A stretch of 39,418 nucleotides of DNA, taken from the IMG/VR virus record IMGVR_UViG_3300025141_000266, positions 1 to 39,418 of that record; one strand, written 5' to 3'. This DNA comes from a virus. Below are positions 1 through 39,418 of the stretch, one piece after another (the stretch's first letter is position 1; every line of letters starts with the position of its first letter). A program made the translations under genes and the position numbers. The notes under the pieces are model-generated. The model worked only from the letters and a program-made list of their open reading frames with translations, was not told the origin of the DNA and ran no database searches.

Positions 1-110
1 TAAGTAAAGAACCAGAATTAAATGAAGATACTGGTAAATTAGAAATGGTTACAAAAAAATCCAATAAGATGTCAAAGGCACAAAAAAGACATATGAGGAA
101 ATCAAAATAA
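1..110 (+). CDS. 3' end of an unrecognised gene (partial)
   Basis: An open frame enters from the left edge (codons starting at position 3) and ends at TAA 108-110. About 35 C-terminal residues are visible. They are hydrophilic and end in a strongly basic tail (SKAQKRHMRKSK). The stop codon shares its last base with the next start (TAATG), so the two genes are probably translationally coupled. Too little is visible to name a family. Confidence 0.6.
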   Translation, partial: SKEPELNEDTGKLEMVTKKSNKMSKAQKRHMRKSK

Positions 111-454
111 TGAAATCACATTATATAATTTTAACAATAATAATATTTTTTTTAAATAATGTTTTAATCTGGTATCAACTTAATGGCCAACTTGTTTGGG
201 ATTTTTGGAAATCTTGGAAAGGTTTTGCAACTTCATTATTAATGGGTATACCTATTACTGCATTATTTTGGTATTCTACTAAATTAGGTTATCAAGGATT
301 TGGTAATTTGTGGTCTGTTCGTCTTTTAGGATTTGCTACAAGTATGATTTCATTTCCAATTATGACTTGGTTATATTTGGGAGAAACAATATCTTTAAAA
401 ACATTTTTAAGTTTAGGGCTAGCAGTTATTATAATGCTATTACAGCTGATCTGA
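110..454 (+). CDS. Small four-helix membrane protein, drug/metabolite-transporter-like
   Basis: A 114-residue protein that is almost entirely hydrophobic, with four likely membrane helices at about residues 5-24, 38-57, 67-87 and 93-113. The last helix begins with WLYLGETISLKTFLSLG, which resembles the final helices of EamA/SMR-type transporters (a glycine-glutamate turn followed by a glycine-rich helix). The length also fits the small multidrug resistance size class. That is a pattern resemblance, not proof of transport. GAGGAA at 95-100 gives a usable ribosome site, and the start overlaps the upstream stop. The last codons run into the repeat at 443-481. Alternatives are a holin-like or superinfection-exclusion membrane protein. 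The gene is convincing; the function is not known. Confidence 0.7.
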   Translation: MKSHYIILTIIIFFLNNVLIWYQLNGQLVWDFWKSWKGFATSLLMGIPITALFWYSTKLGYQGFGNLWSVRLLGFATSMISFPIMTWLYLGETISLKTFLSLGLAVIIMLLQLI

Positions 455-481
455 TCTTGATCTGATCTTGATCAGCTGATC
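443..481 (+). repeat. GATC-rich composite repeat with hairpin potential
   Basis: The layout is CAGCTGAT (443-450), two exact tandem copies of the 11-mer CTGATCTTGAT (451-461 and 462-472), and CAGCTGAT again (473-480). The ends also form an inverted repeat: CAGCTGATC at 443-451 pairs with GATCAGCTG at 470-478 around an 18-base loop. Six GATC tetramers fall within 448-481. The element covers the last codons and stop of the membrane protein and ends 8 bases before the next start, which has no Shine-Dalgarno sequence. It could be a transcription or translation control element, a protein-binding array or a recombination scar. There is no T-run, so it is not a classical terminator. Confidence 0.85.
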
Positions 482-488
482 TATATAT

Positions 489-1655
489 ATGAACATAGAC
501 AAATTTTTCGACATAAAAACTGAATTTAATTTTGATAAAGAAAAAGAAAACTTTATCAAAAATCTTGATATGCTTAAATCAATGTCTGTACAAGAACAAA
601 CATTGTATAAGAAATGGCAAGAGTTTAATAAAGATGAAGGTGTAAGACAGAAATTTATTAAAAAATATCCAAAAGTAGAAATACTCTATAACAATATTTG
701 GAAACCAACCGATATTTACAATAAACAACTTACCATTTCAGAAATAGAAAATCTTGAACCAATTGTAGAAATAGCCAAAACCCCTGAAACTTGGGCACTA
801 TTGAGAACTTTAATATCATCGATGGAATTCTCTTCAAATCCAGGAAGAAATTTAAGGTTCTTTGTTAGAGATAAAATTACAGGAAAATATCTTGGTGTTA
901 TATCAGTTGGTTCAGATGTGACTTCAATTAAAGTTAGAGATGATTATATCAAGTGGACTAAAGATAATAAATTCGTTGACCACAAACTTAATCATACCTG
1001 TATCGGTACATCAATCGTACCAACACAACCATTAGGATTTAACTTTCTTGGAGGTAAATTATTATCAGCATTAGTAACAACATCAACTATAAGAGATAAG
1101 TGGAAAGATAATTATAATGATATTCTTGTTGGTGTTACTACAACTTCTCTTTATGGTGTTCATTCTCAATACAATGGTATTCCTCATTGGAAAACACTTG
1201 GAGAATCTGCTGGTAAGATTGTTATCAAACCTGATGATGTTGTTTATAAAGTTTGGAGTAAATGGTTAAAAGAAAATCATTTTGAAGAATTTGATAAAGC
1301 TATTAACGCAACAGGTCCAAAACAAAATGTTATTAATAGAGTATTCAGACATCTTGGAATTAAAATAAAAGATTATGAACACGGATTTAAAAGGGGTGTA
1401 TTCTTTGCCAATATGTATGACAATGGTTTAGAATACTTACGAAACGAAATTGATGATAGTGAATTGGTTATGAAGAAAAAGTTTGTAGAAGATTATGAAT
1501 ACATCAACAGATGGTGGAAAAAGAAAGCAATTAAAAGATATACAAAATTATTAGAACAAGATAGAATTAAAGACGAGACATTATTTTACAATGATATGTT
1601 TAATATGACTTGGGAAGAAGCAAAAGAAAAATATTTAAAAGAGGTAGGAAGATGA
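489..1655 (+). CDS. DruA-like (DUF4338-like) protein of unknown function
   Basis: A 388-residue protein. Residues 120-245 follow the motif order I associate with the DUF4338 family, which includes DruA of the Druantia defence system: an RNLRFFV start, YLGVISVGSDV (134-144), a charged RDDYIKW (150-156), a helix with LGGKLLSALVTTS (187-199), W205 with DILVGV (211-216), and a closing YNGIPHWKTLGES block (228-240). The match is to the order and spacing of motifs as I remember them, so the family call is tentative. The N-terminal 100 residues and the basic C-terminal part are not recognised. The start lacks a Shine-Dalgarno sequence and lies just downstream of the GATC-rich repeat. The stop overlaps the next start (ATGA). 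It might act on DNA or nucleotides, but no activity can be read from the sequence. Confidence 0.6.
   Translation: MNIDKFFDIKTEFNFDKEKENFIKNLDMLKSMSVQEQTLYKKWQEFNKDEGVRQKFIKKYPKVEILYNNIWKPTDIYNKQLTISEIENLEPIVEIAKTPETWALLRTLISSMEFSSNPGRNLRFFVRDKITGKYLGVISVGSDVTSIKVRDDYIKWTKDNKFVDHKLNHTCIGTSIVPTQPLGFNFLGGKLLSALVTTSTIRDKWKDNYNDILVGVTTTSLYGVHSQYNGIPHWKTLGESAGKIVIKPDDVVYKVWSKWLKENHFEEFDKAINATGPKQNVINRVFRHLGIKIKDYEHGFKRGVFFANMYDNGLEYLRNEIDDSELVMKKKFVEDYEYINRWWKKKAIKRYTKLLEQDRIKDETLFYNDMFNMTWEEAKEKYLKEVGR
1641..1644 (+). promoter_or_regulatory. Ribosome binding site that sets the HD-protein start
   Basis: GAGG lies 7 bases before ATG 1652. An upstream in-frame ATG at 1610 has no such site and would add 14 basic residues encoded within the previous gene, so 1652 is preferred. 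Confidence 0.65.
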
Positions 1656-2374
1656 TAAATCAAGAACAAATGGACAATAACTGGAAAGAACTAATGCGTA
1701 TCATAGATGATTATTTCGATGATGCACAATTTGATAACATAATGAAACTTCATAAAGACTTTGAAGATGAATATAAAACTGCACCTGCATCTGGTCGTCC
1801 AAATTATCACAATTGTTTTAAGGGTGGTTATCTTGACCATGTTTTACATGTGATTAAAAATTCATTAATGATTAAGAAACAATATGAAGCTAATGGAGTC
1901 AAATCAATACATTCAGATAGTGATGTTGTATTAGCAGCTATGTTTCACGATTTGGGTAAACTTGGTGATGGAACACAACCTTACTATAAGTTTCAAACAG
2001 ATGAGTGGAGAAGAAAAAAATTAAATGAGTGGTATACTCATAATAAAGATTTAGACTTTATGACAGTTCACGATAGAGCTTTGTGGATACTTGCAAAATA
2101 TAATGTTGATTTAAATCCACATGTTTATAAAGCTATAATATGTGCTGATGGATTGTTTGACTCAGCAGCTGAAACTTATTTTAGGTCTTATGTAGATACA
2201 AGACATTGTTTAGGTTCAATCATTCACTTTGGTGATTGGTTATCTACTATATGTGAGAAACAAAATTGGTTACAAGGTGAAGAAGAGCATTCTGATGAAG
2301 CTGTTGAAAAAAGAAAAACATCAGAAAAAGATATTAAAAATATGAAAGCAAAGTTCGATGAACTTTTTAATTAG
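1652..2374 (+). CDS. HD-domain phosphohydrolase
   Basis: A 240-residue protein with the metal-binding pattern of the HD superfamily: H63 in GYLDHVLHV, H99-D100 in AMFHDLGKLG, and D195 in HFGDWLST. HD proteins hydrolyse phosphate esters such as nucleotides, cyclic nucleotides or (p)ppGpp. The substrate cannot be read here. The acidic/helical C-terminus (about 205-240) is not part of the HD core. I chose the ATG at 1652, which overlaps the upstream stop (ATGA), over an upstream ATG at 1610. The position between a DruA-like gene and the sigma factor suggests a role in host takeover or counter-defence, but that is inference only. Confidence 0.8.
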   Translation: MINQEQMDNNWKELMRIIDDYFDDAQFDNIMKLHKDFEDEYKTAPASGRPNYHNCFKGGYLDHVLHVIKNSLMIKKQYEANGVKSIHSDSDVVLAAMFHDLGKLGDGTQPYYKFQTDEWRRKKLNEWYTHNKDLDFMTVHDRALWILAKYNVDLNPHVYKAIICADGLFDSAAETYFRSYVDTRHCLGSIIHFGDWLSTICEKQNWLQGEEEHSDEAVEKRKTSEKDIKNMKAKFDELFN

Positions 2375-2383
2375 GAGAAAATA

Positions 2384-2599
2384 ATGAAAAATAAAATGTT
2401 TAAAACAATAATAAATAGTTTCAAACAACTTAATGATTTACTAATTACACTATTCGTATTTACTGTGGTTAGTGGATTATTATTTAGAGACCCATTTGGT
2501 ATTATAGAATCTATTGGAAATATGATTTCTAATATTGGTGATAATGGAATATCAGGATTAATTGCTTTATTAGTAATAGTCTTATGGTATAGGAGGTAG
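2384..2599 (+). CDS. Small two-helix membrane protein
   Basis: A 71-residue protein with two hydrophobic segments, about residues 19-35 and 55-69, separated by a polar stretch with a short IGNMISNIGDNGISG glycine-rich turn. The N-terminus is basic (MKNKMFKTI), consistent with an inner-membrane protein with both ends on the same side. A good AGGAG site (2373-2377) precedes the ATG. It is followed 2 bases later by another membrane protein, so the two may act together. A holin-like role is possible but cannot be supported. I do not recognise the family. Confidence 0.65.
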   Translation: MKNKMFKTIINSFKQLNDLLITLFVFTVVSGLLFRDPFGIIESIGNMISNIGDNGISGLIALLVIVLWYRR

Positions 2600-2601
2600 A
2601 T

Positions 2602-2880
2602 ATGTGGTGGGTATTTTTTACTTTATTCTTTTTAATTAGTGTAGTATCATCTACATTATTATTTTTTTCATTGAAGAGGATAAATCAATATGAAGATTTA
2701 ATAACACAATTTCAGCAAATAATAATATTTGCTACAAACAAAATGAAACAAGTTGACACTCGTGGACATTATGAAGCGGATGATGAGACTGGATTTTTCT
2801 TTCAGCAATTAAAAGATATGCAATTGTTGTTAAATGATATATTCGAAGAGGAGACACAAGATGCCAAAAAAGAAAATTAA
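2602..2880 (+). CDS. Membrane-anchored helical protein
   Basis: A 92-residue protein with one N-terminal hydrophobic helix (about 3-24), followed by a soluble helical part rich in glutamine and acidic residues (NQYEDLITQFQQ onwards; DDETGFFFQQLKDM near 60-73). This looks like a single-pass anchor with a helical or coiled-coil cytoplasmic domain. AGGAGG at 2591-2596 is a strong ribosome site lying inside the previous gene's last codons. The 3' end overlaps the sigma gene by 20 nt, implying coupled translation. The function is unknown; its fixed place beside the sigma factor is the only clue. Confidence 0.7.
   Translation: MWWVFFTLFFLISVVSSTLLFFSLKRINQYEDLITQFQQIIIFATNKMKQVDTRGHYEADDETGFFFQQLKDMQLLLNDIFEEETQDAKKEN
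2848..2853 (+). promoter_or_regulatory. Ribosome binding site that sets the sigma-factor start
   Basis: GAGGAG lies 7 bases before ATG 2861. An in-frame ATG at 2834 would add nine residues but has no comparable site, so 2861 is taken as the start. Confidence 0.75.
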
Positions 2881-3604
2881 TGATGTTAAAAAAGAGATTA
2901 AAAAAATAGTTAAAAAGAAAAAACGAAAAGTTTATTTCGGACAAGAAGTTCAAGATGCTGTAGTTGATTATAATTCATCAAATAGTGACAGTGATAGAAA
3001 TGTAATTTATGGAACAAGAATTCATGCCGCATTTGATAAGTTGGCTGAAAACATAATTAATACTTTTAAATTTACTTATTTTGATATGCCCTTTGAAGAT
3101 GTTAAACATGAAGTTGTTGCTTTTATGGTAATGAATATGCACAAATATGACCACACTAAAGGTTCAAAAGCATTCAGTTATTTTTCAGTTGTTGCTAAAA
3201 ATTATTTAATATTACATAATAATAACAACTATAAAAAACTAAAAAGTCATAATGGTATAGAGGTTTTAGATAGGGAAAAAAATATTGGGAATAATATGGA
3301 CCAAGATTTAAAACAACTAACTCAAGAAATAGTTAACTATTTTGAAATTAATTTACCAACAATATTTAAGAAACAAAGAGATTTAAATGTTGCCTATTCA
3401 ATAATAGATTTAATGAAAAGAATGGATGAAATAGAAAATTTCAACAAAAAAGCTCTATATATCTTAATTAGAGAAATGACAGATGTCAATACTTCTCATA
3501 TAACTTCAGTAGTTAATGTATTAAAAAAACATTATAAAAAATTATCTAATGAATATCACAAAAATGGAACAATAACTCCAGTTAAAAGTGGTTCATTCTT
3601 CTAA
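2861..3604 (+). CDS. gp55: gp55-like late-transcription sigma factor
   Basis: A 247-residue protein. Residues about 52-125 look like sigma region 2: a helix around KLAENIINTF, then FEDVKHEVVAFMVMNMHKYD and the conserved-looking GSKAFSYFSVVAKNYLIL, the core-RNA-polymerase/-10-recognition helix pair. No full region 4 is evident, which fits the minimal gp55-type sigma of T4-like phages that redirects host RNA polymerase to late promoters. The first 25 residues are extremely lysine-rich, unlike T4 gp55, and the protein is longer than T4 gp55 (about 185 residues). It is the last gene before a terminator, and candidate target sites occur upstream of virion genes in this window. The main alternative is another small phage sigma of the sigma-70 family. 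Confidence 0.8.
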   Translation: MPKKKINDVKKEIKKIVKKKKRKVYFGQEVQDAVVDYNSSNSDSDRNVIYGTRIHAAFDKLAENIINTFKFTYFDMPFEDVKHEVVAFMVMNMHKYDHTKGSKAFSYFSVVAKNYLILHNNNNYKKLKSHNGIEVLDREKNIGNNMDQDLKQLTQEIVNYFEINLPTIFKKQRDLNVAYSIIDLMKRMDEIENFNKKALYILIREMTDVNTSHITSVVNVLKKHYKKLSNEYHKNGTITPVKSGSFF

Positions 3605-3610
3605 ATAATT

Positions 3611-3632
3611 AAACCCATTGAGAAATGGGTTT
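3611..3632 (+). terminator. Intrinsic terminator after the sigma gene
   Basis: A perfect 9-bp stem AAACCCATT/AATGGGTTT with a GAGA tetraloop runs straight into a T-rich tract (TTTATTTT). It begins 6 bases after the sigma stop and separates the accessory block from the baseplate block. Confidence 0.9.
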
Positions 3633-3661
3633 TTTATTTTAAACAATTTCTTACAAATTTT

Positions 3662-3677
3662 ATATTTATATATGAAT
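3662..3677 (+). promoter_or_regulatory. Candidate late promoter, baseplate block
   Basis: ATATTTATATATGAAT lies between the terminator and the first baseplate-block gene, 38 bases upstream of its ATG. The same 16 bases recur exactly at 32951-32966 before another virion block, and a near copy lies at 9021-9034. It is the only strong shared signal in these gaps. T4 late promoters use TATAAATA; here that octamer is seen only on the opposite strand, so the assignment rests on recurrence and position. Confidence 0.5.
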
Positions 3678-3689
3678 AGATACATTCAT

Positions 3690-3694
3690 AGGAG
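3690..3694 (+). promoter_or_regulatory. Ribosome binding site for the first baseplate-block gene
   Basis: AGGAG is 5 bases before ATG 3700 and only 2 bases before the in-frame GTG at 3697. The spacing favours the ATG. Confidence 0.7.
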
Positions 3695-3699
3695 ATGTG

Positions 3700-4095
3700 A
3701 TGTCTAATAATAATGAAATATTTGAAGGAAAAACTTTCCAAGATTTAACAAAAGATATCTATGAGAACACTACTAAGCGTAAAGTTCAAATAGATTTATT
3801 AATATCTGAAATACACGGATTTATAACAACCATAGATGATGTCGTTATGGTTGCTCCAATCATAAAAGAATATATGGATACAGCAGTTAAAAATGATGAA
3901 CATCTCGTTAAATTAGCTGGTGTGTTACAAAGAATTATAAGTAAGTCAAGTGGTGCTGATGATGAGAGTATGTTATTATCAGATGCTGAAAAGGAAGAGT
4001 TAATGGGAACACTTCAAGATACAGTTGATGATTTACAACGAGAAAGTGATAAACTTGAGGGTATAAAAAATAAAACAATAGATTTGGGAAATTAA
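3700..4095 (+). CDS. Helical baseplate-region protein of unknown function
   Basis: A 131-residue, mostly helical, charged protein (for example IIKEYMDTAVKNDEHLVKL around residues 55-75), with an acidic coiled-coil-like C-terminus from about 100. No catalytic motif and no signal peptide are visible. It is the first gene after the candidate late promoter, and its stop abuts the start of the spike gene (TAA then ATG), so it is expected to be a late gene linked to baseplate or hub assembly. A small hub or chaperone role would fit the position but is inference. A GTG three bases upstream is the only start alternative. Confidence 0.75.
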   Translation: MSNNNEIFEGKTFQDLTKDIYENTTKRKVQIDLLISEIHGFITTIDDVVMVAPIIKEYMDTAVKNDEHLVKLAGVLQRIISKSSGADDESMLLSDAEKEELMGTLQDTVDDLQRESDKLEGIKNKTIDLGN

Positions 4096-5406
4096 ATGGG
4101 ATCTACAATTGAAACAATTGAGGGTGTTGGTATAAAAGGATACGCGGGTAAGGATATAGATATACCTGTATTTATTCAATTTGTACCAGGAGTTGTTGTG
4201 GAGGTATGTACTTCACCAAATAGTCTCCGAAGTAATGGTACTATGAGAAATATAAATACAATAATAGCGAAACCTCATATAAGTAAACAACAATTAAAAA
4301 AATCACAATTAGGTGAAAACCATAGGTATCAACCTCTACTTCGTGGAATTACAGATGTACCAGCGAAAGGAGACCCTATTTTATTATGTACAATAGGTGA
4401 AATAAATTATTATTTAGGTCCTTTAAATACCCAAAATAGTCCAAATTGGAATGAAGATAATTTATGGGAACCTGAAAGAGGTATGGGGCAATTTATAAAC
4501 AACCTAGCATCGGAGGATATTTTACGAGGTGAATCGATGAGTTTTGATAAATTACCTTTTAATAGAATGTGTAAAATAACTAAAACAGAGCTTGACCATC
4601 CAAACCAAACTATACATGGAAGATCTATGAATGAAACACATGGTGATATGGTATTAGAAGGAAGACACGGTAATAGTATAAGAATAGGTAGTAGACATGT
4701 AGATCCTTATATTTTCATATCTAATTCCAGACATAAAGAAAATATAATGGAAAGTTTGGGTGATGGTAGTATAATTAGTATAACAAGACATGGAACTTTG
4801 GGACAACATTTAGGTAAGATTTTCGATGAAAATTTTGGAACTACATATGATTTTGTATTAGCATCAGACAAAGCGTATATAGATAGTGAAAGAGTTAAAA
4901 TGAGAACAATAGAAAAACAAGTTGAATCATTAATGAAAGACCAATCAGGTGCACCAGAAAAATTAGAACCAAAAGAAGCTATTTACGGTTTTAATAGAAA
5001 TCAAATATTTATGAATTCCGATAGAATTATATTAAATTCTAAAATTGATGATGTAATTTTATCCTCCGCTAATAATATATTAATAGGCTCAGGTAATAAT
5101 TTAGCAGTTTCAGTTAATAATACTTTTATTTTAGATGCATCAAAAGTATATTTTGGTAATCCATATAAAAGAGAAAAAAGAATGGATAAAATGGTTTTAG
5201 GTAAACAACTTAAATCAATATTAGAAGATATATTAGATACTTTTACAAAAGTTAAGACTATTACTCAAGCGGGACCTATGCCATTAATGGATTCCAGTAA
5301 TACTCCATTAGTTGCATCTACAGAATTAATAAAACCAATAAGAGATAAAATCGACAACATATTAAGTGAATATTATTTTATAGAACCAAATGCTGAAAAA
5401 CAATAA
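4096..5406 (+). CDS. gp5: gp5-like baseplate central spike protein
   Basis: A 436-residue protein. Residues about 20-115 look like an OB-fold (strand-rich, with KGDPILLCTIGEINYYLGPL near 91-110). Residues about 174-210 hold HGDMVLEGRHGNSIRIGSR, and about 300-360 is a beta-helix-like run of alternating hydrophobic residues (MNSDRIILNSKIDDVILSS and following). This is the OB-domain plus triple-stranded beta-helix layout of the T4 gp5/VgrG membrane-piercing spike. No lysozyme domain is inserted, unlike T4 gp5. The helical C-terminus (365-436) may bind hub partners. It sits four genes before gp25 and gp6, as expected for a baseplate cluster. The spike call is fairly secure; exact equivalence to gp5 is less so. 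Confidence 0.75.
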   Translation: MGSTIETIEGVGIKGYAGKDIDIPVFIQFVPGVVVEVCTSPNSLRSNGTMRNINTIIAKPHISKQQLKKSQLGENHRYQPLLRGITDVPAKGDPILLCTIGEINYYLGPLNTQNSPNWNEDNLWEPERGMGQFINNLASEDILRGESMSFDKLPFNRMCKITKTELDHPNQTIHGRSMNETHGDMVLEGRHGNSIRIGSRHVDPYIFISNSRHKENIMESLGDGSIISITRHGTLGQHLGKIFDENFGTTYDFVLASDKAYIDSERVKMRTIEKQVESLMKDQSGAPEKLEPKEAIYGFNRNQIFMNSDRIILNSKIDDVILSSANNILIGSGNNLAVSVNNTFILDASKVYFGNPYKREKRMDKMVLGKQLKSILEDILDTFTKVKTITQAGPMPLMDSSNTPLVASTELIKPIRDKIDNILSEYYFIEPNAEKQ

Positions 5407-5416
5407 AGAGGTAATT

Positions 5417-5815
5417 ATGAAAAAGAAAAAAACAAATATAAGACAAATAATCAGACAAATAGTCAGAGAAGAAGTTGCTATGTCTATTAAAGAAGTCATA
5501 ACAGAATTAAAAAAACCTACCAAACCTGTGATACAAAAAAAACCAACACAAAATAGTAGTTTCACATCTAATAAAGTTTTAAATGATGTTTTAAATGAAA
5601 CAGCTCAAGATGATGATTGGAAAACTATGGGTGGAACTCAATATACAACTGATAGAATGAATGAATTAGTTGGTGGCCAATATGGTGATATGATGAAGGA
5701 TACACCACAACAAAGTGTAAATCCAAGTGACCCAATGGCACAATTTCTAAATAAAGATTACAGAGAAGTTTTAGAAAAAACTGATGAAAAACAAAAACAA
5801 AAATACGGAAAATAA
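5417..5815 (+). CDS. Small baseplate-cluster protein, coiled-coil N-terminus
   Basis: A 132-residue protein. The N-terminus is lysine-rich and then helical (IRQIIRQIVREEVAMSIKEVI, about 8-28, with heptad-like hydrophobics). The rest is polar, low in hydrophobics and probably flexible, ending in a charged KQKQKYGK tail. I chose ATG 5417 because AAAGAGG (5405-5411) precedes it; an in-frame ATG at 5390 lies inside the spike gene and lacks such a site. Its position between spike and wedge genes suggests an assembly factor or minor baseplate component. No family is recognised. Confidence 0.7.
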   Translation: MKKKKTNIRQIIRQIVREEVAMSIKEVITELKKPTKPVIQKKPTQNSSFTSNKVLNDVLNETAQDDDWKTMGGTQYTTDRMNELVGGQYGDMMKDTPQQSVNPSDPMAQFLNKDYREVLEKTDEKQKQKYGK

Positions 5816-5817
5816 TA

Positions 5818-6357
5818 ATGGGATTAAAACAAGATTTAATAGATGCAAAAGTTGAAGCTTTAAAAATTCAAGGTGTTACTAATCCACCTGTAGAAAAAGG
5901 TTCCCCTATTGAAGTTGAGGCTGAACTTACAAAACAGGCTATAGTTAACTTTTTAACAAAAGCTGATTTTAGAGTAACTCAAATGAATGCACCTGTAGTT
6001 ATTGAGGATTTTAATATTCCAGACCAATCTTGTAATGTATCGATGACAACTTTATTGGGTCCTCATGGACCAGTAATTGATTCTATAAAAAAAATTGCAG
6101 GTTTAGTTCCAGGAGCAGCCCAAGTTGTTTCTATTTTAGAAGAGCAAGTTCAAAAAATTACTAAACCATTACTTGAAGGTGGAACAACTTTACCTGGTAT
6201 AAATCTCGACAAAACTTCAGGGTTGAAGTCGGAAGGTTATGTTTATGTTGGAACAGACCCTGAAAGTAAAAGATCTTTTGATGTAAGTGATGAAGGTGGT
6301 CAAAAAGCTTTTACAAAAGTTAAATTATTTAATGATGATATAGGGAGTATAGTATAA
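5818..6357 (+). CDS. Baseplate-cluster protein of unknown function
   Basis: A 179-residue protein. The N-terminal half is helical (GLKQDLIDAKVEALKIQG; then a segment including KQAIVNFLTKADFRV). The middle is rich in proline and glycine with alternating hydrophobics (a stretch starting SIKKIAGLVPGAAQVV, about 95-110). The C-terminus contains YVYVGTDPESKRSFDV. No enzyme motif is visible. It begins 2 bases after the previous stop and ends 1 base before gp25, so it is almost certainly co-expressed with the wedge genes. A baseplate structural or assembly role is inferred from location only. Confidence 0.75.
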   Translation: MGLKQDLIDAKVEALKIQGVTNPPVEKGSPIEVEAELTKQAIVNFLTKADFRVTQMNAPVVIEDFNIPDQSCNVSMTTLLGPHGPVIDSIKKIAGLVPGAAQVVSILEEQVQKITKPLLEGGTTLPGINLDKTSGLKSEGYVYVGTDPESKRSFDVSDEGGQKAFTKVKLFNDDIGSIV

Positions 6358-6358
6358 A

Positions 6359-6808
6359 ATGGCAATAAGAGACTTATCAAGAAAACCTTATATACAAGAT
6401 AATGATAGCAATGTGTTTGTTGGTTTACAATTACCAATAACAAAAGGTGATGATAGACAAGGTTACTTTGCATCAGCATCAACAACTATTGAGGCTGTAA
6501 AAAATAATATAGTAAATTTATTAAATACACATAGAGGTGAAAGACTGATGCAACCGACTCTTGGTATTGATTTAAGACACTATTTATTTGAACAAATAGA
6601 TGAAGAAACAACAATAGCTATAGAAGATGAAATTCAAGCTTCATTTGGCTATTGGTTGCCATTTGTAGAAATAAAAAAATTAGATGTAACAACAAGTGAA
6701 GAAATTACAGAAGTTGGAGTAAATACAATAAGTATAAAAATTGATTTTTCAATTATTCAAGACCCCAACACTTTAGAAAGTATTACAATTTCAATAGGAG
6801 GTGACTAA
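6359..6808 (+). CDS. gp25: gp25-like baseplate wedge protein
   Basis: A 149-residue protein with the hallmark of the GPW/gp25 family: HRGERLMQPTLGIDLRHYLFE at about residues 57-77, within the usual overall length of the family (T4 gp25 is 132 residues). In T4 and related contractile machines gp25 joins the wedge to the first sheath ring and starts sheath polymerisation. The family was once called lysozyme-like, but its role is structural. The stop overlaps the gp6 ATG by one base (TAATG), the usual gp25-gp6 pairing. Confidence 0.92.
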   Translation: MAIRDLSRKPYIQDNDSNVFVGLQLPITKGDDRQGYFASASTTIEAVKNNIVNLLNTHRGERLMQPTLGIDLRHYLFEQIDEETTIAIEDEIQASFGYWLPFVEIKKLDVTTSEEITEVGVNTISIKIDFSIIQDPNTLESITISIGGD

Positions 6809-8991
6809 TGCCAACATATGGTAAGAATGATTTCAAAGAATCGAATATAAATTATTTAAATAAAGATTTTGGAAATTTTAGACAATCTTTAGTAAATTAC
6901 GCAAAAAATTATTTTCCTGATACATATAAAGATTTTAATGAAACATCTCCTGGAATGATGTTAATGGAAATGTCTGCTTATGTTGGTGATGTAACTTCAT
7001 TTTATATAGACCAACAATATAAAGAAATGTTATTACCATTAGCTGAAGAAAGAAGAAACATAATCAATATGGCTAAAATGTTCGGTTATAAAGTAAAACC
7101 AATCATCCCATCTTATGTTGATTTATTATTTGAATCAGAAGTAAATTCTGTTCCTGGTAGTGAGCATTTAGTAAATTATGCTAATGGGGGAGTCTTTCAG
7201 GAGGGAATAAAAGTTACATCAGTACTTGATTCAGATTTAATTTTTGAAACATTAGAACCTGTTGATTTTACAATATCACAATCTAATGATAATAAAGTAA
7301 TTGAGACTATTAATTCAACTACTCAAAAAGTATCATCATATAGACTATATAGAAGTATAAAAGCTGTAAGTGGTGAAACAAAATTAAAAAACTTTGACAT
7401 AGAAGCTCCTCAAAAATTTAGAAAAATCACTTTAGATGATAAAAATGTCATTGATATTATATCAGTTGTAGATTCAAATGGAAACGATTGGTATGAAGTA
7501 GATTATTTAGCTCAAGATAAAGTTCCAATAAAAACACATTATATAAATGATGAAAGCAGAGATACTGCTTATTATAATTTAGATGGAACACAATATGTCA
7601 GTGATGTTCCAGTTCCCTATTCATTAGAGTATATCAAAACAAATAAAAGATTTACTCGTGAAACGAATGAGGATAATACAACAACATTAGTTTTTGGTAA
7701 TGGTATATTAAAAAATGGAACAAATATAAATGAAGGATATTTAAGTTTAGAACAATCAGGAATTATTATACCTGGTCAAGAAGGTGATTTAGATGCATCT
7801 ATTAATCCTCTTCTTGGTGATGAATATTCAACACTTGGTGAAACACCAATACAAACAACATTAAGTGTGAGATACAGAGTTGGTGGTGGTATAAATTCAA
7901 ATGCTACTGTAGATGTAATAAATCAATTTTCCACACAAACACCAACAGGTGGTAATTTATCTGCTAATATTTTGAAGGTACAAAATCTCCAACCAGCTAG
8001 AGGTGGTAGAGATAGTGAAGATACCGATGAAATAAGAGAAAAAGCCAAATCATTTTTCTCAACACAAAACAGATGTGTAACTAAAGAAGACTATGAAGCT
8101 AGAGTTTTAAATATAGATTCTAGATATGGTAGCATAGCTAAAGTATATTGTAAAAGAAGTGTTATATCAGAATTACAACATGGAGAACAAGAAAGCAATC
8201 TAATTGACTATTTAGATGCAGGTGAAACTTTATTAAGTAATATAAATCAAGAATTAATTGTCGAATATGAATCATCAGTTATTGTAAATAATGTAAGTGA
8301 ATTAATATCAAATTTTTATTCTAATTACACAAGGCCAACACAATCACAAATTACAAAAGCGATTGATTTAGGAACAATAAGTATATATGTGTTGGCTTAT
8401 GATAAAAATAAAAATTTAATTGGTAATCCACATCCTGAAGCTTCTAATAGATTTGATGAAATACCATTAATTCTTAAACAAAATATATCTAAGTATATAG
8501 ATAATTTTAGATTACTTACTGATGAGATATCAATTATAGATGGATATGTAATTAATTTTGGAGTGTTTTTTAATGTAATAGCACAAAAATATGTAAATAA
8601 ACAAGAAGTTAAATTAAGATGTATAGAAAAAGTAAAAGAGTATTTTAGAATTGAAAATATGCAATTTAGTCAACCTATTTTTGTAAGTAAATTGGAATAT
8701 GAATTAATGGGGGTAGAAGGAGTTAGAGCAGTTAATTATGTAACTGTTACTCAAGATAACGATTATAATGCATCGGAAAGTAATCAACAATTTTTACCAT
8801 ATCCAACATTTCAGTTTTCTGTAGATACTGAAACAGGAGAAATACTTTCAGATGGTTCTATAAACTATGGATATAAGTATGATTTTGAAAATGCCTTAAA
8901 TGAAGGAGTTATATTACCTCCTTCACCTATGAATCCAGGTGTATTTGAATTAAAAAATCCAAATCAAAATATTAAAGGGATAGTTAAATAA
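6808..8991 (+). CDS. gp6: gp6-like (baseplate J) wedge protein
   Basis: A 727-residue protein. The N-terminal region (SPGMMLMEMSAYVGDVTSFYI at about 47-67, then EERRNIINMAKMFGYKV) is typical of the gp6/gpJ wedge family. A central part contains ARGGRDSEDTDEIREKAKSFF (about 395-415), the conserved segment of baseplate J-like proteins. The C-terminal part is alpha/beta and strand-rich. gp6 dimers form the ring that links baseplate wedges and triggers sheath contraction. AGGAGGTGA upstream is a strong ribosome site. The length is close to T4 gp6 (about 660 residues). It is the last gene before a 98-nt gap with a candidate promoter. Confidence 0.9.
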   Translation: MPTYGKNDFKESNINYLNKDFGNFRQSLVNYAKNYFPDTYKDFNETSPGMMLMEMSAYVGDVTSFYIDQQYKEMLLPLAEERRNIINMAKMFGYKVKPIIPSYVDLLFESEVNSVPGSEHLVNYANGGVFQEGIKVTSVLDSDLIFETLEPVDFTISQSNDNKVIETINSTTQKVSSYRLYRSIKAVSGETKLKNFDIEAPQKFRKITLDDKNVIDIISVVDSNGNDWYEVDYLAQDKVPIKTHYINDESRDTAYYNLDGTQYVSDVPVPYSLEYIKTNKRFTRETNEDNTTTLVFGNGILKNGTNINEGYLSLEQSGIIIPGQEGDLDASINPLLGDEYSTLGETPIQTTLSVRYRVGGGINSNATVDVINQFSTQTPTGGNLSANILKVQNLQPARGGRDSEDTDEIREKAKSFFSTQNRCVTKEDYEARVLNIDSRYGSIAKVYCKRSVISELQHGEQESNLIDYLDAGETLLSNINQELIVEYESSVIVNNVSELISNFYSNYTRPTQSQITKAIDLGTISIYVLAYDKNKNLIGNPHPEASNRFDEIPLILKQNISKYIDNFRLLTDEISIIDGYVINFGVFFNVIAQKYVNKQEVKLRCIEKVKEYFRIENMQFSQPIFVSKLEYELMGVEGVRAVNYVTVTQDNDYNASESNQQFLPYPTFQFSVDTETGEILSDGSINYGYKYDFENALNEGVILPPSPMNPGVFELKNPNQNIKGIVK

Positions 8992-9020
8992 AAATAAAAT
9001 TGAAAAAGTAGAAAAAAATG

Positions 9021-9034
9021 ATATTTATTTATGA
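9021..9034 (+). promoter_or_regulatory. Candidate late promoter, fibre block (variant copy)
   Basis: ATATTTATTTATGA differs at one base from the first 14 bases of the motif at 3662 and 32951. It lies 69 bases before the ATG of the 2,008-codon gene, in one of the few real gaps of the virion region. Support is weaker than for the two exact copies. Confidence 0.4.
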
Positions 9035-9048
9035 GAAAAAATATCACA

Positions 9049-9064
9049 TATATTGTGCAATATA
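9049..9064 (+). promoter_or_regulatory. Dyad symmetry upstream of the giant fibre gene
   Basis: TATATTG and CAATATA form perfect 7-bp arms around a 2-base TG centre. The dyad lies between the candidate promoter and the GGAG ribosome site (9078-9081). It may be an operator or a small leader hairpin, but AT-rich DNA produces such dyads by chance. Confidence 0.35.
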
Positions 9065-9089
9065 GTATAAAGTCAATGGAGAATATCAG

Positions 9090-12000
9090 ATGGCTGATTT
9101 AAGTAATAAGGTAATATCGAGTAATTTTCAAAAGTTGTTACAAGTTTCAGAAAGTAACGCTGTAGCCGACGCTACTGGTTCTGTTACTGCTTTATCTTTA
9201 GATAAGGCAAATTCAAGAGTTGGTGTTGGTACAAATACACCAACAAAAACTTTAGATGTAGTGGGGACAATAAATATAAGTGGTTCGGAATATTTTGCCA
9301 CTTCAGGTTCACTAGCTGATGAAATTGTTTCTATTGTATCAAGTGGTTCGATATTGCCAGCAACCCCTGCAGGAGATGAAGTTGGTACTTATGATTTGGG
9401 AAGTGCAACACATCCATGGCGTGATTTATACATTTATTCTGGGTCTTTAAAACTTGTCAGTGAACAAGGACATGTAGATTTAAATTGGGATGATGTTAAT
9501 GATTTAAGAGCTGGAAAATTACCAACAAGAAGAATAGATGGAACTAAGTTAACAGGTTATTTTGATGCTAGATATATAAGAGGATTACAAGTTGCAACTT
9601 CTTTAGCTGGAGTTACAACAGAAACAGTTGATACAGATACATTATTAGATTTTTCTATAGCTAATAGAATACAAATAAAAGCTGGTGGTGAAACATTCTT
9701 TGATGCCAGACAGGGTGAAAAATATTTATACATAGGTGTTGATACGGGATCTGATTATCATACAACTATTAAATCAATTACTTCGGCTAGTAGAGACCTT
9801 TATGTTGGAGGAAATTTAAAAGTTGATGGTAATACAGTAATTGATGGAAATTTAACATTTGGAAATGCTGATACGGATACCATAGGATTTAATGCAGATA
9901 TAAATACAAATTTAACACCAGATTCAAGTTCTACATATGATTTAGGTTCCAAAGAAAAAATTTGGAGTAACATTTTTGTTAATACTATAAGTGCAAGTGG
10001 TGATTTATATTTAGATGGTAAAGATATTTTTACTAATCAAACAAGAAGAATAACACTTGATGATACTACTGTATTTTATGGTGATATAAGTTCAAGTGGT
10101 ATTATTACTGCAAAAACAGGTTCATTTGACCACATAACAACAGACACTACTAATATTACAGTTACAAATTATTCTGCTTCCAAATTTACTGGTTCTATTT
10201 TAGCAAGTGGAAGTACAGAAGGATACCCAGCAACAATAGGTGCAATAGGTGATATAAGTGCAAGTGGAAGAATATATATTGCAGGAAAAGATGTTCCAAA
10301 AATGAATAGTATGAATACTTTTGGAATTGCATATGCTAGTGATGGTGTAAATCAACTCTCATCAGGAACTGGGCTTAAATGGAATTATAGCACAACTCCA
10401 GATGTATTAGAAGTAGTAGGTGACATAAGTGCAAGTGGTACAATTTATACAACTGGAAACATAAGTGCAAGTGGTGATTTATTTGTAGAAGGAAACATAA
10501 CCTCAAGTGGAAACATAAGTGGAAGTAAAGTATATGCTTCTGAAAATTTACAAGCAGTCGATCATTTAATTCTTGGCCTAGGTGGTGGTGGTGACAGACA
10601 AGGTAGTAATGTTGCTTATATTGGAGATACCGATAACGATTGGGCACCATTTGTTAAATTCTTTGGTGGTATAGCAGCAGGAGAACAAGGATTATTATTC
10701 TATACAAGTTCTGCCACTAATCAGGCAGCTTCTATTTTATGGAGGTCTGGTGTTCAAGCTGGTGGTAATGGTGTAACAGCAGATCATGCAATAGAAATGA
10801 GAGTTGGTAATCCTCGTGCTAATGGTGATGCTGATAAAACACCTAATTTCCAATTAGATTATCAAAAATTAAAATTAAGTGGAAGTGGAGATACACAATT
10901 AGATGTAGATGGTAATATAACTGCATCAGCAGTAACAGTTAGTGGTGATATTCATTCTATGGGTGTCATAAGTTCAAGTACTGGTATTTCTTCGAGTGGA
11001 AATATAACTTTAACTGCTGAATCAAGTCCCCAATTAAAAATAACTGATACATCAAATGATTTTGCACTTGTAATAAGACAAGATAATATGGATGCAGTTA
11101 TAGAATTTAATGATAATGCATCACAAGATTTAGTATTTAAATCAAATGCTACCAACAACCATCTGGTTCTTGATAGTGGAACTGGAAATACAGGAATTGG
11201 TGGAACATCTACACCTTCTAAAACTTTAACTGTTCAAGGTGATATAAGTGCAAGTGGTGATATGAATGTAGCTGGCAATATAACAGCTTCAAATTACACA
11301 GGAACAATTAGTACAGCAGCACAACCAAATATAACATCTCTTGGAACATTAAGTTCATTATTAGTTTCAGGTAATATAAGTGGTTCAACAACTGGAACTG
11401 GTTCATTTGGTAGAGTTGAGGCTGATAGTTTCAATATATCTTCAGTTGATAGTTTAGATATAACTGGAACAATAACTGCAGGAAAAGTTAGTGGTTCAGC
11501 AGTTTCAACTGGTTCATTCGGACATGGTTATATTATTAATAATCTTGGTATCGGAACAATAAGTCCTGGAAAAGAACTTGAAGTTGTTGGTGACATAAGT
11601 GCAAGTGGAATAATAACTGCAGAACATTTTCATTCAACCGATGATGCTAAAATTACAGACGACTTAGAAGTACAGGGAAATTATAGTGGTTCTTCAGCTT
11701 CAACATTTACCATTGGTGGAAATGCTACAATTGGTGGTAATATTGATTTAGAAGGTGATATTGATATTGATGGAATATCAAATTTAGACAACACAGATAT
11801 AGATGGAACATTAAATGTTGATGGAAATGTAACTCTTGGAAATGAAGTCAAAGATACTCACACAATTACTGGAAAATCTTCATTTGTTGGTAATGTAACC
11901 GCAAGTGGAAATATAAGTTCAAGTGGAACAATTTATGCATCAGGTGGTGATTTTGGTTACGGAGACATTTCAAAAGTTGGCACAATAGATGTGGTTCATG

Positions 12001-15000
12001 TTAGAGGTTATAGTGATGAAGATACACATATTCGTTTTGGTGGTGATAAGCTTACATTTACTGTTGGTAGTAATGAAGCATTACTTACTTTATCACAAAG
12101 TAGTCACGATGAAGTAATCGTTGGTGATGGTGGTGATGTCGATTTTAATGTTAAAACAAATGGTGACAATAATACATTATTTGTTGAAGGTAGTTCAGAT
12201 AAAGTCGGTATTGGAACAAAGACTCCAGGAGAAAAATTAACCGTTCAAGGTAATATAAGTGCAAGTGGTCTTATAATGACAACTACTGGTATTTCTTCGA
12301 GTGGAAATATTGTAATCGATAATACCAAAGGATTAGCTTTCAGAAAAGCTGATGGTAGTACAGGTGATGTTAATCTAACAATAGATAATAATGATGTTTT
12401 ACGATTGGGTGATACAAATCTTTCACATGAAACTTTCTTATATGGTCAAAATCAATATTTAACAATATCAGGTAGTGGTATAGGAATAGGAAATAATGAA
12501 CCACAAAATACTCTTGATGTATTTGGTAATATAAACACCAGTGGTTCAAATGGTCACATAACCGCTAGTGGAAACATAAGTGCGAGTGGAACAATATATG
12601 CAGACAACTTCCAATCAACTGGTGGAGATGTTGCTGGGATATCATTTACAGATGATTTGAGTATAACGGGTAATGTAACGGCTAGTGGAAACATAAGTGC
12701 AAGTGGAGATGTTTCAGCTTCTAATTTTTTAGTACCAACGGATGGGTTAATAGCTAATTCTAATAATAGTGATCAAAACATAAAATTTGAATCAACATCA
12801 GAATTAGAAATAAATTCATCTACAATCACTCTAGATGCATCAACTATCAATATTGATTCTTCTACTGGAGATATAAAATTCAAAGATCAGGGTACTGAAC
12901 AATTCCGTTTAGATATGGATGGAACTGCTGGAGCTCAAGTATTACAAACAAAGGTAGCTGGTGATGATTTAATATTTAAAAGTCAAGGTGGTGACTCATT
13001 AATAACTTTAAAAAGTGAAGGCCAGACAGAAATACATGGAAACATAACTGCAAGTGGAAACATAAGTGCAAGTGGTAACATTTTTGGTGTTTCTGCTTCG
13101 TTTGATGGGGGTGTTGGTATTGGAAATTCATCTCCAACAAAACAATTAGTAGTAGAAGGTGACATAAGTGCAAGTGGTATATTATACATTAATGATACAT
13201 CTGCTAAAGTTGCAATAGGTGATAATGTAGCTGGTTCTTTAGATGGAATTGTTGTAACAGGTCAAATAAGTGCAAGTAATAATGTAACTATAAAAGCTAA
13301 TTCTGACCATTCAAATTTAATAATTGATGTAAATGAGACTAATAAAGATGGTAGAATTGAATTTAAGAGTAAAGGCCTTTCTAATTATTGGTTTATAAAC
13401 GATACATCAGCACAGAATTTCAGATTATATGATGATATTCATAATGAAAATATTTTAACTGTAACAAGTTCTAATGTAGGTATAGGAACTAATATTACAC
13501 CATCTAAAAAATTAACTGTAGAAGGTGACATAAGTGCAAGTGGTGGTATATATTTAAATACAAATGGTATATATCAACAAGATTTACTTTTCCCTGTAAA
13601 TGTTGCAAGAACAATTTCAATTGGAGACCCATCAGCTGGAAATGTAGATGGGGCAAAATTAACTATAGAAGCTGCAGACGCAAATACTGAAGCGGCTGGT
13701 AATCAAGATGGTGGTGATATTCAACTTAATCCAGGAGGAAAAGTTGGTTCAGGAACTGATGGAATGGTTAAAGTTGCTGGTAATATAAGTTCAAGTGGTG
13801 ATTTACATATTCAAGGAAACATTACTGCAAGTGCAGGAACTGGTTCATTCAAATTCGCTAGAGTTGATAGTGGAGAAATATATGCTAATAGTGATTTTGA
13901 TTTTAATCAAAAAGTAAGTGCTAGTAAAGAATTATATGTAGGTTCTGGAACTTCTGGTGATGCAGTTCTAACATTAGAATCTGACTTAGCTAATGATGAT
14001 GAAACTGCTAATCCTTATATTAAGTTTCAACAAGATGGTGGTCAAGTAGCTGCATTAATAGGAATGGTAGGAAATGCAGGTAAAAATCCACAAAATTCAG
14101 CTTTTGCTGGAAATCATCAATATTTTGGAGCTCCAACTAATTATTCTTCTCCTCCAAATGCACTTATGATAACAACTACTACAATGGGATCAGTTGCTAA
14201 TCAAAGTGGTAATAATGGTAACTTAATTTTAGGAACTAATAATACTGGTAGTGTATATATCAATTCTAGAACTCAAAATGTAACTATCGGTCAATCTAAT
14301 CTTTATGATTCTGCAGACCAAACAGGATCTGCTGGAACTATGTTAACTGTTAAAGGTGATTTAAGAGTTAGTGGTAGTGCATATGTTCTAGCTGATTCTT
14401 TATATGTTGGAGATACAGCTATAAATGAAACTTTAGTTCAAAATGTAAAAAGAGGATATTCATCTACAGCACTATCACCAGCTGGTTTAACTACTTTTGT
14501 CGGTAAGTTAAGTGCTAGTGGTGATATACACGCTGGTGGTCATATAAGTGCTAGTGGTGATTTAATTGTTCTTGGAAACGATATTAAAGGTTCAACTCTG
14601 GGACAGATTACAACACGACTAACACTTGGAGCAACAAACATATTTACTGGTAACATAAGTTCAAGTGGAGATATAATTACACAAGGTCACATAAATTCTG
14701 TAAATATAACTGGTAGTAATATAAGTGCAAGTGGTAAGATTTATTCAGATGATGAAATACATTTAAGAGATGGTGGTCAAGCTGGTGATACTCTTATAAA
14801 ACAATACGCTTCAGGGGATGATGGTATAATTGATGTTTACCAAAATAATTCAGTAGTAAATAGAATACACGGAAACGGAATATCATATTTTAATTCAAAT
14901 GCTATTGGTATTGGAACAACTACTCCTGATTCTGATTTAGAAATAAATCCGATAAGTTCTAGTAATAATACAACTGCTTCACTACATGTATCAGGTGCAT

Positions 15001-15116
15001 TTTCAAATATTAGATTAGAAAATCTACCAGTAACAAAACCATTAGTAACAGGTTCACTGTGGTTATCAGGAAGTGCAGGAGCGGATTCAAAATTCTTAGT
15101 AGTATTTACGGGTTAA
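9090..15116 (+). CDS. Giant repeat-rich tail fibre/adhesin (2,008 aa)
   Basis: A 2,008-residue protein built from beta-structure repeats. A module of the form (I/V)G.GT.TP.K.L.V.G(D/N)ISASG begins near residue 46 (RVGVGTNTPTKTLDV) and recurs throughout with variable inserts, often followed by short IIT, IYA or GDL strands. Such glycine/serine/asparagine-rich strand repeats are usual in trimeric phage fibres and side-tail proteins. The N-terminal 45 residues, lacking the repeat, probably attach to the baseplate. The C-terminus (about 1970-2008) is a short non-repeat region; no S74 intramolecular chaperone domain is visible. It follows gp6 directly, so it is likely a long or side tail fibre that contacts the host. 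Twelve DNA-identical repeat units make it prone to recombination. No sugar-binding or depolymerase motif is identified. Confidence 0.8.
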   Translation: MADLSNKVISSNFQKLLQVSESNAVADATGSVTALSLDKANSRVGVGTNTPTKTLDVVGTINISGSEYFATSGSLADEIVSIVSSGSILPATPAGDEVGTYDLGSATHPWRDLYIYSGSLKLVSEQGHVDLNWDDVNDLRAGKLPTRRIDGTKLTGYFDARYIRGLQVATSLAGVTTETVDTDTLLDFSIANRIQIKAGGETFFDARQGEKYLYIGVDTGSDYHTTIKSITSASRDLYVGGNLKVDGNTVIDGNLTFGNADTDTIGFNADINTNLTPDSSSTYDLGSKEKIWSNIFVNTISASGDLYLDGKDIFTNQTRRITLDDTTVFYGDISSSGIITAKTGSFDHITTDTTNITVTNYSASKFTGSILASGSTEGYPATIGAIGDISASGRIYIAGKDVPKMNSMNTFGIAYASDGVNQLSSGTGLKWNYSTTPDVLEVVGDISASGTIYTTGNISASGDLFVEGNITSSGNISGSKVYASENLQAVDHLILGLGGGGDRQGSNVAYIGDTDNDWAPFVKFFGGIAAGEQGLLFYTSSATNQAASILWRSGVQAGGNGVTADHAIEMRVGNPRANGDADKTPNFQLDYQKLKLSGSGDTQLDVDGNITASAVTVSGDIHSMGVISSSTGISSSGNITLTAESSPQLKITDTSNDFALVIRQDNMDAVIEFNDNASQDLVFKSNATNNHLVLDSGTGNTGIGGTSTPSKTLTVQGDISASGDMNVAGNITASNYTGTISTAAQPNITSLGTLSSLLVSGNISGSTTGTGSFGRVEADSFNISSVDSLDITGTITAGKVSGSAVSTGSFGHGYIINNLGIGTISPGKELEVVGDISASGIITAEHFHSTDDAKITDDLEVQGNYSGSSASTFTIGGNATIGGNIDLEGDIDIDGISNLDNTDIDGTLNVDGNVTLGNEVKDTHTITGKSSFVGNVTASGNISSSGTIYASGGDFGYGDISKVGTIDVVHVRGYSDEDTHIRFGGDKLTFTVGSNEALLTLSQSSHDEVIVGDGGDVDFNVKTNGDNNTLFVEGSSDKVGIGTKTPGEKLTVQGNISASGLIMTTTGISSSGNIVIDNTKGLAFRKADGSTGDVNLTIDNNDVLRLGDTNLSHETFLYGQNQYLTISGSGIGIGNNEPQNTLDVFGNINTSGSNGHITASGNISASGTIYADNFQSTGGDVAGISFTDDLSITGNVTASGNISASGDVSASNFLVPTDGLIANSNNSDQNIKFESTSELEINSSTITLDASTINIDSSTGDIKFKDQGTEQFRLDMDGTAGAQVLQTKVAGDDLIFKSQGGDSLITLKSEGQTEIHGNITASGNISASGNIFGVSASFDGGVGIGNSSPTKQLVVEGDISASGILYINDTSAKVAIGDNVAGSLDGIVVTGQISASNNVTIKANSDHSNLIIDVNETNKDGRIEFKSKGLSNYWFINDTSAQNFRLYDDIHNENILTVTSSNVGIGTNITPSKKLTVEGDISASGGIYLNTNGIYQQDLLFPVNVARTISIGDPSAGNVDGAKLTIEAADANTEAAGNQDGGDIQLNPGGKVGSGTDGMVKVAGNISSSGDLHIQGNITASAGTGSFKFARVDSGEIYANSDFDFNQKVSASKELYVGSGTSGDAVLTLESDLANDDETANPYIKFQQDGGQVAALIGMVGNAGKNPQNSAFAGNHQYFGAPTNYSSPPNALMITTTTMGSVANQSGNNGNLILGTNNTGSVYINSRTQNVTIGQSNLYDSADQTGSAGTMLTVKGDLRVSGSAYVLADSLYVGDTAINETLVQNVKRGYSSTALSPAGLTTFVGKLSASGDIHAGGHISASGDLIVLGNDIKGSTLGQITTRLTLGATNIFTGNISSSGDIITQGHINSVNITGSNISASGKIYSDDEIHLRDGGQAGDTLIKQYASGDDGIIDVYQNNSVVNRIHGNGISYFNSNAIGIGTTTPDSDLEINPISSSNNTTASLHVSGAFSNIRLENLPVTKPLVTGSLWLSGSAGADSKFLVVFTG
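9987..14734 (+). repeat. Dispersed 14-bp repeat encoding ISASG
   Basis: I count twelve exact copies of ATAAGTGCAAGTGG, starting at 9987, 10254, 10425, 10461, 11244, 11595, 12255, 12693, 13062, 13164, about 13530 and 14721. Variants occur as well (for example GTGCGAGTGG near 12577 and GTGCTAGTGG near 14549). All are in the same reading frame and encode ISASG. Several extend into longer identities with the preceding GGTGA or GGAAAC. Confidence 0.85.
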
Positions 15117-15132
15117 TAATGGGGGATGAATA

Positions 15133-16356
15133 ATGCATCATTTTATATTCCCGACACAGGACACATGGATATCAAGTGGTTCTTCAACTATAACGGGTGA
15201 AACATTTAAAGATCAAAATTTTGGTAAAGACCAAATACTTGAAGTAAAAAAAGTTTTTTATGATAATAAATTTGATTATAAAACAAGAGCTTTAATAAAC
15301 TTCAACGGAACTGAATTCAATAATCTAAAACAAGAAATAGATAATGGTAATATACCTACTGATGCTAAATATTATTTAAGACTTTATGAAGCTGAAGGTA
15401 ACTCTGAATTATCAGAAACATACACTCTTAGTGCTTTTCCTTTATATCAATCTTGGACAGAAGGTACTGGTAAAGATGGGGATAATCCAAAAAATACAAA
15501 TGGTGTAAGTTGGGAAAATAGAAATAATCCAATAGGTAGTAATGAAACTAATTGGTCTGTAAATTTAGATTCGGGTTCTGTTGAATTTAATGATTATATA
15601 TCTTTATTTATAGGTGCAGATTCTACTTTTAGTCAAGTTACACAAAGTGATTATTTTAATGGTGGAAATAGTAATGGTGGTGTGTGGGTAGACGATGTTG
15701 GTTTTGCAGCTTCACAATCTTTTGATTTACAAACTCCAGATGTTGATATGGATATTACCTATATGGTAAATAGATGGATAGATGAAGACATTTCTAATTA
15801 TGGACTTATTTTAAAATTTAGTGGTAGTCAAGAAACAGATGATAATACTTTTGGCCATTTAAAATTCTTTTCAAGGAATACTCATACAATATATGCACCA
15901 AGATTAGAAGTTCGTTGGGATGACCACACATCCGCTACAAACGATAATACAGGTAGTTTAACTTCATTGGTTGTGAGTGGTTTAGAAGACAACTATCTTT
16001 ATATGAAAGCTTTACAAGAAAGTTATAAAGAGAATGATAGAGTTAAGTTTAGAGTTGGTGCGAGAAAAAGATATATCCAAAAAACTTTTTCAACATCAGT
16101 TCAAAGTGTAACAGGCTCTTTCATACCAGAAGGTAAAGGATTTTATGCAATTAAAGATGTCGCGACAGATGAATTTATTGTTCCATTTAGTGCATATACA
16201 TCGATGAGTTGTGATTCTAACAGTTCATATTTTACCCAATGGTTAGATGGATTTTATCCTGATAGAGTTTATAAAATATTATTAAAATTAAAATATGATA
16301 ATGGACAAGAACAAATATTTGACGAAGATTTTGAATTTACAGTTAAAAGGAAATAG
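15133..16356 (+). CDS. Tail structural protein with DNRLRE-like domain
   Basis: A 407-residue protein. The first about 250 residues resemble DNRLRE/CBM96-like beta domains: FPTQDTWISSGSS at the start, NFGKDQILEV, RALINFNGTEF, LRLYEAEG and SWTEGTG follow the usual order, ending with RLEVRWDDH near 260. Such domains occur in secreted and adhesin proteins. The remaining C-terminal part (VKFRVGARKRYIQKTF about 302-317; FDEDFEF at the end) looks like a separate strand-rich attachment or oligomerisation domain. GGGGGA precedes the ATG by 7 bases. The position between two fibre genes makes a fibre-tip or connector role likely. The domain call is from motif resemblance only. Confidence 0.7.
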   Translation: MHHFIFPTQDTWISSGSSTITGETFKDQNFGKDQILEVKKVFYDNKFDYKTRALINFNGTEFNNLKQEIDNGNIPTDAKYYLRLYEAEGNSELSETYTLSAFPLYQSWTEGTGKDGDNPKNTNGVSWENRNNPIGSNETNWSVNLDSGSVEFNDYISLFIGADSTFSQVTQSDYFNGGNSNGGVWVDDVGFAASQSFDLQTPDVDMDITYMVNRWIDEDISNYGLILKFSGSQETDDNTFGHLKFFSRNTHTIYAPRLEVRWDDHTSATNDNTGSLTSLVVSGLEDNYLYMKALQESYKENDRVKFRVGARKRYIQKTFSTSVQSVTGSFIPEGKGFYAIKDVATDEFIVPFSAYTSMSCDSNSSYFTQWLDGFYPDRVYKILLKLKYDNGQEQIFDEDFEFTVKRK

Positions 16357-16358
16357 TT

Positions 16359-18077
16359 ATGGCTCAAAATAATCCAGATGTACAACCAGCACCTGCACCA
16401 TCCGTCGACCCAGGGTTAATTACTCTTGAAGGAGTTTTAGATAAAATAGCTGAAGCTTTAATTGTTAGTCCAATTGCTAATAAAAAATTAATCCAACAAA
16501 ACCAAAAAACATTCAGAGATGGTATACTTAAAATAGGTAGAACTTCTGGGGAAAATTTACAACTTTATCAAACAGATGTAGCAGCTAATGTAGAAGATAC
16601 AAAATCAACTAATAACGATGGTAACAATCCACAAACTTTACAAAACATTGTAGATAGTTTAGAGGGTTTTATGGATGAAGTTGTTATCGACATATTGACT
16701 TTTTCTGATAACACATTAGAAGCAATATTATTAACTAATCAAAATTTTACATGGGAGTTAACTCCCCTATTAACATCCATTCAATTAAATGACGACGGTT
16801 CAGAAACAATATTAAATCCTCTTAATGTTGGTCAATTTACATCTTTAGATTTAGTAAAAAATACTATTAATCCTGATTTAGCTGACGAATTTTTAAATAC
16901 AACAATTTATGAATTATTACCTGGTTTAATAACAAGACAATCTAGAATAGATGCTTTATTTCAAGAATTACAAAATTTAATCGGAGATGCTCCAGATTTT
17001 TTAATAGAAAATGGAATGGTGGGAGATAATTTTGACCCTGATGTATATAGTGAAATGCATGATATATCAACTGCACAAGATGGTGACCCTGAAATAGGTA
17101 TTGATGAAGAAGAGTCTTTTATAACAAGATTAAACCAAAATTCTAATGAAAATAATATAGGAAAAACAATACAAAGTTTAAGAGATACTTGTAATAGTTA
17201 TTTAGTTGATATTGATGAACAACCAAAAGAACCAATAGATGATAGGGAAGAATATGTAAATAAATCAGATGGTTATTTAAAATTTAGAAGTCTTAATCAA
17301 GGAATTATTATTAGAAATACAAATGATAATTTTATTCAAGGTTTAAATCCCGAACCTACAGTTAGAGAATATTTAACTACTGGTTTCACTGTTACAATGT
17401 GGGTTCGTTTTTTAGATGATATAAGTCAAGGAACATTATTTAATTTTGGTAATCCATTAAGAGAAGACAATCCATTTGGTTTTATGTTAGAAACATATGT
17501 TATAAATGGAGATGATGCAGTCGATCCAACAGCTGCACATGGGTCAGATCCTAATCGTGGTGATACATGGAGTGATATTTTTTCAGATGGAAATAAATTA
17601 AATATGTCTTGGGATGGTGGTGAAGAACCAAATGAAGGATTTTTTAGTAAATCAGGTGGTGAAAGATTTGTAAGATTAGTTATAAGAGAAGGAAATAATT
17701 TTTTGAGAGGATCTCATATAGGAGCTCCATGGTATAAAAGAGATGATAGAGTTCCACAATTTGGAAAGGATTATAATGAATATAGTGGTATGGTGGATTA
17801 TGACCATGAATTTGGACTTATGACAAATACCAGAATACCAGTTAATTATTCTGAATGGTATTTCATATGTGCAACATATAATCCTAATGTTATGGAAGAT
17901 GCATCTCATACAGGAACTACATATAATGATTATAATACAATACCTGATTTTTGGAGAAACAATGTGGATAAAGATTTAGGATTGTATGTTAATAATTCAA
18001 ACTATGGAGCAAAATGTAAGGTAGAAATAATATCACGAAGTGACTTACTAAGAGCTCGTGGTTTTAAGGTTGAATAA
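16359..18077 (+). CDS. Tail/baseplate protein with C-terminal LamG-like domain
   Basis: A 572-residue protein. Residues 1-260 are helical and acidic with a proline/alanine-rich start, a likely virion-attachment region. From about 297 to 572 the pattern fits a concanavalin/LamG-like lectin fold: DGYLKFRSLNQGIII, FTVTMWVRFLDD near 345, SQGTLFNFGNP, then WYFICATYNPN near 505 (the usual place of a conserved W-H/F-x-x-T strand). Glycan binding is plausible but not shown. AAAGGAAA precedes the ATG; the stop overlaps the next ATG (TAATG). It is likely part of the adhesion apparatus with its three large downstream neighbours. Confidence 0.65.
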   Translation: MAQNNPDVQPAPAPSVDPGLITLEGVLDKIAEALIVSPIANKKLIQQNQKTFRDGILKIGRTSGENLQLYQTDVAANVEDTKSTNNDGNNPQTLQNIVDSLEGFMDEVVIDILTFSDNTLEAILLTNQNFTWELTPLLTSIQLNDDGSETILNPLNVGQFTSLDLVKNTINPDLADEFLNTTIYELLPGLITRQSRIDALFQELQNLIGDAPDFLIENGMVGDNFDPDVYSEMHDISTAQDGDPEIGIDEEESFITRLNQNSNENNIGKTIQSLRDTCNSYLVDIDEQPKEPIDDREEYVNKSDGYLKFRSLNQGIIIRNTNDNFIQGLNPEPTVREYLTTGFTVTMWVRFLDDISQGTLFNFGNPLREDNPFGFMLETYVINGDDAVDPTAAHGSDPNRGDTWSDIFSDGNKLNMSWDGGEEPNEGFFSKSGGERFVRLVIREGNNFLRGSHIGAPWYKRDDRVPQFGKDYNEYSGMVDYDHEFGLMTNTRIPVNYSEWYFICATYNPNVMEDASHTGTTYNDYNTIPDFWRNNVDKDLGLYVNNSNYGAKCKVEIISRSDLLRARGFKVE

Positions 18078-21000
18078 TGAAAATTTATACAGAAGTCAAT
18101 TGGCGGTATGATGAAAAACTAAAGCGATATATAGAAACTTCATCTGATTTTCATAATTATGAAGGTCCATTAGCTTTAGCTGGGGATCAAGATGATTGGA
18201 TTTCTCAAGACCCAGCTAATTATGAATGTAAACAAATTGTTTATGGTTATGGTGAAATATGTTCAAGTGGTTGGTATTATCCATCTGAATGTGTGGACAC
18301 AGGAATTGTAACTGATGATGGTGACGGACAATGTCAAGGCCCATGGAATTATGGGCACCCTTGTTGGCTATCCATGAATAAAGATGAATCTTCGGTTCCT
18401 GAATCACCATATAGGTGGTATTTGTGGAATCCAGCTTGTTTTAAAGAATGTGACTCTAATAATGAAGGGGGTGCAGCTGATTGTTTTGTAGATTTTGATG
18501 TAGGTACAGGTGAAGACGAAGGTATGGAACCTGGTATGCGTTGTGTGGATTTAGGATACTCATTTACTTGTCCAGATGGACTTTGTACAAACGACCCATA
18601 TACAGATTGTGCAGAATGGTTAACTGGTTGTGCTGAACATGATGCTTGTAACTATGATTCAAATGTGATTATTAATGATAGAAGCTCATGTAATTATAAT
18701 GAAGGTCCTAATTGTGCTTGTACAGACCCAACTGCGTGTAATTATTTAGCAGGTGCATTAGTTGATGATGGTAGTTGTAATTATTTAGAAAATGGTGGTT
18801 CTGGTCCTAATTGTGGTTGTACAGATTCTGAAGCTATAAACTATTTAGCTGGTGCACTTGTAGATGATGGTACTTGTATTTTTGGAGGATGTTCTCGTAT
18901 AGAAGGTCCTAATGGAATGGTTTCTTGTAACTATGATGAAAGGGTAACGGGAGATGATGATGATGGAACCTGTCATGGTCGTCTTATAATTGATAATAAT
19001 CTAGGTGCATATTATGAATGGTCAGATGAATATGGTGATACATATTTTGACCCTTATCGTGCTAATTTTACTTATAGTAATGCTTCTTTAGTGAGTTGGG
19101 GAGCTATAGAGCAATTTTATACGGCTCCTAATGGAAAAACTTATGATTTTGTAGATGGTGATGATGGTGAAGGAATTATAACTTGTGAGTGTGATGAATT
19201 AGGGGATACTATATCATCTGATTATTATGTTGTTCAACCTGCTTGGCCAAATGATAAAGTATATCCAAGTACACCTTTAGGTTCTCAACATTATTTTGGA
19301 CCATGGGTATGTAAAAATGATGATAAACCGACACCACCTGAATTTTTATATCCTGATATACCTGAAGAAGATGCTGCTGAGACATCAAATCAAACTTATA
19401 TAGAATTACCATTGTATTGCAATTTTCCAAGTTCAATACATTCTTCTCTATTAGTAGATAAATATGTGACAGTTGAAACGGACAATAATTCTAAATTGAG
19501 TGAACTTAATTCTGCACTTATATCAAATATGGTTTCCGAATTCGACTTAAAATCAATGGGAAATAGTGGTGGTAGGTATTCAATAAAAGCATCTGAAAAT
19601 AGTATTGGAAATAAATTAATAGGCAACACTACATATCAAGCTTATGCTAAACTAATATTGGACGCACGATTGTTAACCGAAACAGACTCCAATTACTTTT
19701 CCTTTATATATACTTGTAATTATGACCATGCAGGAATTGGTGGTGGAGAAAATAAGACATATTCGGAAGAATATGAATCACCTATTGCTGGTAACTATAA
19801 TATTGGTTCAATGGATGCTACTAGAACCAGAGTACTAATAAATTATCCAGATATGGAAGCTTATGAATTTGGAATAACAGGTGTTACAATAACACCTACT
19901 TTAGATGGTAAATGGGACCCTGAACAAGGAATTGATTATTATACAAATCAAGATGAATCAGTTTGTGTAAAAATGCAAGCTAAAATAGACCATGAATTTG
20001 ATGATTATGGATATCCAGTAGGAGAATATTTTGATTTACCTGATGATTTTATAAATTGTGGAACTGATTTAATTAATGAAACAGATTTGTATTATTATAT
20101 GCAATTAGATCCTCCTGATTCTTGGATACAAGAGCCTCCTGCAGATGTTAATGGTTTTGCAGCTTTCTTTTATGATTATGGAAATACTGATTCAAATCCA
20201 GAAAATCACAAATTAAAATTATATGGTGATAAAGCTTTTTCAAGTAATGAGCAAACCTTTATTAGTAATAATTGTGGAAGTGGTAATACAGATTGTTACA
20301 TATATATTTATGACAAAACAACAGACCCTGACCTAAACGATAATTATGAAATAGAAATGCCAAATCTACCAGATGGTTATTATAAAGTTGCGGAAGCATC
20401 TGTAGGTAATACTTGGTTTATAGCGAAGATAGAAGTTCCAAATTATGTAAGTAATTGCCCAAGCTTGTTAGAAGAATGTGAAGGTAACTACCTAAAATGT
20501 CCTAATGAATTTAATTGTCAAAAATATGAAAACGGAGCTTCAAACTGGGCTGATTGGGGTTCAGGTATATATGCTTTCTTAGGTACAACAGGAGATTTTG
20601 AAGAATATCCAGATACTTATTTTCTTCCATTTAATGAAATAAAAGCTAAATGTACAGGTGATTTAGACGAATTAGTGGCTTATAGAAAACCTCCAGCAAC
20701 TCAGATTAGAAAAGATTTAGACACTATATATAATACAGGTATCAATGCATGTAAATCACTACATGGAAGTTTTAATTATCGTGAATTTTTAGAAATAGAT
20801 AATGATAAAAGGCCACTTTTAGGGGTATTTCATATTAAAGAAGAAAATCAAAATATGGGTAATATTCCTGTACAAATTGCAAAACAATATGGTAATTTTA
20901 ATCAAATTGATAAAGATAATCTTGTTGTAAATGGAACATTTGCTCAAGTTAAACTATTCAGTGCGATTGGAGATTTTACAGAAGATATGAGCCCAAGAAA

Positions 21001-24000
21001 TAGAGATGGATATTGGTATAATAATACAGGTACAACTGAATGCACATGGCTTGATTCAGGTAGTGTAGAAGTAACCACAGACATAACAACACAAATTCCA
21101 CATGCTAATTATCCAGACTGGCCATATTTTGCTCCAGAATTTAAAAGAAGAGGAGTATGTATTGATATTAATGATGATAATGCTATGTATGCTGACCAGT
21201 TCCCTGGTGGCTGGAATCCTGAAGCTGGGACAGATGTCCAATCAGATGGTAATGATTATGTAAAATCAAGTCCCGACCATAGCCATTGGGAGTACAATGC
21301 AGGTGGTGCAGCTAGTTGTGCTACAGTAGACACTGGTGAAGAAGGATCTTGGAGTTCTATGGGATGGATAGAAGATTTAGAATGGGGTCCATTACCATCA
21401 AAAACAAATTCAGAAACTGACCAAATGAATACAAGATGGGCTAAAGCATATATTCCACAACATTGGAGATATGTTGACCAATATGGATATACTGGTAGAC
21501 CAGGTGATTATTTTGGTCAACGCTGCGGACAACCTAACGCATTAGACGATTTTACAAATGACTGGAACCCCGATCAAACAGGATGGTGGACTGAATTCGA
21601 TCATCAAGAGAATGATCCTGAATTGCAATTGCAAAGAGCAAGATATATGTTAAATAATTATCTATCAGATAAACCTGCAGAGCAAAGAATTTTAACAACA
21701 GGTTTTTATGGATATGGTCCTGCTAATATAGCTCCATGGATAACTGATATTGGTGAATGGGCTATGACTATACAATCAAATGAGTGTTTATCTGAGGGCA
21801 GATGTTTACAAATGTCAGCATCATTGGGATATTGGGAAAATTTACCAGAGGAATATAGTGATTTTCCATTAGGTGCAACTAATGAACCTCATTGGACTCA
21901 ACTGATATATGGCCATAAAAAACAAATGTATCAACATTTAAACTTTACAACACCATTAACTTTTGATGAACATGATGGACCTATTAAAGGACAAAATGAC
22001 ATATATGGTATGCATACAAGCATGCAACTATCAGAAACACTTCGTTCTGATAGAATTAAAAGTTATCAAAATAATGGCACTTCATGGGATTCTATAATGC
22101 GTATTAGTTTTTGGATGAAAACAACAGCTGTAGAAGATACAAATAACTTTCCTATGGTTGAAGCCGCTGTGGTAAATCAACCTGCAATGCAAAGCTTAAT
22201 ATCTCCACCCAATAAAGGAGATGCATATGACCACCAAAGTAGACTGGATAGATATCTACCTACAAGAGCTCATCACAATTCTCTACCTGTTAGGATGCCT
22301 TTTTTTGACAATTCAAAAGATAAAGAGTTAAATATGTCTCGTGGTAGATTTAAAAATTCAGGTTTAGGTATATGGGAAAAAATGGAGTATACAATACATT
22401 ATAGTGATTATTCATATACTTCTCATAGCAATAAAGTTATGAAAAGATGGTTACAAATACAATGGGCATCTAATGGTATATTAAATCCAAGAGGAATGTT
22501 TGATGGTGTTGAAAATGATTTAGATAGAGCTGCTTATGGAAGAGTGTTAATTGATAATGTTTCTATTATAGAAGGTTATGACTTTAAAGTAGATACAGAT
22601 GTAAGGGGTAAATTTTTAAATAAAGATGGAAATATAAGATATGGTAAAGATGTTTTAACAAAATATTATGACCCAAAAATTCAACCTGAAGAATATAAAG
22701 ATTCAACTGCTCCACTAGAAGCTCAATTTTATTTTTATCCAAGATATAATACTAATGATTTATTTGATCATTCTGCAATACTTTATGATGAGTTTAAAGA
22801 AGGATTATTTTATTTATATGATGTTGATTGGGGTGATGGTTCTCCACCTGAATTTGTTCCACAACCAAAACAAATTGGTTATGATGTAACAGTTAATCAT
22901 ACATATGATGATGCAGGAATTTATGAAATAACTGGATATATGATAAGAAATACCGCAACTGATGGTACACTACATAATAAAAAATTTAGTGTTGTAATAA
23001 ATGTCAATGAAGGTAGAGGAGAAGATTTCACATTTCATGGTTCAGAAAATGGATTTAATTTTATACCATTTTCTAATACTCATCCTATAGTAGGTGGTAT
23101 TTCAGACGAAAGTATTTATTATAAAACAATAAAAAGAATGTCTGGTTTTATTGGAGATGATATACAAATGAAACCAACATTTGTTAGAAAAAGTGATCAA
23201 TTAAAATCAGAATTGGCTTTAATAAAAATGAAAAATCAGATAAGTGATACTCAAGATATGGATGATTTAGATTTACTACCAGAATTTTTAAAATCAAGAT
23301 ATTTTCCACAGGATTCAGGTTCATGGGATGACAGTAATAAAATATATAATGGGTTGTCACCAATAAGAGAAGAACTTGGAAAATCTACTGGAGATTCTGA
23401 TTATGCAAATGTAAGGTATTTTAATACTACAATGTCTATGTGGGAAATGTTAGGATTTGAAGATGAAGAAGCTGGTATACCAGATAATGAAAAATATTAT
23501 AAAAATATAATACCTGAAGATTATTCTATATTTAATAGAGAAGGTATTCCGGGTGGATATAATTGTAGACAACATACAACTCAAGTAGATTGCAATAGTA
23601 ATGGAAATATTTATGGGTGTCTTTGGGAAGAAGGTAATTATGAAGATGATACTATTAGTCAAGAAGGACCTTGTGAATGTAATAATAATGAACTTGGTTG
23701 TGACTCAAATCCTTTTATAGATACCTCTGTAAATCAAGATTGGATTGGAACAAATGAATATGGTAATACTTATTATTATCCTGTATTACCAAAATATAAT
23801 AAATATGGTGAATTTGAAGATTCATTGGATACAGGTTCTAAAATTCCTTTCCCAAAAGAAGCTCCAGTAACAAATGAAAAATATATAAATAAAAATTTAA
23901 AATTTAATATTAATTCTGAAACAATAGAAGATGAAACTAATGTGTTAAAAGATTTAAGTGGTAACCAAAATGTTGGTCATTATATAGGAGATTATAAACC

Positions 24001-24085
24001 TACATATGATGATGAAACACTTTATGTTAAAAAAACAAAAAATAAAGAAATAGTATTAAATCCTAAAAAAAATAGAGCATTTTAA
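18077..24085 (+). CDS. Giant multidomain adhesin with Cys-rich, CBM-like and PKD-like modules (2,002 aa)
   Basis: A 2,002-residue protein. Domains I can see, with rough residues: a tryptophan/cysteine-rich N-terminal region (1-280) with tandem ACNY...DDGSC-type repeats at about 184-268; a CBM4/9-like region from NGTF near 952 to LIDNVSI near 1490; a PKD-like domain 1576-1626 (VDWGDGSPPEF, then NHTYDDAGIYEITGYMI); a second cysteine cluster 1829-1880 (CRQHTTQVDC, GCLWEEG); and a C-terminal tail with DLSGNQNVGHYIGDYK shared with the next protein. There is no signal peptide. The composition suggests a glycan- or protein-binding tail adhesin rather than an enzyme. So many cysteines are unusual for a cytoplasmically assembled fibre. 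Both ends overlap neighbouring genes by one base. Confidence 0.7.
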   Translation: MKIYTEVNWRYDEKLKRYIETSSDFHNYEGPLALAGDQDDWISQDPANYECKQIVYGYGEICSSGWYYPSECVDTGIVTDDGDGQCQGPWNYGHPCWLSMNKDESSVPESPYRWYLWNPACFKECDSNNEGGAADCFVDFDVGTGEDEGMEPGMRCVDLGYSFTCPDGLCTNDPYTDCAEWLTGCAEHDACNYDSNVIINDRSSCNYNEGPNCACTDPTACNYLAGALVDDGSCNYLENGGSGPNCGCTDSEAINYLAGALVDDGTCIFGGCSRIEGPNGMVSCNYDERVTGDDDDGTCHGRLIIDNNLGAYYEWSDEYGDTYFDPYRANFTYSNASLVSWGAIEQFYTAPNGKTYDFVDGDDGEGIITCECDELGDTISSDYYVVQPAWPNDKVYPSTPLGSQHYFGPWVCKNDDKPTPPEFLYPDIPEEDAAETSNQTYIELPLYCNFPSSIHSSLLVDKYVTVETDNNSKLSELNSALISNMVSEFDLKSMGNSGGRYSIKASENSIGNKLIGNTTYQAYAKLILDARLLTETDSNYFSFIYTCNYDHAGIGGGENKTYSEEYESPIAGNYNIGSMDATRTRVLINYPDMEAYEFGITGVTITPTLDGKWDPEQGIDYYTNQDESVCVKMQAKIDHEFDDYGYPVGEYFDLPDDFINCGTDLINETDLYYYMQLDPPDSWIQEPPADVNGFAAFFYDYGNTDSNPENHKLKLYGDKAFSSNEQTFISNNCGSGNTDCYIYIYDKTTDPDLNDNYEIEMPNLPDGYYKVAEASVGNTWFIAKIEVPNYVSNCPSLLEECEGNYLKCPNEFNCQKYENGASNWADWGSGIYAFLGTTGDFEEYPDTYFLPFNEIKAKCTGDLDELVAYRKPPATQIRKDLDTIYNTGINACKSLHGSFNYREFLEIDNDKRPLLGVFHIKEENQNMGNIPVQIAKQYGNFNQIDKDNLVVNGTFAQVKLFSAIGDFTEDMSPRNRDGYWYNNTGTTECTWLDSGSVEVTTDITTQIPHANYPDWPYFAPEFKRRGVCIDINDDNAMYADQFPGGWNPEAGTDVQSDGNDYVKSSPDHSHWEYNAGGAASCATVDTGEEGSWSSMGWIEDLEWGPLPSKTNSETDQMNTRWAKAYIPQHWRYVDQYGYTGRPGDYFGQRCGQPNALDDFTNDWNPDQTGWWTEFDHQENDPELQLQRARYMLNNYLSDKPAEQRILTTGFYGYGPANIAPWITDIGEWAMTIQSNECLSEGRCLQMSASLGYWENLPEEYSDFPLGATNEPHWTQLIYGHKKQMYQHLNFTTPLTFDEHDGPIKGQNDIYGMHTSMQLSETLRSDRIKSYQNNGTSWDSIMRISFWMKTTAVEDTNNFPMVEAAVVNQPAMQSLISPPNKGDAYDHQSRLDRYLPTRAHHNSLPVRMPFFDNSKDKELNMSRGRFKNSGLGIWEKMEYTIHYSDYSYTSHSNKVMKRWLQIQWASNGILNPRGMFDGVENDLDRAAYGRVLIDNVSIIEGYDFKVDTDVRGKFLNKDGNIRYGKDVLTKYYDPKIQPEEYKDSTAPLEAQFYFYPRYNTNDLFDHSAILYDEFKEGLFYLYDVDWGDGSPPEFVPQPKQIGYDVTVNHTYDDAGIYEITGYMIRNTATDGTLHNKKFSVVINVNEGRGEDFTFHGSENGFNFIPFSNTHPIVGGISDESIYYKTIKRMSGFIGDDIQMKPTFVRKSDQLKSELALIKMKNQISDTQDMDDLDLLPEFLKSRYFPQDSGSWDDSNKIYNGLSPIREELGKSTGDSDYANVRYFNTTMSMWEMLGFEDEEAGIPDNEKYYKNIIPEDYSIFNREGIPGGYNCRQHTTQVDCNSNGNIYGCLWEEGNYEDDTISQEGPCECNNNELGCDSNPFIDTSVNQDWIGTNEYGNTYYYPVLPKYNKYGEFEDSLDTGSKIPFPKEAPVTNEKYINKNLKFNINSETIEDETNVLKDLSGNQNVGHYIGDYKPTYDDETLYVKKTKNKEIVLNPKKNRAF
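18627..18882 (+). repeat. Tandem cysteine-rich repeats within the adhesin
   Basis: Consecutive units have the pattern GC(A/T)(E/D).(D/E)A.NY....(I/L)..D...C: GCAEHDACNYDSNVI, ACTDPTACNYLAGALVDDGSC (18-21 residue unit) and GCTDSEAINYLAGALVDDGTC. The second and third are also close at DNA level (for example TTTAGC(A/T)GGTGCA), suggesting recent duplication. The third has lost one cysteine (isoleucine in its place). Confidence 0.75.
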
Positions 24086-26919
24086 TGGCAGATAAACCTA
24101 AAATAAGAAGATTTGAAGATAAACCAAAATTGGGTGATGGGGGACAATATATATTTTATAATCATGGTGATAATGCATATCCTGCATCTGATAGTATTCC
24201 AGAAAAAAGTGATAAATTTGCAAAAGATGTATTAGGTAGTGTTGTTCTTGGTCATAGATATAATGACTTAATTATTAAAAACCAATTAGTAAGTCCAGAT
24301 TCAGTTAGTAGAATAGTAATTGATAAATTTGTTGTTAGTACTACAGTCAGTTATGAAATTAAAAATTCTAAAATGAGAATTTATATGTATGATTTGCGTA
24401 CTTTAGAAACAATTGCAGAAGACAATCCCTTGCCAGAGGATATAACATCTATATATGAACAATATGGAATACCAGTTCCATATAATGTAAAATGGGACCA
24501 TTGGCGGTCTTTTATGAGTGGATATAAAATATATGATTCGTCTTTGGCAGGCGTTCCTTCAGGATTTGCAGAAGGTGAACCAAAAAATTATGAGGCATGT
24601 AACGATGTATTAATCGCGAAAAATTTAGATGGTGGTGTTGAAGCAACTATAGATGGAATAGAGGTACCTGAATATTCGGGAAAACCCACAGGTATGAATT
24701 TTGGTAACAACACAAATGATATGTCTTCAGGAATGTTTCACCCAGAATTTCCTGGACAAGATAATGATTCCAATCCTACAGCTTTATTTGATAATACAAC
24801 AACTGGTAAATCAGAGATACTGATAGTGATTAAAATGGAAGGAGATGTAGATAGATGGTATGGAACTGATAATAGAGAAACAAAATTACACTTCTATAAA
24901 ATTGACCAAAAAGGATTATTTAATTCAGATGGAAGTGGTAAAGATAATACATTTGTCCAAATGCAACCTTATAGTACTTATAAATGGGGTGGTGGATATG
25001 ATACAAAAGCACCTGTTTGGAAAATCAATGATTTTACATTATCAATTTATACTGCCGGTAGAGCCTGGGTTCCAGGTGAACTACCTGATGAAGAACCAGT
25101 TACTTCAGCTAGATATATGAATATAAATACAGATTGGGACACTCAATTTTTAACTCAAAATATTACTCAAGAAATTGCAACTTTTCATCCATTTGATTTT
25201 AATTCTAATTATCCGTCTATACCATGGTTTGGGGTAGACGAAGATGGTGACCGTGAAGATTCTTACATTTCTAGTACTGATAGGAGAAATATTTTAAAAG
25301 ATGATTTTACACCAGTACCTATTGTTGAATTAAAAGATGGTGCTAATGTATATCATCATTTATCTGCATATCAACCAGATGTTGAAAGACAAGAGAGATG
25401 TTCCGCTCCAAATAGAATTAAAATTGATTATTATACATGCCATGATACTGGAAGTGGTGATTATAATTTAAATCAAGATAATCAATATTATCAACAAACA
25501 GGTGATTTAAAATTTAAATTTTGTGTAGTTAGATGGAATGATATAGATGATGAATTAATTTCTGCAGAAAATTTTTTAGATGATATACCATTGTCCTTAA
25601 AGGAATTAGAGTTTAGAAAAGAACAAGATGAATATAATTGGACAGATATGGGAACTCCATTAGTTCATATTTATAACACAGCCGGTGTTAAATATATAAA
25701 AAGTATTTTTGTTTCATATTTAAATGACTCCGATGGATATTCACAAATAATAAGATGGAAATTTATAAAAACAAAAATATTTTTAGATATACCTGTTAAT
25801 CAATTTCCTGATTTTGGGGAATTAGGTGGTTCTGAATATACAACATTACCATGGCCTAATACTGTACCCATTATAGGTGGTAGAGATATAAATTCAAAAT
25901 ATGATATCAGTCTTGAAAAAACACTTCAAGGGGGTAAAATTGGAATAACAGATTATATTGATAAAAGATTTTTACTTAATACTTATACAAATGATGAAAT
26001 GGGTCAATCAATAAAAGTATTTGATTTAGAACAAGTTAGATTTTTTACAACAGGTAGTTACGATATGTCAACACTTTTAGGAATAAATCAATTACAATTA
26101 CAAACAAATTTATCAGAAGAATATTTAAGTACATTACCGTATCCACAATATTTTGAAGAATATGATATTAAAAATGATAATACATTATCCGAATGGGATG
26201 TAAGCCTTTGGAATAGTTATGGAAGGCCGGATATAGCAAATGATATATTAAATAGAATTGATACAAATAATATTCCACCTTCAATTACAGACTATGTATT
26301 TCAAGGTATAGTTGGAATACACGATAATGGAATGGCCATCATGGGTGCAGGTCCATTTCAAGAATATGATGTATTTCCTACAAGTGATATGGATGATTAT
26401 ATAAATTATTTTTCTCTTGAACTTTTTATAAATACTTTAGCTTGTTCTGAAGTATTTGGTGGTGATGGTCATTGGACAGATGGGGATTATGAAGTACTTC
26501 AATCAAGTGGGTCTGCAATAGATACTGAAGGTAGGGAATGGAAAACATTTGATTGTAATTATGCAGACCCTAATCTTGAAGCTAATGATATATCAACTTA
26601 TTATAATTTATCTTATTGGCATCCATATTCGGATAATGAATGGTGGGATGGACTTTACAATAGTTTTCCACAAGAAACTTCAGTCGGAGAGATATTTATA
26701 AATGACAATTCAGACCAAGAATTAAAAAAACAATGTAAATTTGAATTGAATGTTGGTAATAAATACAAAAGTTTTGTTGATGATACAAGTGGTAATAGTA
26801 ACAAAGGAATTTTAATTGGTGATTATAAAATTAAAAAAAGAAAAAAAGGTTCACCAACTAAAAGAGAGTCTTTTATAAAATTACCAAATAAAAATAATAA
26901 TGAAAATGGAGCTTTATAA
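24085..26919 (+). CDS. Large tail adhesin sharing modules with both neighbours (944 aa)
   Basis: A 944-residue protein, strand-rich, with no recognised enzyme motif. Near residues 685-722 it has YPQYFEEYDIKNDNTLSEWDVS..W...GRPDIAND, clearly related to an EF-hand-like module in the next protein but with a degenerate loop. Near the C-terminus DDTSGNSNKGILIGDYKIKK repeats the tail of the previous protein. The last 30 residues are very basic and asparagine-rich. It starts within the previous stop (TAATG) and ends 2 bases before the next ATG, so all three are one translation unit. It is probably part of the same fibre/adhesin complex. I cannot assign a T4 counterpart. Confidence 0.65.
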   Translation: MADKPKIRRFEDKPKLGDGGQYIFYNHGDNAYPASDSIPEKSDKFAKDVLGSVVLGHRYNDLIIKNQLVSPDSVSRIVIDKFVVSTTVSYEIKNSKMRIYMYDLRTLETIAEDNPLPEDITSIYEQYGIPVPYNVKWDHWRSFMSGYKIYDSSLAGVPSGFAEGEPKNYEACNDVLIAKNLDGGVEATIDGIEVPEYSGKPTGMNFGNNTNDMSSGMFHPEFPGQDNDSNPTALFDNTTTGKSEILIVIKMEGDVDRWYGTDNRETKLHFYKIDQKGLFNSDGSGKDNTFVQMQPYSTYKWGGGYDTKAPVWKINDFTLSIYTAGRAWVPGELPDEEPVTSARYMNINTDWDTQFLTQNITQEIATFHPFDFNSNYPSIPWFGVDEDGDREDSYISSTDRRNILKDDFTPVPIVELKDGANVYHHLSAYQPDVERQERCSAPNRIKIDYYTCHDTGSGDYNLNQDNQYYQQTGDLKFKFCVVRWNDIDDELISAENFLDDIPLSLKELEFRKEQDEYNWTDMGTPLVHIYNTAGVKYIKSIFVSYLNDSDGYSQIIRWKFIKTKIFLDIPVNQFPDFGELGGSEYTTLPWPNTVPIIGGRDINSKYDISLEKTLQGGKIGITDYIDKRFLLNTYTNDEMGQSIKVFDLEQVRFFTTGSYDMSTLLGINQLQLQTNLSEEYLSTLPYPQYFEEYDIKNDNTLSEWDVSLWNSYGRPDIANDILNRIDTNNIPPSITDYVFQGIVGIHDNGMAIMGAGPFQEYDVFPTSDMDDYINYFSLELFINTLACSEVFGGDGHWTDGDYEVLQSSGSAIDTEGREWKTFDCNYADPNLEANDISTYYNLSYWHPYSDNEWWDGLYNSFPQETSVGEIFINDNSDQELKKQCKFELNVGNKYKSFVDDTSGNSNKGILIGDYKIKKRKKGSPTKRESFIKLPNKNNNENGAL

Positions 26920-26921
26920 TA

Positions 26922-29900
26922 ATGGCATATTATGATGATATATATTATTCTCCCGAAGAATTAGAATTAATACAAAGTAGTGAGGGGTATGTAAGTGGGT
27001 CTGTACCAAATTATCCTGGAGATTTTGTTAGATTAGTTATTTATAACAAAAATGATATGCAAACTAAAAAATGGGTTGACTCGGATGGTGATATTAGAGA
27101 TACTGTATATTATTCAACATTAAGTGAAGGCTCTTTTTATTTTCATGAACCTGGATTTGAATTACCAAAAAGAGGTGTCAATACCAGAATTTTACCTCCA
27201 AATGATTTTCCAATATATGAAAATAAAAATACTGAAACATCTAGTTTATATATAAAACCAAACGAAATATTATCAAGTTCATTACTGCCATCAGGGGATT
27301 ATGAAGTCTATTTTAATTTCCAAAATCAATTTATACCTATTAATCCAGCTTTTGATGATGGTGAATATGGCCAAATACCATTTCCACAATATTTTGAAGA
27401 ATTAGACATAAATAAAGATGGTGTTATTGACATATTAGATGTATCAGCTTGGAAAGAAGTTGGAAGACCTGATATAGCTGATTATATTGAGACTAATCTA
27501 TCTACTTTACAACCAACATATGGGCTTGTAGAAGCTAGACCTTTATCAGATTTTTTTTGGCCAACCATTGCTAATTTTATAACAAGAGAAGTATCACCTT
27601 CTCGTTTAGAAATAAGATTAAAATTATATTCGGAAGATAGAGATTTAGATACTAAAATAAAAAGAAATAGTAAATTTATACAACAATTAAAAGATGAATT
27701 AAATTTACCTAACACAAATAAATATGCTCATAAACATTCTTTATATTTTGGTGAAGGTATTAGTAGAAAAATTGCAAATTTTACATTTGATGATAGGTCA
27801 GATGGTAGAGAAGATCAATCTGTAATTATTAAACTACTTGATGCTATTCCAGGGAATATAAATATAAATTCTTCTGTTTCTTTAGAAAAACAACTTCATG
27901 TATCCAATCGTGAGGATATAAGATATACTATTCCATTACCATCTTTAAAAAGGGGTGTGGGTTTAACCCAAGATGATACAGAAAATTGGATTGAATCTAA
28001 TCAAGATACTAATAATTATGAAAATTATAATCAATTATCATCATCTTTATCTGATGCATCATTACAAAATTTAATATCAGGAAGTACATATGATTATCCA
28101 AATTTAAATAATGATTTTAAATCTTTTGAAAATCATACATTCTTTGGTTCAGCTAAAAGAAAATTAGAAAATTTTGAAGTAAAAGTTAAAAATATACAAG
28201 GACATTATAGTCGTATATCAAGTTCTCTAACTGCTGAGGGGATAGTTATAAGTAATCAATTTATAACTGGATCTGGAAATGAAAGAATTGAAACTGATAC
28301 TTCTGTTGTCACTGATAGAAAAGAATTATTTAATAAAATACAAGAAGAAATAAATTCATTTACACCTTATGAAAGATTTTTATATTATGATGGGCAAAGT
28401 GTATCCACAGCTTCTGCACCTGGTGTGGGTAAAAATTATGCTGATACTTATGCTATAAATCAACAAACAGCAAAAGAACTTGGTGAAGAGTCATATGTAG
28501 AAGAATATTCAGAATATTTTGACAATAAAGATGGATTACCACAAGTTTATAAAATTACACAATCATTTAATACTATTTCACCAACTAATATATTTGAACA
28601 TAAATATAGAGTTGAAAATAAACCATTTTTTAATTACAGTGGTTCAGTTTATTTATCTTTTTTAGTTAAAGGAGACTCAACATTTCATCAGGTTACTTCT
28701 AGTGGTACTGCAAGTCTTGATACGGTTTATCCAGATAATTTAGTACATGATTTTAATTACTCCAAATATAGTGGGATTGAAACTCCGAGAGATTCAATGT
28801 ACATAAATTTAATACAATCAGCTTCTTTAACAGGTAGTGAATATAGAAGATATATAACACAAGTTTCATCTTCATATTGGATACCAACTTTGGATGTGGG
28901 ATATCCTCCTGATGCTGCTGATGTAGATATTTTTACAGCTAATTCAAGTGAAGTTGAAGTATTAAGTGGAAGTGTAAAAACAACAAATGAATCATCCTCG
29001 GCTCAGGCAATTAAGGCAAGTGGATATTATCAACATTTAGCAACAATAGCTACAGGAAGTAGTGGAGTACCATTTACTGGTTCAATTATGCCAAGTGGAG
29101 ATATTTTTAATATAAAAGCTTCTAAACCATATATTACAAATCTACAAGGATATTGGAATGTAGATAATCAAACTTCAGGAAGCACAGCTGATGCAACAAT
29201 AATGAAAGATTTATCAGAAAATTCTAACACTGCTTCTATTACAGGTGTACCAAAAGTAGCAAATGGTGTTGAAAGATTTGGTAAAACCTATGGTCAAAGT
29301 ATTCAATTTTTAAGTGAAAGTTTCGATGAAGTAAGATTTGAAACGGATAATTTTAACTTTGGTAAAGAAGATGATTTCTCGTTAAGTATATGGGTTAAAA
29401 GATTTCATCCAAATACAGGTTCAGCTGATCCTACTACTAAATCGCGTCACGGAATATTCGGAAAAGGTCAATATGATAATTCTTATGGTATGGATTACAA
29501 TATTGGTAGTAATGTAATAAGAGCTGGTTTTAGAAAATCAGGCTCAGCTGACTTTTTAGGCAAAACAGCTTTTTCATATTCACCGGGTGATGACTTATTA
29601 AACTGGCACCATCTTGTTATGACATATGAAAGTGGTTCTACTACTGGTTTAAAACTTTATGATAATGGAGTAATGGTAAAATCACAAACTGTAGCTGGTT
29701 CTGATGGTTGGAGTATTACTGGTTCAGCTAACTTTACATCATCAACATCTGAATTAAGTGACCAAAGCAATATGTTAACAATGGGTGGTGATACAAATTT
29801 TGCAAGTGGTCAATTGGGATATTTTAATGGGTTTTTAGCTTATCCAAGAGTATATGATAGAACATTAGATTCAAATGATGTCAAAAAATTATATTTAACT

Positions 29901-32900
29901 CCTGATGGTATTTCAAGAGCAGAAATCACAGATGTCAAAGTATCATTAAATAATCCTTCTGATGTATTACCTTTTGATAATTTATATCACACAAGTTCAA
30001 CATCTTGGCAAAATTGGTATGATGGAATACATGATTCAGCTTCAGCTTTTGATGAAGGTAATATACATAGTTTAGAAAATAATTTACCTGAATATATAAA
30101 ACAAAGCTCAGAGTATTATGATTTAAAACAATTTTTAGCATTAATAGGTGAACATTTTGATATAATTAGAAATCATATTGATAATTATACCACAATATAC
30201 AATCGTAATTACGATGATGTTAATTCGGTCCCCACAAATTTAATGCCATTATTATTAGATACTTTAAATTGGGAGGCCATACAACCATTTTCAAGTAGCT
30301 TAGCTGACTATTTTGGACAACATTTATCTTCAGCTACAAATGTAAAAACTATATCAGAAAATACTTGGAGAAAAACTTTAAATAATTTAATATATCTTTA
30401 TAAATCAAAAGGTACTATTAATTCAATTAGAGGTTTATTAAATATCTATGGTTATCCTCCAGATGTTTTAAAAATAAATGAATATGGAGGTTCAAATGAA
30501 CCTCAAAATGATGCACCTATATCGCCAACTGCTTCTTTAGGGACAACTACTAATGATACTAATTTAGGAGTCGCACCAGGTAATGTTGGGTATGTTTTGA
30601 AAAAAGAAAAACTACATAATTATAGGTTTAATGGAAATCCAAATAGACCATTTAAATTAAATTGGTATTATGATGAAGCAGATGCTAATGCATTACAATT
30701 TGTTTATAAACATAATAAAACAAAAAATACACAAGAGATATTTAAATCGAGTGGTAGTGGTGCACAAACACTTTGGGATTTAAGATTAATTCCAAGTGTT
30801 GATGGTTTAAGTTCTTCATTCGAATTTAGATTAAATAATTCAGAAAATGGTGGTTCATCAATCACAAATAGAGGATTTTCAATGTCATTAGATTATAATT
30901 CTATGGTTGATGGACAATTGTGGAATGTATTGGTACAAAGAATGACATCAAGTATTAGTGGAACTGGTATACAGGAATATCAACTTTATTCTGGATTACA
31001 AGATGAAGACAAAATTAAAAAATTAAGTTTTGTTACAATGTCAGTTAGTGGTGGAGTTACAGCTAATCATGGATATTATGCAAATCAAAATTGGCCATCA
31101 ACGGGTAGTAGAACAAAAGTAGATTCACCTAATTTATTTGTTGGTAGAACAACAAGTGGTTCATTATCAGAAATTAGAAATTGGAAAAATGCATTAAGTG
31201 CTTCTAAATTTAGATTACATACTCTTAATAAATTTAGTACTGTCGGGAATACAATAAATTCTCATAAAGATGAATTAATTTATCGTTTTAAATTAAATGA
31301 AAATTATGCAAGTTCATCAGTATCAAGTTCAACACAAACAAAATTAAGTATAGGAGATTCAGCTCCAAAAGTAAACTTAACTACGGATTATAGTTTTAAC
31401 ATATCTTCATCTACTGCTAGAAGTGAATCACTTTATGGTTTTGATATTATTGAAACAAATACTATATCTTTACAAGATAATAATTCAGATTTAGCCAATG
31501 ATAATAAAGTTATTATAAATCCAAACATTAAATTAATAAAAAATTTAAATCCTTATGATACATCTATAATTTCTTTATATGATGACAATGATAGAAAACC
31601 AAATAGGTTAGTATCTAGTAAAATAGAAATTGATAGTTCACCTCAGAATTATGTTAATAATTTTATTTTAGATAAAATACAAGGTTTTAATCTTGAAACA
31701 TTATATGCTAATCCAATGGAAAAATATTCATCATCATATGGTGAATTAGATACTTTTAGAGACACATTTTATGAAAATTATCCAATTAAAATAGATACAA
31801 ATAAATTTATTAAAGCTCATGAAAATTTATGGAATTATAATTTAGTTGATGGTATAAAAAAATTAGTTCCTGCCCGTACAACACTAAGTGATAAAGAATA
31901 TACTGTGGGTATAACTATAAAACCGACTATTTTAGAAAAACAAAAAGCAATGGAATATAAAAATCATTCTATTGAACCAAATCCAAATTTATTATCTGAC
32001 ACGATTTCTGTAGTAAGTTCCAGTGGATATAAATCAGGTTTTAGTATTAGTGATAGTTTTGAACCATTTAAAGAAGGAAGTGTTAATGTAAATGATAATT
32101 TAGATTTAAATGAATCTGAAATAAAATTAACAAATGATGCAGAAGTAAAAGTATCAACAATTCCAACATTATCTGATAGTATATTAAATAAAACAATAGA
32201 TTCAGATATTAATATTACCTCAAACTTTACAGCTGAAATTCCAAATGTACCAGAAGGGGTAAATAATTATATATCAATCAACAATTATTCTAAATTTGTT
32301 GATTTTCATAATAGTTGGGGAACAAGTTCACATGATGTTCACTTCTTAAATATGGCTACATCAAATGCACAAACAAGTTCAGATGGTGATTATAATGTAA
32401 ATCATGTTGATACAAGATATCATTTTTATGCATTGGGTGATATTGAATCATATTCAGGTTCAACAGGAAATTATGATGATTTTTCAACTTCAACAAGATT
32501 TGATAATAGACAACAATTAAAACAAGGTGTTCATAAAAATATAAGATATGAATCTTTTGTAAATGGAAATCCAGGCTTACAAAAAGGTAGAGCTATGGGT
32601 AAAACAAGATTTTTTAAAGTATTATCTAGTGGAACTACATTTGCTGGAAAACCAGCAGGTGATATAATATTACCATCAAATCATGTTAGAAGATATAGTA
32701 ATCCATGGGTTGATAGTATGTATGCAGGAGCACAAAATACAAATCCTGGTATTTTACCTTTTGCAGGTAAAGAAGATTATTCAACAGCTTCATTTTATAG
32801 AGTTAAAGTAACTGGTGGTGAAAATCAAATGATTATTAGAACACCCGGCGGGCCAGAAAATGATCTTCAAGTAATAATCCCGGATGATAAAGCTGCTGGG

Positions 32901-32918
32901 GATAATATAATGACATAA
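26922..32918 (+). CDS. Giant baseplate/adhesin protein: gpI/gp7-like domain flanked by LamG-like domains (1,998 aa)
   Basis: A 1,998-residue protein. Residues 155-190 hold an EF-hand/dockerin-like loop (DINKDGVIDILD at 162-173) inside PQYFEE...GRPDIADYI. Residues about 740-990 look like a LamG domain (LQGYWNVDNQ; FSLSIWVKRFHP; NWHHLVMTYESGS; AYPRVYDRTLDSNDVKKLY). Residues about 1045-1175 match the P2 gpI/T4 gp7-like wedge pattern: NNLPEYIKQSSEYYDLKQFL, HFDIIRNHIDN, a W-containing helix, and YKSKGTINSIRGLLNIYG. A second LamG-like domain covers about 1240-1460. The rest (1500-1998) is strand-rich and ends in a non-repeat tail. This suggests a wedge protein that also carries host-binding lectin domains. 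It is followed by a gap with a candidate promoter. Confidence 0.7.
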   Translation: MAYYDDIYYSPEELELIQSSEGYVSGSVPNYPGDFVRLVIYNKNDMQTKKWVDSDGDIRDTVYYSTLSEGSFYFHEPGFELPKRGVNTRILPPNDFPIYENKNTETSSLYIKPNEILSSSLLPSGDYEVYFNFQNQFIPINPAFDDGEYGQIPFPQYFEELDINKDGVIDILDVSAWKEVGRPDIADYIETNLSTLQPTYGLVEARPLSDFFWPTIANFITREVSPSRLEIRLKLYSEDRDLDTKIKRNSKFIQQLKDELNLPNTNKYAHKHSLYFGEGISRKIANFTFDDRSDGREDQSVIIKLLDAIPGNININSSVSLEKQLHVSNREDIRYTIPLPSLKRGVGLTQDDTENWIESNQDTNNYENYNQLSSSLSDASLQNLISGSTYDYPNLNNDFKSFENHTFFGSAKRKLENFEVKVKNIQGHYSRISSSLTAEGIVISNQFITGSGNERIETDTSVVTDRKELFNKIQEEINSFTPYERFLYYDGQSVSTASAPGVGKNYADTYAINQQTAKELGEESYVEEYSEYFDNKDGLPQVYKITQSFNTISPTNIFEHKYRVENKPFFNYSGSVYLSFLVKGDSTFHQVTSSGTASLDTVYPDNLVHDFNYSKYSGIETPRDSMYINLIQSASLTGSEYRRYITQVSSSYWIPTLDVGYPPDAADVDIFTANSSEVEVLSGSVKTTNESSSAQAIKASGYYQHLATIATGSSGVPFTGSIMPSGDIFNIKASKPYITNLQGYWNVDNQTSGSTADATIMKDLSENSNTASITGVPKVANGVERFGKTYGQSIQFLSESFDEVRFETDNFNFGKEDDFSLSIWVKRFHPNTGSADPTTKSRHGIFGKGQYDNSYGMDYNIGSNVIRAGFRKSGSADFLGKTAFSYSPGDDLLNWHHLVMTYESGSTTGLKLYDNGVMVKSQTVAGSDGWSITGSANFTSSTSELSDQSNMLTMGGDTNFASGQLGYFNGFLAYPRVYDRTLDSNDVKKLYLTPDGISRAEITDVKVSLNNPSDVLPFDNLYHTSSTSWQNWYDGIHDSASAFDEGNIHSLENNLPEYIKQSSEYYDLKQFLALIGEHFDIIRNHIDNYTTIYNRNYDDVNSVPTNLMPLLLDTLNWEAIQPFSSSLADYFGQHLSSATNVKTISENTWRKTLNNLIYLYKSKGTINSIRGLLNIYGYPPDVLKINEYGGSNEPQNDAPISPTASLGTTTNDTNLGVAPGNVGYVLKKEKLHNYRFNGNPNRPFKLNWYYDEADANALQFVYKHNKTKNTQEIFKSSGSGAQTLWDLRLIPSVDGLSSSFEFRLNNSENGGSSITNRGFSMSLDYNSMVDGQLWNVLVQRMTSSISGTGIQEYQLYSGLQDEDKIKKLSFVTMSVSGGVTANHGYYANQNWPSTGSRTKVDSPNLFVGRTTSGSLSEIRNWKNALSASKFRLHTLNKFSTVGNTINSHKDELIYRFKLNENYASSSVSSSTQTKLSIGDSAPKVNLTTDYSFNISSSTARSESLYGFDIIETNTISLQDNNSDLANDNKVIINPNIKLIKNLNPYDTSIISLYDDNDRKPNRLVSSKIEIDSSPQNYVNNFILDKIQGFNLETLYANPMEKYSSSYGELDTFRDTFYENYPIKIDTNKFIKAHENLWNYNLVDGIKKLVPARTTLSDKEYTVGITIKPTILEKQKAMEYKNHSIEPNPNLLSDTISVVSSSGYKSGFSISDSFEPFKEGSVNVNDNLDLNESEIKLTNDAEVKVSTIPTLSDSILNKTIDSDINITSNFTAEIPNVPEGVNNYISINNYSKFVDFHNSWGTSSHDVHFLNMATSNAQTSSDGDYNVNHVDTRYHFYALGDIESYSGSTGNYDDFSTSTRFDNRQQLKQGVHKNIRYESFVNGNPGLQKGRAMGKTRFFKVLSSGTTFAGKPAGDIILPSNHVRRYSNPWVDSMYAGAQNTNPGILPFAGKEDYSTASFYRVKVTGGENQMIIRTPGGPENDLQVIIPDDKAAGDNIMT

Positions 32919-32950
32919 ATTAAAAAATAACATATTTTTTTGATTTGTTA

Positions 32951-32966
32951 ATATTTATATATGAAT
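32951..32966 (+). promoter_or_regulatory. Candidate late promoter, downstream structural block
   Basis: ATATTTATATATGAAT is identical to the site at 3662-3677 and lies 52 bases before ATG 33003 in an 84-base gap. The gap also has an AGGAG ribosome site near 32989-32993. Confidence 0.5.
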
Positions 32967-33002
32967 TAGAATATTTATTATTTAAAGTAGGAGAAAATAA
33001 AA

Positions 33003-33710
33003 ATGGGATATTTAGACGGGACATCAGTAACAGTTGATGCAGTTTTAACAAAAAAAGGCAGAGAAATTTTATCAAGAGGAAATCAATTAAATATATCCTC
33101 TTTCACTTGTACAGATGCTGGTGTAGATTATACTTTGTGGAATCCAAGTCATCCAAGTGGTTCTGCATTTTATGGAGAAGCTATTGAAAATATGCCAATG
33201 TTAGAGGCTAGTGTTCATGTTGAACACTCATTAAAAAATAGATTGTTAACTCTTAATCAAAATTCCATTGCTATGCCTGCTTTAGAAATGCATGGATTAA
33301 CTGGAACAAACACTCTTACTTTCGAAGATGGTGATTCAGGTGGAATATCTGTCGTTGCAACATTAAAAGGATTTGCACAAGGAGCAGGTGCAACAGGTGG
33401 TGTTTATTTTGTTATAGCAGATCCAGATATAGTAAAAACAACAGCTAGAATGAGAAGTTCTTTAAGTGGAACTTCAAGAGAATTTTTAAGAGAACAAGAT
33501 TTTCCAAATGCAAAAGAATATCATATAGGTGGTAGAGGTCCTGATTTTGAATTTAAATTAACACCTGATACAGAACAGCTGAAAAAAGGAAGAGAAACTT
33601 ATATATATGTTGTACATCAAGCGACTGGTGCTTATACATCATTTAATGTAGTGAATAATTTAGAAAGATTATCAAGAAGAGTATTATCAACTATCGGAAC
33701 CAAAGGGTAG
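33003..33710 (+). CDS. Virion structural protein of unknown role
   Basis: A 235-residue protein starting MGYLDGTSVTVDAVLTKKGRE, followed by YTLWNPSHPSGSAFYGEAIE near residues 45-64. I associate this N-terminal pattern (VDAVLTKKGRE...) with structural proteins of aquatic T4-like phages, with no known function. The C-terminal part is strand-rich and ends in basic residues (LERLSRRVLSTIGTKG). A strong AGGAG site and a candidate late promoter precede it, consistent with an abundant late product. It could be a fibre-attachment or tail-decoration protein. The family function is unknown to me. Confidence 0.7.
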   Translation: MGYLDGTSVTVDAVLTKKGREILSRGNQLNISSFTCTDAGVDYTLWNPSHPSGSAFYGEAIENMPMLEASVHVEHSLKNRLLTLNQNSIAMPALEMHGLTGTNTLTFEDGDSGGISVVATLKGFAQGAGATGGVYFVIADPDIVKTTARMRSSLSGTSREFLREQDFPNAKEYHIGGRGPDFEFKLTPDTEQLKKGRETYIYVVHQATGAYTSFNVVNNLERLSRRVLSTIGTKG

Positions 33711-33739
33711 TATTAATAATTAAGTAGGAGAGTAATAAA

Positions 33740-34870
33740 ATGCCAATAGCAGGAACAAGTATAGCGTTAAATACGACCGAAGGTCAAGACAAAATAACTG
33801 TAACAGAAAAAGTTACTTCACCTTATTTTTCTACTGGAGTTACAGAATTACTCGGTGCAAGAATAACAACACAATCATTAGCTGCTGATAATAGAATATA
33901 TTATCAAGGTATTAGTGATGTGTCATCATCAACGACACCTGAATTTCATGTTGCTTATGGTAATAATAACGGAAAAGGTGGTAATTCTGATAGTGATAAT
34001 GTAAAATCTCCTACAGAAGTAATTTATAAACAATGGGCTAGTTTATTACTTCCTCCAACAGAAGTAACTGGCGGTTTCTTTATATCACAAAATAAAAGTT
34101 TAGCTTCCGCTCCATCTAATGCTGCTAATTCAGGTATAGATAATGATATCTATGTATTAGTTGGTAGACGAGCAAATATGAAAGATAGACTTAACAAAAA
34201 AAATTGGAGTATTGTATTAAGTGGATCTGGGGGATCTCATGTAAATTTAGCACATAATATTTTACACTTAACTGATGACAGTGTAAATGATACAGCTGTC
34301 GCTTCACCTGTTGGTGATAGATATAATATCGTAAGTGGTTCAGATGGAACTGTTCAAGCAGAAGCAACAGATAGAACAATTGGTTTCTATTATCCAGATA
34401 TAGGAACAATGATATTTAGTGCAACTGAATTATCAGCTAGTATTCCTGGAGAAGCTTCAGCTACAAATACAGCTGTTGTTTCATTTAATTCAGCATCTAA
34501 TCGAGGTTTTGGTGCACCTTCTTTAGAAGATAATAATTATGAAAATGCATTAAGATTTATAAATTGTTTAAATACAACTGATGGTACAACTGGTAAACTT
34601 AAATTCAGAGATGAAGAAGACCAAGTAAGTGCTCAATATTTTTGTAGAATTAAGGCTGGAGATATGAATTTCTCAAATAACCCAACATTCGTTTCAGGTT
34701 CATTAAATGAATTAAGACATACTACTATGAAAGGTAATCCGAGTACATTTCTGACAGCAGTCCAATTGTATAACAATAATGGTGAAATGGTTGCTGTTGG
34801 TAATCTTTCAACACCATTAAAGAAAAACTTTAGTTCGGAAGCAACAATAAAAGTCAAATTAACTTATTAG
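33740..34870 (+). CDS. Structural protein, paralogous C-terminus with next gene
   Basis: A 376-residue, strand-rich protein with an N-terminal PIAGTSIALNTTEGQDKITVTE and a serine/threonine-rich body. The C-terminal 60 residues (FLTAVQLYNNNGEMVAVGNL, then PLKKNF and IKVKLTY) match in pattern the end of the next protein (YITTINLYQKGDGDTPVIVA, PIRKSN, FKIKLDM), suggesting a shared attachment domain. AGGAG precedes the ATG. It is probably a minor virion protein made together with its neighbour. No enzymatic motif is visible. Confidence 0.7.
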   Translation: MPIAGTSIALNTTEGQDKITVTEKVTSPYFSTGVTELLGARITTQSLAADNRIYYQGISDVSSSTTPEFHVAYGNNNGKGGNSDSDNVKSPTEVIYKQWASLLLPPTEVTGGFFISQNKSLASAPSNAANSGIDNDIYVLVGRRANMKDRLNKKNWSIVLSGSGGSHVNLAHNILHLTDDSVNDTAVASPVGDRYNIVSGSDGTVQAEATDRTIGFYYPDIGTMIFSATELSASIPGEASATNTAVVSFNSASNRGFGAPSLEDNNYENALRFINCLNTTDGTTGKLKFRDEEDQVSAQYFCRIKAGDMNFSNNPTFVSGSLNELRHTTMKGNPSTFLTAVQLYNNNGEMVAVGNLSTPLKKNFSSEATIKVKLTY

Positions 34871-34879
34871 TGGTATGAT

Positions 34880-35788
34880 ATGTATGTATTTAAAGATATC
34901 AATAGAACATCAACTGTTATTGAACAGAATGTAGTTAATTACAACCATACTTTTACAACATCATCAACTGGTATACAAACAAAACATATAGTTTCAGGTT
35001 CTATTAGTTCTAGTTATTGGAACTCTCTAAATGTTTTATTTTATACAAGTGGTTCTCCTACTTATCCCAATGAACATAATTTTGGAAAACTTTCAACAAG
35101 TACTTTATTGTTACCAAGAATACAAGGAAAACAATATTTAAATAAATTTCATGGGTATCCAAGTAGTTCTATAATTTCAATAGCACAAAAATTTTATGGT
35201 GAAAGAATAAAAGAAAAAAGTTTTGTACTTACTAATAAATCATTTACAGATATTAACGGAGTAAACCCTGTAATTAAAGATGATGGTTATGGAAATTTAT
35301 ACTCACTAAATGCTCATCATTCTCAAAGTGCAGCTTCTTCAATATCATCATCTGATAATTATGTAGGAAATATATTTTATGAACATGGTATAGTTGTAAT
35401 AAGTGAAACAGGTTCTTGGTCTGGAAGTGTTAATTATTCAGATATTGGAAAAGATTTTACATTAAATATTGATTCTTATGATAAATTAACTACACATGAA
35501 TATTCTATTACATTAAAACCTCATGAATTTAATAAATCAATGAATTATACTTTAAGAATGCCTTTAAGTGGAACTTTTTCTACAATTAATGAATTTACTT
35601 CATCTGTTTTTTCAAATCCATATTTAGCAGCTGATTTTACTTCAAGTAATTTTACACCATATATTACAACTATAAATTTATATCAAAAAGGTGATGGTGA
35701 TACACCTGTAATTGTCGCCAAATTACCATATCCAATAAGAAAAAGTAATAAAGTAACGACAACATTTAAAATAAAATTAGATATGTAA
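34880..35788 (+). CDS. Structural protein, paralogous C-terminus with previous gene
   Basis: A 302-residue, serine-rich and strand-rich protein. Its middle (about 165-220) holds GIVVISETGSWSGSVNYSDIG and hydrophobic strands. Its last 60 residues share the LY...VIVAKLPYP(I)...K motif with the preceding protein. The upstream sequence has only a weak ribosome site (GTGG near 34870), and the start is 9 bases after the previous stop. It is followed 8 bases later by the RuvC-like gene, so a structural gene and a DNA-metabolism gene appear to share a transcript. The function is unknown. Confidence 0.65.
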   Translation: MYVFKDINRTSTVIEQNVVNYNHTFTTSSTGIQTKHIVSGSISSSYWNSLNVLFYTSGSPTYPNEHNFGKLSTSTLLLPRIQGKQYLNKFHGYPSSSIISIAQKFYGERIKEKSFVLTNKSFTDINGVNPVIKDDGYGNLYSLNAHHSQSAASSISSSDNYVGNIFYEHGIVVISETGSWSGSVNYSDIGKDFTLNIDSYDKLTTHEYSITLKPHEFNKSMNYTLRMPLSGTFSTINEFTSSVFSNPYLAADFTSSNFTPYITTINLYQKGDGDTPVIVAKLPYPIRKSNKVTTTFKIKLDM

Positions 35789-35796
35789 GGAAATAA

Positions 35797-36306
35797 ATGG
35801 TTTCATTAGGATTAGATGCATCGACAACTTGCGTTGGTTATGCATTCACACAAGATAAGAAAATTCTAGATATGGGATTTATCGACATCAAAAAAGAAAA
35901 AACACCCAAAGATAAAGTTCAAAAAGTGCTTGAAAAATTGAATGAAAGTTCGTATATTAATGAGGTAACGGATATTAACATTGAAGATAATCTATCAGGT
36001 TTTGCTGGTGGAAGAACTTCACAACAAGTTATTATCAAGTTAGCAAAGTTTAATGCAATACTTTGTTTTATGTTAGAACATTTTGAATATAAAGTTCATA
36101 ATATAAATCCAATGACTGCCAGAAAGAATGTATTTGGAAAAGCACGAGTAAAAGGTATAAAAGCTAAAGATTTAGTTAAAATGAAGATTGAAGAAATGTA
36201 TGATACATCAAAATGGTGTAAAGAAACTACACGAGGAAATTGGGATAAAAGGAATATCGATATGTACGATGGTTTAGTAATGTCACTTTTTGAAAAAAAA
36301 GCTTGA
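35797..36306 (+). CDS. RuvC-like Holliday-junction nuclease
   Basis: A 169-residue protein with the RNase H-fold nuclease signature of RuvC: D7 in LGLDAST at the first strand, E63 in INIEDN at the fourth, and D155 plus D158 in NIDMYDGLVMS near the C-terminus. The size fits RuvC (about 170 residues). T4 uses gp49 (endonuclease VII), an unrelated fold, to resolve branched DNA before packaging; a RuvC-like enzyme could do the same job here. AAGGAAA precedes the ATG. An alternative is a Mu-type or poxvirus A22-type RuvC relative with another junction or flap preference. Confidence 0.85.
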   Translation: MVSLGLDASTTCVGYAFTQDKKILDMGFIDIKKEKTPKDKVQKVLEKLNESSYINEVTDINIEDNLSGFAGGRTSQQVIIKLAKFNAILCFMLEHFEYKVHNINPMTARKNVFGKARVKGIKAKDLVKMKIEEMYDTSKWCKETTRGNWDKRNIDMYDGLVMSLFEKKA

Positions 36307-36332
36307 TTTATTCATAAATCTTTCGTATATTG
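36303..36332 (+). promoter_or_regulatory. Candidate promoter before the primase operon
   Basis: TTGA at 36303-36306 and TATATTG at 36326-36332 are about 20 bases apart, resembling the Bacteroidetes-type TTG...TAnnTTTG arrangement but with one T missing. It lies in the 32-base gap before the primase gene, which has no obvious ribosome site. The support is weak. Confidence 0.3.
36305..36320 (+). other. Inverted repeat between RuvC-like and primase genes
   Basis: GATTTAT (36305-36311) and ATAAATC (36314-36320) are perfect complements around TC, starting at the RuvC-like stop codon. The stem is AT-rich and followed only by TTTC, so it would be a weak terminator; an operator is equally possible. 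Confidence 0.4.
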
Positions 36333-36338
36333 TTTTAA

Positions 36339-37259
36339 ATGTATAAATACGAATTAGTTACATTGTTAGAAAAAGTATTGATGAAGAGTTACCAAATGAA
36401 AAATGGTGAAAGTGCTTTTCATTGTCCTTTCTGTAATCATCACAAAAAGAAACTTCAAGTAAACTTTGACACTCAAAAATGGCATTGTTGGGTATGTAAT
36501 CAAGGTGGACATAAGATAGGAATACTCCTACGAAAGATAAACGCTCCTAAAAACATCATTTCAGAGGTTTTAAGGATACTTGGTGATTATAAAGGTGTTA
36601 AACACGAAAAAGATGAAAAAACAGAATATAATGTTTCATTACCACAATGTTATCAACCACTTTGGAAAAAATCTGATGACCCATTATATAAGAATGCCAT
36701 ACATTATCTTAAACAAAGAAACATTGGTTCGATAGATATTCTTCGTTATTCTATGGGGTATTGTTCTTCTAATGGGTATTCTAATCGTATTATTATCCCA
36801 AGTTACGATGCTGATGGTAAATTGAATTATTTCATAGCAAGAGATATGTTTCCAAATTCAAAGTTCAAATACAAAAATCCACCAATGTCAAAGGATACAG
36901 TTTGTTTTGAAATGTTTGTAAATTGGAATGAACCCATTGTATTAGTTGAGGGTGTGTTTGATGCTATAGCTATTAGAAATAATGCTATTCCTTTATTAGG
37001 TAAGTTTCCAAGTAAAACATTGGTAACAAGATTAGTAGAAAAACAAGTAAAAAAGATATATGTTGCATTAGATGAAGACGCGAGACAAGATGCAATTAAG
37101 TTAAGTAAGTTTTTAATGGATTATGGAATTGAAACATACTTATTAAATATGAAAGACAAAGACCCCTCAGAATTAGGTTTTACAAAGTTTTGGGAATTAC
37201 TCAATTCAACTCAACAATCAAAATTTTCAGATATAGTTAAAGGTAGATTATATGGTTAA
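36339..37259 (+). CDS. gp61: DnaG-type primase (gp61-like)
   Basis: A 306-residue primase. The CHC2-type zinc-binding region has C29-P-F-C32 and C50-W-V-C53. The TOPRIM catalytic domain has E204 in VLVEGVFDAIAI and the D245-E-D247 motif in YVALDEDA, with a closing KDKDPSELG near 272-280. It makes RNA primers for lagging-strand synthesis, working with a gp41-type helicase not seen here. The length is close to T4 gp61 (about 340 residues). The ATG has no clear ribosome site. The 3' end overlaps the next gene by 8 bases. Confidence 0.92.
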   Translation: MYKYELVTLLEKVLMKSYQMKNGESAFHCPFCNHHKKKLQVNFDTQKWHCWVCNQGGHKIGILLRKINAPKNIISEVLRILGDYKGVKHEKDEKTEYNVSLPQCYQPLWKKSDDPLYKNAIHYLKQRNIGSIDILRYSMGYCSSNGYSNRIIIPSYDADGKLNYFIARDMFPNSKFKYKNPPMSKDTVCFEMFVNWNEPIVLVEGVFDAIAIRNNAIPLLGKFPSKTLVTRLVEKQVKKIYVALDEDARQDAIKLSKFLMDYGIETYLLNMKDKDPSELGFTKFWELLNSTQQSKFSDIVKGRLYG

Positions 37260-38154
37260 AGGTTGGATATTATGTAAACCACAATTTCAAAATTCATATG
37301 AAACTAATAGATTAGTTGAAGAATTTAATAATCATAATATTGAAATAAAACTCATTGACCCAAATGAGATAGATATATTTGTTAATAAAGAAAATAAAAG
37401 TTCTATATTAGTTAATGGAAAATCATTACCATTACCTAAATTTATATTTCCAAGAACAGGTAGTGGAACAACTTATCATATTAAAGCAGTTATCAGACAC
37501 TTTGAAAGAATGGGAGTTACTGTTATAAATGGTAGTGATGCTATAGAAAATGTTAAAGATAAGTTATACTCACATCAAATTTTAGCTCAATCTAATCTTG
37601 ACATTCCAAAAACAATGTTATTAAAACATCCAATCGATGTTGAGTTTGTAAACAAACATATTGGATTTCCAGCAATAGTAAAAACAATAAGTGGTAGTTA
37701 TGGTAAAGGTGTATTTTTAGCGGAAACTAAAAAACAATTGCAACAATTATTAACAATGGCCGAATTAACAAAACCAGGTTATAATATTATTATACAAGAA
37801 TTTATTAAAGATACTTGGGGTAAAGACTTACGAGTATTAGTCGTAAATAATAAAGTAGTTGGTTGCATGATGAGACAATCAACTGATGACGATTTTAGAG
37901 CTAACTTAACTCGTGGTGGTGAAGGATTTCCATATGAGGTGAATGAACAAATAGAGTGGTTATCATCAGAATCATCTAAAGCACTTAATTTAGATATTGC
38001 TGGTGTAGATTTACTATTTGATAATGGTGGTTATAAAATATGTGAGGTTAATTCCAATCCTGGTTTTGAAGGTATGGAAAATTTTACAAAAAAAAATATA
38101 GCCGAAGAAATAGTTCAATTTATTAAGATGAAAATAGGAGCTTTCGATGAATAA
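37252..38154 (+). CDS. RimK-like ATP-grasp ligase
   Basis: A 300-residue protein with the full ATP-grasp layout of the RimK family: the N-terminal subdomain ends with NGSDAIENVKDKLYSHQIL (93-111), then the ATP-binding lysine K144 (AIVKTISGSYGKG), a QEFI (182-185) hinge, KDLRVLVV (191-198), R221-G-G, D253 in AGVDLLFD, and the metal site E265-V-N267 followed by SNPGFEGME. Length equals E. coli RimK (300 residues), which adds glutamates to ribosomal protein S6; relatives make other amide bonds, for example in cofactors or lysine biosynthesis. The substrate here is unknown. It overlaps both neighbours by 8 bases, implying coupled expression with primase and phosphatase. Confidence 0.88.
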   Translation: MVKGWILCKPQFQNSYETNRLVEEFNNHNIEIKLIDPNEIDIFVNKENKSSILVNGKSLPLPKFIFPRTGSGTTYHIKAVIRHFERMGVTVINGSDAIENVKDKLYSHQILAQSNLDIPKTMLLKHPIDVEFVNKHIGFPAIVKTISGSYGKGVFLAETKKQLQQLLTMAELTKPGYNIIIQEFIKDTWGKDLRVLVVNNKVVGCMMRQSTDDDFRANLTRGGEGFPYEVNEQIEWLSSESSKALNLDIAGVDLLFDNGGYKICEVNSNPGFEGMENFTKKNIAEEIVQFIKMKIGAFDE

Positions 38155-38917
38155 AGTATACATATTTGATGTAGATGGGACATTAACACCATCAAGATTA
38201 CCAATGACAAAAGAGTTTCGAAAGTTCTTTAAAGAATGGGTGAAGACGAATACATTCTACTTAGTTACGGGTAGTGATATAGAAAAATTACAAGAACAGA
38301 TGTGTGAAATGGAAATACATTCAAGTGGTATTTTTACTTGTTGTGGTAATCAATTTTGGCAATCTGATGCAGCAGTTCATCCCAAACATGCTGATTTAAT
38401 TTATGATAATAAATTTGAAATGTCAAGTAAATTAAAAAATGCATTAGATGTCATGTTAATCAGTAGTCAATATGAACATCGATATGGAAATCATATTGAA
38501 GATAGAGGTTCTATGGTTAATTTCAGTATTGTTGGTAGAGATTGTACTCAAGAACAAAGAGAAGAATACTTCAAATGGGATAATGAAAATGGTGAAAGAA
38601 AAAAAATCAGTACATTCTTAAAACATAAGTTTCCTGAACTAGATGCTGTAATTGGTGGACAAATATCAATTGACATTTATCCTAAAGGAAAAGATAAATC
38701 ACAGATATTAGAACACATAAAAGATAGAAATATAGTTACATCAAAAGATGAATACATATTCATAGGTGATAGAACAATGAAGGGTGGAAATGATTATCCA
38801 CTTGCAAAATTAATGGAAGAAACAGATAATTGTAAATTTCATCAAGTAGAAGGTTATAGAAAAACTTGGTGGTTATTACAAAGGTATGAATTAGGATTGG
38901 AGACAATAATTGATTAA
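38147..38917 (+). CDS. Phosphomannomutase-like HAD phosphatase
   Basis: A 256-residue HAD protein. Motif I is D8-V-D10-G-T; motif II is the TGSD of YLVTGSDIEKL; the central cap region contains HIEDRGSMVNFSIVGR (about 124-139), reminiscent of eukaryote-type phosphomannomutase; then SIDIYPKGKDKSQIL (lysine motif) and IFIGDRTMKGGND (metal motif, about 203-217). Such enzymes interconvert hexose phosphates or act as sugar phosphatases. The length matches the phosphomannomutase family (about 250 residues). It lies between a RimK-like gene and gp47, overlapping both by 8 bases. A role in sugar-nucleotide supply is plausible; simple phosphatase activity is the alternative. Confidence 0.8.
   Translation: MNKVYIFDVDGTLTPSRLPMTKEFRKFFKEWVKTNTFYLVTGSDIEKLQEQMCEMEIHSSGIFTCCGNQFWQSDAAVHPKHADLIYDNKFEMSSKLKNALDVMLISSQYEHRYGNHIEDRGSMVNFSIVGRDCTQEQREEYFKWDNENGERKKISTFLKHKFPELDAVIGGQISIDIYPKGKDKSQILEHIKDRNIVTSKDEYIFIGDRTMKGGNDYPLAKLMEETDNCKFHQVEGYRKTWWLLQRYELGLETIID
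38899..38902 (+). promoter_or_regulatory. Ribosome binding site that sets the gp47 TTG start
   Basis: GGAG lies 7 bases before TTG 38910. No ATG, GTG or other usable start lies between this site and the conserved N-terminal strand, so TTG is taken as the start. Confidence 0.75.
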
Positions 38918-39418
38918 AACAATTGCACATTTAGCAGATATACATATTCGTAAATTACATCGTTTTGTAGAATACAGACAAGTATTTAAGAAACTATATA
39001 AACAATTAAAAGAATTAAAACCAGATGCTATCTACATCGGTGGAGATGTGGTTCACGGAAAACTTGATACATCACCTGAAGAAGTCAGAATGGTTGCAAA
39101 CTTCTTTTTATCATTATGTAAGATTGCTCCCACTATCATCATTCCAGGTAACCACGATTGTAATCTAAACAATAAATCAAGAGAAGATACACTTTCACCT
39201 ATTGTCGATTTAGTTCAAAAGATTACACCTAATTTACACTATTGGAAAAAGACAGGTGTTTATACAATGGACAATGTTGACTTTGCTACATTGTCTATTT
39301 TTGATATTGATAAAGAGGGTAAACAAAGAACAGATACTATGCCTTCTCCTGATAATCATAGTGAACAAACCAAGATTGCACTATTTCACGGTGGAGTGGA
39401 TAAACACTTTTATGATAA
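38910..39418 (+). CDS. gp47: gp47-like SbcD/Mre11 nuclease subunit (5' part)
   Basis: The first about 169 residues of a calcineurin-type metallophosphoesterase of the SbcD/Mre11 family: motif I LADIHIR near 8-14, motif II IGGDVVHGK near 46-54, and motif III PGNHDCN near 78-84; a fourth HGG motif is visible at the right edge. gp47 works with gp46 (SbcC/Rad50-like) to resect DNA ends in recombination-dependent replication. The start is TTG; the gene overlaps the phosphatase stop by 8 bases. It runs off the window in frame, and a gp46-type partner would be expected beyond. Confidence 0.9.
   Translation, partial: MIKTIAHLADIHIRKLHRFVEYRQVFKKLYKQLKELKPDAIYIGGDVVHGKLDTSPEEVRMVANFFLSLCKIAPTIIIPGNHDCNLNNKSREDTLSPIVDLVQKITPNLHYWKKTGVYTMDNVDFATLSIFDIDKEGKQRTDTMPSPDNHSEQTKIALFHGGVDKHFYD

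Follow-up and report, generated by a model that had tools for sequence, protein, structure and literature searches.

A TATTTAT box as the probable late-promoter element of a divergent T4-like phage lineage with its own gp55-like sigma factor

The word TATTTAT, together with an A/T-rich 3' extension, very probably serves as the -10-like box at the late promoters of a phage lineage that is T4-like but divergent, in which it would replace the T4 box TATAAATA and be read by the phage's own gp55-like sigma factor. What we observe, in a 39,418-nt viral contig (IMG/VR record IMGVR_UViG_3300025141_000266; hereafter the window, i.e., the whole stretch of DNA analyzed) and in its relatives, are the sites themselves, their conservation, their orientation, their gene context, and a distant homology between the encoded sigma and gp55.

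Results

Three sites in the largest gaps of the window

The 16-mer ATATTTATATATGAAT, which an initial annotation had proposed as a gp55-type promoter, is repeated exactly at 3662-3677 and 32951-32966, and the stretch at 9021-9034 (ATATTTATTTATGA) is one base off its first 14 letters, all as that annotation had it. It was also right that the three sites occupy the three largest gaps of the window, i.e., 8992-9089 (98 nt), 3605-3699 (95 nt) and 32919-33002 (84 nt); by the window's ORF table, the fourth-largest gap is 34 nt and gaps total 433 of the 39,418 nt. Scanning the window for the motif showed that TATTTATNTATGA occurs three times on the + strand and never on the - strand, against a mean of 0.11 (maximum 2) in 200 dinucleotide shuffles searched on both strands, and the 16-mer ATATTTATATATGAAT is absent from all 200 shuffles. 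With one mismatch allowed, the number of matches is ordinary (5 vs. 2.98 expected), so that two or three sites per window are suggestive, and the decision is left to relatives.

The first predicted late promoter (3663-3676, + strand; TATTTATATATGAA) consists of the core TATTTAT at 3663-3669 followed by ATATGAA, and its RNA would start near 3676 if the spacing given for T4, in the accessible text of PMC2988020, applies. It lies between the gene for the gp55-like late sigma (256 aa; 2834-3604, +) and a gene for a 131-aa protein (3700-4095, +), the first after this promoter, which is preceded by an SD-like GGAG at 3691 and whose product had no family match above the cut-off in the family scan. 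The same gap holds a terminator-like hairpin with a T run (3611-3636, +), placed between the sigma gene and the promoter, and an A/T-biased stretch (3646-3651, +) at -17 to -12 from the core. The hairpin was recognized by eye from the sequence, as were similar hairpins ahead of most sites inspected in relatives.

The second predicted promoter (9022-9035, +; TATTTATTTATGAG) stands ahead of a 2008-aa fibre-like ORF at 9090, with a putative RNA start near 9035; its extension, TTATGAG, is also found upstream of tail-tube genes in relatives. The third (32952-32965, +; TATTTATATATGAA), from which RNA would start near 32965, precedes the gene at 33003-33710 (+), whose 235-aa product starts MGYLDG and has homologues in immuto, Mel-JY01 and LR756508. 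Its counterparts are sites ahead of homologous genes in six other loci (one protein cluster). The gap with the 32951 site contains another TATTTAT (32972-32978, +), a possible weak extra site that is kept in one of the four homologous gaps compared.

Two further statements of the initial annotation fared less well. The weaker resemblance reported at 489 is real (TATATATGAA), but as a late-promoter site it was dropped and not counted, since TATTTAT is missing. The T4 box TATAAATA, said to be seen on the reverse strand only, in fact occurs seven times forward and eight times reverse in the window, or 15 times vs. 13.9 by chance; within gaps it is reverse-only because TATTTATA is its reverse complement.

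Among its other genes, the window encodes baseplate wedge proteins, a primase and a RuvC-like resolvase. The gene at 489-1655 specifies a DruA-like protein (Druantia defence system; PF14236, E 2.7e-21), directly upstream of which lie six GATC sites within 34 nt (448-481) in CTGATCTTGATC-like repeats. The product of 37252-38154 is ATP-grasp-like (in PHROGs, a ribosomal protein S6 glutaminyl transferase, E 7e-33). Three ORFs of about 2000 aa each (9090-15116, 18077-24085 and 26922-32918) are probably tail fibres, and the first contains many repeats of a ATAAGTGCAAGTGG-like DNA phrase.

Conservation of the box in relatives

The sigma-like ORF has at least 595 relatives, and in the best 80, which were found by protein rather than by motif, TATTTATATATGAA follows the sigma-like gene within 200 nt in 80 of the 80 kept (43 share a 60-mer with a motif-found locus). 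Across the 70 unique sequences, window included, columns -1 to +13 of this site are identical, and variation sets in from +17 onward. Just upstream, CAATTTCTTACAAATTT is also largely conserved, and a second site family (one cluster) shows a stretch partly similar to it.

The enrichment upstream of virion genes anticipated by the initial annotation is borne out ahead of tail-tube genes. From the best 80 of at least 600 relatives of a tail-tube query, itself taken from a motif-found contig (L179), removal of six upstream duplicates left 74 unique 110-nt upstreams. TATTTAT is present on the forward strand in 74 of 74 (shuffle mean 8.2; reverse, 5), as is its usual form ATATTTAT (74 of 74; shuffle mean 3.3; reverse, 0), while TATTTATNNNTGA occurs in 55 (shuffle mean 0.2) and TATTTATNTATGA in 39 (shuffle mean 0.06). 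As 24 of the 74 loci have a 60-mer in common with a motif-found locus, the other 50 were counted separately, and TATTTAT, ATATTTAT and TATTTATNNNTGA were found in 50, 50 and 37 of them. The T4 box TATAAATA stands forward in 1 of 74 (shuffle mean 2.7); enriched neither here nor in the window, it was rejected as the box of this lineage. Upstream of the primase gene, which served as the control set, the motif was found in 0 of 21 loci forward and in one reverse (21 of 30 loci used; L337, L324 and L334, the last two cut at the 5' end, and six duplicates or short upstreams were left out).

Because what follows TATTTAT varies before tail-tube genes (ATATGAA, TTATGAG, TAATGTA, TATTGAA and others), the core comprises seven bases, and ATATGAA trails it in the closest relatives of the window. 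Thus, the recurrence of the motif stands, but its original length of 16 bp does not.

Occurrence across gene families, contigs and named phages

We collected 224 unique sites from 204 IMG/VR loci, many of them on contigs that we take to be marine. By crude longest-ORF calls, 199 sites are outside called ORFs, 11 are in a same-strand ORF and 14 in an opposite-strand ORF. The proteins downstream form 34 clusters, of which 11 have at least three sites and 20 have one, and some of these single-site clusters may be chance matches of the 16-mer search. The gene families represented include tail sheath, tail tube and endolysin. Because loci L096-L211 were found, among the matches listed, through the 16-mer itself, the core columns of a family-weighted alignment are fixed by selection.

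On individual contigs, the sites keep to one strand. L179 has seven, all on the same strand. One precedes a 338-aa protein, after which comes the major head protein; the other six are ahead of a 195-aa protein, a head-tail adaptor, a 91-aa protein, the tail sheath, the tail tube and an 85-aa protein. Three large contigs found via the primase protein (G023, G024 and G026) together carry 18 copies of TATTTATATATGA, every one on the + (gene) strand and 16 outside ORFs. Matches to the looser [AT]TATTTATNNNTG number 26 forward (18 outside ORFs, 6 in same-strand ORFs, 2 in opposite-strand ORFs) and 1 reverse, and TATTTAT ranks 4th, 5th and 3rd among the non-coding 7-mers of G023, G026 and G024, respectively. 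In G024 (L348-L352), TTGTTACA-like words are also enriched on one non-coding strand (TGTTACA, 10 forward and 1 reverse).

Six records reached through the sigma protein contain 13 matches to TATTTATNTATGAA, on one strand per record, and the backward control gave none; TATTTATNTATGAA is missing from 4 of 25 records, namely G014 and G015 (protein-reached, about 48% identity), immuto and LR756508. TATTTAT follows the sigma gene in MAG contigs L353 and L355 and not in L354. L353 and L355, which carry relatives of the phage sigma, were binned as Nitrosopelagicus and Winogradskyella MAGs, and are probably phage contigs caught in these bins.

The named relatives of the window's sigma and 33003 protein are Flavobacterium phage immuto (host, Flavobacterium sp. 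LMO8), Microcystis phage Mel-JY01 and the 484-kb LR756508. TATTTAT is the top non-coding 7-mer in both immuto (32 vs. 1.3 expected; reverse, 12) and Mel-JY01 (24 vs. 2.6 expected; reverse, 11), and part of the reverse matches in immuto arise because TATTTATAAATA is self-complementary. Two immuto sites, one at 78841 right after the sigma gene and one at 90617 before the 33003 homologue (at 90644), have the same two placements as in the window. Mel-JY01 has the exact 14-mer TATTTATATATGAA between tail sheath and tail tube, and a second copy at 188323 in a stretch without annotated genes, inside a called ORF. In LR756508, whose sigma is 44-45% identical, TATTTAT shows no strand-biased excess (5 forward and 4 reverse, 1.1 expected, over 130 kb).

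Other words recur in these genomes. The non-coding DNA of LR756508 has strand-biased TACTTA (11 forward, 3 reverse) and TAACTTA (7 and 0), and that of immuto (MW353176) has a second repeat, TATATTTAGGTATCAATAATTAAAAC, whose 9-letter words occur 9-17 times and which is possibly another promoter with its leader.

Sequence flanking the core

Late promoters of the T4 type lack a conserved -35 element. In the tail-tube set, positions 12-17 nt upstream of the core are mostly T with some A, and the same A/T bias appears at -17 to -14 when families are weighted equally. All 31 immuto sites used have A or T at position -15 (31 of the 33 forward non-coding sites, with 6738 and 130550 left out). Because many of these upstream T runs resemble terminators of the preceding gene, a binding role for the A/T stretch is only putative. 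On the other side of the core, an A/T-rich segment is expected downstream of the T4 TATA box, according to the accessible text of PMC2988020. In immuto, G and C make up 46 of 372 bases at +7 to +18 vs. 96 of 372 at -12 to -1, so that the A/T-rich side is the right; the IMG/VR tail-tube set has no such difference in the same windows (173 of 876 vs. 151 of 876).

The gp55-like sigma

That a gp55-like sigma is encoded in the same window, as the initial annotation held, finds support in a profile comparison that started from the ORF at 2834 and included shuffled controls. With hhalign, an alignment of 12 relatives of this sigma matched seven gp55-type sequences (one of which, L226, is known from a tblastn match only) over residues 29-128 with a probability of 90.5 and a score of 47.3, compared with scores of at most 23.1 for 100 column-shuffled controls and at most 11.8 for reversed ones. 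A 13-member alignment gave a probability of 85.0, and T4 gp55 alone gave 3%. The late sigma family phrog_234 was matched by 5 of 12 members (best E 0.00068), and Sigma70_r2 by 2 of 13 (best E 0.0073), a level that unrelated Pfam families also reached (best E 0.0023). The window's own protein matched nothing in Pfam, a PDB sequence search returned nothing relevant, and gp55 profile A2 had no match at E 0.1 in 11 records, in a search that had no positive control. By profile comparison, the window's gene is a remote homologue of gp55, with homology in the sigma-2 region.

Aligned with T4 gp55, the sigma-2-like part (about residues 29-128) is collinear. In T4, as set out in the accessible text of PMC7892883, Y97 is the stacking partner of A-12 of the box, N13 and H95 are in contact with A-9, and T99 forms a bond with A-8. 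The profile alignment pairs Y97 with Y116, a residue common to 13 of 13 sequences, and T99 with S118 (Q in immuto, G in L355). N13, a contact of A-9, is paired with G36 (relatives have T, D or H), to within one position. H95 corresponds to F114; since the cyanophage gp55 in profile A2 also has F, this substitution was ruled out as the sole cause of specificity, which leaves the replacement of N13 (by G, T, D or H) as a candidate. With its A retained at -12 and -8 and T occupying -10 and -9, the motif fits these correspondences, though the fit falls short of proof.

The protein is longer than T4 gp55 (256 vs. 185 aa) and, where gp55 has only sigma-2 before its clamp-binding tail, contains an extra, conserved C-terminal helical domain (about residues 150-245, including IENFNKKALYILIREMTDVNTSHITSVVN). 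Its C terminus, where gp55 has a hydrophobic clamp-binding motif, reads SGSFF; the terminal FF is shared by 79 of 80 relatives and is not found in the Mel-JY01 or immuto proteins. A model of the whole sigma has a mean pLDDT of 66 and no structural match at E 0.001. The C-terminal domain alone was modeled as four helices (pLDDT 84, pTM 0.74) and had no Foldseek match at E 0.001, nor did it match gp55 or T4 gp33 meaningfully (a single gp33 sequence was compared). A VIA search gave a best Z of 3.8, and the top seven, tied with unrelated rows, included a TFIIB, a sigma H complex and three Pol II chains M, which we take to be TFIIB. Our reading of the sequence and model is that the domain may be a helix-turn-helix. 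The gp45 clamp (PF02916) was detected in 0 of 11 records, in a search in which no control matched either.

Discussion

Several features of these sites support the late-promoter role originally suggested for them: they occur in many gene families and phages, in one orientation, ahead of virion genes and not ahead of a gene for replication, and the equivalent gap of T4 contains TATAAATA. In T4, TATAAATA precedes genes 18, 19 and 20, including the gap ahead of the tail-tube gene, and does not precede gene 15. As with T4 late promoters, which are used by gp55 with gp33 and gp45, a short -10-like box occupies the gap that precedes virion genes (including those for tail sheath and tail tube) in phages that encode a gp55-like sigma. 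Aligned at the first T, the two boxes share A at -12 and -8 and differ in that the AA at -10/-9 of TATAAATA is TT in TATTTAT; the ATATGAA extension (in close relatives) likewise sets these promoters apart from those of T4, as may the A/T-biased stretch about 15 nt upstream. Late boxes described in silico for the T4 relatives KVP40, 44RR, S-PM2 and Aeh1, of which Aeh1 demonstrates that the box can vary, are near TATAAATA or changed only at -13/-12, in the accessible text of PMC2988020, whereas the change here is at -10/-9.

By analogy with T4, the box would lie at about -13 to -7, where a phage gp55-like sigma bound to the host RNA polymerase would read it on the non-template strand, and the RNA would begin some 13 bases downstream of the first T. 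Each box could thereby turn on one block of virion genes, often just past the terminator of the previous block. Promoter activity, the start position, recognition by this particular sigma and late timing are all predictions of this model.

Since reverse-complementing TATTTATA gives exactly TATAAATA, the sites could in principle be read leftward, as ordinary T4-type boxes on the opposite strand that would drive antisense RNA. TATAAATA is on the reverse strand in 41 of 74 tail-tube upstreams. We nevertheless consider leftward transcription very unlikely: the fuller form ATATTTAT is forward in 74 of these upstreams and reverse in none, T4 carries TATAAATA forward in the same gap, and genes on the large contigs are nearly all rightward (in G023, 111109 coding bases on the + strand vs. 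543 on the - strand) and would be left without a promoter. In immuto, though not in the IMG/VR tail-tube set, the A/T-rich side is moreover the right, as it is downstream of the T4 TATA box. That the motif is the -10 box of a host sigma factor, for which its A/T-rich, promoter-like composition would speak and which would require no phage factor, is extremely unlikely. Phages of a flavobacterium and of a cyanobacterium have the same core, an indication that its reader is encoded by the phage, and none of the 21 primase upstreams contains it. In addition, ATATTTATNNNTGAR is matched 2 to 5 times in each of four bacterial or archaeal bins (1.1-3.3 Mb), compared with 1 to 4 times for the backward control.

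The sites might also act in RNA instead of DNA, as a leader element, an operator or a leader peptide, given that the motif includes an ATG from which translation is often MNKYI-like and that a leader of about 70 nt lies ahead of the tail sheath gene. This we regard as barely credible: reading frames from the motif ATG run from 2 to 63 codons in 61 sequences of the sigma-gene site, a spread that rules out a leader peptide, and the distance from the start of the core to the SD goes from 16 upward, with a median of 29 over 166 sites. Transcription from TATTTAT by the phage's own sigma thus remains our preferred explanation.

The additional C-terminal domain raises a further possibility, to which we assign a rather low probability: that this is a naturally fused late sigma, in which a gp55-like sigma-2 is joined to a C-terminal helix-turn-helix that replaces gp33 or sigma region 4, and which reads a two-part promoter made up of TATTTAT and the A/T element about 15 nt upstream. 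In its accessible text, a review of T4 late transcription asks why no fused late sigma exists or was found (PMC2988020). The present sigma would be a candidate for this missing form.

In kind, the system is ordinary, in that T4-like phages have gp55 promoters, but the variant of the box is new, the sigma is a distant gp55 of greater length, and the system is spread widely. We found no paper describing a TATTTAT late-promoter system in the literature searched, which had most subscription papers outside its reach. The accessible text of PMC7892883 does contain TATTTATA, where it is the template-strand sequence of an oligo with a T4 promoter. A study of Far-T4 phages reports, in its accessible text, that the contigs yielded no detection of the T4 core genes for regulating transcription (PMC4360716).

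TATTTAT offers a simple way to tag late transcription units across a large, mostly uncultured group of phages, for which each protein search returned at least about 600 relatives. The comparison further suggests that a T4-like late box can change at -10/-9, and because a position contacted by T4 gp55 is among those altered, the sigma lends itself to a direct comparison with its promoter. Should the extra domain act as region 4 or as gp33, the question posed for T4 would have its answer.
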